Assembly: GCA_963575745.1 (NCBI GenBank)
Contig: CAUYUJ010014541.1
Span: forward strand, 305,835-369,834
Direction: 5' to 3'
Length of the DNA: 64,000 bases
DNA from: Prorocentrum cordatum
Lineage: Eukaryota > Sar > Dinophyceae > Prorocentrales > Prorocentraceae
Under the pieces are notes generated by a model. That model was not told where the DNA came from. It made no database searches and saw only the letters and a list, made by a program, of their open reading frames with translations. Of the stretch, positions 1-64,000 are shown one piece after another. Made by a program: the position numbers and the translations under genes. Numbering within the stretch: the first letter of the stretch is position 1; the number at the start of each line of letters is the position of its first letter.

Positions 1-239
1 TCTTTGACGGCCCGAGCGCGGCGGCAACGCAATTATACCAAGAAGCGCGACGTGCGCAGAACGCGACGGCTTCGGGTGCCAGGAGCAAGAGATAGCTGCT
101 CTGAAACGACAGGGGCAAGCGACGCATTCCAAATCCGTGGGCTACCGTGTCTAGGGGCCAGTGACCGCGCTGTACGACTGCAGCGCCTACTGGAGCGCAT
201 CAGTCGACAAATCAGAACGTGGTTGCGCGCCACTGGTGC

Positions 240-800
240 CCGCCGGTGAACGTGTTTGCCCCATCCAGCATGTTCGCATGCTGGGCGGGACCCTTTCGGC
301 ACGCCATCGCGCGTTTCGTGGCCTCATGCAAGCTTAACCTACGGCCTCGCTGGCAGGGTCCGCATGCCGCGGCGCGCCCACTTCGCCACGCCTTCTGACG
401 CGGTCCGCATGGCGCCCCCCGCCAGTTTTGGCACACCCTTCACACGCATCGCTGCCCATGTGAAGCCGCACGCGCATCGCCCCTTATAAGTTACTACGCA
501 TGAGTTTCACGCCTTTCGTGAACTGACGCATAAGCTTTGCGCCTACAAGCAGTCGCCTCACATGGGAAGCTTCAGTATCCTTCCGCACCAGCTTTGTGCC
601 TTACGTGAAGTCGCGCACGCATCGCCCCCCATAGAGGGGCGCCACATACGGCCCCAGTGGGCGCGGACGAAATCCGCCCCCCGCCCAGAGCGGCGCACCC
701 CTCGCACGGACCGTGCCCCCCACGAAGACCTCCGCCTGCGGCCGCATTGAGAGCGCCCGTGTGCGGGCCCCCGCCCATTTCGGTCGGCACACCCCGCGCG
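240..800 (-). repeat. Degenerate ~90-100 bp tandem repeat, reverse orientation
   Basis: Loose tandem copies contain blocks such as CATGC(T/G)GGC, CGTTTCGTGGC and TCGGCACGCC at roughly 90-100 bp spacing. Read on the minus strand these match the array at 10.4-12.0 kb (GCATGCG, GGAGCTCC, GCCACGAAACGTG, GTGCCGA). No credible gene is seen in bases 1-240 or inside the array. Confidence 0.55.
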
Positions 801-829
801 CGGATCGCGCTCACCACATTGGAGCGCGC

Positions 830-933
830 TCCTCCTCCTCCTCCTCCTCCTCCTCCTCCTCCTCCTCCTCCTCCTCTCCTCCTCCTCTTCTCCTTTTTCC
901 TCCCCCTCGTCCCTCCTCTCCTCCTCCTCCTCT

Positions 934-964
<31 letters not shown>

Positions 965-1180
965 TCTCCTTCTCCCCCCTCCTCGTCCTCGTCATCCGCC
1001 TTGTCCTCCTCCTCCTCCTCCTCCTCCTCCTCCTCCTCCTCCTCCTCCTCCTCCTGATCCTCCTCCTTCTCCTCCTCCTCCTCCTCCCTCCTCCTCCTCC
1101 TCCTCCTCCTCCTTCCTCCTCCTCCCCCTCCTCCTCCTCCTCCTCCTCCTCCTCCTCCTCCTCCTCCTCCTCCTCGTCCT
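830..1180 (+). repeat. (CCT)n microsatellite
   Basis: Nearly pure CCT repeats with occasional CCTCTT or CCCCT interruptions. Long open frames across it are low-complexity artefacts (poly-Ser, poly-Pro, poly-Leu; poly-Glu or poly-Arg on the other strand). Confidence 0.97.
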
Positions 1181-1189
1181 AGCGTTCAC

Positions 1190-1640
1190 CTACGGCCCCG
1201 ATGGGCGGTCCCGCACGCCGGCCTTCGCTGATGTCGGCACTCCACTCACGTGCTTTTCGCCCGTTTCGCCCACGTCGGCACACCTCGTAGGGAGCTCCAC
1301 CCACAGCCTTTTCTGGTACAGTACACATGCCCACGTGCTGGGCAAGTCCATGTCGGCACACCCATCACACGTTTCGTGGCCCAGCTCCACCTGCGGCATC
1401 CGTGCGCATGTTCGCGTGCGCGACTTCGTTTCGGCAAGACGCTCACGCGCTCCGTGCCCCATTCGGGATCTCAACCTGTGGTCCTGGTGGGCATGGTCGC
1501 GTGCTGGGCGGCTCCATTCTGGAACGCCCCTCACGCGCTTCGAGGCCGCATAGAGAACTCCACCCACGGCCTTTGTGAGCATGTGTGCGTGTTGGGCAAG
1601 TCCATGTCGATACACCTCTCCCACGTGCCGTGGCCGCATG
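1190..1640 (-). repeat. Degenerate ~100 bp tandem repeat, reverse orientation (continuation)
   Basis: Same family as 240-800. Blocks such as CATGTCGGCACACC, CACGTTTCGTGGCC and GAGCTCCACC recur, for example around 1290, 1350 and 1590. The microsatellite at 830-1180 appears to have grown inside the array. Not coding. Confidence 0.55.
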
Positions 1641-2107
1641 ATGGGGCTCCACCGAAGGGCAACAGCGACAATGCCCGCATCCTTGGCAGCTTAATCTCCG
1701 CACAGGAAGTAAGAAGGAGCAGCAGGAGGAACGCATCGACGGGCTGTGGCAGGAGCGACCCAGTCAGAGGGGAATGGAGTAGCAGGGAGCCCTGCCAGGC
1801 TACAGGCACAGATAGAGGACGAGTGCAACCGCCCGCTCGAGTCTCAAACCTCGTCGGGCAGCCCTGGGAGAAGGGGTCATCAGACCCCTCATGGGGACAA
1901 CGGCGGGCGTGGCCTCGAACCCGAGCGCCAAGCTCCACCGTGCCCTCCCAGCACAGCCCAAATTTGGCCAGGCCTCGCCGCACGTCGAGCCTGGGCTTTG
2001 TCTCCGCAGTGGCCACAGAGGCATACTCGAAAACAGGCGGAGCCATGGGGCGAGAGAGCCCCCCGCACATCAAGCCAAGGTCTCCACTCTGCGTGGGAGG
2101 CCCGGGA
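1641..2107. other. Unassigned GC-rich spacer
   Basis: Open frames exist on both strands but have no recognisable domain or compelling codon bias. No repeat was noticed beyond the block starting at 2108. Confidence 0.4.
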
Positions 2108-2305
2108 CGGTCCGACCATCGGGGGCGGCCAAGAGGGGGGTGATGGTTGGGGGGGGTGGACATCACTGCGGGGGCCCTGACATCTCCCCAGATCTCATGG
2201 CGCTTCTTCTGATGTTGCTGCGTCTCCGGCCCCCCCCTGGGCCGCGTAGCCGCCGGCTTTGATTTGCGCCCCCCCCCCCCCCCTCCTGGACGCCCCCCTC
2301 TTAGG
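2108..2305 (+). repeat. Dispersed G/C-tract repeat, copy 1
   Basis: Starts with GGGGGCGGCCAAGAGGGG and ends in a C-rich run followed by CCCCCTCT. The same ordered blocks (GGGGGTGATG, GGGGGCC.TGA, CATGGCGC.TCTT, GCCGCCGGC..TGATTTGCGCCCCCC) recur at 26729-26908. The order is conserved but many bases are substituted. Class unknown. Confidence 0.7.
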
Positions 2306-2342
2306 ACACTTCGGAGACGAGTAGGGGAACGAGGGATGACAT

Positions 2343-2498
2343 AAACATAAAAACTCGGAGGTCCGTGCGGATTTCTCGGATCGGCGCTGGACCTCCCTTC
2401 CTGGCGCGCAGAGCGCGTCAGGGGCGGCGCCAGAGGCGCCGCCAGAGGGCCCCAGCGCCGATCCGAGAAATCCGCGCGGACCTCCGAGTTTTATGTTT
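2343..2498. mobile_element. 155-bp near-perfect hairpin (foldback/MITE-like) element, copy 1
   Basis: The left arm has AACTCGGAGGTCC followed by GCGGATTTCTCGGATC and GGCGCTGG. The right arm is its reverse complement, with a 24-bp stretch (GCGGATTT through GCGCTGG) that pairs perfectly. The tip is itself palindromic (GGCGGCGCCAGAGGCGCCGCC, with GGCGCC cores). A second, less perfect copy lies at 23493-23622. The structure suggests a foldback or MITE-type transposon, but target duplications were not resolved. Confidence 0.7.
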
Positions 2499-3015
2499 GT
2501 CGGACGCCTCCGAGACTGGGGCCGAACGCCGACGGCGCCGTGGGTCCGAGGGATTCGGATGCAGGCCCTGGCGCGCGCAGGCGACTGTGGCCCCAGTCAT
2601 TGGGCGGGACCTCTCGTGGCCTGCGCTCGGCCCGCAAGCGCACGGACGCCTTCATATATTGGCACGCGAACGCCCGGCAGGCAGTGCACAGAGGGCTTGG
2701 CATCGCTCGAACGTTCGCATTTTTTCCCGACGAGGACCATCGAGGAGCATCTTGGATCCTCGTGCGGAAAAACACAACACGCACTAAGCCGAAAAACATG
2801 TTTGGGGCAGGGACGTCCGAGCGCCGTGGCGAGAAGCTGTGCGCAACGGACGCTTTCCTTCGGCAGGGCTGCAAGGGTGACACAGAAAGATCTGCCTACA
2901 TCGAATGGTGAGCTCGTTGCGGCCAAGGGCGGTCGGGTGAGGCTCCGACGGCGGAGAGGCGACCAAGTCACGAGGCGAGGCGGAAGAGGACCTCAAGGCA
3001 GCAGCGGCCTCTTCC
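2499..3015. other. No supportable gene
   Basis: Several overlapping open frames of 100-130 codons on both strands lack recognisable domains. No clear repeat was seen. Confidence 0.4.
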
Positions 3016-3280
3016 TCCTCCCCCCCCTCCCTCTCATTCTCCTCCTCCTCCCTCCTCCTCCTCCTCCTCCTCCCTCCTCCTCCTCCTCCTCCTCCTCCTC
3101 CTCCTCCTCCTCCTCCTCCTCCTCCTCCTCCTCTCCTCCCCCTCCTCCTCCTCCTCCTCCTCCTCCTCCCCCTCCTCCTCCTCCTCCTTCTCCTCCTCCC
3201 CTCCCCCTCCTCCCCTCCCTCCCCTCCCTCCCCTTCTCCTCCTCCTCCTCCTCCTCCTCCTCCTCCTCCTCCTCATCATC

Positions 3281-3329
<49 letters not shown>

Positions 3330-3463
3330 CTTCCTCCTCTTCCTCCTCCTCCTCCTCCTCCCCCTCCTCTCCTTCTCCTCCTCCTTCTCCTCCTCCTCCT
3401 CCTCCTCCTCCTCCTCCTCCTCCTCCTCCTCCTCCTCCTCCTCCTCCTCCTCCCTCCTCCTCC
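3016..3463 (+). repeat. CCT/CAT microsatellite tract
   Basis: Mostly CCT with CCCCT variants and an internal (CAT)n block near 3275-3327. Predicted frames are homopolymeric. Confidence 0.97.
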
Positions 3464-3603
3464 GCCGGGCACCCCGGCGGTGCGCGCCCCTCCCCCCTCC
3501 CTTTGCCCCCCCCCCGTCCGTCGGACACCCGAGGCAGCGCAGGCTCGCCTGGCCGACGAATTCTAAAGTCCGGGACGGGTCCGCTGCGACCTCCGCGGGC
3601 GGC

Positions 3604-3768
3604 ATCAGCAGCAGCAGCAGCAGCAGCAGGAGGAGGAGGAGGAGGAGGAGGAGAAGGAGGGGGAGGGGGAGGAGGAGGAGGAGGAGGAGGAGGATGAGGA
3701 GGAGGAGGAGGAGGAGGAGGAGGGGGAGGAGGAGGAGGAGGAGGAGGGGGAGGAGAAGGAGGAGGCCT
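3604..3768 (+). repeat. (CAG)n then (AGG)n microsatellite
   Basis: CAG repeats around 3606-3629 pass into AGG/GAGG repeats. The AGG block is in the opposite sense to the CCT tract ending at 3463, so the two can pair as an imperfect inverted repeat around a ~140-bp GC-rich loop. Confidence 0.97.
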
Positions 3769-4190
3769 CTTCATCGTGCGGGCCAATGTCGGCGCTTAGG
3801 AGACGGGGGTCGGTACACACGGGGGTCAGCCAGAGCGCCGGATCTTGCAGGATCCTGCAGGGCCAGGGGTGCACTAACCCGGGCTTGGGTGCATGATCCT
3901 GCAGGGCCTGGCTGACCTGGGTTTTAATTGACCCGGGTCAGTACATACCCGACAATGTCTAACAGCATCGTCTTCGTCCAGATGATGTCGAGATGGCCGA
4001 GCCAGCTTCAAACTGCACGTCGTGCAGAGCTGGACGTCTGGCGGTGCCCTCCGAGCCTGGGCAGCTTGCTCAGCCAGCCGATCTGCGAACTCATGGCCAA
4101 GGCACAGTCGGCACGCGATCCAACCATGTAACATCTGAACCACAGTCGTGTGCGACTTGACCTTGCACGCGTGCAGGCCCTCAGCAGCAA
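3769..4190. other. Intergenic spacer with short GATCCTGCAGGG repeats
   Basis: GATC(C/T)TGCAGGG(C) motifs recur at about 3841-3913. An open frame on the minus strand (roughly 3874-4326) has no recognisable domain. No gene is called. Confidence 0.4.
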
Positions 4191-5100
4191 GGGAAGGAGG
4201 AAGAGGAGGAGGAGGAGAAGAAGAAGGAGGAAGAGGGGAGATGAGGAGGATGATAGGGGAGAGCGATGTAAAACCAAACAAGATCCAGGTTGCACCAGCG
4301 ATGATGTAGTACACCCTCTCGTCCAAGTTCCCTCCTCAGAAGTCCCTAGAACCATGTATTCGTTTCCACTTCGGAAAGTGACCCGTTGTATAAGAGATCC
4401 ACCCTCAATGCGCCTTGCTGAAATGGAGGAAATGCAACAAGGCTGGATGATAAACTTTCAGGACGTGTCCAGCGTCAGCACCGTCTTGATGAGGATATGC
4501 CCTCCGTCCATGTAAGTGTTGCAACGGGTCGAAGCTACGGCCATAAAGTTTGCGGACGTCTCGAGTGAGATTTCACCTGTTGCGCAGTGTGCAATTCCTG
4601 GTCATCGTCTTTGAGGTAGGCTCAAGCGGAAGCCGCATCTTGAAAACGTGCCAGACTCCATCTTTGTAGTTGATGACAATGTTTTAAGTGTAATTGGCAA
4701 TTGTTAAATTTTTATACTTAATTGCTCATGTTTCTTAAAGCGAGGGCCGCATTTTGAAAGCCACGTGCCCTCAATTCGTGTAGCCGTGGGGAGCTCGCCT
4801 GGCCCGGTCTGCGGAAACGTCTGGTGGTGCGACGGAGAAACTCTGGAGGTAGGAAAGGGGTATGGTATAAAGGGGTGTGATGTTAATTCCATGTAAAGAG
4901 GACTCTGGCGATGTCATTTACCGCAGATCGCTTGGCACCATACCCCTTGATACCACACCCCTTTCCGACCTCCACAGAAACCAATTGTAGGCAGAGGCAT
5001 GGAGGACGGAAAAGACAGGTGAGGAGGACAAAGAGGAGGGGGGGAGGAGCAGACGAGGGGACGAGGATGATGAGGCAGGTGACAAAGGGGGAACATGGCA
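4191..5100. repeat. Diverged relative of the 24.7-25.6 kb duplicated block
   Basis: A GGAGGA-rich stretch is followed by 'GATGATGTAGTACACCCTCTC..CCAAG.TCCCTC', resembling the unit at 24740 and 25440. The recurring phrase '..CGCATYTTGAAA' with a short GCCC block (4630, 4750) matches two tandem phrases at about 25080-25205. The region reads as an older copy of that segment. No gene is supported. Confidence 0.45.
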
Positions 5101-5198
5101 GCGCACGACGACGATGCTGCTGATTATGGTGATGATGCTGTTGTGATGATGGCCATGAGCGATGGAGAAATTGGTGCTGACTTGAATGACGAGATCAT

Positions 5199-5742
5199 TG
5201 TTTGTTGTTGTTGTTGTTGCTGTTGCTGATGCTGTTGTTGTTGTCGTCGTTGTTGTTGTTGTTGGTGTTGTTATTGTTGTTGTTGGTGTTGGTGTTGGTG
5301 TTGTTGTGGTTGTTGTTTTTGCTGTTGCTGCTGCTGCAATTGTTGTTTTCGCTGTTGCTGCTGCTGCTGGTGTTGTTTGTGTTGTTTGTGTTGTTGTTGG
5401 TGTTGTTGCTGCTTCTGCTGTTGTTGCTGCTGCTGTTGTTGCTGTTGCTGCTGATGCTGATGCTTTTTTTTTCTGCTGTTGCTGTTGCTATTCGTAGTAG
5501 TGTTGTTGGTGGAGTTGTTAGTATGGTTGTTGTTGATGATGTTGATATTAATGACGATGATGATGCTGATGATGATGGTGGTGGTGATGATGATGAGGAG
5601 GTGGAGGAAGAGGAAGCGGAAGAAGGGGATGATGATGACGATGATGTTGATGCTGTTGATGTTGTTGATGTTGCTGATGCTGATATCGATGATGATGCTG
5701 CTGCTGCTGCTGATGATGATGATGATGATTATGTTGATGATA

Positions 5743-5778
<36 letters not shown>

Positions 5779-6080
5779 CTGCTGCTAATGATGATGCTGC
5801 TGATGATGATGCTGATGAGGATGAGGATGAGGATGAGGATGAGGCTGATGATGATGAGGAGGAGGAGGAAGAGGAGGAGGAGGAGGAGGATTGTTAGGAG
5901 GGGTTAAGGAGGAGGTCGGGGATGACGACGGAAGAGGGGGAGAATAAGAGGAGGAAGAGGAGGACGGGAGGAGGAGTGGGAGGAGGAGGCGGAGGAGGAG
6001 GAAGAGCAGGAGCAGGAGGAGGAGGAGGAGGAGGAGGACGAGGAGGAGGATGAGGAGGAGGATGGAAGAGGAACTGCAGT
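5199..6080 (+). repeat. Compound microsatellite: (TTG/CTG)n, (GAT)n, (GAGGAT/GAG)n
   Basis: TTG/CTG repeats run to about 5470, GAT/GCT repeats from about 5528 to 5860, then GAGGAT and GAG repeats to about 6080. The long poly-Leu, poly-Asp and poly-Met frames here are artefacts. Confidence 0.95.
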
Positions 6081-6211
6081 CTGGGCGCGGCGCCGCTGGC
6101 AGGTGTCCAGCGTTGCACTCCACGGCCTGGATTCTGGGAAGCAGTCCATCGGCTGTGAGGCCGGCCGCGCTATTGGCCCAGCCCTCTCGCTCGCTCGCTC
6201 GCTGTCGTCTC

Positions 6212-6275
6212 CGTCCTCCTCCTCCTCCTCCTCCCTCCTCCTCCTCCTCCTCCTCCTCCTCCTCCTCCTCCTCGT
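6212..6275 (+). repeat. (CCT)n microsatellite
   Basis: A short pure CCT tract. Confidence 0.95.
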
Positions 6276-6714
6276 CCTAGGCGGCTGTTTGAGCTTAACG
6301 TGCATAGACCGACCGAACCACATGCACAAACTTACTCAGCAGTGATCTCGCGCGCGCGCCCCCTTCGCAGACCCAGGGGCACTGGGAACTGGAGAGCCCC
6401 CCCATCACACATCCGATGCCGCAACTTGCATAGCCTCTTTGGTGTTTGTTCTTATTGTTTTTATTGTATGGTTCATATTGCACGTATATTTGCTTCACTG
6501 ACGATGTTCTCGAGAAATATTGGTATCCGAGTTCATAATGATCCCTTTAAAGTGGCCCCACGCTATGTCAAGAATCATGCTCCTTGCAACTGGTCTTGCG
6601 AATTGGGTAACATAAGAACCTGTGTGTGTGTGTGTGTGTGTGCGTGCATCCTTTCTTGATTTAGGGGAAGCGGGGCTGCACCACGGGAGGTTCCCTCCAA
6701 CTTGGCAATTGCTT
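6276..6714. other. Spacer containing a (TG)n repeat at 6621-6646
   Basis: No gene is supported. The stretch at 6420-6610 is less GC-rich than its surroundings and ends at the TG dinucleotide repeat. Confidence 0.5.
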
Positions 6715-7180
6715 CGCATGGTGCTTGCAACGAAGACGCTGGGATATCGATTGAGGAATCAGGCCCTGGGGAGTGCCGTCGGGGCCCAATGTGGGAGACC
6801 GAGAACCCAGCAATTTCGTGCGAAGAAGGCGATTCGAGTCCTGACGAGGTTTCAACCGTTCCGCGATATTGTCTCACATGATTCTGCTGTACATGATTCT
6901 TGCAAGGACGACGCTGCGAGATTGTTGGACGCATCAGGCCGTGGGGAGAACCGCCCGGGACCCCATGCGGGAGACCGAGAACCCAGGCGTTACGGACGCC
7001 GCGAGGGTGTTGAGTAAATCAGGCCGTGGCGAGCGCCGTCGGGCCCCGAAAACCCAGCTGTTTCGTCACGTATTGCCTCACATGGCTGTGCTACACATGA
7101 TGCCTGCAACGCGGACGCTGTCATATTGTTGAACGAATCAGGCCGTGGGGGCAATGCGGGAGACCGCTAACCCAGCAATG
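6715..7180 (+). repeat. Degenerate tandem repeat with 'atcaggccgtgg' blocks
   Basis: ATCAGGCC occurs near 6758, 6939, 7018 and 7137, with associated GGGAGACCGAGAACCCAG, CTCACATG and GCAACGCGGACGCTG blocks in the same order. Period varies because units are partly deleted. No domain is encoded. Confidence 0.6.
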
Positions 7181-7310
7181 TGTGTGCACGAGATTGGTAC
7201 TATACTGCTCACATCTACCATTGACAACGAGATTCGCATTGGTGACAACGTTTGTAAATCGGAGACGGCGAAAGTGCGTGAATGAAATATAAGATTACAA
7301 ATTTAATAGA

Positions 7311-7803
7311 ATTACCCCAGTGCGACCCTACCTAGAAGTTGGAGCCCCTAGGAAAGCAGCATTAGTTGCTATGCCATGCCATGCCATGCTATGCTGCGCT
7401 GTGCTATGCTGTGCTATGATATGCTATGCTGCGTGTTGCTTTGCTATGCTATGACATGCTAAGCTATGCTATGTCATGCTGTGTTGTGTTATGCTAAGCT
7501 AAGCTATGCTATGATATGCTATGCTATGCTGCGCTATGCTATGCTATGCTGGGCTATGCTATGATATGCTGCGCTGCGCTATGCTACCCTACGCTATACT
7601 ATGCGATGCTGTGCTCTGCTATGCTAAAGCTCGGCGAAGCTAAGATGAAATAAGCTAAACTAAGATGAGATAAGCAACGCTAAGGGGACGTAGCTGGGGG
7701 AACCGCGGGGCGGATGCCGGGGGAACCGCCCGGGGCGGGGTCCACTGCCCAGCCTTTTAAGCACAAACGGTAAGAACCCTCTAGGCAGAGCCTAGGTAGG
7801 GAA
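7311..7803 (+). mobile_element. Inverted-repeat-ended pentamer element, copy 1
   Basis: Begins ATTACCCCAGTGCGACCC, then CCCTACCTAGAAG and GGAGCCCCTAGG. The interior is GCTAT/GCTAAG pentamers. It ends with GGGGGAACCGC and CTCTAGGCAGAGCCTAGGTAGGG, whose reverse complement matches the CCCTACCTAG start. Copies are at 13274, 13788 and 35093. It carries no protein. The conserved ends around a variable interior suggest a small non-autonomous DNA element; the transposon superfamily is not identifiable here. Confidence 0.75.
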
Positions 7804-8741
7804 ACAGTAGGTACACGAAGAAAAACAATTGCATACGCTTTACGAACAGATTTTGCATTGCAAGTGACAGAGGCACGCCGGCGAGCCGGGTGAAAGAGCA
7901 TTCGGGATTGCAAGCAGATCGTGGCAACATAGACACGCAGGAGCAAGTGTGGCAATGTGCTCGCCCCGAACACTTCATAAAATGCGAATTTGTTCCGCGA
8001 CCCAAGCCCGCCAGATACACGCACCAAGAACACGTAGAACCAGAGCGGCCGACCAAGAAAAAGTGGATCCCCGCCGCAAGTAGCAGCACATTTTGGCAAA
8101 GCGGCGCGCATGTGGCGCGTCGCGAATCGTGAAACAAAAGTGCTGACTGGCTCCGCTCCTGCGCCCCTGGGCACTGTGGCTGTCGCCGCTCCGCGGCTGC
8201 CCCCCCGCTCCTTCCTCTTCCCCCCCTGGTCGGGGGTCCTCTGCTCTTGCTGGTTCGGTGGCTTCCTCGGCTTTCACCTCTCTTTCCCCTCCCCCGCTCC
8301 TGCGTGCCTTTGCCCCCGTCGGGGTGGTGGGGCTCGTTTTCTGTATGGGCGTGGGGGGAGCGGGGAGAGGGGTGGAGGTGGGGTGGGGAAGGCTCTCAGA
8401 GGACGAGCCCCGCCTTGGAGTGACCAGGACAGGCGCGTCCTCCTGCATTCCCAGTTGCTAGAGACCTCCTGACAGCTTGTCATTAAGGCTCTTCCCGCCC
8501 GCCCACTTCTGAGGCCCTTGCCCTTTTTCCTTCCTCCGACTGATGTTCAGGGGTCTCTTTGGCGTTGCACGGTTCTCTGCTTCGGGGCAGCAGGGCCACG
8601 ACCCACGGGGGTCGGGCCTGCCTCGCCCTAGGCACCCCCGCGGGTCGGATGACCGTCCGAAGCCGAGGGTGCCGCCTCCACTTCCACCCAGGGAGCCGAG
8701 CTCTAGTTAGAGAGCAGCGGACTGGCGCTCCCCAGCGGCCT
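7804..8741. other. No supportable gene
   Basis: Overlapping frames on both strands (about 80-160 codons) show no recognisable domain. No structured repeat was noticed apart from GC-rich sequence after 8150. Confidence 0.4.
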
Positions 8742-8836
8742 TAGCCTCCTCCTCCTCCTCCGCCTCCGCCTCCGCCTCCGCCTCCGCCTTCGCCTCCGCC
8801 TCCTCCTCCTCCTCCTCCTCCTCCTCCTCCTGCCCT
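8742..8836 (+). repeat. (CCT/CCG)n microsatellite
   Basis: CCTCCT and GCCTCC hexamers in tandem. Confidence 0.95.
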
Positions 8837-8919
8837 CGTCCTGAAATAGCACGCTGCTCGGGCACCTGCTTGGCCGCGCGGCTTCCCAGGCGCACGGGCG
8901 TCTCCTTCTCTCCTCCCTC

Positions 8920-9970
8920 CGTCGCAGACCTGGTTGTCGCCGCTCGACTTCGCTGGCGGCTGGAACAAATCGAGGCCGGCTACTCCGTCCGCGCTTTTGC
9001 AAGATATTTTGATGCACAGCTAGCCCGACGGGAAGCCGGACACATCGAAACACTATTATTGCCATACTGTATGAGGAAAGGTGATATGGACGATAGGTAT
9101 TCGTCAGTTGACCGAGGATCCCGTCATTCCAACACAATTGACTTTTGTCTTTGGCTTGCAGCTGCAGCTGCTGCTGGTGGACACGCTTGTGAAGGTGAGG
9201 ATCCTTCTGATGATGGTGCGCACCATGCAGGTGGCCCTGATGTCAGCTGGCCGCCGCGCGGAGTTATTTGGAGCTGTCGCCCTCATTCGCTTGACCCTGC
9301 GCCTCCTGGTGACGGACGGAGCCACCTTGGCGGCGGAGCGGCGCCCCCACCACGCAAGACTCCCCGTCGGATGCACTCTGGGCGTCGTGACTTGGTGCTC
9401 GCTTCGCCGTCGTCCCCCGAGTTTATGTTCAACAGGGACGCTTCTGAATGTAGTGCCGCTACCATCACAGTGTGCCATCGATGCGATCCTGGAGGCATTT
9501 CGCGTTGAAAGTCCTGAGTCCCGCGCTGATCTGGATGGGCCTCCTTCACGGCGGGCATACCGAGTCCGGCACAGAGACGCTATCGATGCGGAGCTGTGCA
9601 ATCATGCCGATGACGAGTTTGTTTGTTATCCGACGCCCGCGGTGCCACGTCGTCTGTAGAGGAGCGGGGTGATAGGTACGATGGCCCATGGTGCTGGCGT
9701 TGAGCATGCCGTTCTGGCGCTCGATGCCATTTTTCAGACGGGCTGCATTCTACCTATTTATGACGACCATGCGAGTCGCTCTGCTTCCGAAGCTGGAGCG
9801 GTTTGTTCGCCCACGTGCCAAGATCGATTACACATACTCGGTGCAGGGCATGGTCGGCTCCGCCATCCCTTCCGCGTTGGCGCGTTACCCTCGATCAGGA
9901 TTCTTCAAGATACCAGACGAGATCTCGGAGGCTCTTGCTTGCGACGGCTGTGCGGCCACCACGTGCTGAC
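8920..9970 (+). other. Possible exon-containing region, function unknown
   Basis: Two pyrimidine-rich tracts ending in CAG could be splice acceptors: TCCCTCCGTCGCAG near 8928 and TTTGTCTTTGGCTTGCAG near 9160. The second is followed by an open frame to 9659 rich in Leu/Val/Met (LLLVDTLVKV, MMVRTMQVALM), then by a more ordinary-looking stretch (AILEAFRVESPES). A further open segment at 9688-9969 includes the phrase SAIPSALARYPRSG. The base pattern around 9200-9240 is reminiscent of 29810-29900. No family is recognised, and these may be exons, gene fragments or chance frames. Confidence 0.25.
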
Positions 9971-10399
9971 GCGCGACACCCCTGTCGAGCGCTCCAAGGC
10001 CAGCGTGTGGTCGCGCTGTTGAATGCCAGCGGCTCCGTCATCCCGAGTTTTCAAGTTCTCCCGCGGCTCTGCCCGCTTCGCTGCATTCGCCCTCAGGGGC
10101 GGCGGCGTGCGCCCACCTCCCTCGCCTCCAGCTCCGCTGGAAGCTGCTTCAAGAGCAGCAGCCCAGCGACTGACCCGGCCCCGCCGCGAGCAGTGCAGGC
10201 CGAGACGATGCGGGGGCGCCGTGCGGTCGCGCCTACCTGGGGCTGAAGGTGGAGCTCCCTTTGGGGATACAATCAACGGCGGGGAACCTTCCCGAAGGTA
10301 CCCTTGCATCCTTGCCTCCTCGGTCCATCCTTCGCCACTTTCTTTGGCCGCGCCCCGCTCGAAAGGCGTCGAGATGGGCGTCCAAGGCCCTCGCATCCT

Positions 10400-12030
10400 C
10401 ATCGCGCAGCCTCATGATACGGGCCGACTGTACGGCGCGCGTGTGGGGTGTGCCGAACACGGGCGGGGCGGCGCGATGTGAACGTGTCCACTTGGGCCAC
10501 ACGTGGAGCCGCACACGGGGCCACGAAGCGTGCGCGAGGCCTGTGCCGCAGTGGACGGGGCGGCGCCGTGCGAGCATCCCCGCTGGGGCCGGAAGCGGCG
10601 CTCCCCAGGGGGCCACGGAACACGCGAGGGGCGCGCAGGAGCGGCGACATTTGCCGCAGAACCATCCTCGCACATTCGCTACGCCGAAGCGCTGGGATTT
10701 CTCAAAGCTGGCGCCGCGGCGCTGGGCTTCCCCAGGCACAGCATTGGGGTACGCATACGTTCTGGCGAGGGCTTGCGAGTGACGCACTTCGCTCACGTAG
10801 GGACGGCGCCGTGCGGACATGCCCACCTGGGGCCGTCGCTGACGCCTACGATCGGGCCGCGGTGGGGTCTCTTTACGGGACCGCAGAGCATGCGAGGCCT
10901 GTGCCGAAACATGGCTTGCGAAGCGTGCGAGCATGCCCACTGAGGCCATACGCAGATCTCCCTCTGAGGTCAGGAAGCGTGTGATATGAGTGGGTGTGTG
11001 TGTGTGTGGACAGCAGGCGGAGGCGCCGTGCGGGCGCGCCCACCAGGGGCTGTAGGTGGAGCTCCGCGCGAGACCGCGGGGGGGGTCCCGTGGGGGCCGC
11101 GAAACGTGCGAGGCGTGTGCCGACACATGGCTTGCCGAGCGTATGAACGTGCCAACTGGGGCCGAAAGTAGAGGTCCCTACGGGGCCACGGACCGTGCGA
11201 GGCGCGTGCTGAAAGGGCGCCGCCCAGCGTGGGGACAGGCCCACTGGGGCCCCTAAGTGGAGCTCCGCATGCGGCTACGAACCCTGTGAGTAGCGTGCCG
11301 AAATTCAGTCGCCCAGCATGCGGGCGTGCCCGCTGGGGCCGTAGGTTGCGCTCCCTGTAGGGCCAAGGAGCGTACTAAGGTTTCGCCTAACAGCCGCCGT
11401 TCAGCATGCGAATGTTCCCGCGGGGCCGCAGGTCGAATCCCCTAGGGGGCCACGACATGTGTGAGGCTCGTGCCGAAACGGCGCCGCCCAGCATGCGAAT
11501 ATGCTCACAGAGGCCTTCAGTGGAGCTCCGCATGGAGCCACGCAGCTTTTGTGGTGTGTGTCAACAGGGTGCCGCCCAGCATGCGACACAGGTCAACCAG
11601 ACGCTTCGATGAAGCTCCTCGCGGGCCATAAACCACGTGAGGGGTATGCCCAAACCGTTATATCAGCATGCGGGCATTCCCACGGGAACCTTCTGTTGAG
11701 CTTTCTTATGGAGCCACGACGCGAGTGACGGGCGTGCCAAAATTGGTCCGTCACGCATGCGGACATGCCAACCCAACGTTTCGATCAAGCTCCTTGCGGA
11801 GTCACGAAACGTCTGGTGAGTGTGCCGACATGGAGCCGCGCAGCATGCCGACATACCGACTGAAATTTAAGTTTGAACTCCCTAAGGAAAATAATGGACA
11901 TGCGGAGGGCATATTGTAATCTCTAAATATTAGCCAGGCAGGCTGTAGTCTCTAAGGTAATGCGAGGGCATGGACGGGGTGGGATTAGTCGGATGCCGAC
12001 ATACCGACTGAGGCCTCAGCCGGAATGGAC
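10400..12030 (+). repeat. Degenerate ~90-110 bp tandem repeat array
   Basis: Units share (CAG)CATGCG, CCC(A/G)CTGGGGCC, GTGGAGCTCC, GGGGCCACG, GTGCGAGGCGTGTGCCGA and GCGCCGCCCAGC in that order. Identity between units is modest and several are shortened. The 240-1640 arrays are the same family in reverse. Frames through it are not protein-like. Confidence 0.7.
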
Positions 12031-12177
12031 ATGCGGAGGGCAGATGCAAGGAGAGAGACGGAGTGAGGAGAACAGAGGCAAGGAAGAGAGGGGAGGGAGC
12101 GGTTTGGAAGGAGATGCGCAGCAATGCGGATTCAAAGCGAGGACTCAATTCGACACAGGAGGGTTAGGGAACCACTC

Positions 12178-12763
12178 TTCCTCCTCGTCTTCCTCGTCCT
12201 CCTCGTCCTCCTCCTCCTCCTCCTCCTCCTCTCCCATCCTCCTCATTCTCCGTCCCTCTCATGCGTGCCCGTCCTCCTCCTCCTCCTCCTCCTCCTCCTC
12301 CTCCTCCTCCTCCTCCTCCTCCTCCCCCTCATCCTCCTCATCCTCATCATCATCACCATACTCACCATAATCATCATCATCATCATCAGCATCATCATCG
12401 TCATCATCAGCAGCATCACCATCAGCATCACCATCAGCATCAGCATCATCGTCATCAGCATCATCATCATCCTCATCACCACCATCCGTCATCCCTCCTG
12501 CTTCTCCTCCTCCTCCTCCCTCCCTCATCCCCCTCCTCCTCTTCCTCGTCCCCCTCCTCCTCCTCCTGCTCCTCTCCTCCTCCTCCTCCTCCTCCTCCTC
12601 TCCTGCTTCCCCTCCTCCTCCTCGTCCTTCCCCTCCTCCTACTCCTCCTCCTCTTCCTCCTCATCCTCCTTCTTCTTCCTCCCCTCCTCCTCCTCCTTTT
12701 CCCTCCTCCTCTTTCTCCTCCTCCCTCCTCCTCCTCCTCCTCCTCCTCACCACTACCACCACG

Positions 12764-12821
<58 letters not shown>

Positions 12822-13026
12822 CCATCATCAGCATCATCATCATCAGCATCATCATCATCATCGTCATCGCCATCGTCATCATCATCAGCAGCATCATCAG
12901 CATCATCATCAGCAGCATCAGCATCAGCATCAGCAGCAGCCGCAGCAGCATCAGCATCATCATCAGCAGCAGCGTCATCATCATCATGCTCATCATCACC
13001 TTCATCATAATCATCACCAACAGCAG

Positions 13027-13057
<31 letters not shown>

Positions 13058-13272
13058 GTCATCATCATCCTCCTCCTCATCATCACTAGCCTCATCATAC
13101 TCATCATCATCAGTATCGTCATCATCATTAGCAGCATCATCATCGGCATCACCATCACCATCATCATCATCAGCATCATCATTAGTGTTATTGTCACCAT
13201 CATCAGCATCATCATCATCGTCACCATCTGCATCGTCAGCAGCATCATCAGCAACATCAGCATAATGATCAT
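12178..13272 (+). repeat. CCT and CAT microsatellite complex
   Basis: Alternating CCT-rich and CAT/CAG-rich tracts. It contains the phrase ATCCGTCATCCCTC near 12486 that also punctuates the 14.3-19.3 kb satellite, so it is probably a diverged part of the same array. Confidence 0.95.
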
Positions 13273-13273
13273 C

Positions 13274-13783
13274 ATTACCCCAGTGCGACCCTACCTAGAA
13301 GTTGGAGCCCCTAGGAAAGCAGCATTAGTTGCTATGCTATGCTATGCTGTGCCATGCTATGCTGCGTTATGCTATGCTATGCTATGCTATGCTATGCTAT
13401 GCTGCGCTATGCTAGGCTATGCTAGGCTAGGCTAAGCTATGCTATGTCATGCTGCGCTGTACTATGCTAAGCTATACTATACTATGCTATTCTAAGCTGC
13501 GCTATGCTATGCTATGCTATGCTATGCTGTGCTCTGCGATGCTAAAGCTCAGCGAAGCTAAGATGAAGGTCAGCTAAGCTAAGATAAACCTGAGCTAAGG
13601 TGAAGATAAGCTAATCTACGATGAAATCAGCTAAGCTAAGATGAGATAAGCGACGCTCAGCTAAGCGGACGTAACTGGGGGAACCGCGGGAGGATACTGG
13701 GGGAACCGCCCGGGGCGCTTTCCACTGCCCGGCCCCTTGAAGCCCAGAGAGTAAGAACCCTTCTAGGCACAGCTTAGGTAGGG
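13274..13783 (+). mobile_element. Inverted-repeat-ended pentamer element, copy 2
   Basis: Same start (ATTACCCCAGTGCGACCC) and end (CTTCTAGGCACAGCTTAGGTAGGG) as copy 1, with an interior of CTATG pentamers passing into CTAAG pentamers. It is followed after four bases by copy 3 in the same orientation. Confidence 0.78.
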
Positions 13784-13787
13784 AATC

Positions 13788-14291
13788 ATTACCCCAGTGC
13801 GACCCTACCTAGAAGTTGGAGCCCCTAGGAAAGCAGCATTAGTTGCTATGCTCTGCTATGCCATGCCATGCCATGCTATGCTGCGCTATGCTATACTATG
13901 CTATGCTATGTTGCGCTATGCTATGCTATGCTAAGCTATGCGATGTCATGCTGCGCTGTGTTATGCTAAGCTATGCTATGCTAAGCTAAGCTGCGCTATG
14001 CTATGCTACTCTATGCTATGCTGTGCTCTGCTATGCTAAAGCTCAGCGAAGCTAAGATGAAGGTAAGCTAAGCTACCTGAGCTAAGATGAAGCTAAGCTA
14101 AGCTAAGATGAAATAAGCTAAGCTAAGATGAGATAAGCGACGCTAAGATGAGATAAGCGACGCTAAGCTAAGGGGACGTAACTGGGGGAACCGCGGGGCG
14201 GATACTGGGGGAACCGCCCGGGGGGCTTTCCACTGCCCGGCCCCTTTAAGCCCAGAGAGTAAGAACCCTTCTAGGCAGAGCCTAGGTAGGG
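13788..14291 (+). mobile_element. Inverted-repeat-ended pentamer element, copy 3
   Basis: Head-to-tail with copy 2 and about 500 bp long. Left and right ends are nearly identical to copy 2 while the pentamer interior differs in length and order, consistent with the ends being the conserved part. Confidence 0.78.
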
Positions 14292-14299
14292 AATCAACA

Positions 14300-14502
14300 G
14301 CACCAACATCATCATCATCACTATCATCAGCATCATAATCATCATCGTCATCCATCATCCTTCATGCTCCTTCTTCTCCTCCTCGTCTTCCTCATCCTCC
14401 TCCGTCTTCCCTCCTTCTTCCCCTTCTCTTCCTCCTCATCATCCTCATCACCATCATCCTTAACCTCATCATCATCATCATCATCATCAGCATCAGCATC
14501 AG

Positions 14503-14536
<34 letters not shown>

Positions 14537-15795
14537 GTCAGCATCATCAGCATCAGCATCAGCATCAGCATCATCCGCATCCTCATCCTCAGCCAGCATC
14601 ATCGTCCTCATCCTCATCCTCATCATCCTCATTAGCATCATCAGCATCATCAGCATCATCACAATCCGTCATCCCTCGTGCGTCTCCTCCTCCTCCTCAT
14701 TCGCCTTCCTCCTCCTCATCCTCCTCCTTTCCCGCCCTCCTCCTTCTTCCTCTCCTCCTCCTCCCCCTTCTTCTCCCTTCCTCCTCCTCCCTTCTCCTCC
14801 TCCTCCTCCTCCTCCGTCCTCCCTCCTCCGTCCTCCTCCTTCTCCTCCTCATCATCATCATCACCATAACCGTCATCATCACCATCATCATAATCATCAT
14901 CTTCAGCATCATCATCACCATCCTTAACATCATCCTCATCCTCATCCTCATCTTCGTCATCATCAGCATCATCATCATCATCAGCATCACCATCATCATT
15001 ATCATCATCATCATCATCATCAGCATCAGCATCAGCATCATCATCATCACCAGTCATCACCATCATCATCAGCACCTCCACCATCATCATCAACATCAGC
15101 ATCAGCATCATCATCATCATCAGCATCATCATCATCATCATCATCATAATCATCATCAGCAGCATCATCATCATCAGCATCAGCATCAGCATCAGCATCA
15201 GCATCAGCATCATCATCATCATCATCAGCATCATCATCGTCATCAGCATCAGCATCAGCATCAGCATCAGCATCATCCGCATCCTCATCCTCACCCAGCA
15301 TCATCGTCCTCATCCTCATCCGCATCATCCTCATTAGCATCATCAGCATCATCAGCATCATCACAATCCGTCATCCCTCGTGCGTCTCCTCCTCCTCCTC
15401 CTCATTCGCCTTCCTCCTCCTCATCCTCCTCCTTTCCCGCCCTCCTCCTTCTTCCTCTCCTCCTCCTCCCCCTTTTTCTCCCTTCCTCCTCCTCCCTTCT
15501 CCTCCTCCTCCTCCTCCTCCGTCCTCCCTCCTCCGTCCTCCTCCTTCTCCTCCTCATCATCATCATCATCACCATAACCGTCATCATCACCATCATCATA
15601 ATCATCATCATCAGCATCATCATCACCATCCTTAACATCATCCTCATCCTCATCCTCATCCTCATCTTCGTCATCATCAGCAGCATCATCATCATCATCA
15701 TCACCAGCATCATCATCATCACCAGCATCATCATCATCATCATCATCAGCATCATCATCATCACCAGTCATCACCATCATCATCAGTACCTCCAC

Positions 15796-15839
<44 letters not shown>

Positions 15840-16065
15840 GCATCAGCATCAGCATCAGCATCAGCATCAGCATCATCATCATCATAATTATCATCAGCAG
15901 CAGCATCATCATCATCATCATCATCAGCATCAACATCAGCAACAGCATCATCATCATCATCAGCAGCATCGTCATCAGCATCAGCATCAGCATCAGCATC
16001 GGCATCAGCATCATCCGCATCCTCATCCTCACCCAGCATCGTCGTCCTCATCCTCATCCTCATCA
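14300..16065 (+). repeat. CAT/CCT satellite with ~700-bp higher-order units (left part)
   Basis: The phrase ACAATCCGTCATCCCTCG occurs at 14661 and 15363 (702 bp apart). Each is followed by the same CCT-rich block and then a CAT-rich block with landmarks CCATAACCGTC, CCTTAACATC and GTACCTCCACC (or a close variant). Units are therefore duplicated as wholes. All long frames are His, Ser or Asp homopolymers. Confidence 0.9.
16051..16065 (+). repeat. Target-site duplication, left copy (15 bp)
   Basis: TCCTCATCCTCATCA abuts the insert on the left. The uninterrupted satellite copy near 14603 shows the expected empty-site order. Because the target is itself a hexamer repeat, the exact length is ambiguous. 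Confidence 0.6.
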
Positions 16066-17691
16066 CTCAAGCTCGGGCTCGAGCCGTTTCAGGATCCTTG
16101 CCGGCTCGCGCCTTCCCCAGGGCTGATGGCCATTGTGCTGCTGGCTTGAGCGCTTCCGCCAGGTGTGCGGCAGTGAACGCTGGGGGGATACCGGTGCATG
16201 GTATCAAGGGATCCCGAGTTGCGCATCTTCGTGCCAGCGCACCTCGTCAACGGCGACCTCGGGGCGCGCGTTGCAGCGTTTGCAGCGCATTTCGGCTCAC
16301 TAGACGTTGTTCTTCTCGATGGCGGACTCGCAGCGCCGGTTCTGCCACCCGCCGCCGCCGCCGCCCCCGGCACATGGCTGCCGGCAGCCCGCGGAGGTGG
16401 AGCAGCTCGAGCAGGCGCCGGTGAAGCAGCTCCCGCGTTGGGAGCGCCTGCGCCTCGCTGTGGAGGCGCAGAGGGCTTCGGAGGTACAGTCCGACAAGCA
16501 GGTGAAGCCGCAGGTGGAGGTTCCGGTGATCTCGCCCTTTTCCCCCCCGCCTGGGGACTTCAGATCGTATCCCAGTCCGGTGGCTACGGTGCAGGCGGTT
16601 TCGCCTCCCAGGGCCATGGCGGCGGATGCGGCGAGTTCTTCGGCGGAGCAGGGTACCGCTACGAGCACTACCTTTCCACCGGCGCCCAAGAAGAGGCGTC
16701 GCAAACACATGTTGAGCGACTACAAGCGCATCCTCAAGCGCATGACGGAGGACATGCCCACTGGTCAGGAGCCGGACAGGACGGAAATCGCAGCTTTGGC
16801 GATGGGGTGGTGGCCTCCTTCGCCGCCTGCTCCGGCCACGCCGCCGTCACCTCCGACTCCGCCAGCAGGAACGAGGATCCCACGGACGCCACCTCGGAGG
16901 TGAAGACCTTCTACATCGGCGACGGGTCCGTTCCCGATGCAGGTGGTGAAGGTGCAGCCCCCGACATGTCAGCCCTTAGTGGCGGTGTCACGTTTGACGG
17001 CTCTGGCACGTCAGCCGTCTGTGGCGGTGCCTCGGAGTCGCCTTTCGGTGTAGGCACGTCAGCCCAGAGTGGCGGTGTCCTGGACATGTCAGCCCATAGT
17101 GGCGGTGTCCATCACGAGTGGGATGCTATTTCCTCGTCTTCTTCTGTACCCTCGCTGGCTGCTGGCGCTACGGAGGTGGCCCCGATGAGGAAGAAGAAGA
17201 ATCGGCGCAAGAAGAATAAGAAGAAGGTGAGTTCGCATGTGACCGAGCCCGGTCCGGAGCAGCTGCAGGTTTCTGGCGCTCCTCCGGACGCGATGCCTTC
17301 CATTTTTGAGGCCTCCCTTGAGGACCTCGCCACGGACATCCAGTCTGGAGTTTTTTCACAATGTGCGAAAGAGTTGGACGACACTGACGTTGCCTTGCTG
17401 GGCCGCTTCGTTGATGGCGAAGCTGTGCTCTCGGAGTTGCAGCAGCAGCCGTCGCTGAGGGCACCGGCGTTGGAGGTCGCCTCTCGGCTGATGGCAGCAG
17501 GTGCGAATTCGAATGTTGCTTTCCTGCCAATTGTGCAGGGCCTTGCGACGCAGCAGACATGATGTCCACTCTGGGGTTTTTATCTTAGCGAATGCCAGAT
17601 TTTGTGATACCCTGGCTTTTATGCACTTTCATATTTTCCTGCTTGCCAATCTCTACGGAAGCTTGTCACAGCAGCTGCCTACAGGAAAAAA
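16066..17691 (+). mobile_element. Retroposed cDNA-like insert in the CAT satellite
   Basis: A 1626-bp non-repetitive GC-rich block interrupts the satellite. It begins CTCAAGCTCGGGCTCGAG and ends in six A's, and is flanked by a 15-bp direct repeat. CTCAAG is the 3' end of the dinoflagellate spliced leader (...TTTTGGCTCAAG), and the second phrase GGCTCGAG differs from GGCTCAAG by one base. Retroposed, trans-spliced cDNAs in dinoflagellates are known to carry truncated leader relics. The inference is a processed mRNA copy in + orientation. The leader match is short, so the target duplication and A-tract carry most of the weight. Confidence 0.6.
16319..17562 (+). pseudogene. Retrocopy reading frame, unknown protein, one apparent frameshift
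   Basis: From ATG at 16319, frame 2 reads like real coding sequence to about 16800. It starts MADSQRRFCH, then has a proline run, charged segments (VEQLEQAPVKQLPRWERL) and a basic patch KKRRRKHM. Third positions are strongly G/C. Frame 2 then becomes proline-rich and stops at 16903, while frame 1 takes over the good codon pattern from about 16800 to the TGA at 17562. The latter part carries four spaced 'SAxxGG' motifs (such as DMSALSGGV, SAQSGGV), a lysine/arginine-rich run near 17185-17227 resembling a nuclear localisation signal, and an acidic helical tail. A continuous 454-codon frame from ATG 16198 also exists but is Gly/Ala-rich in the middle, so it is probably a shadow there. No family is recognised. 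Confidence 0.5.
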
Positions 17692-17706
17692 TCCTCATCC
17701 TCATCA
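17692..17706 (+). repeat. Target-site duplication, right copy (15 bp)
   Basis: TCCTCATCCTCATCA directly follows the A-tract and is identical to 16051-16065. The satellite then resumes with CCTCATTAGCATC as in the uninterrupted units. Confidence 0.6.
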
Positions 17707-18803
17707 TCCTCATTAGCATCATCAGCATCATCAGCATCATCACAATCCGTCATCCCTCGTGCGTCTCCTCCTCCTCCTCCTCATTCGCCTTCCTCCTCCT
17801 CATCCTCCTCCTTTCCCGCCCTCCTCCTTCTTCCTCTCCTCCTCCTCCCCCTTCTTCTCCCTTCCTCCTCCTCCCTTCTCCTCCTCCTCCTCCTCCTCCG
17901 TCCTCCCTCTTCCGTCCTCCTCCTTCTCCTCCTCCTCATCATCATCAGCATAACCGTCATCATCACCATCATCATAATCATCATCATCAGCATCATCATC
18001 ACCATCCTTAACATCATCCTCATCCGCATCCTCACCTTCGTCATCATCAGCATCATCATCATCATCAGCATCACCATCATCATCATCAGCATCAGCATCA
18101 TCATCACCAGTCATCACCATCATCATCAGTACCTCCACCATCATCATCATCATCAGCAGCAGCATCATCATCAGCATCAGCATCATCATCATCATAATCA
18201 TCATCATCATTATCATCAGCATCAGCATCAGCATCATCATCATCATAATCATCATCATTATCATCATCAGCATCAGCATCAGCATCAGCATCATCATCAT
18301 CATCATCATCGTCATCAGCATCAGCATCAGCATCATCATCATCATCATCGTCATCAGCATCAGCATCAGCATCAGCATCATCCGCATCCTCATCCTCACC
18401 CAGCATCATCGTCCTGATCCTCATCCTCATCATCCTCATCCTCATCATCCTCATTAGCATCATCAGCATCATCAGCATCATCACAATCCGTCATCCCTCG
18501 TGCGTCTCCTCCTCCTCCTTCTCATTCGCCTTCCTCCTCCTCATCCTCCTCCTTTCCCGCCCTCCTCCTTCTTCCTCTCCTCCTCCTCCCCCTTCTTCTC
18601 CCTTCCTCCTCCTCCCTTCTCCTCCTCCTCCTCCTCCTTCGTCCTCCCTCCTCCGTCCTCCTTCTTCTCCTCCTCATCATCATCACCATAACCGTCATCA
18701 TCACCATCATCATAATCATCATCATCAGCATCATCATCACCATCCTTAACATCATCCTCATCCTCATCCTCATCTTCGTCATCATCATCATCATCAGCAT
18801 CAC

Positions 18804-18838
<35 letters not shown>

Positions 18839-19008
18839 GCATCAGCATCATCATCATCATCACCAGTCATCACCATCATCATCAGTACCTCCACCATCAT
18901 CATCATCATCATCAGCATCATTATCCGTCATCATCGTCATCATCAGCATCAGCATCATCATCATCATAATCATCATCAGCAGCATCAACATCAACATCAT
19001 CATCATCA

Positions 19009-19055
<47 letters not shown>

Positions 19056-19325
19056 ATCATCATCACCATCAGCATCAGCATCAGCATCATCATCATCATC
19101 ATCATCATCATCATTATCCGTCATCCCTCTTGCTTCTTCTCCTCCCCCTCCTTTTCCTCCTCCGACCTCATCCTTCTTCCCCTCCTTCTCCCCCTCCCCC
19201 TCCTCCTCCTCCTCCCCCTTCTGCTTCCTCCTCCTCCTCTCCCTCCTCCTCCTCCTCCTCCTCGTCCTCCTCCTCCTGCTCCTCCTCCTCCTCCTCCTTG
19301 TCCTCCTCCTCCTCCCCCTCTTCAT
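17692..19325 (+). repeat. CAT/CCT satellite with ~740-bp higher-order units (right part)
   Basis: ACAATCCGTCATCCCTCG occurs at 17742 and 18483 (741 bp apart), with the same internal landmarks as the left part. A diverged phrase TTATCCGTCATCCCTC at about 19111 starts the last CCT-rich block. The left and right parts were one array before the insertion at 16066. Confidence 0.9.
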
Positions 19326-19346
19326 TTGTCCCGGAAAGGGCATAAG

Positions 19347-21268
19347 CCCAGGGTTCTTTTTTAGTTTGTTTACCCCCGGTTTCGACTTGAGGTGGGCCTG
19401 CGAATTTCTTTTGCGATGAATATCGAGGTCGAGGTGGGCCGGCGAATTATATTTTGAGGATGTCTCGACCAAAACGCTTGTTTTGTGTTATCGATTGTCC
19501 TCTCCTGGGGGCCAGAATTCAGAGGATCTCTGAAGTGAAATGCTTGTTTTCACGTGCCCAGGTCTTGAGGATGTCTCGAGCGAGACGCTTGGTTTCACGC
19601 CTCCAGGTTGCCCAGGCAGAGGTCTAGCGCCAGGATTTGTTGAGGATGTCTCGAGCGAGACGCTTGGTTTCACGCGTCCTCGTCGGCCAGGCGGATGTCT
19701 AGTAGCATGAGGATGTGTTGACGAAGTCTCGATCGAGATGCTTGTTTGCACGTGTCCAGGTTGCCCAGGCGGATGCCTAGCATGAGGATGTGTTGAGAAC
19801 GTCTTGAGAGATACGCTTGTTCTCACGTGTCCAGGTCGCCCAGGCGGATATCTAACATGCGAGCGAGACGTTTGCTCTCGCGTGTACAGGTCGCCCAGGC
19901 GGATGTCTAGGATGAGGAGGTGTTGAGCACGCCTCGAGCGAAACGCTTGTTTTCATGTGCCCAGGTCACCCAGGCGGACGTCTCAGGATGTGTTGAGGAT
20001 GTCTCGAGCGGCGAACCACTTGTTTTCACGTGTCCAGTTCGCCCAGGCGGATGTCGAGCGAAACGCTTGTTTTCACGTGTCCAGGTCGCTCAGGCGGATG
20101 CCTAGCATGAGGATTTTGACAGGATGTCTCGAGCGAAACGCTTGTCCCCAGCACGTTCCGTAGCGCGTCCCCTTGGCACGTCCCGCGGTGCGTCCCCATG
20201 GCACGTCCCCTGGCACGCGTGCCTTGAGACGTTCCGCGGCGCATCCTCCTGGCATGTCCCCCTTGTCAATTAGTTGTGGGGCAGCTACTATGTGTTCCGG
20301 CAGCTCGAGCTTAAGATCCAGATCATTTCGGTCAGGACTCGGATGCAAAGGAGGACTCGATCAACGAGGCTATAGAGCACAATCTCGGCATGGCAGGCAC
20401 ATCGCAATTCAGCACGGCGCAGCACAGCACAGACTTCGGCACGGTACATCAAGATCGATACATTCAGCATTGCAACTTGGCACGTTCTTTGGCACGTTCC
20501 GTGGGGCGTCCTTTGGCGAGTCCCCCTGGCACGTCGCGTGGCGCGTCCCCTGGCACATCCCGTGGCACATCCATTGGCACGTTCCGTAGCGCGTCCTCTT
20601 GGCACGTCCCGCAGGGCGTCCCCATGGCACGTCCCTTGGCACGTCGCTTGGCGCGTCCTTTGGGACATTTCGCAGCGCGTCCTCCTGGCATACCTATACG
20701 ACCACCCTGCGGGTGATAATGAGGTTGGGGGGGAGAGGGGGCCAACAATGGGCAACAGTGGTGATTGTTGTTCTGACGATGCCTGCGGGGCGGAGTCCAG
20801 CGAGGAGTGACGACGACGACGACGACCATCATCACCATCATCACCATCGTCACCATCATCATATCACAATCGATCTGACTATCGATCTCACAATCGATCT
20901 CACTATCGATCTCACAATCGATCTCACATTCGGTCGCACTATCGATATCAAGATCGATATCACAATGGATCTCACAATCGATCTCACATTCGGTCTCACT
21001 ATCGATCTCACGATCGATATCTCTATCCATCTCATTCGATCGATCGCACAATCGATCTCACAATCGATCTCTCAATCGATCTCACATTCGGTCTCACTAT
21101 CGATATCAATATCGATATCACAATGGATCTCACAATCGATCTCACGATCGATCTCACAATCGATCTGACGATCGATCTCACAATCGATCTCACTATCGAT
21201 CTCACTATCGATCTCACAATCGGTCTCACAATGAACATCATCATCAACATCAACATCACCAACCACAA

Positions 21269-21325
<57 letters not shown>

Positions 21326-22012
21326 TATCAGCATCACCGTCATCATCATCAGCACCATCGTCATCACCATCATCACCATCATCTCCATCATCACCATCAT
21401 CATCATTATCATCATCATCGGGACACCGGCGGGACACCGCGGGCCACCGGACGCCCGGGGCACAATCGTTTGGTCCGGCCGCGCCTCAGCCACAGGAGAC
21501 TTTCCTAACACCGGCGGGACACCGCGGGACACCGGACGCCCAGGGCACAATCATTTGGTCCAGCCGCGCCTCAGCCACAGGAGGCTTTCCTCTCGCCCGC
21601 CCACGCAGCTTCGCCTCGCCCGCACGCACGGCACGCACGAACACGAAACCGAAATCGATTTCCCGGTAGGGGGGCTCTCCGTTCCACTTCGATCTCTCCC
21701 CCCAACCTCCGATCCCCCTGTCAATTAGCTCTGGGGCAGCTACTATGTGTTCAGGCAGCTCTAGCTTAAGATCCAGATCAGTTCGGTCAGGACTCGGATG
21801 CAAAGGAAGACTCGATCCACAACGCTATAGAGCACAATCGCGGCATGGCACATCGCAATTCAGCAATGCGCAGCGCAGCACAGCCCTCGGCACGGTGCAT
21901 CAAGATCGATACACTCCGCATTGCATTTGCCCGTCACCCAATCAGGTGTCTTTGAAAACGTTGCCTTGCGTTACATTTCTATATTCCTTTCCGGGTTCGT
22001 GGGTCGATCATG
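19347..22012 (+). mobile_element. Composite dispersed element, copy 1 (interrupted)
   Basis: Starts CCCAGGGTTCT..TTAGT.TGTTTACCCCCGGTTT. It continues with an array of ~60-70-bp units (GAGGATGTCTCGAGCGAAACG / CACGTGTCCAGGTCGCCC), then GGCACGTCCC-type units. Next come block R (CTGGGGCAGCTACTATGTG to TCAGCATTGC), another GGCACGTCCC array and a second block R that ends GTGGGTCGATCATG. The same order and ends occur at 60358-62115. No protein was recognised, so it is a non-autonomous or decayed element of unknown class. Confidence 0.65.
20693..21715 (+). repeat. ~1-kb insertion with ATCGATCTCACA minisatellite and CAT repeats
   Basis: Absent from the equivalent position of the 60.4-62.1 kb copy (junction near 61815). 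It contains CAT repeats, an array of 12-bp units close to ATCGATCTCACA (about 20868-21233), another CAT tract, and a direct duplication of ~87 bp with GGCGGGACACCGCGGG and GCCGCGCCTCAGCCACAGG (about 21425-21590). Confidence 0.7.
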
Positions 22013-22845
22013 TTTCTCGTCAGTTCCTCCTTCGTACAAGGCTTGCAGGACCTTGCGCGGGTCGACCGCGCCCTCGCGCTTGCCCTGCCGTGCCGCCCCC
22101 GCCCCCCCGCCCCCTTTCTCGCTCGCGGGCTCTGGGGAGGCGACATGCCGATAAGGTATGGTACAGATAAGTACGGTACTGAAGCGCTCGCACCCATGTC
22201 TTCATGGATCTCAGCTTCCTGAGGCTCGTTTCTTCGTTTCGGGCCCTGGGGCACTAGAACAACCGTCTGGGAGGACAAGTTTGCCAGGATGGAGCCTGTG
22301 AGGCTCCTGGGGGCGATGTCAGGGTTTCCCAAATCTACATCCCCGCCGACAGTTAGATTAGTTGGGACTCCCCGAGGAAAGAATGGCCATTCAGTTGGCT
22401 CTCCACCCCTTAGGGTGAGAGCCCCTGGAACAAGTGCCCACCGCATGGTTTCTGTAGATTTAGCTGATCGCACGAGGACTGATGAGGGGGAGGCGGGTCG
22501 AGGGTCGAGGGTCGAGGTTTGGGTGGTTTTTGCTTGCTTTGGGGCTTTGGAGGCCTCCAGGGGCCTCGGGGGTTCCTGGAGACCTCCGTGGGCTCAGATC
22601 TTGCCTCCTCAGGATACGACCTCGGGCGGAGCTTAGAGGTTTCGCAGCGCCTCTGTCGAGCTGGAAAGGAAAGGAACAGGAAAAGGCTTAGATCTTCGAG
22701 TACTCGCAAGTCAGTATCGTTCAACCGACCCCCATCCCCATCCCCATCCCCTTCGAGACCCCCACCAAAGTACCCCCCCAGTTGGGGATACAGGCCACGC
22801 CGCTGGGGATGGGGATCGGTCAAACGATGCTCAGCAGGGACATCG
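22013..22845. other. No supportable gene
   Basis: Open frames on both strands have no recognisable domain. A short CCCCAT repeat lies at about 22732-22752. Confidence 0.4.
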
Positions 22846-23792
22846 CTCCAGAGGGTGCTCGCCGCTTTCGGCGTCGAGCGAGCGAGCAGGAAACCGTACG
22901 CCATTCGGCGCGTGGGCAGTTCAGACCAAGTGAAAATATAGTCTTCCTTTCTTCCGAATTGTTTACGAATTAGATGGACAAGTTAGTCAATTCGGTCGCG
23001 GCAGATTGGGATATATCCGACAGATCTATACAATCTGCTTTGGCCAATCGAACGTGCGCTGCCAGGGCAAGATGGCCAGTGTGCAGCGCGGCCGTCAAGC
23101 GCAAGCTTTGTTGCAGACTGATGCCACGCCCGTTCGTCTGCCATGCAATCGACAAGGGCAGAATCGGAGCCGAAACTAGTGCGAGTCAAACTGTGCAGGC
23201 ACTTCGTCCACTCATGCCGGGGGCACCCAGGCGCCCGTCTGACAGAAGCCGCTTTCGGCGTCGGTGGGCCGTTTCTCATCCCCTCGGCAGTCCACAATAA
23301 AACCAGACTGGGATGCACAGCCTGTCCTGGGGAAGGGGGCGAGAGTGCTCAGATCTTCGAGGACTCGACAGAGCATCGCTCACCGCTTTCAGCGATTTTC
23401 GGCGTCAGGGGGCCGTTGCTGGTCCCCTCGATCGTCCGCAGTAAAACCAGAGCAGGATGCACAGCCTGTCCCGGGGAAGAGGGCGAGAGTGCTCGGATCT
23501 TTCTCGGATCCGCGCTTGACCCCCCTGGCGGCGCCTCCGGCGCCGCCCCTGGCGCGCTCCGCGCGCCAGGGAGGGGGGTCCAGCGCCGATCCGAGAAACC
23601 CGCGTGGACCTCTGAGCTGTTATGTTTATGCCATGATTCGTGTGCCTATCGAAAGAGCATCGTTCCAGAGAGTGTTCACCGCTTTCGGCGTCAGGGGGCC
23701 GTTGCTGGTTCCCTCGACCGTCCACACAACAAAACCCAGACCAGGCTGCACAGCCTGCCCCAGGGACGGGGGCGAGAGCTCGAGGTTCCAGC
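22846..23792 (+). repeat. ~130-300-bp spaced repeat with 'ccgctttcggcgtc' blocks
   Basis: GCTTTC(G/A)GCG, GGGCCGTT.CT, ACCAGA..GG.TGCACAGCCTG and GGGGCGAGAG recur in the same order at about 23240, 23385 and 23680, with a partial unit near 22860. An open frame runs through all copies but the protein phrase simply repeats with frame drift, so a gene is not called. Confidence 0.6.
23493..23622. mobile_element. Hairpin (foldback/MITE-like) element, copy 2
   Basis: CTCGGATC(C)GCGCT..ACC..CCTGGCGGCGCC is followed by the inverted GGCGCCGCC..AGG..GGTCCAGCGCCGATCCGAG. Sequence and layout match the element at 2343-2498, with extra GGCGCGC..GCGCGCC pairing at the tip. It sits inside the repeat block above. 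Confidence 0.6.
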
Positions 23793-23799
23793 GACCCGA

Positions 23800-24040
23800 A
23801 GACGGTTCGAGTCGCGAGGTTTCGAAGTCTCGAGGATCGAAGTTTCGAGGTTTTCGAGGATCGAGGTTTCGAGGATCGAGGCTTCGAGGTTCGAGGAACG
23901 AGGTTTCGAGGATAGAGGTTTCGAGGATCGAGATTTCGAGGATCGAGGTTTCGTGGTTCGAGGATCGAGGTTCGGCGCTCGAGGATCGAGGTTTCGAGGT
24001 TCGAGGATCGAGGATTCGATTTTCGAGGATCGATGTTATT
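23800..24040 (+). repeat. TTCGAGG(A)TCGAGG minisatellite
   Basis: Tandem 7-15-bp units such as TTTCGAGGATCGAGG. It gives an artefactual Arg/Gly/Phe/Glu-rich frame. Confidence 0.9.
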
Positions 24041-24269
24041 TCGAAGTGTAGATGCGTAGCGAAACATCCCGTCATTGACTGTTACATCGAATCGACTGTG
24101 CTCTGCTCGGGTCAGGATGGGGCTGGAACGGCCTTGTCTTTGAATCACGAGCTGGGAGTCAGCGCAGATTCGTCGGTGCTTACCTTGAGGTCCTTGAGGG
24201 CGCTCAGGGTGTGTTCGGGCAAGGGAAGCTGTCCGCCGCCACCACCACCACTAAGCCTTCTTGGGCCCA

Positions 24270-25230
24270 GTTCGTGCCTGACGGTGGAGGAGGAGGAGGA
24301 GGAGGAGGAGGAGGACCGAGGAGGACCGAGGAGGAGGAGGAGGAGGAGCAGCAGCAGCAGCAGGAGGAGAAGGAGGAGGAAGAGGGAGGGGGAGGAGGAG
24401 GAGGAGGAGGAAGACCAATGATAGTAATACGAAGACTAATACTAATAACAGTATTACTCCGATTATTCAGAAGAAAAGTAATAATGGTAATTCTAGTAAG
24501 GAGAATATTAATAATCACCCAGATATGAATGAACATACGAATAACAAGAATACGAAAGCTAAGACGACCAATATTAATAATAATACGACACATAATTCTG
24601 ATAATACGAAGAAACATAAGAAGAAGAGGAGGGGAGGAGGAGGAGGAGGACGAGGAGGAGGAGCAGGAGCAGGAGGAGGGAGGAGGAGGAGGAGGAGCAG
24701 GAGGAGGAGGAGGACCAGTGTAAGCCCAAGAGTCATCAACGATGTTTGAATAACCCTCTCTCCAAGCTCCCTCTTCATAGGCCACAGCAGCGGTTCATTT
24801 CCATTGAGGGAACTGCCTCGTTGGAAGACAACCGGTTGAAGACCCTGAAGCATGCCAAAATATTGTTCTCGGGATTCCAACGCCACGCTCTAACCTGCCT
24901 GCTGCGTCTTGCTGCGCCTTGACGATGCTGAACCGTGCCAGAATGCCAGTCCTGGGGCTTCAACACAGCGAAACAATGTAACTGTTGCACCCGCATAATC
25001 ATGAACCCTTTCAAAGCACCCTGGTACGTTGATGATGGGAACCCGTGACACTCTTGCAACTGTTAAGAACGAATGTGTGCCGCGCTGAGGCGAGAGCCAC
25101 ATCTTGAAACCCACCCGCCCTCGGATCGTGAAGCTCTCGCATTTCTGTTCAACGAATATGCGCCGCGCTCAGGCGAGAACCACATTTTGAAAACCGCCCG
25201 CCCTCCATCTGTGAAATGTTGTTAATGTTT
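24270..25230 (+). repeat. Duplicated block, copy A (AGG tract, A/T-rich ATACGAA segment, 'ccagtgtaagcccaag' unit)
   Basis: Contains AGG repeats, a segment rich in AATACGAA/TAATA words (about 24420-24620), and the unit GACCAGTGTAAGCCCAAG...TTGTTCTCGGGATTCCA (24714-24880). The last unit recurs at 25412-25580 with few differences, and the ATACGAA-type segment recurs right after it. Two tandem phrases near 25080-25205 (GCCGCGCT.AGGCGAGA.CCACAT) resemble 4630-4780. Confidence 0.7.
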
Positions 25231-25324
25231 AAGCTTTAGAGCCATAAATGGTGAGTAAGTCTCAGGCGAAGCGGTGGGCCCGCCCTAAAAGTTTGCCTCG
25301 GGGCCCGCCCTAAAAGCTTGCCTC

Positions 25325-25915
25325 TATAAAGAAGAGAAGAGGAGGAGGACGAGGACGAGGAGGAGGAGGAGGAGAAGGAGGAGGGAGGAGGAGGAGGAGC
25401 AGGAGGAGGAGGACCAGTGTAAGCCCAAGAATCATCAACGATGTTTGAATCAACCCTCCCTCCAAGCTCCCTCTTCATAGGCTACAACAGCGGTTCATTT
25501 CCATTGAAGGAACTGCCTCGTTGGAAGACAACCAGTTGAAGACCATGAAGCATGCCAAGACATTGTTCTCGGGATTCCAGCGTAAGAATAGAGTAATACT
25601 AGTAAGAGTAATCGTTCTCCGGGTAAGAAAATAAACGCTCTTATAGGAATGAGCATACGAATAACACATGCGAAAACTAAGACTAATACCAAGAATACTA
25701 CGAATACGAATAGTAATACGAACCACAATTTGATAATAATAAGAAACATAAGAAGAGGAGGGGAGGAGGAGGAGGAGGAGGAGGAGGAGCAGGAGCAGGA
25801 GGAGGAGCAGGAGGAAGGAGGAGGAGGAGAAGGAGGGGGAGGAGGCGGAGGAGGCGGAGGAGGCGGAGGCGGAGGAGGAGGAGGAGGAGGAGGAAGAGGA
25901 AGAAGGAGAAGGATA
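25325..25915 (+). repeat. Duplicated block, copy B
   Basis: Repeats the GACCAGTGTAAGCCCAAG unit and the ATACGAA-rich segment (about 25585-25755), then a long AGG/GGC tract (25760-25910). Block order is shifted relative to copy A. Confidence 0.7.
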
Positions 25916-26189
25916 ATAGGAAGACCCATTATATCATCAATAAGAACAGTGTTACGAATACTACTAGGAAGAAGAAGAAGACTAATATGAAAAGGAGGAG
26001 ATTCCAGGAGACTACGAGAAGCTATCTCTTCACCAAGGCCTGGCCCCAAAAGATGGTTTGCGGAGGATCCGTGGTGTCGAAGCTTCCCCTCCCCCTGGGC
26101 GACACGCCCTGCTCGCCTCGGTGGGGGCCGACACCTCCGCGCTTCAACTCGGCGGCGAGCGCGGGGGGGGGGGACGCGAGGGGGGGCGG

Positions 26190-26345
26190 GCCTGCTCAGA
26201 AGGCTCGGAAGTCCCCCAGCCTTCTGAGAAGTTCCCCAAGCCTTCCCCGAGGACGCAGAAAGCTTCTCGGAAGGCGCGAGGGCTTCTGAGAAGTCCCGCC
26301 ACCTATTGAGAAGGCCTTCTCCTTCTCGCTTCCCCCCCTCGCTCG
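26190..26345 (-). repeat. Dispersed palindromic repeat (CTTCTGAGAAG type), reverse copy
   Basis: CTTCTGAGAAG, CTTCTCGGAAGGC and CCTTCTCCTTCTCGCTTCCCCCCTCGCTCGC occur here. The reverse complement of the last block (GCGAGCGAGGGGGGAAGCG..) is at about 62870-62905, followed by the same TTCTCGGAAGGC and CTTCTGAGAAGGC motifs. Confidence 0.65.
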
Positions 26346-26466
26346 CCGCCAGTTCATGGAACAACTGTAGCGTGTGGACCGAGCGACGGCCACCCAGGCA
26401 TACCTGGCCGTCGTTGGCAGTCGGTGTGGTGGTCGTGGGTCCACTCGTTTTCGGCGCCGCGACCAG

Positions 26467-26613
26467 GGGGGCTGTGGCGCCATCATTGACACTGGCACGT
26501 CCCTGTTCGCGGTGCCGACCACGATGTACAAGAAGATATACGACCTCCTGAAGAATTCGGACGCGTTTTCTGTTGTTTCTGCTGCCATCATCCCTACGCC
26601 GCTCTCCTATCGG
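26467..26613 (+). CDS. Exon-like fragment, pepsin-family (A1) aspartic protease, second active-site motif
   Basis: Frame 1 reads CGAIIDTGTSLFAVPTTM followed by YKKIYDLLKN. AI(I/V)DTGTSL is the hallmark of the C-terminal catalytic lobe of peptidase family A1, in which the Asp at 26488-26490 would be the second catalytic aspartate. A possible acceptor (GACCAG) precedes it at 26466 and a possible GT donor (CGG/GTGAGC) follows at 26614. The first-lobe motif (DTGSS) was not found upstream. A candidate downstream exon of the same family lies at 39015. Whether this is an exon of a living gene or a fragment cannot be decided from sequence alone. Confidence 0.6.
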
Positions 26614-26728
26614 GTGAGCGGCACGCCGTTCGCTTCCCTCCTCTCCTGTTCCTCCCCGCATCTCCCCTGCCCGCTCACCCCCCGCCAGTTTGCGCTGCCC
26701 CCTTCGCCCCCCCCCCCCCGGCACCTCG

Positions 26729-26908
26729 GGGGCGGCCAAGAGGGGGGTGATGACTGGGGGGGGGTGGGAATCATGGCGGGGGCCATGATATCTCTCCAGA
26801 TTCCATGGCGCCTCTTGTTATTTCAATGCGTCCCCGGCGCCCCCTTCGGCCGCGCACATGCCGCCGGCCATGATTTGCGCCCCCCTTTGCACACCCCCCT
26901 CTCGGCCG
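26729..26908 (+). repeat. Dispersed G/C-tract repeat, copy 2
   Basis: Matches 2108-2305 block by block (GGGGGCGGCCAAGAGGGGGGTGATG, CATGGCGCCTCTT, GCCGCCGGCCATGATTTGCGCCCCCC). It lies just downstream of the candidate protease exon, in the position of an intron. Confidence 0.7.
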
Positions 26909-28080
26909 CCTTCGACTCCCGCTGCCCCACCGTCTCCCTCTCCCGCGCTCGTCTTCACTCACCGGGCGCGTTCCACTACTGGCACAGTGCCCGCTCGCAA
27001 ACGTCCGACAAGAACAGACGTCGGCCTCGACGCAGTGGATCGCAGATCCCCCTCGGCGGGTCCAGGCCATCGGCGAGCAGAGCCTCTGCGAGCAGTGGGG
27101 CGCGCTTGTCTACTCACCCGGGCGCCAGGGCAGCCGAGCGGCTCCCCACCCCTCACAACACGCGGGGAGATCCCCAGGTCTCGGGCCGGACGAAATGGGG
27201 GGGGATAGGGGAAGGGGGGGGGGTACGAAATCGGCCGCATGCAGCTGGTTTCGGCCCCACCGAGGGGCCCATGCCTCGATACATGGCCGCCTCCTGGCGC
27301 CAGGAGGCGCCAGGAAAACTAGCTACGTGAGCCCCCCCGCCGGGTCCTGCGCCGCTCGCGCTGCCTCCCCAGCCGCGCGCCCCGTGCGGGCGGGGGGGCT
27401 CCGGCGGTGCCGAGCGCGGAGCGGCCTGGCCCGCGGGGGCCGCAGAGCCCGAGCGCGCGCCCGCCGCGGCGCTCGCTGCGGCGGTCGTGTGTTTTGCGCG
27501 GCTCGCCCGCCTTGCCCGCGACTGTGGCCGACGCGGGTCGGCCAGCGCGCGGCCGACCAGCCGAGCGAGGGCGCCCCCGCGGCCCGCCGCGGCCAAGCAA
27601 GCACTCCGCCATTCCGACCCCCTGCAACAGGGAAGGGAGGGAGGAGGGAACGTGCCGGCCGTGCGGGCTGCGGGGAGCTCTCGTGGCAGGGGCTGCCGCC
27701 CCGGCGGCGGTGCTTCTGCTCGGCGGGGGCCGGGCGGGCGGGGCCCGGGCGCAGGGCCACCGCGCGAGGCTGCCGCGGAAGTGTCACACTTCAAGTGTGC
27801 GTCCAGCCGGGGGGCTTCGGTAGCAAATCCGCGTCGATGCGCGGTTGGGAGTCGATGAGGCAGCGCCGACATAGTGTCGGCCAGCGTCGATGAGCGTCGT
27901 TTTGGCGTGGATAGCGTCGATTAGCGTCGATTTACCGTCAACTCGGGCATGTCCCTCTACCGGTGGAAATTCCAAGAATAGTGAAACATAACCCGAAGAA
28001 GCAATTACAGAACCCCCCCCCTTCCGGCGAAACGATGACGATAACCGTCCCGCACCTTGGAAGCGTTATTCTGGCACCTG
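26909..28080. other. GC-rich region without a supportable gene
   Basis: Many overlapping frames on both strands, expected at this GC content. Homopolymer G/C runs occur near 27200. A small GCGTCGAT(T/G)A repeat lies at about 27884-27935. No domain is recognised. Confidence 0.4.
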
Positions 28081-28085
28081 TGGCT

Positions 28086-28142
28086 AGGAGGAGGAGGAGG
28101 AGGAGGAGGAGGAGGAGGAGGAGGAGGAGGAGGAGGAGGAGG
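28086..28142 (+). repeat. (AGG)n microsatellite
   Basis: A pure AGG tract followed by a GGCGAC/GATGGC repeat to about 28185. Confidence 0.95.
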
Positions 28143-28491
28143 AAAAGGAGGAGGAGACGGCGATGGCGACGGCGACGGCGACCAGGCGGATCGGCCGACT
28201 CGCCTTGGGAAAGGGGACGGCAGGGAGGGGAGGGCGAGCTTAGCCTGTCAGGCAGATGTTGTGCTGAGTTTCTCTCAGCAATATTCAGGCCGCGGTTCAG
28301 AGATTCAGCGTTTCAGCGCAATACTTCTGGCCGCAGTTCCCGCAGGTTTCAAGCTGAGGACTCGCTCAGCGAACTTCAGGCTGGAGTTCCGGTCGCCTTT
28401 CCAGGCCGCTTCGAAACCATCGCCGTCATCAGCATCATCATCGTCGTCACGGTAGCAGTAACAGTTACGGTGTCAGCAGTACTTGCAACAC

Positions 28492-28582
28492 TCGCCTTAT
28501 TATCATTGTTCTTATTTGCATGTTTATTATTATTTGTATTATTATTATTTTTTTATTATTATTGTTATTATTATTATTATCA
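28492..28582 (+). repeat. A/T-rich (TTA)n tract
   Basis: TTATTATTA-type sequence, a sharp local drop in GC content. Confidence 0.85.
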
Positions 28583-28936
28583 CAATTCCAATTGGGATGC
28601 CATCCGAGGCGGGGCGCAGGAATTATTTATTTTCCTTTCATTTGCGCGATGCTAATTATATCGTCCGGCCAAAGCCCCCCCCAAAAATAATGATTGAATT
28701 ACGGCGCGGCGCTAATGATGACGCCGGGGGGGGGGGGGGGGGTCTTAATTGCTTCTCCGGGTTAGTCTGGTGACGATTTCGAGTTTTTTTTTCTGCGTTG
28801 TCTAAGCATGTTCTGCGTTTTGATTTCGTTTGGCTGTTGTACATTCAGTTCTTCCAGAATCTGCCGGCAGGAGGACATGTCCGACCTAATTCCAGCGAGG
28901 GGCCCGGCACGAACGGAATGGGTACATAAAGAATGG

Positions 28937-29085
28937 GTACAATGCCCAACAGCAGTTCCTGATCATTTTGAACAGGGCTCGTTGTCCGCGCCGCCGCGGC
29001 CTGTGTCCGTTTGAGACACAAAAGGCCGCCCGCCCAACAGCGGCCGCCGTTGGCTTGGGACAACATTTGTTGTTGGGCATTGTAC
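28937..29085. repeat. Small inverted-repeat unit (149 bp)
   Basis: GTACAATGCCCAACA at 28937-28951 and its exact reverse complement TGTTGGGCATTGTAC at 29071-29085 enclose a GC-rich loop with further GGCCGC pairing. Could be a small foldback element. Confidence 0.5.
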
Positions 29086-29362
29086 ACATTTTGTCCGCGC
29101 CCATTTCGCGCGTCCAAAAGGGCGGGCGTCGCCCGCACTGGTGCTTGCAGGGTCCCAACACCGTGCGATAACGGACCGCGCGGCGAGGCTTCTTGGGGTT
29201 CCGAGGTCACTGCACGGTCTGTCACCGCGCCGTTTCGGGACTCAAAATAAGTCCAGCGGGGGGCGGGGGTCGCCCGCACTGGTGCGCGGGAGCCTGCCGC
29301 TACACCGCTGTGGGGCGCAGATGGCGGCTCTTGCCGCGCTCGCGCAGCAGCCTCTTTGTCCT

Positions 29363-29449
29363 CCTCCCTCCTCCTCCTCCTCCTCCTCCTCCTCCTCCTC
29401 CTCCGCCTCCTCCTCCTCCTCCTCCTCCTCCTCCTCCTCCTCCTCCTAG
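29363..29449 (+). repeat. (CCT)n microsatellite
   Basis: A CCT tract with a single CCG change, immediately upstream of the long frame at 29527. Confidence 0.95.
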
Positions 29450-29526
29450 CCCATTTGGTCGAGCACCTGCTTGCCCGTGGGCCGCACGGCCGCACTTGCG
29501 GCCGCCCCCCCCCCCGCCGCGTTTCC

Positions 29527-31453
29527 ATGGTTTCGTCATCGCGATTGGAGTGGGTGATTCAGCAGCTGCTGCTTGGTCGCCAATGCAAGGTCAGGATGAA
29601 CAGCCACGAGCACAAGTTCGTCCTCACCCTGGTCCTTTCAGCCAAGTACGACGCTCGGATGGACAATGCCATCACGGCGTTGCTCATGGAAGAATTTCGG
29701 CTGCGCTTGCCGTACTATGTTGTGGTCGATCATGGGCACCAAACTTTTGCTGGAGAGTCGCACGTCAAGCTTATCTTCCGACACCGTTTTCTCCCTCATG
29801 CAGGTGCGGACCACGACCATGACGATGATGATGGTAATGACCCCCCCGATGGAGGTGATGGACATGATCATGATGCTGGAGACGGGGCTGCTGGCGGTAA
29901 ACGGCGTGCTGCTGAGGGTCCTCATGGAGGCCCGCCTGGTGATCCTCATGGGACGGCGCGTAGCAGTGGACCTGGCGGTACTACGTGCACGCGCCCGAGT
30001 TCCGCGCGGAGGCCGTGGGCGATGTTCACATTTTGCTACGAGAATTGGTGCCTCATCAACAAGATGTTGCTGCTGAATGTTTTATGGACCGCCATTGTGA
30101 TTCTCATGGTGGAATGGGGGCGTCTGCTAGTGGAGGGCATGGTGAGCTTCATGGGGAACCTGGAGATCATTGTGATCGGTCTGGAGCTTTTCTACAGCCT
30201 CCTGGAGGTCATAGTGCGGATCCTGGCATGGTGGGCCTGGGCACTGGCCGAGAGTCTCGGTGATGAGCACTTTCTCTACGACGTGGATCGTCCGAAGGAT
30301 GACGCACAGGAGGATGTAATCGACGGTGTGCATTACGAATGTGGTGATTTTCCCGTGGCGATCGCGCGGCGCGTGGAGCTCGATCTTCTGGAGGAGCCGG
30401 CTCTTAGTGTGGAGCCTAATGTTCGGCGGGTGGATCCGGAGCCTGGTGGGGAACCCGAGCTTCGTGAGGAGTCCGATCGTCGTGTGGAGCCTGATGCTCG
30501 ACCAGGGGAGCTGGATGGCGATCATCGCGCGGAGGGCGATGTTGGAGTCGAGCCTGAGCTGTCCAAGAGTGCGAGACGGAGAGCGCGCAGGCGAGAACGA
30601 GCTGCCGAGAAAGTACAGGATCCTCTGGATGATGTTCCTCGGGTGGCGCCTGATCTTCGTGAACTCAGTGGGGGGCCTGATCGACGAGGGCAGTTTGGCC
30701 CTCATGTGGAACCTTATCTTCGCGTGGAGCTTGATAGTAGCGCGAAGCCTGAACTTCGAGCGGAGCCTGCTCTACGCGTGGAGCCCGTGGAGCCTCATCG
30801 TCGTAGTTGCTTTCGTGTGGAGCCTGATTGGCGTGTGGAGCATGCTACTATGACGTTGAACGGGAAAAGTCGAACTGCTCGTACGGCGTGGGCTGACGAA
30901 TGTGACGATGACCAACAGTTGGGAGGTGATGGTGTTCAGGCGGGCGGGCAACATGATCCTGATGGTGGTGATTATGGTTTGCATCCCAATGCTCAACGCT
31001 TGGAGCCTGATATTCGTGCAGTTCCTGGTGGTCGTCGTACTCGTGCTGCGGGTGTTCATTTGGTGGAACCTGTTCCCCGCGCCGTGCCTCTGGGTTCTCC
31101 ACGTGCAGAGCGGGGTGTTCACCACGGTGGAAGTGGCGTTCATCGAACTGTGGAGGGCAATGGGCCCAAGGGAAAGTACTTCAACGTTGTCTTGCAGTTC
31201 ACCTGCGGAGTCGATCGGGATCGACGTGGACCCCTTCCTGGACGGGCAGATGCTCAGGATCACGGGCATCAAGGACGGCTCTTTGATCAAGCAGTGGAAT
31301 GCGACCAACCCGACCCAGAAGGTGAAGGTCATGGACATGATTGTGGCCGTCAACGGCATGGGCGGCAGCGTGGACGTCATGGCCGACGAGATTAAGGAGA
31401 ACACCGCGATCGTGCTGCGCATCCTGCGTGGCCCTGGCCACGGCGGCAGCTGA
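29527..31453 (+). pseudogene. Long coding region ending in a PDZ-like domain; one apparent frameshift near 31192
   Basis: Frame 1 is open from ATG 29527 to beyond the domain boundary. It has an N-terminal segment (MDNAITALLMEEFRLR), an Asp/His-rich stretch, hydrophobic segments at about 30060-30250 that could be membrane-spanning (LNVLWTAIVILMVEW), and many VEPD/VEPE tetrapeptides (about 30370-30840) encoded by repeats of GTGGAGCCTGAT. At about 31192 the sense jumps to frame 2. That frame gives a PDZ-like domain (SIGIDVDPFLDG, GSLIKQWNATNP, VMDMIVAVNG, IVLRILR) with a TGA at 31451. The phrase FNVVL just before the jump fits the first PDZ strand, so one extra base is the simplest explanation. 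Introns cannot be excluded. PDZ-like domains of this G(I/V)D(V/L)D type are, to my knowledge, common in dinoflagellate proteins. Confidence 0.5.
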
Positions 31454-31725
31454 AGGAGGGAGTGGCTTCGGTGGTCTGGCCCTTTTACGGGTCGGCACGG
31501 CCAGGTGGGTGCCTCGTTGGGGCGCCCCTGGCGATGCTGCATACCTCAGCAGCTCGCGAGAGCAAGTCTCGACCTCGTCCCAGCGGCGGACGGGACTCAG
31601 GGGAGGGTGCTTCGGTGGTCTGGCCCTTTTTGGGGTCGGCACGGCCAGGTGGGCGCCCCGCGTGGGCGCCCCTGGCGACGCCCCATGCCCTGGCGCCTCG
31701 GGCGGACGGGGCTCGCTGCGGGCTC
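31454..31725 (+). repeat. Tandem duplication (~146 bp) downstream of the PDZ-like frame
   Basis: GGAGGG(A)GTGCTTCGGTGGTCTGGCCCTTTT-type sequence, GGTCGGCACGGCCAGGTGGG and GGCGCCCCTGGCGA occur twice. Possibly a duplicated 3' flank. Confidence 0.75.
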
Positions 31726-31728
31726 CAT

Positions 31729-31729
31729 T

Positions 31730-31763
<34 letters not shown>

Positions 31764-32160
31764 AATATATATATATATAAATATATATAGATCCTCCCCT
31801 CCTCCCTCCTTCGCCTCCTCCTCCCTCCTCTTCCTCCCTCCTCCCCTCCTCCCTTCTCCTCCTCCTCCCCTCCTCCTCCTCCTCCTCCTCTCCTCCTCCT
31901 CCTCCCTCCTCCTCCCTCCTCCCTCCTCCTCCTCCTCCTCTCCTCCTCCCTCCTCGTCCTCCTCCTTCTCCTCCTCCTGCTCCTCCTCCTCCCTCCTCCC
32001 TCCTCCTCCTCCTCCTCCTCCTCCTCCTCCCCTCTCCTCCCTCTCCTCCCCCTCCTCCTCCTCCTCCTCCTCCTCCTCCTGCTCCTCCTGCTCCTCCTCC
32101 TCCTCCTCCACCTCGTCCTCCTCCTTCTCCTCCTCCTCCTCCTCCTCCGCCTCCTTTCCG
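31729..32160 (+). repeat. (TA)n followed by CCT microsatellite
   Basis: Palindromic TA repeats at 31729-31790, then CCT/CCTCCC repeats to about 32155. Confidence 0.95.
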
Positions 32161-32530
32161 TTCCCCCAAGGCGTTTTCACCGTTCTCTGTTTTCACCGCT
32201 CTCGCAGCAGCCTCTTCGATTGTATGTTCGACCATGGACTCCTTGGCACCCATCGCCCCTCTTTGCGTTCTTCGGGCGGTCTTCGGCTGTCTTCTGGCGG
32301 TGTTCTGACGGTCTTCGGCATCGCTTGGTGGTCTTTGGCGGTCTCCAGCGGTCTTCGGCGCGACAGCTGGATGGGTTGCGTTCAGCGAGGGGTCCGTGAT
32401 CGAACACCTAATCTTCATGTGGGCCGCGGGAGCAGCCGTGGCCCACTGGTCCAGGAACCTCGGCTGCGGCTCCCCCGAGCAGCCTGTCCAGTCGAAGAGC
32501 GCCTGGGGGACTTTTGTTGCCCGTGCAGCC
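32161..32530 (+). other. Spacer with short GGTCTTCGGC repeats
   Basis: CGGTCTTCGGC(A/T/G) and GGTGGTCTTTGGC words recur at about 32275-32365. No domain is recognised. Confidence 0.5.
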
Positions 32531-32800
32531 CTCCCCCCACCGGGCCAGGGCCGGGGCCGGGCGGCCGGGGCCAGGCTGGGGCAGGCGGGGCCAGGCTGGG
32601 GCGGAGCGGGGCCGGTCCAGGACCGGGCTGGGGCCGGGCCAGGCCCCGACCCGGCCCCAGCCCGGCCCTGGCCGGGGCCAGGGCTGGGCCGGGACCTGGC
32701 CGGGCCAGGGCCAGGGCCGGGCCAGGGCCAGGCTGGGGCCAGGCCAGGTGGGGGCTGGGCTGGGGTTGGGCCTGAGCCGGGCTGAGGGCTGAGGCCCTGC
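32531..32800 (+). repeat. GGGCC(A/G)GG minisatellite, G-rich
   Basis: Tandem GGGCCGGGC/GGGCCAGGC units. Dense G-runs could form quadruplex structures. Frames are Gly/Ala/Arg/Pro artefacts. Confidence 0.9.
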
Positions 32801-33566
32801 GGGGCCGGGGCATGGCCACGCCCCCGCGGGCTTGGCGGGGGAGAAACGAGCGCCGGGGCCCGGCGACCTCGCGCGCGGCAGTTCGGAGCCCAGAGTTTCA
32901 AGGGTATTTCCGGCGAAACTGGAAGTCAGAATTGGGCGAGTTTTTCGGGCGAAGTGAGCCAGGCCACAGCTCACAGCTCAGACTTGCGAGCATATCTCCA
33001 GTCAACCGCAGGCGAAACTGCTCGCACCGCTTGGTTTTTGCGAGGATATTCACGGCGGGCCCCCCCTGGCTGGGGAGATCTTCTATCTCGACAACACTCC
33101 GCTGAGCAAGCTGCGTGGTGAGAATAACTGTAAACGAAGGTCCGCGTCCGCCGTCGCTTTTTTTGCACATTGGCGTGGCCATTACTCGGGCCTCTGACTG
33201 CCGCGGGGGCCCATTCGGGCGCCTCCAGAACACTGTCGATCAAACAGCTGCTGCTTGGCACCCCGCAGCAATACAATTTCCAAACGCCAACAGAAGTCCC
33301 CGAGAGCCACGATCGTGGGACCCGTCAGCGCGTCACCATGCACTGATCCGCGAACGCTTTTTGGCCTGAAACAAGAAGTCGGAGGCCGGGCATGACGAAC
33401 GGACTGTCGGGAAAGAGGGTGTATGAGAAGGCCCGGAAGATGGGCATTGTTTGTGCGCGGCGGAAAATAGCACGTCGTTGTTGGCGCTGCGCAGCGACAG
33501 CTACCGAGGCCCAGGCGCAACCTCGACGGCGCGCGCTGCCAGCTTCAGCCAAGGTCCTTTTTTTTG

Positions 33567-33568
<2 letters not shown>
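32801..33568. other. No supportable gene
   Basis: Open frames of about 70-150 codons occur on both strands with no recognisable family. Confidence 0.4.

Positions 33569-33624
<56 letters not shown>
33569..33624 (+). repeat. (AT)n microsatellite
   Basis: A palindromic AT dinucleotide repeat at the 3' edge of the minus-strand coding remnant. Confidence 0.95.
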
Positions 33625-33659
33625 AAAAGCGTCCCCCAACAGGGGCGCCGCCTGCGTGA

Positions 33660-34560
33660 ACTTCTCATTGCCCGGGCAGCATTCGCTTCCTTGATATTCC
33701 TGAGGATGCGGGGCGTGAGCCCCGAGCGAGTCTGAATCTCCTCGAAGATGGCGTCGCCGTGGTCTTCGGGCACGCCGCGAACGCACGCGGCGGGCCCCGC
33801 TTCTTGGAGCACGGCGATGCCAGCGGCGTCGACGAACCGAAACATGAGGCGAATCGAGTCTTCCACCTCTGTGGGGGTTGCCCCGCTGAAAGGCCCCTTG
33901 TTCTCGGCGGCCGCGCGCGGGTTCTGCGCGCTGCTAAGTATGGACTCGAGGATTTTCTTCTTCAGCGCGGAACCTTCCTCGAAGTTCTCCGTTGTCGAGG
34001 GGGCCTCGGCACGGAGCTCCTTGTGCCTGGGCCCTTTCCAGCCTCTTCCTCGGGCGGCTGAGGGGCCTGCGTCAGCCCCGACCCCGCGGGGCGGGCCCGC
34101 GTGCTGCCCGCGCCCGCCTCCTCGGGCGTCTCGCTCGGCGGCGGAGGGGCGCCAACCTAGGGCGCCGGCGCCTGCTGGTCGCGCAGCTCCGCAACGACCG
34201 GGGCTTCGAGCGCGCGGGGCTCATCGAAATTGATTGGCTCGTCGTCGAGCGAGTCCTTCAAGCCCTGGCAGATCTTATCGGCCATGTCTTGGCCCCTCTC
34301 CTGGTGCGCGCCCGCAGCGTCATCGGGCACCAGCTCGCGCAGTTCTTGGAGCCCGACCGCGGGGTTCTACTTCACCATGCGGTTGGCAGCCGTCGCAAAA
34401 TTCTCGCTGCCAGCCGCGCACTTGGCCACGCTGGCACGGCCATCTGCCATTGGCAGAAAACCTATGCGCGCCAGGACGACGTAGTCGAACTGGAGCGCCT
34501 CGATGTCGGTGTCTGTGGTGAATGGATTCTGCGCGAAGGCTTTGACGTGCCAGTTGCTGG
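33660..34560 (-). pseudogene. Decayed minus-strand coding remnant, unknown protein
   Basis: Read on the minus strand from about 34560 downward, one frame looks protein-like (NWHVKAFAQNPFTTDTDIEA, YVVLARIGFLP, LQELRELVPDDAAGAHQERG, ICQGLKDSLDDEPINFDEPR). It is broken by two in-frame TAG codons (complement at 34367-34369 and 34157-34159, exactly 70 codons apart). It continues through a Pro/Glu-rich linker, then shifts frame near 34040 and resumes as TENFEEGSALKKKILESILS, PTEVEDSIRLMFRFVDAAG and GDAIFEEIQTRSGLTPRILR. Codon third positions are G/C-rich throughout. No family is recognised. It is flanked by the minisatellite at 34561-34870, so it may be a fragment carried by a repeat element. Confidence 0.45.
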
Positions 34561-34870
34561 CGATCGTGGCCCTGGGAGCGTGGCCGAAACGTAATTTACG
34601 AAAGGTCGTGGCCCTGGGCGGACGAAGCGCGGCGTGAATCCCGCATGATCTACAAGGGGGCTTCGCCCTGGGAGCGCGAATCCAGCGTGATTCACGGGAG
34701 ATCTCGGCACTGGGAGCGCGAAGCCCGCGTAATTTACAAGGGATCGTGGCCCTGGGAGCGTGCATCCGTTGTAATGCACGAAGGATCTTGTCCATGGGGT
34801 CGCGAACGCACTGCAATTTGCGAGGGCTTTGGCTTTGGGAGCGCGAAGCGTGTATAATTCTTCACGCTTC
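34561..34870 (+). repeat. ~33-bp minisatellite (GTGGCCCTGGGAGCG units)
   Basis: Units of the form CGTGGCCCTGGGAGCGxG..CGTAATTTACGAGGG. The same unit occurs at 38060-38140 and 60880-61150, inside or beside the composite element. Confidence 0.85.
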
Positions 34871-35092
34871 GCGCATCCCCACCAGAGTCGCCTCTGCCTA
34901 ATTAGTCTCTGCGTAGCCCGCTTGGACCTGACTCGCCGCTGGCGCGCTCGCCCGCGGCCGCTGGCTAAAAAAAAAAAGATATCCCCACCAGCTTCTTCTC
35001 CCCTCTACCGTCGCGCGTAATTTAGGCCGCCGCTTAGTTCATTGCGCCATTGGACGCCGCCCGACTGCTCTCGGCGCGGTCGCGATCAAAGA
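34871..35092. other. Spacer with direct repeat shared with 35736
   Basis: AGATATCCCCACCAGC at 34977-34992 is repeated exactly at 35736-35751, just after pentamer element copy 4. It lies ~100 bp from the element's left end, so it is not a simple target duplication. Confidence 0.5.
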
Positions 35093-35735
35093 ATTATCCC
35101 AGTGCGTCCCGACCTAGGAGTTGGAGCCCCGCATTAGTAGTAACAGCTTAAACTAAGCTAAAGCTACGCTAGAACTAAGCTAAAGTTAAGCTAAAGCTAA
35201 GTTAAAGCTACGCTAAAGCTAAGCTAAAGCTAAGCTGCAGGTGAGCTAAAACTACGCTAAAGCTAAGCTACAGTCAAGCTACAGCTAAGCTAAAGCTAAG
35301 GAGCAGCTAAACTAAAGCTGAGCTACAGCTAAGCTAAAGCTAAGGTAAAGCTAAGCTAAAACTAAGCTAAAGTTAAGCTAAGCTAAACTGAAGCTAAGCT
35401 AAAGCTAAACTAAAGCTAAGTTAACGTTAAGCTACAGTTCAGCTGCAGCTAAACTCGAGCAAAGCTAAAGCTAAGCTAGAGCTGAGCTAAGCTAAGATGA
35501 GATAAGATAAGCTAAGCTAAGCTAGGGTAAGCTACAGCTGAGCGAAGCTAAGATGAAGCTAAGCGAAGCTAAGCTTAGCTAAGCTCAGCTAAGATGAGAT
35601 AAGCAACGCTAAGCTAAAGGGACGTACCTGGGGAAACCGCGGGGCGGGGACTGGGGGAACCGCCCGGGGCGTTTTCCACAACCCGCCTTTTTAAGCAAAC
35701 AGAGTAAGAACCTTCTAGGCAGAGCCTAGGGAGGG
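35093..35735 (+). mobile_element. Inverted-repeat-ended pentamer element, copy 4
   Basis: Left end ATTATCCCAGTGCG(T)CCC / CCTAGGAGTTGGAGCCCC and right end GGGGGAACCGCCCGGGGCG..CTTCTAGGCAGAGCCTAGG.AGGG. The interior here is mainly CTAAAG/CTAAG hexa- and pentamers. It is more diverged than copies 1-3. Confidence 0.75.
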
Positions 35736-35947
35736 AGATATCCCCACCAGCCCATCTCAAAACAGCAACTTTTGCGAAGCATATTGATTGTCGTTGTTTT
35801 CTGGCGTACCTTCTCCTGCCCGCGCAGGTACTATCGTGTTTCTCCTACATCGCACCTGCTCCCTTTTAGCTCTTCTTTGCGAGAGGAGTGGGTGGGGGAC
35901 GAGGCGGGGGAAGAAGAAGAGAAGACGGTGGGAGGCGAGAGGGAGAT

Positions 35948-36369
35948 AGCGGCGACGACGACGACGACAGACGACGACGGCGATGACCACAACAACGACG
36001 ACGACGACGACGACGGCGACGACCGCGACGACGACGAAAACGACAACGATAACGACTATGACGACCCCGCCTGCTCCCTTTTAGCTGTTCCTTGTGGGAT
36101 GAGTTGGAGGAGGACGGGGCGGAGGAGGAGGAAGAGGAGGAGGAGGAAAAAAAAAAGGCGGTGGGAGACGAGAGGGAGATAGCGACGACGACGGCGACGA
36201 CGGCGATGACCACAACAACGACAACGACGACGACGACAACGACGACCACGACGACGGCGACTACGACGACGACGACGACAACGACGACGACGACGACGTC
36301 GACGTCGACGAGGACGACGGCGACCACGACGACGACGCCGACGACGACGAAGACGACGAAGACGGCGAA

Positions 36370-36402
<33 letters not shown>

Positions 36403-36403
36403 C

Positions 36404-36434
<31 letters not shown>
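35948..36434 (+). repeat. (ACG)n microsatellite with AGG interruption
   Basis: ACG/GAC repeats interrupted by a GGAGGAGG stretch and a duplicated non-repeat segment (CTGCTCCCTTTTAGCT, at 35857 and 36069). Poly-Thr, poly-Asp and poly-Val frames are artefacts. Confidence 0.95.
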
Positions 36435-36439
36435 GTCAA

Positions 36440-37060
36440 CCTCCAATGCCTTTTCTGGGTCTTTCTCTCTGAGAGCCTCTTGGAGGCAGCTTGGGGCTAT
36501 CCGAGGGCCTTCTTGGAAATATTTAGGAGTTCTCTGGGCCCTGTTGGGGTATCCGTGGTGCCTCTTGAGGCACCCCTGGAGCTCTTTCGGAAGGTCTTGG
36601 GGCCCTCTTTGGGCTCTTGGGCGGGTCTGAGAGGTCTTTTGGGGCCGCGGTGGGGGCCGCGACTCAAAAAGGAGCGCGGCATCAATCAGGGTCCCCCCCT
36701 TCGGAACCCGGAAAGTGGCCTCGTGGGGCCCTCTGGGGCCGCTCTTGGAGCGCTCTTGGGCCCGTCTTGGGCCTCTCTGGGGCCTGCCTTGGGGCTCTCG
36801 TGAGCCCATTGAAAGCGAAAAGGCGAGCAGGGAAGCAACATTGAGTTGTCTTAGGTTTTTGAAGGACTTTGGCCTCTCGGAGGCGTCCTTGGGAGGCTCC
36901 GTGGCCACTTGGGGCCGTCTTGGGGCGGTCTTGGAGCTTCGTGTAGGCTTGTTAGGAGCTTTCTTGAGTCATCGAAGGCTATCCGTAGCGATCTTGGAGG
37001 TCATCTTGAGCTCTCTTGGGCTGTCTTGGCGCCATCTTAGGCCAATACAGACGCTCCAAC
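36440..37060 (+). repeat. Degenerate CTTGGGGC-type short tandem repeat
   Basis: Words such as CTCTTGGGG, GGTCTTGGGG and GTCTTGG(A/C)G recur every ~15-40 bp. A similar stretch is at 60090-60170. An open minus-strand frame is Pro/Arg/Gln-rich and repetitive, not a recognised protein. Confidence 0.6.
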
Positions 37061-37500
37061 GACCCGCGGCCCCCCCCTCCGGGCCCAGGGGTAGGGGGTA
37101 GGGAGAGGGGTCAAGCTACCCACCCGCCCGCATGCCGTCTAGCTGATTCCCCACCGCCCTCCCTACACATAAGTAACACCCGAGCCTGAGCATGTTCAGC
37201 GGTCGCCTTTGGATGGACAGCTGGACAGCTACTGGGAAACAAAGCCGACCCTAGGTGCGCGACGCTTGGGCGAGGTGTGCCACGCGTGCCAGGGGCGCCA
37301 CGCGCGCCAGGCACCCCTGGGGCCCGAGCGTGCCAGGCACGCCTGGTGCGCCAGATGCGCCACGTGCTCCGAGTGCGCCAGGTGTGCCGCACACTCCAGC
37401 CGCGCCTGGTGCGCCACGTTCGGGGCACGTGCAGAGTGCGTCAGGTGCGCCTGCGCACGTGACAGCACACATCGGGAAACATGTCGGCCCCCGCCATGCT
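37061..37500 (+). repeat. GTGCGCCA(C/G)G-type minisatellite
   Basis: GTGCGCCAG, GTGCGCCACG and GCGTGCCAGG units from about 37270 to 37450, with unassigned sequence before them. Confidence 0.75.
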
Positions 37501-38054
37501 TGTCTAAAACCAATGCCCATCATTGTGTCTGCTGGGCCTGCGCACAGCAGGCCACACGCCACCACCCCCGCCGTCCGTGTCAAAAACCACTTGACAGTGA
37601 TCGCGGGATGGCCGAGTATGATCCAGATTTAGCCGCGAGGTGCATGTTGTATTGTTTTTGTCAGGGATGGTAGCCCTGCGCACAGCAGGGAATCTGCTGA
37701 CCCCCGCCGTCCTTGTCAAGAAAATACAAGTGCTCGCGGGCCTCACGAACATGTCTCAAGACTTTGCCCCAAAGTGTACTTTGCATTATTTTCTGAAAGG
37801 GATGGTGGGGGGGCCGCTCGGGTTGGCGGCGCATGCTCCCCGCCAAAAAAATGTGGAGACAGGGTGCGGTTTGTATTTTTTTTGACAGCGATGGTGGGGG
37901 GCGGGTCCTCATGGAGTCGGCATGGTTCCGGGTTGGACGCTGGCCGGATGGGGGAGGGGGTGAATTTCAATAAGGAACAGTGATAAACCCTTTCCCGAAG
38001 GGGGAAGAGGGGTTGGACAGACGAGGCTCTCTAAACCACTCACGCCCAGAGGGT
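37501..38054. repeat. Degenerate repeats with CCCCGCCGTCCxTGTCAA blocks
   Basis: CGCACAGCAGG, CCCCGCCGTCC(G/T)TGTCAA and TTT(T)GTCAG(G/C)GATGG blocks recur, partly inverted (for example at 37553, 37685, 37800 and 37880). No gene. Confidence 0.5.
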
Positions 38055-38407
38055 TGGTGGGATTTACAAGGGATCGTGGCCCTGGGAGCGTGCATCAAGT
38101 GTAAATTACACAGGGTCGTGGCCCTGCGAGCGTGCATCCCTTGGCACGTCCCCTGGCACGTCCCCTGGCGCGTCTCTTCGGACGTTCTGCGGCGCGTCCC
38201 CGTGGCATGTCCCGCGGCGCGCCCCTTGGCGCGTCCCTTGGCGCGCCCCATGTGCGGCACGGCACAGCGCAGCGCAGCACAACACAGCCCCTGGCGCGGT
38301 ATCGTCTCCATCGATATCTTCATCTTTGCCACTGCCCATGGCCCAAATGAGGAGTTTTGAAACGTTTCCATGCTTCATATGTCTACATCACTTTCTTGGT
38401 TTGTGGG
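38055..38407 (+). repeat. Composite dispersed element, partial copy
   Basis: Contains GTGGCCCTGGGAGCG units, GGCACGTCCC-type units, a CGCAGCACA..ACAGCCC..GCGCGGTAT block matching part of block R, and the end phrase TTGAAACG.TTCCATGC..GTGGGTCGATCAT. Same order as the complete copies at 19.3 and 60.4 kb. Confidence 0.6.
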
Positions 38408-38880
38408 TCGATCATATTTTGTTGGTTCTCTCTCTCTCTCTCTGCTTCGCTTTTCTGTATTTGTATTTGTATATAGAGATTAATATATGCATGTTTATGT
38501 ACATATACCAGATCACCAATCATAGATTTACATGCGTGTGTGTGGTAATACATTTCCTTCTCTCTTTCTTGCTCCCTCTGCCATCTCCCCCTCTCCCTCT
38601 CTTGCTCGCTGCCTCTCAGCCTCCCTTTCCCGCCTATCTCAACCTCGATCATATTTTGTTGGTTCTCTCTCTCTCTCTGCTTCACTGTTCTGTACTCGTA
38701 TTTGTACATAGAGATTCATATACGCATGTTTATGTACATATACCAGATAATCAATCATATATTTACATGCGTGTGTGTGGTAATACATTTCCTTATCTCT
38801 TTCTTGCTCCCTCTGCCATCTCCCCCTCTCCCTCTCTTGCTCGCTGGCTCTCAGCCTCCCTTTCCCGCATATCTCAACCC
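38408..38880 (+). repeat. Tandem duplication, 237-bp unit x2
   Basis: TCGATCATATTTTGTTGGTT starts at 38408 and 38645. Both units contain a CT repeat, GTACATATACCAGAT, ATTTACATGCGTGTGTGTGG and CTCCCTCTGCCATCTCC with few differences. The first unit joins the GTGGGTCGATCAT end of the composite element. Confidence 0.9.
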
Positions 38881-39014
38881 CCCTTCCATCTCATCTGCCA
38901 CTGCCGTCGTCCCTCTTCCTGAGACCTCGTCATCCACGCCTGTCTATTGATTTCCTCTATTTGCCATGCTCTCCACCGCTGTACCTGCGTGCCTGTCGTG
39001 TCCTTGCGCGCAAG

Positions 39015-39110
39015 GGGCAAGACTGCAGGGATCTCAGCAAGTTCCCTGACCTGACCCTGACCATTGCTGGCCAGGACTCCCCCCGGCCGGCCCGAGGACA
39101 GGTCGTGAAG
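39015..39110 (+). CDS. Candidate exon, pepsin-family (A1) aspartic protease C-terminal lobe
   Basis: Frame reads GQDCRDLSKFPDLTLTIAG. In A1 proteases the DTGTS motif is followed after a variable stretch by a Cys and a 'LP(D/N)(I/L)xFxI(G/A)G' strand, which this resembles. It is on the same strand as the DTGTS fragment 12.5 kb upstream. A possible acceptor (GCGCAAG) precedes it and a possible GT donor (ACAG/GTCGTG) lies near 39101. The short length makes the call tentative. Confidence 0.4.
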
Positions 39111-40540
39111 CATTGGGCATTTGGAGAGCGAGCACGAAACAATAGTCCTAAGCCAGTGTTCCCCAGACAGTGTCTGCACGTCGGGGCTCTCATCCGGTTC
39201 CTGCAGAACTGACCTCCCGCCCATGGCCGTCTCGTGGGCGCCGCGTGCGCTGCCTCCACCACGCACTCTGCACCACTCCATGGCTTCCACCGCACACGTG
39301 GGTACCGCGTGCGCTGCACCACAGCTTGCACCGCGCAGCTTCCACCCCGGAGACTTTCGCCGTCCAGGGCGTGCGCTGGCGAGCGCTGCTTCGTGGAAGT
39401 AGGCTGCGACCGGTGGCCAGCTGCGGCGGGGCGGCGCCCCCCTCCTCTCCCGGTCTTGCCTTCCTCGCGCTCCTCCCCTCCAAGCTTGCGCCCTGCTCCT
39501 CCCTCCGATCCCGTCTCCTTGCTCCCTCCGATCCGACTTCGTCCTCCATCCTCCCTCCTCCCTCCCCCCTTCCCTCCACCACGGCCCCGCTCGCTCCTCC
39601 TTCATGCCAGATGAGCTCCCTCACCCCCTCTCATCCCCTCTACCCTCGTCTCTCGTCTCCTCGCCTCCCCCTCCCCTCCCCCTCCCCCCTCTCCTCTCTC
39701 CCCCTCCCCTTCCCCCCCCCTCCCCTCTTTTCCCCTCTCCTCTCCTTGTCCCTCCCCGACCTCTCATCACTGCCCCCCTCCATTCTGCCACCGACTGCTT
39801 CTGCTTCGTCCGCTCTTGCTCCAGCTATCCACCGCCGCTATTCCTGAAGCCGCTGCAGTTGCGCCTGTTTCTCTTCCTCCGCCTGCTGTTGTTTCTGCTC
39901 CTGCTTTCTCTTCCACCCTTCCCTGCCATTCTGTCCTGGTGGCGGCCTCAGGAGATGAGGTTCGGACCCGACTCGTACATCGGCGAGATGACGGGACAAG
40001 GGAGCGACGAGGTCACGAGGGTGTGGTTTTATCCTCCTCGCTCCTTCCTCCCTTCTCCTCCCTCCTCCGCTTCTCTCCCCCTTCTTCCTGGGAAGGAGGA
40101 GTAACAGAGAGAGAGAGAGAGAGACAGAGAGAGATAGAGACAGAGAGAGAGAGAGAGAGCGAGCGCGCGAGCGAGGGAGGGATGGAGGGAGGGAGAGAGG
40201 GGGAGGAGTAGTGCGCGAGGCGGCATATAGCTGCTACTGCTGCCGCCACCGCTACCACCGCCACCATTACAACCGCCGCTAGCACAACCCCTACCAGCAC
40301 TAACACCACGAGCGCAACTGCTACCAATACATTACCACTGTCAAGCCAAACTCTAGACGCTTCGCATGTCTTCGCTAGCCCATCCAGAAGCGACGCTCAT
40401 GCGAGTTACCTTTTTCAGGAATTACCCTGGCGACGTACCCAATCCCTGCGCAATGCGGGGCATGAGTAGCTTGGCAGACGTCTTACGGAGGTGATGATGT
40501 GACATGGGCGCATATATTTCTGCGAGCCGCATTCGTAAGG
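39111..40540. other. Unassigned; CT-rich tracts (39440-39760) and GA repeat (40091-40205)
   Basis: Low-complexity TCCCCTC sequence and a GAGA repeat with opposite-strand frames of Ser/Leu or Arg/Glu. A GCCACCGCTACCACC-type trinucleotide stretch lies at about 40235-40330. No gene is supported. Confidence 0.5.
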
Positions 40541-41830
40541 TTCGCAGCCCCCCCAGGATTGCGAGGTCCCGCTCAGATCTGCGTGGTGCCTCACTCCGCT
40601 GGACCCGCTAGCAGCCTTCGAAAGTAGCGACGGTGTCGCAGATCGCAGCCCCCCAAGGACGGCGAGGTCCCGCTCAGATCTGCGCGGTGCCTCATTCCGT
40701 TGGACCCATCAGCAGCCCTCGAAAATGGCGACAGTTTCGCAGATCGCAGCCCCCCAGGGATTGCGAGGTCTCGCTCAGATCTGCGCGGTGCCTCACTCCG
40801 CTGGGCCCACCAGCAGCCTTCGAAAGTGGCGACAGTTTCGCAGATCGCTATGCTGGCTCCCCAAGCAGCCTTCGAAAGCGGGGACAGTTTTTGCAGATCG
40901 CAGCCCCCCTAGGGACGGCGAGGTCCCGCTCAGATCTGCGCGGTGCCTCACTCCGCTGGGCCCACCAGCAGCTCTTGAAAGTGTGGACTGTTTCGCACAT
41001 CGCAGCCCCCCAGGGACGGCGAGGTCCCGCTCAGATCTGTGCGGTGCCCCACTCCGCTGGACCCACTTGCAGCCCTCGAAAGCGGTGACAGTTTTTGCAG
41101 ATCGCAGCCCCCCCAGGGACGGCGAGGCCCCCCTCAGATTTGCGCGGTGCCTCACTCCGCTGGGCCCACCAGCAGCTCTCGAAAGTGGCGACGGTTTCGC
41201 AGAGAGCAGCCCCCCAGGGACGGCGAGGTCCCGCTCAGATCTGCGCAGTGCCTCACTCCGCTAGACCCACCAGCAGCCCTCGAAAGTGGCGACAGTTTCG
41301 CAGATCGCAGCCCCCCAGGGACGGCGAGGTCCCCCTCAGATTTGCACAGTGCCTCACTCCGCTGGACCCACCAGCAGCTCTCGAAAGTGGCGACAGTTTC
41401 GCAGATCGCAGCCCCCCAGGGATTGCGAGTTCCCCCTCAGATTTGCGCGGTGCCGCACTCCGCTGGACCCACCAGCAGCCCTCGACCGTGGCGACAGTTT
41501 CGCAGATCGCAGCCCCCCAGGGACGCCGAGGTCCCGCTCAGATCTGTTCGGTGCCTCACTCCGCTGGACCAACCAGCAGCCTTCGAAAGTGGCGACAGTT
41601 TCGCAGATCGCAGCCCCCCAGGGACGGCGAGGTCCCGCTCAGATCTGCGCGGTGCCTCACTCCGCTGGACCCACCAGCAGCCTTCGAAAGTGGAGACAGT
41701 TTCGCAAATCGCAGCCCCCCAGGGACGGCGAGGTCCCGCTCAGATCTGCGCGGTGCCTCACTCCGCTGGGCCCACCAGCAGCCCTCGAAAATGGCGGCAT
41801 GTTCGCAGATCGCAGCCCCCCAGGCAAGGC
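40541..41830 (+). repeat. 101-bp tandem repeat array, ~13 units
   Basis: CAGATCGCAG (or a close variant) marks units at 40639, 40740, 40841, 40894 (short 53-bp unit), 40996, 41098, 41200, 41301, 41402, 41503, 41604, 41705 and 41806. The period is 101-102 bp. Each unit has GCCCCCCAGGGACGGCGAGG, CTCAGATCTGCGCGGTGCC and TCACTCCGCTGG. Because 101 is not a multiple of 3, frames drift and the long ORFs over it (up to ~400 codons) are artefacts. The array stops 33 bp before the retrotransposon. Confidence 0.95.
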
Positions 41831-41857
41831 AAGAGGAGACAAGAAGGAGGGCGGGCA

Positions 41858-41862
41858 GGAGG
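41858..41862 (+). repeat. Target-site duplication GGAGG (left)
   Basis: Directly abuts the TG of the 5' LTR and equals 59922-59926. Five bases is the usual duplication length for copia-type integrases. Confidence 0.85.
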
Positions 41863-42078
41863 TGTGAATTGAACCCGTGTAGTACCCTCATATATACTCC
41901 TTATCTTCACCCTCCTGCACCTGGCCGTTTGGGCTCAGGTATTGGGACTTCCCAAGTACGCTTGGGACAGATCGATCAGACCTATGATCGTGCAGGAGGG
42001 AAAGACATCCATCTATCCCTCCTTCCCTCTACCAACGGACCAGGGGTTCTGCACCCTTGTACTTCAACCCCATACACA
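41863..42078 (+). repeat. 5' LTR (216 bp)
   Basis: Runs from TGTGAATTGAACC to CCCCATACACA. It contains a TATA-like CATATATACTCC near 41889 that could serve as promoter, though the transcription start is unknown. It pairs with 59705-59921. Confidence 0.95.
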
Positions 42079-42143
42079 GGTTATCAGCCCTTTAAAGCTC
42101 ACTGTTCATCGAACCCCGCGTCGCGATCTCGCACGCGGCCTCG
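42079..42143 (+). promoter_or_regulatory. Untranslated leader with possible primer binding site
   Basis: GGTTATCAGCCC starts immediately after the LTR. It resembles the initiator-tRNA-Met type PBS (TGGTATCAG) apart from one inserted T, so the primer assignment is tentative. Confidence 0.3.
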
Positions 42144-44270
42144 ATGGAACCCAAGCGGCGCATGCGCCGTAAGGGGTCCATCGGGGCCTCGCGTCCGAGC
42201 TCTCCGACGGCGCGACGGCTCGGTGATGAGTTGGAGAGCCTTAGTGCGGACTGTGTTGGTGTCCCAGGCCCCCCCCCCCCCCCAGCTCCGACGGGCCCGA
42301 GGCGCGGCTAGCTGCTGAACTTCACCGCAGCGCCGCCCGCGGGGGGACAGGAGAAGGAGTAGGAACAGGGAGGAAGGAGTTCCACACGCCTGCCTTCGAT
42401 CCTCCATCTCCTCCTGAGTCGGGAGCAATCCCAACTGCGTCAGGCGAAAGCCTCACTGGTCCTGATACTCCAGGGCGCTGCCGCGCTAACCGCCGATGGA
42501 CCTCAGGTGCTGGTACCCCCAGCCCTGCGACCGTTCCTGTTGCGGAGCACGTAGCCACCTTCGAGGAACTCAGTAGACCAGTGGCGGCACAGCCGCAGAC
42601 GCAGTATCCCAAGGTATCATCGGATCCGACACCACACACATGGTCCTAGTCGCAGCTCGTCCGCGCGCAACCGTCGTGGGGCCCCAGGCCCATACGGCGA
42701 GAGTAGGTCGAGCCCGCGTACTGCCTCTCAGAGGCCATGCGCTCCCCGTGAGAGGGGGCAGAGGGAAGCTGACGCTCCCCACCTCTCCATCTCAGACGAC
42801 CAGCTGGCGGAAACGTCCGTCGCAAGTGAAATAGCTGAGCTCAGAGACCAGGTTGAAACCTTCGTGTCCAGGCAATGCCCTGGGCCACTGCAGAGCGTTC
42901 AGACGAACGCCGCCGATACTGCAGCCATACGCCACGATCTCGACGGCGCCTTAGGGATCATCGATTCCAGGATTGCCGAAGATCGACGCATCATAGGTGA
43001 ACTGCAGTATCAGGTTGATCGTGAGGTGTCACACTCAGGTGAACGAACGGCGATGGTCGAGAACCTGCGCAACTACCTCGCGCAGATGGAGCAACAGCTT
43101 GTGCTCGTACGAGACACAGGCGTTTCAGCAGTCAGGATCCTCCACGATGAGATCCACGACCAGCTCCGCAACCGACCACCACCAGCCGAGGCCACCGACC
43201 TTGGCGACGTTCAGTCTCAGATCAATGATCTCCGATCCCACATAGACCACACTACGGCGACGCTTCGTAACGAAGCACACACCAACTCGTCGAACCTGAT
43301 CGACATGTTGCAACGTACTGAGAGAGTCATCACTCAAAGGCTTGATGCGACCAACGCTGTCGTGCAGCCACTCGCTAACCGGATCTCTGACATCGAGCAG
43401 CGTTTTCCTGGCGTACAGGACGCCCTGGCAGAGTTGCGTGTCGGACGAGCCCAGACTGATCAGCTGGGTCCTCCTCCCACGGTTTACGATGTCGCCCGCC
43501 TCACTGACAGGTTGCGGGAGGTTGAGAAGGCGGCGCACCACACGCAGTTGGAGCTCTCCCAGGTTATTCGCGAGAGAGATGCTGAGAAAGTACGTGTTGA
43601 GGGGCACCTCGCACGTCTGGAAAGCGAGCTAGAGGCACAAAGCGCCCGTCTCCGAGCATACGAGCAACGACTTGATCGGTACTCACAACGTTCTCGGGAT
43701 ACTGATGAGTACACACGCCAAAAGGTGGCCCAAATACACGAAGACATGACGAGCTGGACGAATCAGCTGATCGACCACACCAACGACACCAGTCTCCACC
43801 TTCGACCTGCAACCGACCTGCATAGGCCGACGGCAGCGTCCGCCGAATCACCACAAGCTTCTGCAGGACATCAACGACATACGTCACCAGGAGCAGCCTC
43901 CGCGGCAGCTTCAGCACAGACACGCCATGTGTCTCCTGTGCGCACAGAACCGACTACTGACGGTGTACCGATACCCTCACAACCACTGTCTGCGGTTTCG
44001 GTCCATACTACAACTCCTATCAAGGAGTCAGACACCGTCCGAGTCCCTGTCTTGCCTAAGATCACGCAGCTGCTCGAGTGGCAGCAAAAGGTACGGAAGA
44101 ACTTTGGGGCCGCCTCAGGGCGACCATCCAAAGCATATGCCTTCCTACGCGTGGCTGAACAGCCCGAGTGTACCTTCGAGGACTTACAGGACAGTGGAGA
44201 CTTTGAGAGCATCGATTGCAAACTCGCTACCGCTCTGAGCGACATCTTATCCTCAGACTTGCGCTACTAA
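42144..44270 (+). pseudogene. gag: Gag N-terminal region (coiled coil), frames disrupted
   Basis: The frame opens at ATG 42144 (MEPKRRMRRKGS), 65 bp after the LTR. It is thrown out of frame at a run of 15 C's (42269-42283), reads on in frame 2 through a Pro/Ser/Thr-rich stretch to about 42645, then returns to frame 0. From there it runs to TAA 44268. The part from 42864 is strongly heptad-patterned (ELQYQVDREV, LARLESELEAQSARLRAYEQ), so a long coiled coil is likely, followed by a Ser/Thr/Pro linker and a globular start (LPKITQLLEWQQKVRKNF). The TAA is in frame with the next ORF and probably replaces a sense codon of an ancestral Gag-Pol. Confidence 0.75.
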
Positions 44271-46667
44271 ATCAGGCTCATCGAAACCAGAGAGCACAAA
44301 GCAGGACGCATGCTCAAAGGACGCCAGATATACTGGCACATCCTACAGTCCTACAAAGTAACAGAGGGTGAGGACGACCTGCACGACTTCGAGCGCCTTA
44401 AAGAACTGAGAATAAGAGATGAAGATTTGCAACGTTTCATTACTGATTGGGACGCTTTACTATTGGAGTGCCGAGAAGCACCCGATCCAAAGATCATGGA
44501 ATCGCTGTTTCGTACACAGATTCGGAGACATGCCTGGATGAAACAAGACATGTACGAGTACCAGCGCATGAAGAGCAGCGACCCGAATCGTACCTATGAT
44601 TGGCTCCGACAGCGCGTCCTGGACGTACTGGAGCTCAAACAATTAGAGACGAATCAAAATAAGTTACGGTACGAACATGAGACACGTTCTCAAGTGAATG
44701 TGTGCGCTGCCTGGAAGAAAGGCAACTGTCGCAATGGTGAACGACGCAAGGCTTTGCATACCTATTCCAGGGATTGGAAGAACAACAGATCTTCCAGATC
44801 ATCGACCGCTGGTGGCAACTCCCGCCGCAACGCGTCCACCCCTGTGAATCACAAGAAGCCAACATCGAAGCCATTTTGCTTCGATTTCGCCAAGCGCAAC
44901 ACATGCAACAGAGGCGACAAGTGCAACTTCCCACACGTTGCACAGTGTAAAGACTTCGCACAGAACAAGTGCCCCAAGGGCGACAAATGCAAATACGCAC
45001 ATCTCACACCTGGTGCGAAGACTCCCGAGCGAAGCCCGAGTCGACCACGTACCTCCAGTCAGGATAGTCGTGGCCGATCACCATCCCGCGGATCAGGAAG
45101 CCAACGTTCTTCACAACGCGGGGGGTTCCGCTACGCAAACGACTTACGCCATGGACGTGGCAACCGACGCCAATACGACCGATCTCGTTCAACATCCAGG
45201 AGGTCTCTAGACTCTCGCAGTCAATCGAGAAGTCGATACGACAGATCTTCGAGATCTACCTCCCGAGGGCGAGACAACCGCGGCGGCGGACGCGGCAGCC
45301 CACGCGGCCGTGATATATCATATGGTAGTGACAAAGGACGTGGCAGACGTTCCCCGAGCCGTGGTTCGTCCCGTGGTTCTCCCCACGCCAGAGCACGTTC
45401 TCCTGCCGACTATCGACTTTCACGCCGTTCCGACCGCAGTTACGTCATTCGTGACAAAACCCTCATGGCCAACACTAAGGTCACTACGACATCTACCACA
45501 ACACGCCGTCGGATACGCTTCGACACACGTAATGTGGAATACTACCTACATACCGTATCTGGCAGGGCCAGATTGGACAAGTGGAAGGAGATGCCGAATG
45601 AGGGTGACATTGTCAATGTACCAGACCCGTTACCACAACGATGGTGGGATCAAAGTGCAGACGCTCTACGAGAATGTCAAAAAGAGGCACAGATGTGGTA
45701 CAAAGATCTATATGACTACCGACACAACAAGGAGTCGGTGGCCACACCAACTGCGATCCGAAACTATGACGACGCTGTCAAGCAGTCATCAAAGACAGCC
45801 CAGACGAAGACAACGACGATGCAAGTCGACGCGCCACGTTCGACTGCTGCATTGACACGATCTTGGGTTCTCGACAGTGGTTCTGCTCATCACATTCACG
45901 GTAAACACGAACTGACGCAGACCGAATTGGATCGCATATCTATTCGCGAAGAGCATATTCTGGAAACCGCCAATGGCGATCGTACTGTCAACGAGCACTA
46001 CGACATACGGCTACCCGAAGTTGGCTTACATAGTTCAGCCCTTGCCTTGCCAGACTGTCCATCATTACTATCAGTTGGGAAATTGATTGAGGTTGATGGC
46101 TTCCGGCAGCTTTGGGATCCTGAGCTGGGATACTTGCTTCAGGATCCGGGGGGCCAATGGTGTAAGATTCCAGTCAACAATAGAGTTCCAGCATTACGAC
46201 TCGACGACCTGACACTGATACCACCACCACGTATATGCACTTCGTCAGCACCCCGACGTCGTCAGCGCAAGCGTTCATCCGCCCGCTCCAACGACATATG
46301 TTGGTGCTGCAAAACTACAGAGCAGTCAACAACTGCAGATGAGCAACGGCCCCACATAGGGACCTGCCCCAAGAGACTACATGTCGGCGAGGGAGGAGGA
46401 GCACGGACCGCCACGGTCGAAGAACCTTCCGACACAAACAAAGACGAGCCTAACGTGGACACACCCACCGACTCGCCTACGTCTCAGACGCAGTGTTCTC
46501 CTCCAACATGCGGGGGGCTAGCAGATACAGCTCAAGCAGATACCGACATACCGACGGAGACGCTCGCACGAATGCACCGCGACAACGATCGCGTTCTTCC
46601 AAACAGACAGAAGAAACCGATTGACCCGATGCATTACATGACCCACAGTCCATCCAAAACACCCTGA
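44271..46667 (+). pseudogene. gag-pol: Gag C-terminal region, CCCH zinc fingers, RS-rich tail, aspartic protease, integrase N-terminus
   Basis: Open in frame 0 right after the TAA (longest ATG frame 44310-46667, 785 codons). The start matches the retrotransposon capsid pattern (GRQIYWHILQSYK, LQRFITDWDALL). Two intact CCCH fingers follow (C-x8-C-x5-C-x3-H and C-x7-C-x5-C-x3-H, 44880-45005), with a degenerate one before them. An Arg/Ser-rich tail runs to about 45450. The protease active site is WVLDSGSAHHIHG with the Asp at 45873. The C-terminus begins the integrase zinc finger (PMHYMTHSP) and ends at TGA 46665, where the sense moves to the +1 frame. Confidence 0.85.
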
Positions 46668-47337
46668 CTGTGAGATTTGTTCTCGCACGATGGCGCAGAA
46701 TGCGCCGTGTCGACGACAGCGCAAACCACATCCACCGGCAGACCCCACCGACGAGGATACAGCCTACGAAGCTTTTGTCCCGAAGAAGTTTGGGGAAGCT
46801 TTAACTGCCGACCATATCGTCCTGGCCAAAGACGATGCCGCAGACAAGCGCGGCGACAAGTATGCACTTGTTGTCCTGGATAGGTACGCCGGCATCTTCA
46901 TGGCCTACCCAGCACTACACAAAGACGCAGTTACCACAAAGGCATCCTTTCAACAGTTCATCGCCGCGAACGATGAGGTGAAGCACATCTATACAGACAA
47001 TTCTGGAGAGCGTCGGAAGGCTTGCCGCCAACTGGGATGGAGACATGACACGAGTACGCCGCATCGTCCACAAACGAATGGATTGATCGAGCGCATTGTC
47101 AAGATTGTCATTCTCGGTGCGAGAGCTGTGTTACATATGTCTGGTCTGGGACATGAATGGTGGAAAGAGGCCATGCAAGACTTTTGCTGTGGACGTAATT
47201 TTGCGCATACATCCGCGGGCGTTGCTGCCCTCAATGAAGAGCATGCCGATAAGACAGCTCATGAAATACGCTTTGGTGAAAGTTTTCCCGGACACTGCAG
47301 CTCGGATTTTCTGGAAATGCCTCAACCCCGAGATTAA
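46668..47337 (+). pseudogene. int: Integrase core
   Basis: Frame 1 resumes as DCEICSRTM, giving the CxxC of the HHCC finger whose histidines are in the previous frame. The catalytic triad is visible: D at 46810 (ADHIVL), D at 46996 (YTDNSGE) and E at 47089 (GLIER). There are only 30 residues between the second D and the E. The phrase STPHRPQTNGLIER is the standard copia motif. After GESFPG (about 47288) frame 1 drifts into nonsense and stops at 47337 while frame 2 continues, so there is a short deletion or frameshift near 47290. Confidence 0.88.
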
Positions 47338-48616
47338 TAACGAGACTGCAAAGTTCAAAGAAAATACTCGGGAAGGGTTATTCATGGGTTACCATTTACA
47401 CTCTGGTGGACGATGGTCAGGTGACTACCTTGTCTTGGACACGGCTACATACGCCAAGGATCCTGATGGGGAACTGTGTCACGTGCACAGAGTCAAAGAC
47501 ATCATCATCCCTGATGGCAAGTTCACCTACCCAGTGAAAGAAGGTACTCTGCGACACCACAACCCTGAGGCACATGATGAGGTCAAGGTATCTACTTCTC
47601 GCCCCTTGGGCGACAAACCAATGCCCGATCCTCCACTTTCCTACCCTAAAGCATGGGATGACCCGTCTATGAGGACAACGGAAGACAACACCGCTGATAT
47701 CCACGCATCGGCCTCTGAAGTTGATGCACCAGCGCCAGAACCCGACTACTGGGAACAGCGCGGATATTGCGTCATCAGACATATTCGTACCCCACGCAAG
47801 AAATTGTTCATCCCGACGGACGACGTCATGAACATACCTGTACCTGTTGATCAACTCGACGTGACACGGGATTTCAAGACGACTTCTACTTTTGAAGGAG
47901 AAAGTGACTTTCGCGACGTTTGGGACGGTGTCAGCGCCAACGACCACAGGGAGCTGAGCGAGCCATGGACCGGCCTGGTTCGATTCTATGAGCTTCCAAA
48001 AATAACGCCAGATGGCAAAATGGTGGTCCGCGGCCGCGAGACACGTGTACAGACTACTACGCGTCCTGACCACATTCTTCCCGAGCATTGGAAAACCTTA
48101 TCTCGTGGACAACAGAAGAAAGAAATCGAGTACGCCGAAGATGTTAAACGAGCTCGTGAAATTCGTGACCGAGCTGCACTTCGAGTGTGGACAAGACAGG
48201 ACAAACAGGTCAACAATTTCCGAACCACTGCAGCCGGCGGACCCACATGGAATACTGTGGAACGAAGGATTACATACGACACTGACAACGGCGCAGTCAT
48301 CCGTGACGAAAACGTCAAGGGCGTGACGAACAAAGAAATACTGTATGCCAAACTACCTGGTGGGCCACGTGACATTATTACGGTACTGTACTACCGCCAA
48401 ACACCACAACAGCACGCTGCAGAAGAACGTGCTTTGGTACTTGTGGATAGTGGAGGAACCGACTTTGGGACCATGAACCCGCTCATACGCCAGTTCACCC
48501 AGTCGGTAGCAATACCCACTATGCCACGTGAGACGACCTACACATCGGCACACAGAGACAAAATCCCCGATTCCTCATGGGCACGCCCAGCCAGTAAGAA
48601 AGAAGTTGCCGCATAA
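47290..48616 (+). pseudogene. pol: Integrase C-terminal region and linker to RT
   Basis: Frame 2 resumes with ARIFWKCLNPE and REGLFMGYHLHSGGRWSGDY, the usual post-catalytic copia segment. A long charged linker follows, with a second DSGG phrase (about 48449) of unknown meaning. The frame ends at TAA 48614 in the middle of the RT entry segment (KKEVAA, stop, PRAQEALRKE), and the same frame continues beyond, so the stop is an internal nonsense codon. The ATG at 47096 lies in overlapping integrase sequence and is not a real start. Confidence 0.8.
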
Positions 48617-50220
48617 CCACGTGCACAGGAAGCCCTACGAAAAGAATACGAGCGACTGGAGAAGAAACAAACATGGATGTTGGAGACCGTCGCAGAAAAA
48701 ACTGATATTGAGTCACAAGCTATTCGCATTGGGACGAAAGTTCATTTCTTCAATATCTTGGAGCTATCTTCAGTCAAACGCGAGGAACTTCCGCCTGATC
48801 TACGTAAATTCAAGGGCCGAGTGGTGGTTCAGGGCAACACAGGCAAAGATGAAACTGGCTTGGCCGCCATATTCGCCGACGCCGCTTCCAGTGCTTCGCA
48901 TATTGAGGCTTCCAAACTTTGCGATGCTACTGCATTTTGGCCACAATATGCGGGCGAACAAAGTGATGCACCTGGAGCCTACACGCAGGCATTATTATAC
49001 GGCGACGGACGAATCGATCCAGTTGATACTTGGATTACCATACCTAAATTGCGACAACCGGCATCCTGGTCAAAATACAAGAATCCAGTGTGCCGATTAC
49101 GATTGGCACTCTACGGACACCCTCTTGCAGGTGTCTTTTGGGAACGAAAGTGTCGTACATGCTTGGAAAGTGTTGGTTTCGAGCCTATTCCAGGATGGGA
49201 ATGCGTATGGAGACACAACAAACTGGGGCTGATACTTTCAGTATACGCGGACGACTTCAAATTAGCCGGACCAGCTAACAATCTACAAGCTGGCTGGGAT
49301 TATATACGCAAAAGCGGTATTGACTTGGATCCACCTACCCCATACTCACAATATCTTGGCTGTGGACAACAGGCATACGATGTACCGCAGAACATCTTCG
49401 ACAAAAGAATGTCTACCATACGACCTATGTTGCCCGTACACAATGCGAAAGACTACAATGCAGCCAAACAAGTTCGTGGAATTCGACATGATATGCTTGG
49501 CTTTACTGATCAGTGCATTGAGCGGTACCTGGAATGCGCTTCCAAGCGCGCCCAGGGACCGGGGTCACGTCGGAAACGGTCCGACTCGCCGAGGACTTCG
49601 CTATCCAAATCGCCTGCATCCTCCGGGTCGGTCGCCAGACCTACTAGCGTGCTCAACGCACGGCCACGATCATCCAGCCCAGCAAGATCGGTCGATACGC
49701 CATCTACTACAATAGAATCCATACCAGTTACATACGATGACCTACCTGACGCCGAAACCCCTGGCATCGAGGACACCTCCTTCACCGATTACGATTACTC
49801 CGACGAGGGCATCCTTGGCCAGGACGCGGCGAGTGTACTGATGAAGATTCTCTACCTGGCACGTTGCTGTCGTTTCGATCTTCTACATCCAGTATGTATG
49901 CTAGCCAGAGAAATTACCAAATGGAACACCACGTGTGATAAACGTCTACATCGATTGATATGCTACATCAAAACGACGCGCACACATTGTTTACACGGAT
50001 GGATAGGTGATTCGTCAGACAAGTTATCCATCATGCTCTTCACTGACGCCTCGTTCGCCGATTGCACTACATCATCCAAGTCCACTGCTGGCGTCTTCGC
50101 CGCGCTTATTGGACCCAATACGTTCTTCCCGGTCAACGCTGTGTGTAAGAAACAAACGGTTGTGTCGCATTCATTTACAGAATCCGAGATCGTTGCTCTT
50201 GACTCAGCACTACGACTTGG
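48617..50220 (+). pseudogene. pol: Reverse transcriptase and first half of RNase H
   Basis: Frame 2 continues after the TAA (LRKEYERLEKKQTWM). RT landmarks: KFKGRVVVQG, DAPGAYTQALL, LRLALYGHPLAGVFWERK and the catalytic VYADDF (YADD at 49244-49255). A Ser/Arg/Pro-rich insertion (about 49540-49800) separates RT from the connection region (SVLMKILYLARCCRFDL). RNase H begins with LFTDASFADCTTS and SFTESEIVALDSALRL, giving its first Asp and Glu. Near 50217 the frame shifts: EGLPLLSFWEAV continues in frame 0 while frame 2 runs to a stop at 50404. Confidence 0.88.
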
Positions 50221-50931
50221 AAGGACTACCACTACTCTCATTCTGGGAAGCCGTGGTGGGAGTTGCCAACACATGCAAAGAGAAGAATACTTGCCTGAGT
50301 TGCCAGGGACGCGCCGACACGGCGACGTGTCCGACGTTGGCCGCCAAAAAGAAGCGCAAGCCATCGCCTCGCAAGGCGCCCCCCACAAGGGGATCTTCTC
50401 CTAGCCGTAGGCAACTACCGCTAAATACGGAGTTACCTACGCCTCCAAAGAGGCGTACGATATCCCATGAGGGTACCGTATTGCACGTGGACCCAGAACT
50501 AGCTCAGGAGATCAGTTCTCCCAAAGTGCGTCTTATCGTCCTCGAGGATAACCAGGCCGTGATCAAAAAATGTCCAAAAGGAACGTACACCTGCACTTCG
50601 TCATCTTCATCGTACTCATCGTATCAACCTGGATTGGATATGCGAGACATGCCAACTCGAACATATCGAGCTCAAATATGTAGGTACAAAAGAGCAGATT
50701 GCAGATATGATGACCAAACATTTCGAGCCAAAGAAAGCAGACCTCTGGAGGGACCTCTTGGAACACTCGCTCATCTTTCCCGCTACTCCGGTACAGTGTC
50801 CTCCAAAGAAACCATGGAAACCACCACGAGGGCCTCGGAGGCCCGACGGTTTACCTCATGTTGCAGAACCTCCAAAACTGGATGGATGTCCGGAAGTACG
50901 CAAAATATTTCTCACAGAGAAAGAAAGATAG
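50221..50931 (+). pseudogene. pol: RNase H C-terminal half and end of Pol
   Basis: Frame 0 carries GLPLLSFWEAV, then an insertion with C-x2-C and basic/Ser/Pro-rich sequence, then VLEDNQAVIKKCPKG, the third acidic RNase H motif. Another shift near 50590 moves to frame 1, which reads ICETCQLEHIELKYVGTKEQ and IADMMTKHFEPKK, the usual copia Pol terminus (VxTKExxADxxTK). Frame 1 stops at TAG 50929 and is open again immediately after. Confidence 0.82.
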
Positions 50932-51905
50932 GGCGAGGTAGGATCAGAATGTGGAATGCAGTGCGTTGGACAAGCCAATCACGAGGGCATATGTGCATGT
51001 ATGTACCACATTGGTGTACCCGCCGCAACTACCGGTTCGCGCACGCCTCGTTCGAGAGCCCGTTCCCCGCACGGTAGACAGCCCCGCCATCCTCCCTCAC
51101 CTCCACAGGATACAGAGAGGTCTAGGACACTCATTGTGCGATCATGCCGCAGCAATTTTACGACTCGAGCTACAAAGCTTACAGGCATCTTGTTCGCCGT
51201 GTGCGAGGCACAAATAAGTGAGATCGGTTCTAATCCCGATACCCCCATCCACGAGATGGATCAGGCACAGCCGCTCCACCTCATCGGCTGGCCCATCGGC
51301 TGCGATGCCGAGTGCGACCCGAACGCCAAGGGCGACGACCGCGCTGGCTTCACGTACCACGCTCAAACCGGTCGTCCTCGTGATCCTGATGATGGATATA
51401 TACATATATATATATATATACGTACATCAGCGGCGCGCTGATCGCAGTGCAGACTTTGATCTCCGCGTACCCGACGAATCCACTATTCGAGAAATTGCCC
51501 GCTCTGCGTCCGCCGACGCCAAGAGTTGGATCAGCGAAACTGGTGGATCAGTCGGCGGCGACGCCAACTACGAGTACAGCACGTTTACGGCTACACCATG
51601 GCTGTCTTTCATGAGGGCTATGTGCGTGATTTCCAGCCTTTTCACTCGTAACCCGTCTGTACAAGAAAGTGTTCGTGTTTTACATGATCATTTGAACGCA
51701 GTGATCCCAGGAGCGCACCGCAAGTGCCCGCCAATGGAACTTACGACGATGATATTGAAGACGGAGTGGATGATGATTCACAACGATTGGTCCAAAATTG
51801 GCAGTGCAATACTGGGACAATATGCCGAGGACAGCGTTCAGGATACAAAACACTACTATGGAAATGGTCTTTGTGCACCTTCTGATGTATACAGCAATGG
51901 ATTGA
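50932..51905 (+). pseudogene. Post-Pol leader of the 3' cargo ORF, frameshifted
   Basis: Frame 1 stays readable after the TAG (CVGQANHEGICACMYHIGVP, then an Arg/Ser/Pro-rich stretch, then HLIGWPIGCDAECDPNAKGD) until a TA repeat at 51395-51421. After that, frame 2 becomes the sensible one (RVPDESTIREIARSASADAK, TATPWLSFMRAMCVISSLF, HKCPPMELTTMILKTEW-like). Near 51900 it hands over to frame 0, which begins the 1418-codon ORF. The Cys/His spacing at 50965-51000 could be a zinc-binding motif but matches no family I can name. Confidence 0.55.
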
Positions 51906-54900
51906 TTGACAACTCCATGCTATGCTTCTAAACTTGATCGTGTAACGATCAAGTTACCCACACGCCCACCTGGCTTAGCCAGGACATCAGATACTTCGGG
52001 ACACGTCGGGCACGTTGTTGAAGATAATTGGGTCACCGAAATGCGAGCATTTTCCGACATTTACCAGACATGCAAATTCCGCCGCAAGCTCAGCACATGG
52101 CTGACTGCACGCGGAGGTTTCGGAGGTACCGGATCATACTCCAAGACGGCGGCAACACCATCCGATCGCCCAGAAGGCTGGCAGGCAATATCAGAGCACG
52201 ACGAGACTATGACAAGTACTTATCGTTGGCAACCATACAACGAGGGCAATGTCTTCATTGGCGAGGCCCCCGCTGAGACTGACCCTGGTCTTACTCCTGG
52301 TCCTGATATTGACCCACTCGAGCTTGAACAAGCAAAGTACAGCGCGTTTTGTGGTGGTCGTTTGGTTTCTACTCTTCTTTCAGATAATGGGTGGTATTCA
52401 CTCGTACAAGAAGATCTGGGACTTCTCTTGCATCATGCCTTTGGTCCATCGGGGCATGCATACAAATGGACCAACTTGTACACCGATTCAACATGGATTA
52501 TGCATCCCAAGAAAGGGGCCAAGGGTGCAAAGCACAAGAAGTACCCAAGTCACGGCTTTGACGAGCTCAACAGTGCACGGAAGCGAGACCATCTCGCCAA
52601 AGTATCACATGTTGCTCTTGTACCGTTATTTATGCCGTGCCTCAATCGCGCGGAATGCATGGGTGGCGCTACCCTCGAGCATTTGTCGACCATCATACGC
52701 GACGACATCATGATGTGGGCATTCTCCTTTGGCAATTACAAAGAATGGTTCAAACAGAACGACACTCCGATCGGCCAAGATTGCATTCAATTGCCAGGGG
52801 CTGGTGGAGACACCCGCTATGGCATGGCAGAACTGCGTGAACAGCGTACGCAGACACAGGAGAGCCGTACCACAGCTATTCTCAATAACCAGTTTGAGTC
52901 CACCCTCGAGCAGCGCAACATGATCAAGATGATCCGCGAGGCCAGAGGCCTCATGTTACACAGTGACAATGCCTCCATCAAAAGGTGGCGTGAATTAAAC
53001 GAGGTCATCTGGAGTTCCTGGGCCAATGATTTTCCTGCATATGTGAAACAAAGACACTATTGCAGAGGCCTCAGTGCCATGGTGGTATGGAGCGCGAATG
53101 ACATCGCATGTGCCAACCACGGACAGAACACCGTGGACATGCGTCGTCACCAGGATCGCGCACCTACTGCTGTGCGCGAGCTCCAGAAAATGGAATGCGA
53201 GGGCGGCGTCCCGACGCTCATGCCAGTACACGTACAAGTGGATGTATCACGTTTTGTCGATGTGATGCAGTATTTCCGCTGCCCCACGGTCATGGGGCCT
53301 GGCAAAGCAGCGCAGTGGGGCGTGCACCCGAACTTTGATTACCACACGGACGACTTGATCAGGATTATGCAGAATCGTGGTATTACAGTTCTTCCATCAG
53401 ACCACTGGATAGAAGCGTACGATAGAATCACTCCACAAGATTGGCATGCAAAACAGAACAACCACAACATGACGATGTTTACGACGCAGTTCTGCGACGC
53501 GGTATGCCATCGTAACTTCTGTGCTTTGATCCAGTCACTGCCTTCTCAGCCGTATCCATTCAGGCCTCCCATACTGACTCCCGTCACGGACGAGCAAGCC
53601 TACACACAGGCCAAGGAGATCATGGAGGCTCTCGACTTCAGAGAAAGGATGACAAACGAATGGAAGAGAGATCTCAGCCTCACGACGCTGATGACACAGA
53701 CGGCAGGCGAGATGGCTCATTGTGCGTGGATGGCATCATGTGCCGATGGTACGCTGCCGGCATCACTGCCTGCTACCGCAGGCGACACAAGCGTACCTAT
53801 TCCTGGAATTCCGATACAGCCACCAGCACTTGATCCTGGCGAGCCGAACAAGGCTATTCCGGAAAACGATCCATTTGGTCTTGCATACGACGACTTATTC
53901 AAGTACCTCTTGCTGTTGATCAACGACTACCCTGGGGCATGGGCATCCTGGGATTCAGTCGAGAAACAAGAGCTCCTCCACCCCAAGATCATCAAAACAG
54001 TTGATGATGCACATGCTGTTACTTGGGTTGTGCTTGAGCAGCTTCTACAGCAGATTACTGACTTGGATGGAGACGATAACGCGACCAAATCACGACTCAT
54101 TGCAGAAGGCAACAGGTTGAAATCTCACTGCATCGGCCCTGCTGCCGAGAACCAACAGACCATCGAAGCATGCAAAACATTCTTCAGACAGAATGCACTG
54201 GATCGCGTGGCATTGGGATACGATCCCGACGTTCCGACTTCAGTGTGGCGCGCGGCGGCCGATGCTGACCAGCCAGCACCACCAGGCCCATTGCCTGAGC
54301 CACTGCAACCCGGCCCGCAACCGAAAGCCGTGCCAAAGACATCGGCTCCTGGCCCACCCCTACACCGTACGCCAGCAGACCAGCAGCCAGCAGATCAGCT
54401 CCCGAAAGCCGAGGCAGTCCCGATCCCAGACGACGGCACTGACCTAGATGCTATGGAGCTGGAGGCAACTCCTGCCGACAACGACCCTTCTCCACGCGAG
54501 ATGAATTTATTGTCATGGCAGGACAGCTGCGAGCGTTCTGTGTACGAGGACATCAGCCAGGTCGGGATGTTCGATAACGCATGCACTATTCGAGAGTACA
54601 AGCTGCAAGCAGGAATCAAGGACGACCATCCATACGTTTCTCCAGTATTGCGGGGTACATCCGCGGTCAATGGATTCGCTTGCCTGCAAGACGATGAATG
54701 GTTCGATCAATTGCAACATGACGATTGTGTGATAGCTCATGCTCCTGATATTGCACAGTCTGGTTGCTTCCCAGAATGGAAATGGATATCGTTACCACAT
54801 TACGACGACGTACGTTATGGTCTTGACTTACTTGATGAGTGGCTCGGAGAACCCGAATACATGAGCAAAGACAGCACGACGATGTTACGCCACGAGATCC

Positions 54901-56162
54901 ACTACAAGAAGTTCTACATCAATCAATTTCACGATCGACGTATCAACATTTGGCCGAAGACAACAGATCGTGAGTGGAAGATCCCAAGTAATTGGAAATC
55001 CTTTCAGGAGATGGTCCAATGGAAATTTGGTGACCGTAAAAACCACAACGGACCCTCCATGGATGCGGCCATGACGCACTTCAAGAAAGATGGTGAGAAA
55101 GATGGGTATCCCGATTGGAACGATTATTACCCGATCTTCATCATTCGTGCGTTCCAGAAACATATTGACCCGCAGAAGAATCGGATCGAGATATACGCCA
55201 AACCAATTCCCGAGGGCGGTGATCCAAGCTGTTTCGATTGGAACAGCGTTATTGCTATTCGATGTGTTGGAGGCCACAGCTGCGTCAACCCACTTTCCAA
55301 ACCATGGAATATGGGCTGGGAGAGCCTACAATGGACAGACGTGAAATACCTCCACCATGGCACGACATTCCGTGCTTGGCGCAACATCCTCAAGACAGGG
55401 ATCATTCCAGGCTGCGTCGATCCATCTTCTCAGAGAGACAAGCATCATAAACCATCACAACGCACGGAGGCATTCTTCAGTTCCAGCACATATATAGACA
55501 CTGCCCAGAAGAATCCCCACACCTCGGTACAGTCATACAAGTTCAATCACTACAAGAACGAGGTCGAGCTGGTGATCAACATGGAGATCGCCACTAAAGC
55601 TGGTTGCAGATTTTGGTTGGGCGCTCAAGGCGCTATTATGACAGAGGACGTGGTTCCAGCAGCGGCAGTCATTGCAATTCGCCGTCTCCAACCACGCCAC
55701 GTGCACGGCCAGCAGATATGGCCGGGGGGCCCTCCCTGGGACTATCCGCCGTTGGCCGCGAGACAACCATTGAGCAAGTACGAAATTTGTGCCTATCTTC
55801 CTGGACAAGAGTTCATCGATAACCCTCCTGGGATTACACCAGCCGACATGGATCACGACATGGATCAGCAGCCAAGGACGCCGTCAGCATCAGCATCTTC
55901 GGCTCAGCGACCGATTGCCCCTCAGCTGGGGGCAACCCCTGCTGGCCGCATATATGGCGCCGACGCCTTGGACGAACAAATGGTCCGTGCTATGATCGAC
56001 GACACCGAACACAAAACAGAGGATAAAGAATGGTTAATTGCTATGTCATACTGCCGAGAGGCTCTTCAACCCATTACATCAAATATTCCACAGAAAGATT
56101 GGGATCGTCGGCCTATCTTTAATGATGTTCGCATGGGGGACTTCATTGTTACCAAGAATTAG
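51906..56162 (+). CDS. 3' cargo ORF 1 (1418 codons) with Tpt1/KptA-like RNA 2'-phosphotransferase domain
   Basis: Uninterrupted frame 0; the first ATG is at 52041, but it probably continues from upstream coding sequence. Residues counted from 51906: 1-600 unknown, including LPGAGGDT (296), VVWSANDIA (N398, D399) and PQDWH (512-514), a spacing reminiscent of SGNH hydrolases; 760-880 Pro/Asp-rich linker; about 1050-1255 Tpt1-like. There, IAIRCVGGHS (R1119, H1124) matches the IRAxQGHS motif. YLHHGTTFRAWRNILKTG (H1151-T1153) matches LYHGTxxxxxxxIxxxGL. R1186 precedes FFSSS. INMEIATKAGCRFWLGAQG then TEDVVP (1246-1251) matches the C-terminal strand order of that family. The N-lobe Arg-His pair of classical Tpt1 is not evident. 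Known Tpt1 moves an RNA 2'-phosphate to NAD+. Here activity is inferred, not shown. Confidence 0.8.
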   Translation: MTTPCYASKLDRVTIKLPTRPPGLARTSDTSGHVGHVVEDNWVTEMRAFSDIYQTCKFRRKLSTWLTARGGFGGTGSYSKTAATPSDRPEGWQAISEHDETMTSTYRWQPYNEGNVFIGEAPAETDPGLTPGPDIDPLELEQAKYSAFCGGRLVSTLLSDNGWYSLVQEDLGLLLHHAFGPSGHAYKWTNLYTDSTWIMHPKKGAKGAKHKKYPSHGFDELNSARKRDHLAKVSHVALVPLFMPCLNRAECMGGATLEHLSTIIRDDIMMWAFSFGNYKEWFKQNDTPIGQDCIQLPGAGGDTRYGMAELREQRTQTQESRTTAILNNQFESTLEQRNMIKMIREARGLMLHSDNASIKRWRELNEVIWSSWANDFPAYVKQRHYCRGLSAMVVWSANDIACANHGQNTVDMRRHQDRAPTAVRELQKMECEGGVPTLMPVHVQVDVSRFVDVMQYFRCPTVMGPGKAAQWGVHPNFDYHTDDLIRIMQNRGITVLPSDHWIEAYDRITPQDWHAKQNNHNMTMFTTQFCDAVCHRNFCALIQSLPSQPYPFRPPILTPVTDEQAYTQAKEIMEALDFRERMTNEWKRDLSLTTLMTQTAGEMAHCAWMASCADGTLPASLPATAGDTSVPIPGIPIQPPALDPGEPNKAIPENDPFGLAYDDLFKYLLLLINDYPGAWASWDSVEKQELLHPKIIKTVDDAHAVTWVVLEQLLQQITDLDGDDNATKSRLIAEGNRLKSHCIGPAAENQQTIEACKTFFRQNALDRVALGYDPDVPTSVWRAAADADQPAPPGPLPEPLQPGPQPKAVPKTSAPGPPLHRTPADQQPADQLPKAEAVPIPDDGTDLDAMELEATPADNDPSPREMNLLSWQDSCERSVYEDISQVGMFDNACTIREYKLQAGIKDDHPYVSPVLRGTSAVNGFACLQDDEWFDQLQHDDCVIAHAPDIAQSGCFPEWKWISLPHYDDVRYGLDLLDEWLGEPEYMSKDSTTMLRHEIHYKKFYINQFHDRRINIWPKTTDREWKIPSNWKSFQEMVQWKFGDRKNHNGPSMDAAMTHFKKDGEKDGYPDWNDYYPIFIIRAFQKHIDPQKNRIEIYAKPIPEGGDPSCFDWNSVIAIRCVGGHSCVNPLSKPWNMGWESLQWTDVKYLHHGTTFRAWRNILKTGIIPGCVDPSSQRDKHHKPSQRTEAFFSSSTYIDTAQKNPHTSVQSYKFNHYKNEVELVINMEIATKAGCRFWLGAQGAIMTEDVVPAAAVIAIRRLQPRHVHGQQIWPGGPPWDYPPLAARQPLSKYEICAYLPGQEFIDNPPGITPADMDHDMDQQPRTPSASASSAQRPIAPQLGATPAGRIYGADALDEQMVRAMIDDTEHKTEDKEWLIAMSYCREALQPITSNIPQKDWDRRPIFNDVRMGDFIVTKN
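56160..56162 (+). other. In-frame TAG between the two cargo ORFs
   Basis: The frame is open on both sides: 1418 codons end in ...IVTKN, and after TAG GGA the same frame runs 22 codons to ATG 56229 and on for 928 codons. Either a nonsense mutation or a leaky stop. Confidence 0.8.
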
Positions 56163-56228
56163 GGATCTACCAATTGTTATCATTATGACACTCACTACCC
56201 CAAGGGCAATCACAACACCAAGGTCCTC

Positions 56229-59015
56229 ATGAACAAGGGCCACATATACGGCCCAATCATTCATTTCGGAGTCTTTGACAAGTTCTTTGCGGTACAAATA
56301 CCTATCCTCAACTACGGTTTACGATGGGTAAACATATGGTACAATGACAAAAACATGCCTCTCAAGGGCGTTGTCTTTGCTTTGCCAGTTCGTGCCGCCA
56401 TTGACCGGACAAATATGAAAACTGCCCTGGAAGGACCATCCTCATGCCGTGACAAAATACTTCAGCATAACTCAGATGGTGATCTGCCATATCTCGGCAT
56501 GCCGAGCATTTATAAGCCACGTATCCCACGTACACCGACCAGACGGCCCGCTCTTCGGACACCCGATCCCGAAGGGCTGGTGGCCACACCTGCCGAGGAC
56601 ACTGCTCCCGCGGACGATGGACCCCAACAAAAGGCAGGCCAATCTGCTGAACCTCTGGTTGCCGTTATTGTGGATATATCAAACATACAACTCACTGCCG
56701 AGGAAAAGACGGCAAATGACAATATGAAAGCAGATCTATCAGCAGAGATCCAAGCAGATGAGCACGTCGACGCGAGCATCCTCGACAATATTATTGACCC
56801 GCCAGAAGACTCCCTCAACCACCCCGACTACGACCCAGAGGAGGACGCAAGGTGGACCAGACAATCATACGACCACCGCATATACCGCTGGGTGTCGGAG
56901 CCTTTGGTAGACTCACCTATGATAAAGGTGAAACAAATCATTGAGGTGCACACTGGCGTGGACAGATTTGTGGTGGATAAAGTACAGTCGTACTCACAAT
57001 TTGGCGTTCAAGTCGGATCCAAAGCATGGAACGCAGAGACATACTATTTGGATTATAATCATACCCACAAATGGGCACGTGACTTACCAATTTGCAGTGC
57101 AGATAGCTTCTTCAAAAAGCTGGTACACGACCTGGACCCAGGGACCATCGAGGAGTCGACTACAGGCGTCTTCCACTGGATCTCTAAAGTGTATCAAAAC
57201 ATATTGCTGGACAGTATTGGGGAGCTCCGTGACTTCACAAAAGATGCTATTCATCAAAATCATCCCGCACTCCAAACGTTGCGTGATCTATTTACACATT
57301 GCATCAATACATTCGGCAATCCAGGCTTCCCCGTATGGACGGAGCTGGTGGAAACACCTGCCGCGCCACGTGACCCAGGCGCGGAGCAGGACATTCCCCA
57401 GGACCCAGGCAGCATTGCATCCGCAGCTCCTGATCAAGAAACCATGGTACGGATGATAGCCGAACAGAAGGGAATCAACCGCGAGGAGGGCGACAACGAG
57501 TCCGCCTTGCAGGAAGAGGCTCGCCGTATCCGTACAGAAAACGTATGCCATGGTGATACGCAGGACGCGGACAACGACACGACCGAGCGCATAGGACTGC
57601 CAGGGGAAAGATTGTCAAGGATCGAGATCGAGGGAATGAGCAGATCAATCGCTTCCCGACCGAATGCCGAGATCGACCGCGATGCCATGGATCAGATCGG
57701 CCGCAGTCTCGCTCGTGGTCAGGAGACCCAATGGGGATCCCGTGAGCATCCCACGATTGACGGAGCCCCAGAAACTATCCAGCATGATATCGCGCGATGT
57801 CGGAATTGCGATCGCATCTTATCCCTAGGCATCGTTACATATGAAGGTACCCTTTGTGACATCTGCTGGCAGTACACTGTTGCCGTAGGTGCTACGGGTA
57901 AAAGTACTGCTGTCGAGACCGACCTGGCATACCTCCAGAAGCTGACCCACTGGATCAAGACGACGCTCTCCCAGGACGACATTACGAGGTACATGAGAGA
58001 CGGAGCGCAAGTCATCATGACGGGTAAGCGCTCTTTTCCGGGCAATGAGAAAGATGCGCTGAGGAGAATGGCCAATTCCGCTAGGAAGAGGTATCAGAAG
58101 TGGGTCGGCTTTGGCTCCCCTCCTGCGCACGAGTGCAGACGGATGGGCGAGCGCGAAGACGACAGACCTCTATACCATCCATATGCCAATCTCGTTCAGC
58201 GCTTTCTCAAGGATTTGAAGTTTCACCACCAAATGACAGGCGCCCGTGTTAATGTGGGCAAGAAGGCTTGGACCGTTGAGGACATGCGCGATGCATGTGA
58301 AATCCTCGAGACCAGCATCAGGACTGGCCAAGCCGGTCGGAAGAAATGGTGGTTGAACGAAGGCAGACTCGACAGACGCACGCGGCAGGCACGCGGACTT
58401 GTCACGATTGCCCTCCCCAGGAGGGATGGCGCCCGTGAGAAAGTCATGCAGCGCAAGCTTGCCGCGCTTGCTCACGGGTTGATGGGTTCTGCCTTGGGTT
58501 CCACCGACCAGAGGGGGGTTGATTCAGGGATGAGAACCGATCCGATCGAACCTGATACGTACTCCCAGCGCTCTGATGATGCCATGGAGCCACGCCATCC
58601 GCGCCATCCGCCGCCGCCGCGCCCTGCCCCTGGCGATGCTGCACGGTCTAGCGCCTCTGGCGCGGAAGACCACGCGCCCGCGGGGCCGCGCGGCACTGCA
58701 GCGCAGCGGCAGGACAGCGATGACAGCTACAGACCTCGCGCCAAGAGGGCGCGCACGACAGACTACGCCGCCTGGTGGCGCGACGACCTGGAGGACAGCC
58801 GTTGGGGCCTCAGGTACTGGAGCTACTACATCAACTGCTGGATCTATATAGCGCTCAACAACGACGAGTTCGTATACATCCGTGACATCCAGTACAACAA
58901 GTGGTTTCGCCACTGGATCCCGAGGACATCTTGTGGGGCGTTCACGACGAGCTACGTGACGTACGATGGCCACAGGAAGTGGGACCGCAGGTTCTACGAG
59001 AACGGCAACACGTAG
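56229..59015 (+). CDS. 3' cargo ORF 2 (928 codons), zinc-ribbon-like protein of unknown function
   Basis: Same frame as ORF 1; the coding pattern extends back to the TAG at 56160, so ATG 56229 may not be a true start. N-terminal ~75 residues are aromatic and hydrophobic (FGVFDKFFAVQIPILNYG). An acidic, Pro-rich linker follows, then a globular region (FGVQVGSKAWNAETYYLDY). A four-cysteine C-x2-C...C-x2-C ribbon sits at C524, C527, C543 and C546 (CRNCDR...LCDIC). A helical basic region includes ARKRYQKWVGFG and KKWWLNEGRLDRR, then a disordered Pro/Ala/Arg tail, and a Trp/Tyr-rich C-terminus (YWSYYINCWIYIALNNDEF). It ends in tandem stops TAG-TGA. No family is recognised. The lysine/arginine-rich parts suggest nucleic-acid contact. 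Confidence 0.7.
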   Translation: MNKGHIYGPIIHFGVFDKFFAVQIPILNYGLRWVNIWYNDKNMPLKGVVFALPVRAAIDRTNMKTALEGPSSCRDKILQHNSDGDLPYLGMPSIYKPRIPRTPTRRPALRTPDPEGLVATPAEDTAPADDGPQQKAGQSAEPLVAVIVDISNIQLTAEEKTANDNMKADLSAEIQADEHVDASILDNIIDPPEDSLNHPDYDPEEDARWTRQSYDHRIYRWVSEPLVDSPMIKVKQIIEVHTGVDRFVVDKVQSYSQFGVQVGSKAWNAETYYLDYNHTHKWARDLPICSADSFFKKLVHDLDPGTIEESTTGVFHWISKVYQNILLDSIGELRDFTKDAIHQNHPALQTLRDLFTHCINTFGNPGFPVWTELVETPAAPRDPGAEQDIPQDPGSIASAAPDQETMVRMIAEQKGINREEGDNESALQEEARRIRTENVCHGDTQDADNDTTERIGLPGERLSRIEIEGMSRSIASRPNAEIDRDAMDQIGRSLARGQETQWGSREHPTIDGAPETIQHDIARCRNCDRILSLGIVTYEGTLCDICWQYTVAVGATGKSTAVETDLAYLQKLTHWIKTTLSQDDITRYMRDGAQVIMTGKRSFPGNEKDALRRMANSARKRYQKWVGFGSPPAHECRRMGEREDDRPLYHPYANLVQRFLKDLKFHHQMTGARVNVGKKAWTVEDMRDACEILETSIRTGQAGRKKWWLNEGRLDRRTRQARGLVTIALPRRDGAREKVMQRKLAALAHGLMGSALGSTDQRGVDSGMRTDPIEPDTYSQRSDDAMEPRHPRHPPPPRPAPGDAARSSASGAEDHAPAGPRGTAAQRQDSDDSYRPRAKRARTTDYAAWWRDDLEDSRWGLRYWSYYINCWIYIALNNDEFVYIRDIQYNKWFRHWIPRTSCGAFTTSYVTYDGHRKWDRRFYENGNT

Positions 59016-59704
59016 TGAGTCGGCCGCCAGGCCCACCGCTCGAAAGGCTTGAACTTCATTATAATACAAATTCGCCTTGAGCGGTGGCCATTATATACTT
59101 CTAGGCCACTTCACTATACAACACAAGTGGCCACACATACACACATATTTTGCGATAACCAAGGCAGCCTCCTAAGGAGCAACGCCAACGGGAGTCGCCA
59201 TATAGAGAATTTATATACATGCAACTCTTCGTGTTCATCAACGCGACCTTTCGTCTGGCCAGACATCCGCTTTGATATATAGACGCGCTTCGTAACACGA
59301 TCGTGCTCATCAACACGATCTCAGAATGCATATACTTTAGAGCCCGATTCCATTGCGTTGAGCATGATCTGACAGCTGGTGGCAACACCTGCCTCGCTTA
59401 GGCGAGGCAGATTATGATGCTGCTTTAACTTGCTCAGATCCTCTTTCTCCGCCCACCCGTGTCTCATTCTTCTCCGCCCTCGAGTGCCGAAGCGTTTTGG
59501 GGGGCGCACCGAGGGGGCACCAAAGCGTGCTTGGCGAAGAAATCGGGGCCCTGGGTGTTCCTTCTTACCTTGCCTTGCAGCTGAGGCTATACAGATTGGC
59601 GCCCAGCTGCCTGATACACTTGAGGATTGAGGAGTAAATGGGTGACGGATTCTCTTCCTCTGTTCCCGAGTCCTACCCTCGCGGGCGGGATTCGGGACGG
59701 GGGG
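59016..59704 (+). other. Element 3' untranslated region with hairpin and polypurine tract
   Basis: No ORF with domain content. CTGCCTCGC-TTA-GCGAGGCAG near 59389-59410 forms a clean 9-bp hairpin. GGGACGGGGGG at 59694-59704, touching the LTR, is the likely plus-strand primer tract despite one C. A/T-rich ATATATA words occur at 59090-59340. Confidence 0.6.
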
Positions 59705-59921
59705 TGTGAATTGAACCCGTGTAATACCCTCATATATACTCCTTATCCTCACCTCTCCTGCACCTGGCCGTTTGGGCTCAGGTATTGGGACTTCCCAAGT
59801 ACGCTTGGGACAGATCGATCAGACCTTTGATCGTGCAGGAGGGAAAGACATCCATCTATCCCTCCTTCCCTCTACCAGCGGATCAGGGGTTCTGTATCCT
59901 TGTACTTCAACCCCATACACA
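59705..59921 (+). repeat. 3' LTR (217 bp)
   Basis: TGTGAATTGAACC...CCCCATACACA. Compared with the 5' LTR by eye there are 7 substitutions (mostly transitions) and one 1-bp indel. Confidence 0.95.
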
Positions 59922-59926
59922 GGAGG
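59922..59926 (+). repeat. Target-site duplication GGAGG (right)
   Basis: Identical to 41858-41862. Confidence 0.85.
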
Positions 59927-60217
59927 CGGGGTGCAGGAGGCGGGAGGACGAGGAAGACGCGACCGCGGCGCTCTATTCAAAACGAATACCCAACCAATGA
60001 GGATTGGGGTGGAAACGTCAAACCGAAGCTCTGGATCAGCCTAAGCAAGCCCAGGATTCAGCCATGAAGCCTTCGTTGATTTTTCGATATGGGAGCATCT
60101 TGGCAGCTTATTTGGGCCATCTTGGGGGTCTTGGGGCAATTTTGGAGGCCCTTGGGGCTCTCTTACCCCCCCGTGCAAAAAAACAATTTGTGTTTTCTAC
60201 ACACGCACACACACACA

Positions 60218-60261
<44 letters not shown>

Positions 60262-60265
60262 CACG

Positions 60266-60309
<44 letters not shown>

Positions 60310-60357
60310 CGCCCCACACCCCCGATTTCAATGTTAATGCGGTGCCGTGGGCGCCGT
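59927..60357 (+). other. Spacer with (CA/CG)n alternating purine-pyrimidine repeat at 60198-60312
   Basis: ACGC and ACAC repeats, a sequence type able to adopt Z-DNA. CTTGGGGC-type words (60090-60170) resemble 36.4-37.0 kb. No gene. Confidence 0.7.
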
Positions 60358-62115
60358 CCCAGGGTTCTCTTTTAGTGTGTTTACCCCCGGTTTTGAGTTG
60401 AAGAAGGCCGGCTGATGTCCGCTCGATAAAAAACAAGGTAAAGTCAAAATCGGCCGGAAAAAATGCGTGTCGCGCGTGCCCGCTCGAAGAAAGTTGACCC
60501 CCACCTCGGATCCTCGATAGATAACGGGGTCCGCGGACCACCGTTTTCCTTCGTGATAAAGACGGTGCGGGGCATGTTTAGCATAATCATCGAAACAGAC
60601 GAGGTCTGGAGCCCCGACCGCGACGCGGAAAAGCGTCCCGCGCGCAGGAATTCCGAGGATGTCTCGCGCGTGCCGCGTCCCGCGCGCATGAATTTTGAGG
60701 ATGTCTCGACTAATTCGCTAGTTTTTCCAGGATTTCCTTGGCCACGCAAGAGTTTCTGCGTGCCCGCTCGAGGATGGTGCGCCCCCCGCGCCAAAACATC
60801 GAGGATGTCTCGAGCGAAACGCTTGTTTGGCAAAACTTGAGAGACCTGGGCGCCCCAGCATGTCCCAGGAGGCCCTGGGAGCGCGGACGCTGCGTAATCT
60901 ACGAGGGGTCGTGGCGTTTGGAGCGCGGACCACGCGGGATTTGCAAGGGATCGCGGTCCTCGGAACGCGGGCGCAGCGTAATTTACAAGGGGTCGGGGCC
61001 TTGGGAGCTCGGACGCAGCGTGATTTACGAGGGATCGAGGCCCCTGGAGCGCGGGCGCAGCGTAGAATACGAGGGATCGTGGCCTTGGGGGCGCGGACGC
61101 AGCATAATTTACGAGGGGTCGGGGCCTTGGGAGCGCGACCCCAATGCACCCAGGCGGACTTTTAACATGAAGATGTGTTGAGGATGTCTCGAACGAACCA
61201 CTCTTGTTCACGTGTCCAGTTCGCCTGGGCGGATGTCTAGCATGAGGGTGTCTTGGGGATGTGTTGAGCGAAACGCTGCGCGTCGCGCGGTGCGTTTCCT
61301 GGCACGTCTCGTAGCGCGTCCCTTTCGCACGTCCCGCGGTGCGACCCCATGGCACGCCCCTTGGCACGTCGCCTGGCGCGTCCCTTGGGACGCTCCGCGG
61401 CGCGTTGTCCTGGCATGCCCCCCTGTAAATTAGCTCTGGGGCAGCAACTATGTGCTCAGGCAGCTCGAGCTTAAGATCCAGAACAGTTCGGTCAGGACTC
61501 GGATGCAAAGGAGGACTCGATCCACGACACAATCGCGGCATGGCACATCGCAATTCAGCACGGTGCAGCACAGCACAGCCCTGGGCACGGTACATCAAGA
61601 TTGATTCACTCATCATTGCAACTTGGCACGTTCCTTGGCACGTTCCGTGGCGCGTCCCGTGGCGAGTCCCCTTGGCACGTCGCGCGGCGCGTCCCCTGGC
61701 ACGTCCCGTGGCACGTCCATTGGCACGTTCCGTAGCGCGTCCCCTTGGCACGTCCCGCGGTGCGTCCCCATGGCACGTCCCCTGGCACGTCGCCTGGCGC
61801 GTCCTCCTGGCATGTCCCCTTGTCAAGTAGCTCTGGGGCAGCTACTATGTGCTCAGACAGCTCGAGCTTAAGATCCAGAACAGTTCGGTCAGGACTCGGA
61901 TGCAAAGGAGGACTCGATCCACAACGCTGTAAAAAGCATAATCGCGGCATGGCACATCGCAATTCAGCATGGCGCAGCACAGCACAGCCCTCGGCACGGT
62001 ATATCAAGGTCGATACACTCAGCATTGCATTTGCCCGTCGCCCCATCAGGTGTCTTTGAAACGTTGCCATGCCTTACATTTCTATATTCCTTTCCGGGTT
62101 CGTGGGTCGATCATG
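60358..62115 (+). mobile_element. Composite dispersed element, copy 2
   Basis: Starts CCCAGGGTTCTCTTTTAGTGTGTTTACCCCCGG. It has GAGGATGTCTCG units (60655-60830), GTGGC(C/G).TGGGAGCG units (60880-61150), GGCACGTCCC arrays (61285-61420, 61620-61815) and two copies of block R (61425-61620 and 61822-62115). It ends GTGGGTCGATCATG. It defines the likely full structure, since copy 1 carries a 1-kb insertion. Confidence 0.65.
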
Positions 62116-62650
62116 CTCTCTTTTTGTTTCAAAATGTTTCTCTCGCTGTGGCGCTGGCCTCATTTTCGGGCTTCCGCTCGTTCCGAATCGTGCTCCCGTT
62201 GCAGCGCTGGCCTTGTTTCCGCGCTTCGCCTCATTCCGAATCGTGCTCCCGCTGCAGCGTTGACTTCATTTCCGCGCTTCCGCTCGTCCCGAATCGTGCT
62301 CCCGCTGCAGCGCTGGCGCCATTATTTCCAGTGCCATGCCACGGCATAGTTTTCGGTCCTTCCAAATAGGCCCCAAAATCTAAAAAAATGCCTCCCTACA
62401 AAACCGTCGGAAGTGATTACACATCCAGTGTCGACTCGTTGATTTTTGGGGCCGCAGAAGCCCCCCCCCACTTTGGGGCGTCGCCACGCCATGCTATGTC
62501 ATGCTACGCGATGATGTTCAACACCATGCTATGCCATGTAATGTTATGCCTTGCTGCGACATCCGATTGTGCGAATAGAGAGGAGATCCACGCCATGGTG
62601 AGGGATGGGAGGGAAGGGTAGGACGTCAGATATGACGCGAGCGCACCTCG
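62116..62650. other. Spacer with ~50-bp repeat 'cattccgaatcgtgctcccgctgcagcgctgg'
   Basis: TCGT(T/C)CCGAATCGTGCTCCC.(T/C)TGCAGCG occurs three times at 62175-62325. CATGCTATG words at 62490-62540 recall the pentamer elements. No gene. Confidence 0.55.
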
Positions 62651-62866
62651 CTTGCCTGCCCCCCCCCTCCTCCCCTCCCCCCTCTTCTCCCTGCCCCTCC
62701 CCCCCTCCGTCCCTCTCCAATCCTCGAGCGCGATGTTGCGAGCTGTGTCCCTTGCCCTTGCGCGATGCCGCGTCTATCGCCCGTCGCGGCTCGAGGCGAA
62801 GGCTGGCGGGCTCCCTCCGGTCGACCGGTCGCCGACGGTTGAAGCGTTGTACATACGGCTATCGGT

Positions 62867-63005
62867 GGCGAGCGAGGGGGGAAGCGAGAAGGAGAAGGCT
62901 TTCACATATCAGTTCTCTGTGTTTTTGGGGAAGGCTCACAAAACTTCTCGGAAGGCCGGGACTTCCGAGCCTTCTGAGAAGGCTTTTTTTTTCGCACGTC
63001 CCCCC
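62867..63005 (+). repeat. Dispersed palindromic repeat (CTTCTGAGAAG type), forward copy
   Basis: GCGAGCGAGGGGGGAAGCG through AAGGCTTTC, then TTCTCGGAAGGC and CTTCTGAGAAGGC. It is the inverse of 26190-26345. Confidence 0.65.
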
Positions 63006-63164
63006 TCAGGCTCGCCGCCGAAAATAGGAGACACATCTCATCATCGCAGGCATCTCCCATCCGGTCATGGTGTCATGCGCATCTCCAGCGATACGGAGGG
63101 ACTTGAGGGGCTGGGGAGATCACAACCTCCCCCCCCTCCCTGGCGCTTCTGCTTGCTGTCGCAG

Positions 63165-63255
63165 GTGGAGAAGTACCTCCACAGGGACACCCAGCTGGAC
63201 AGCGAGGACTCGGGCCTCTTCCTGCTCATCGCCGCCGCCGTCAGAATGGAGACAA
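63165..63255 (+). CDS. Possible exon, function unknown
   Basis: A pyrimidine-rich stretch TTCTGCTTGCTGTCGCAG (ends 63164) is a good splice acceptor. The sequence after it reads VEKYLHRDTQLDSEDSG then LFLLIAAAVRM, with G/C-biased third positions, before passing into a GAGG repeat. No family is recognised and no donor is clear. Confidence 0.35.
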
Positions 63256-63299
63256 AGGAGCAAGAGGATGATGCGGAGGAGAGGGAGGGAGGGAGGAAG

Positions 63300-64000
63300 G
63301 AAGGGAGGACGCGGAGGAGAAGGAGAGGTACAAACCAGTCAACCCACTCGCGCGCACCCTAGTACGCTTCCCCGCACTAACTGCTCCGGGTAGCCGCGGC
63401 ACATATTCTAACCTTCGGTTGTTTGCCTTGCAACGTGTTGCCCGCACCCATTCGCCCAAGGAGATGCACCCTCTCTCTATATAGTGTCGTCTCTCTCTCT
63501 CTCTCTCTCCGTCTCTCTCTCTCTCTCTTTCTCCCCTGCCACGTATGAGGTTGTAGTATCTAGCGTGGATTATCTCTTCTCTCTTCTCGCATATCTCTCA
63601 TTTCTTGACTCTTCTCTCTTCTCTCTCGCTCTCCTCCCTCTCCCTCTCTCTTTCTTCGGCCTAGTGCTGTAGCCGTCAGCCTGACTTCCCTGCGCAGTAC
63701 CAGGGACTGCGTGCGGTGCACCTTTGCAGGGCTCGCTTCGCTTCCTCCGGCTCGATCCGATCCGATCCGATTTCCACGGCTGCCGCTTCCGATTCGATTC
63801 GATTTGGGATTCCGATTTGGGCTCCGATTTCTCACTGGAGGCATATTGCCCAGCAGATTTCCGCCGATTCGACTTTTCCCGACTCGGCCGCCGATTTCCG
63901 CCGATCCGATTCCTTTCGATCGCCGATCCGACTCATCGATTCGATTTCAGGCTCTCCTGCCCTTGGGGGCTGTGTTGAGCTGTCTGGCGCGCTTGCCTCC
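63300..64000. other. Unassigned; (CT)n at 63485-63535 and CGATT/CGATC short repeats at 63740-63950
   Basis: CT dinucleotides, then GATCCGATCCGATCCGATTTC and TTCCGATTCGATTCG-type repeats. No gene. Confidence 0.6.

Follow-up and report, generated by a model that had tools for sequence, protein, structure and literature searches.

The retrotransposon and its surroundings

The window, by which we mean the whole 64,000-nucleotide stretch of Prorocentrum cordatum DNA that was analyzed, contains an LTR retrotransposon of ~18 kb at positions 41863 to 59921 (Table 1). Its two LTRs are identical at 209 of 217 alignment columns, differing by seven substitutions and one gap, and the element was analyzed from this single copy. 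The parts follow in the order gag region, integrase, reverse transcriptase (RT), RNase H end, ORF1, and ORF2. We assign the element to Copia because the integrase lies upstream of the RT and the RT is of the RVT_2 type; together with the LTRs and the target-site duplication, this order agrees with the preliminary description, which had described the carrier as a copia LTR retrotransposon.

Table 1. Positions of the element's features and of the Tpt1-related motifs in the window
Feature	Positions	Strand	Basis or remark
Left target-site duplication, GGAGG	41858..41862	.	Sequence inspection
5' LTR, TG..CA ends, 216 bp	41863..42078	+	LTR comparison
Presumed primer-binding site, GGTTATCAGCCC, no TGG start	42079..42090	+	Directly after 5' LTR
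Gag-region ORFs, 42864-44270 and 44310-46667	42864..46667	+	Same frame, one stop between
Integrase core, rve	46690..47337	+	Pfam E 2.5e-6, under curated cut-off
Reverse transcriptase, RVT_2	48677..50404	+	Pfam E 7.2e-6, under curated cut-off
End of RNase H/pol, ..IADMMTKHF.. then stop	50563..50931	+	By eye; frame differs from RT
ORF1, 1418 codons, holds Tpt1-like domain	51906..56162	+	ORF list; opens with TTG following a stop
Entire Tpt1/KptA-like domain (NAD+ lobe and probable N-lobe with inserts)	54864..55688	+	Pfam, hhalign, MAFFT
Probable N-lobe motif SKx5LRH (S987, K988, R995, H996)	54864..54893	+	By eye, then MAFFT
QKNRIEI, possible Tpt1 KxR[FY] counterpart (K1091, R1093)	55173..55193	+	By eye
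IAIRCVGGHS, third tetrad residue R1119	55251..55280	+	MAFFT alignment
HHGT, NAD+ adenosine-ribose motif, H1151/T1153	55353..55364	+	MAFFT alignment
QRTEAFFSSS, fourth tetrad residue R1186	55458..55487	+	MAFFT alignment
INMEIATKAGCRFW	55575..55616		
TEDVVP	55641..55658		
ORF2, 928 codons	56229..59015	+	ORF list
Polypurine-tract-like GGGACGGGGGG	59694..59704	+	Sequence inspection
3' LTR, TG..CA ends, 217 bp	59705..59921	+	LTR comparison
Right target-site duplication, GGAGG	59922..59926	.	Sequence inspection

The first of the two gag-region ORFs gave only sub-threshold Pfam matches, and we therefore apply the gag label to it from its position. The second carries CCCH zinc fingers in three stretches (zf_CCCH_4, Pfam E 6.9e-11), in a region where Copia elements usually have a CCHC knuckle, and by eye it also holds a DSG motif like that of copia protease. 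A protein search with the RT returned at least 95 matches at E≤0.001 from a capped set of 7993 scored sequences, many of them with PF07727; among the matches listed, the two bearing an organism name were a Kiritimatiellae MAG and Symbiodinium, the latter a weak match at 43% across 23% of the query. Sequence similar to the RNase H end is found in protein P0077. The Pol frames are interrupted in this copy and the integrase and RT scores fall under the Pfam cut-offs, so the Pol of this copy may be nonfunctional.

An ORF in another frame (51218 to 51931) overlaps the start of ORF1, which may therefore have started further upstream. ORF2 is uninterrupted and lies in the frame of ORF1, separated from it by a single stop (56160 to 56162). 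It had no match in Pfam, NCBIfam, PHROGs, or PADLOC, and a zinc-ribbon-like CxxC..CxxC stretch can be seen in it by eye. Outside the element, Pfam searches of ten long ORFs, eight of them in positions 1 to 40000, gave one sub-threshold aspartyl-protease match only. That same 40-kb segment has many trinucleotide and other short tandem repeats and a G+C content of 50 to 65% in 4-kb steps, and a tandem array of ~101-bp units (40447 to 41824) ends ~40 bp before the 5' LTR. Rfam at its gathering threshold gave 0 matches across the window.

A Tpt1/KptA-like domain in ORF1

The preliminary description had reported a 1418-codon ORF bearing a Tpt1/KptA-like domain with ordered motifs. The ORF exists, and the motifs IAIRCVGGHS, HHGT, QRTEAFFSSS, INMEIATKAGCRFW, and TEDVVP follow one another in the order claimed. 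The domain itself was recovered by profile search and by hhalign. PF01885 (PTS_2-RNA) was the sole Pfam family at E≤10 for ORF1 and for two pieces of it, one of 293 amino acids (residues 1006 to 1298) and one of 331, and no Pfam family matched the N-terminal 865 residues (window 51906 to 54500). Whole ORF1 scored 24.1 bits (E 4.1e-5), under the 26-bit cut-off; the 293-amino-acid piece (28.7 bits, E 1.7e-6) and a 331-amino-acid piece (residues 970 to 1300; 29.6 bits, E 8.8e-7) scored over it, and a 313-amino-acid piece cut within the domain scored 17.4 bits, under the 26-bit gathering score. The match spans profile positions 73 to 176 of 177, which correspond to the NAD+ lobe. A profile built from ten Tpt1 sequences gave 23.5 bits for the 293-amino-acid piece, 18.2 for whole ORF1, and 2.6 for the best domain-free sequence in a set of 740. 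The rest of that set comprised 300 shuffled sequences, the piece in reverse, ORF2, a dummy of five letters, and stop-to-stop stretches of at least 80 amino acids from the window.

Comparison of the domain (three rows) with ten Tpt1s by hhalign gave a probability of 96.5 and an E-value of 9e-10 over 113 columns. For the sequence by itself, set against 61 Tpt1 rows, the E-value was 2.9e-9 over 100 columns; each of the two values refers to one pairwise comparison. The RNA 2'-phosphotransferase family phrog_5470 of PHROGs matched with E 3.6e-4 for the 293-amino-acid piece and 0.016 for ORF1, and the NCBIfam hits were a Tpt1 model with the piece (E 0.054) and a PspA model with ORF1 (E 2.7). PADLOC gave no match for three proteins, a PDB sequence search with the piece and a second query, A1, gave none at E≤10, no relative was confirmed in IMG/VR scans with the piece, A1, the RT, and ORF2, and a protein search with ORF1 residues 1000 to 1310 yielded 0 of 282 candidates at E≤0.001. 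The 293-amino-acid piece is 18 to 27% identical to eight cellular and phage Tpt1s. At the level of sequence comparison, these results establish that the ORF1 domain is homologous to the NAD+ lobe of Tpt1 and that it is located inside the element.

Active-site residues and departures from Tpt1

In CthTpt1, as described in PMC6333775, a tetrad of Arg18, His19, Arg68, and Arg121 contacts the junction phosphates, and NAD+ is held by His101 and Thr103 of the HGT motif together with Arg121, Arg139, and Arg140. In a MAFFT alignment of the ORF1 domain with 51 Tpt1 rows, R1119 stands opposite Arg in 50 and Lys in one, R1186 opposite Arg in all 51, and H1151-G-T1153 falls on HGT in all 51. The classical N-lobe Arg-His pair had been called not evident in the preliminary description. 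That judgment was probably wrong, as SKDSTTMLRH, an SKx5LRH motif at residues 987 to 996, has the right order and internal spacing. Its Ser-Lys, which in Tpt1 contacts the splice-junction base, stands at the usual Tpt1 distance from Arg-His, and the Arg-His is probably contained in residues 994 to 996. The presence of the domain is upheld, but its start had been placed at 55030 and probably lies at 54864, since the likely Arg-His motif occupies 54864 to 54893.

Under three MAFFT modes, S987, L994, R995, and H996 face the same letters in 51 of 51 Tpt1s, and K988 faces Lys in 40 of 51. The pattern SKx5[LIVMF]RH is present in 47 of 61 Tpt1 rows. Shuffling the segment reproduced it 6 times in 20000, and shuffling the ORF 28 times in 20000. 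After shuffling of residues 970 to 1117, none of 200 MAFFT runs matched SK..LRH in full; LRH was matched in 3 and RH in 29. A replacement of Arg-His by Lys-Phe was also considered from the 293-amino-acid piece, which does not include SKx5LRH and in which MAFFT put another His at that place; it was dropped, with SKx5LRH lying upstream. The MAFFT alignments lend support, short of proof, to a complete Arg-His-Arg-Arg tetrad in the ORF1 domain.

Other observations weigh against the N-lobe reading. An N-lobe profile scored 2.6 bits against the region, and 8 of 1000 shuffles ranked higher, up to 7.9. In local mode hhalign aligns the NAD+ lobe only, and in global mode it leaves LRH unmatched. The Arg of LRH is separated from the Arg of IRC by 124 residues, compared with 59 in Escherichia coli KptA, a difference of ~65 extra residues. 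All 61 Tpt1 rows have a Pro two residues after the His; ORF1 has Ile at that place, and MAFFT comes to a Pro only at P1017, past an insertion. QKNRIEI, which might be taken for the KxR[FY] counterpart, gains no support from the alignment, residues 1092 and 1094 facing gaps in 51 of 51 rows. In the AlphaFold model, most of model residues 1 to 45, around the Arg-His motif (25 to 27), are under pLDDT 50, and prediction without the Tpt1 rows gave no usable model (pLDDT 33.8). Tpt1 was the best structural match in a fold search, with lower rows including other ADP-ribosyltransferases that share the NAD+ lobe. Because hhalign misses LRH, the Pro is displaced, and the pLDDT is low, we place slightly less weight on the reading of a catalytic domain.

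Departures occur in the NAD+ lobe as well. N1214 replaces the Arg equivalent to CthTpt1 Arg139, which is Arg in all 51 aligned and all 61 rows, and H1215 beside it faces His in 39 of 51. A1189-F1190 replace the Val-His of VHLS and Q1241 replaces the Asn of ENGVWL, both invariant in 61 of 61 Tpt1 rows, and a Gly replaces the near-invariant Gln before GHS (60 of 61). Changes at N1214, A1189-F1190, and Q1241, together with the ~65 extra N-lobe residues and an Arg-His pair that profiles miss, would suit a catalytically dead Tpt1-fold domain, retained for packaging or regulation as a module that binds RNA or NAD+/ADP-ribose. We regard this as unlikely, at roughly one chance among several, for HGT and all four residues of the tetrad are matched in 50 to 51 of 51 rows, and the Runella Tpt1 with Ala at the position equivalent to N1214 is partly active at 1 mM NAD+, although it has no activity at 0.1 mM and yeast relying on it is barely viable (PMC6333775). 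In view of that partial activity at 1 mM NAD+, loss of the second NAD+-phosphate Arg was not counted as decisive. From its sequence, it is plausible that the ORF1 domain is active, perhaps with weaker NAD+ binding.

Possible roles, relatives, and known systems

Tpt1 enzymes remove 2'-phosphates from RNA by transferring them to NAD+, and some also ADP-ribosylate 5'-phosphate ends (PMC6582358). The preliminary description had proposed that the element may use the domain to repair, cap, or mark its RNA or cDNA or to counter a host RNA-modifying defense. The explanation we prefer, with confidence about evenly divided for and against, is that a Copia-type LTR retrotransposon encodes a divergent, probably catalytic Tpt1/KptA-type domain in an extra ORF downstream of Pol. 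NAD+ would be bound through HGT and R1186, the RNA phosphate would be gripped by R995, H996, and R1119, and the phosphate would be transferred to ADP-ribose so that a hydroxyl remains. The element would most likely gain RNA ends fit again for reverse transcription, whether on primer tRNA or on broken genomic RNA, and the ends to be restored would be those cleaved by the host or the element. An active domain would mean that an LTR retrotransposon has retained an RNA-phosphate enzyme of its own, which would tie retroelement biology to the NAD+/ADP-ribose RNA-repair network of cells and viruses and would offer a testable case of a retroelement coping with cleaved or phosphorylated RNA.

Instead of removing 2'-phosphates, the domain might protect the element's RNA or cDNA by capping 5'-phosphate ends with ADP-ribose. 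Human TRPT1 and Streptomyces coelicolor KptA ADP-ribosylate 5'-phosphate RNA, and human TRPT1 needs the same tetrad to do so (PMC6582358), but the activity is common to cellular Tpt1s and is hence not favored by anything in this element; we think capping distinctly improbable.

A narrower version of phosphate removal concerns the presumed primer-binding site. The reverse complement of GGTTATCAGCCC, GGGCTGATAACC, reads like a tRNA anticodon arm with the stem GGG and the loop CUGAUAA (CU-GAU-AA), an interpretation we infer from the letters. Since the anticodon-loop pattern also occurs in 287 of 20000 random 14-mers from the window, half-tRNA priming is a lead only. A subset of Tpt1s is said, in the title of one study, to have terminal 2'/3' phosphomonoesterase activity. 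The domain could be the element's own primer-maturing enzyme, acting on half-tRNA primers, a proposal that we consider a long shot. In such a scheme the element would prime with half-tRNAs, the primer-binding site pairing with the anticodon arm and not with the tRNA 3' end. Cleavage in the anticodon loop by metal-independent RNases, which leave 2',3'-cyclic phosphate ends (PMC9503650), would put a phosphate on the 3' end of the half-tRNA, and this end would be converted to an extendable 3'-OH by a Tpt1 active on terminal 2'/3'-phosphates. Drosophila copia is described as priming with a half-tRNA (PMC5371799) and hemiviruses as priming with a short, half-tRNA segment (PMC8515867). If true, the element would take advantage of tRNA cleavage by its host, which is ordinarily a response to stress or a means of defense.

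Relatives of the domain were sought by protein search with the 293-amino-acid piece, which gave two of 172 candidates at E≤1, both EukProt entries labeled Pyramimonas sp., a green alga; the label could reflect a contaminant. P0002 is 70% identical over 47% of the query, and P0003, which extends from the domain almost to where ORF1 ends, is 74% identical over 24%. Both stop short of the Arg-His and IRCVGGHS (R1119) regions, and neither alone matches PF01885. Identities to P0002 number 75 of 98 in the core, 18 of 37 just after it, and 7 of 25 in the linker; those to P0003 number 30 of 36, 23 of 37, and 29 of 47, respectively, with 47 of 73 in the tail. This uneven conservation, higher in the core than in the adjoining linker, points to constraint on the core, the contrast being modest in P0003. 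If such entries derive from transcriptomes, as we presume, the relatives are transcribed. In a neutral-decay simulation with substitutions only, ORF1 remained stop-free in 20 of 400 runs when the rate was half the LTR divergence (1.65% per site), in 133 of 400 at 0.65%, and in 1 of 400 at 3.3%, a result that is suggestive only. Retroelements do take up host sequence, but we consider it very improbable that the domain is a passenger, a fragment of host TPT1 picked up by one copy of the element and without function for it, as two other proteins share the core, P0003 shares ORF1 sequence to its end, and the piece has only 18 to 27% identity to the eight Tpt1s.

Compared with cellular and phage Tpt1/KptA/TRPT1 (PF01885), the element's domain is alike in its NAD+-lobe homology, HGT, the MAFFT-aligned tetrad, and its best structural match. 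It differs in the ~65 extra N-lobe residues, a longer loop before R1186, the replacement of several invariant residues (among them an Arg that binds NAD+), and its position within a 1418-codon retrotransposon ORF. Viral KptA, as surveyed in PMC9503650, likewise has selfish replicators as carriers, including RNA-virus polyproteins, but those carriers are RNA and DNA viruses and the one here is an LTR retrotransposon; the main text of that survey has 0 occurrences of retrotransposon, retroelement, or transposon. Accessory domains described in other retrotransposons include cytosine methyltransferases in Symbiodinium and the charophyte K. nitens (PMC5890265) and, within LTR elements, a chromodomain and a DnaQ-like exonuclease (PMC6338049). 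A captured and retained extra domain is common to all of these; the enzyme here differs in being aimed at RNA phosphates. A literature search, read at the level of the titles and abstract openings of the papers listed and with subscription journals mostly outside its coverage, found no earlier report of a Tpt1/KptA domain in a retrotransposon. Within that coverage the combination of the domain with an LTR retrotransposon appears new, KptA in RNA-virus polyproteins and other domains in retrotransposons being already known. The parallel with the rare KptA of RNA-virus polyproteins (PMC9503650) suggests that different RNA-copying selfish elements acquired the same enzyme. With Copia/Pseudoviridae and Hemivirus as described in PMC8515867, the element shares an integrase before the RT, LTRs with a target-site duplication, and a presumed primer-binding site that looks like the complement of an anticodon arm, and it differs from them in its 18-kb length, two large extra ORFs, and CCCH fingers in the gag region.
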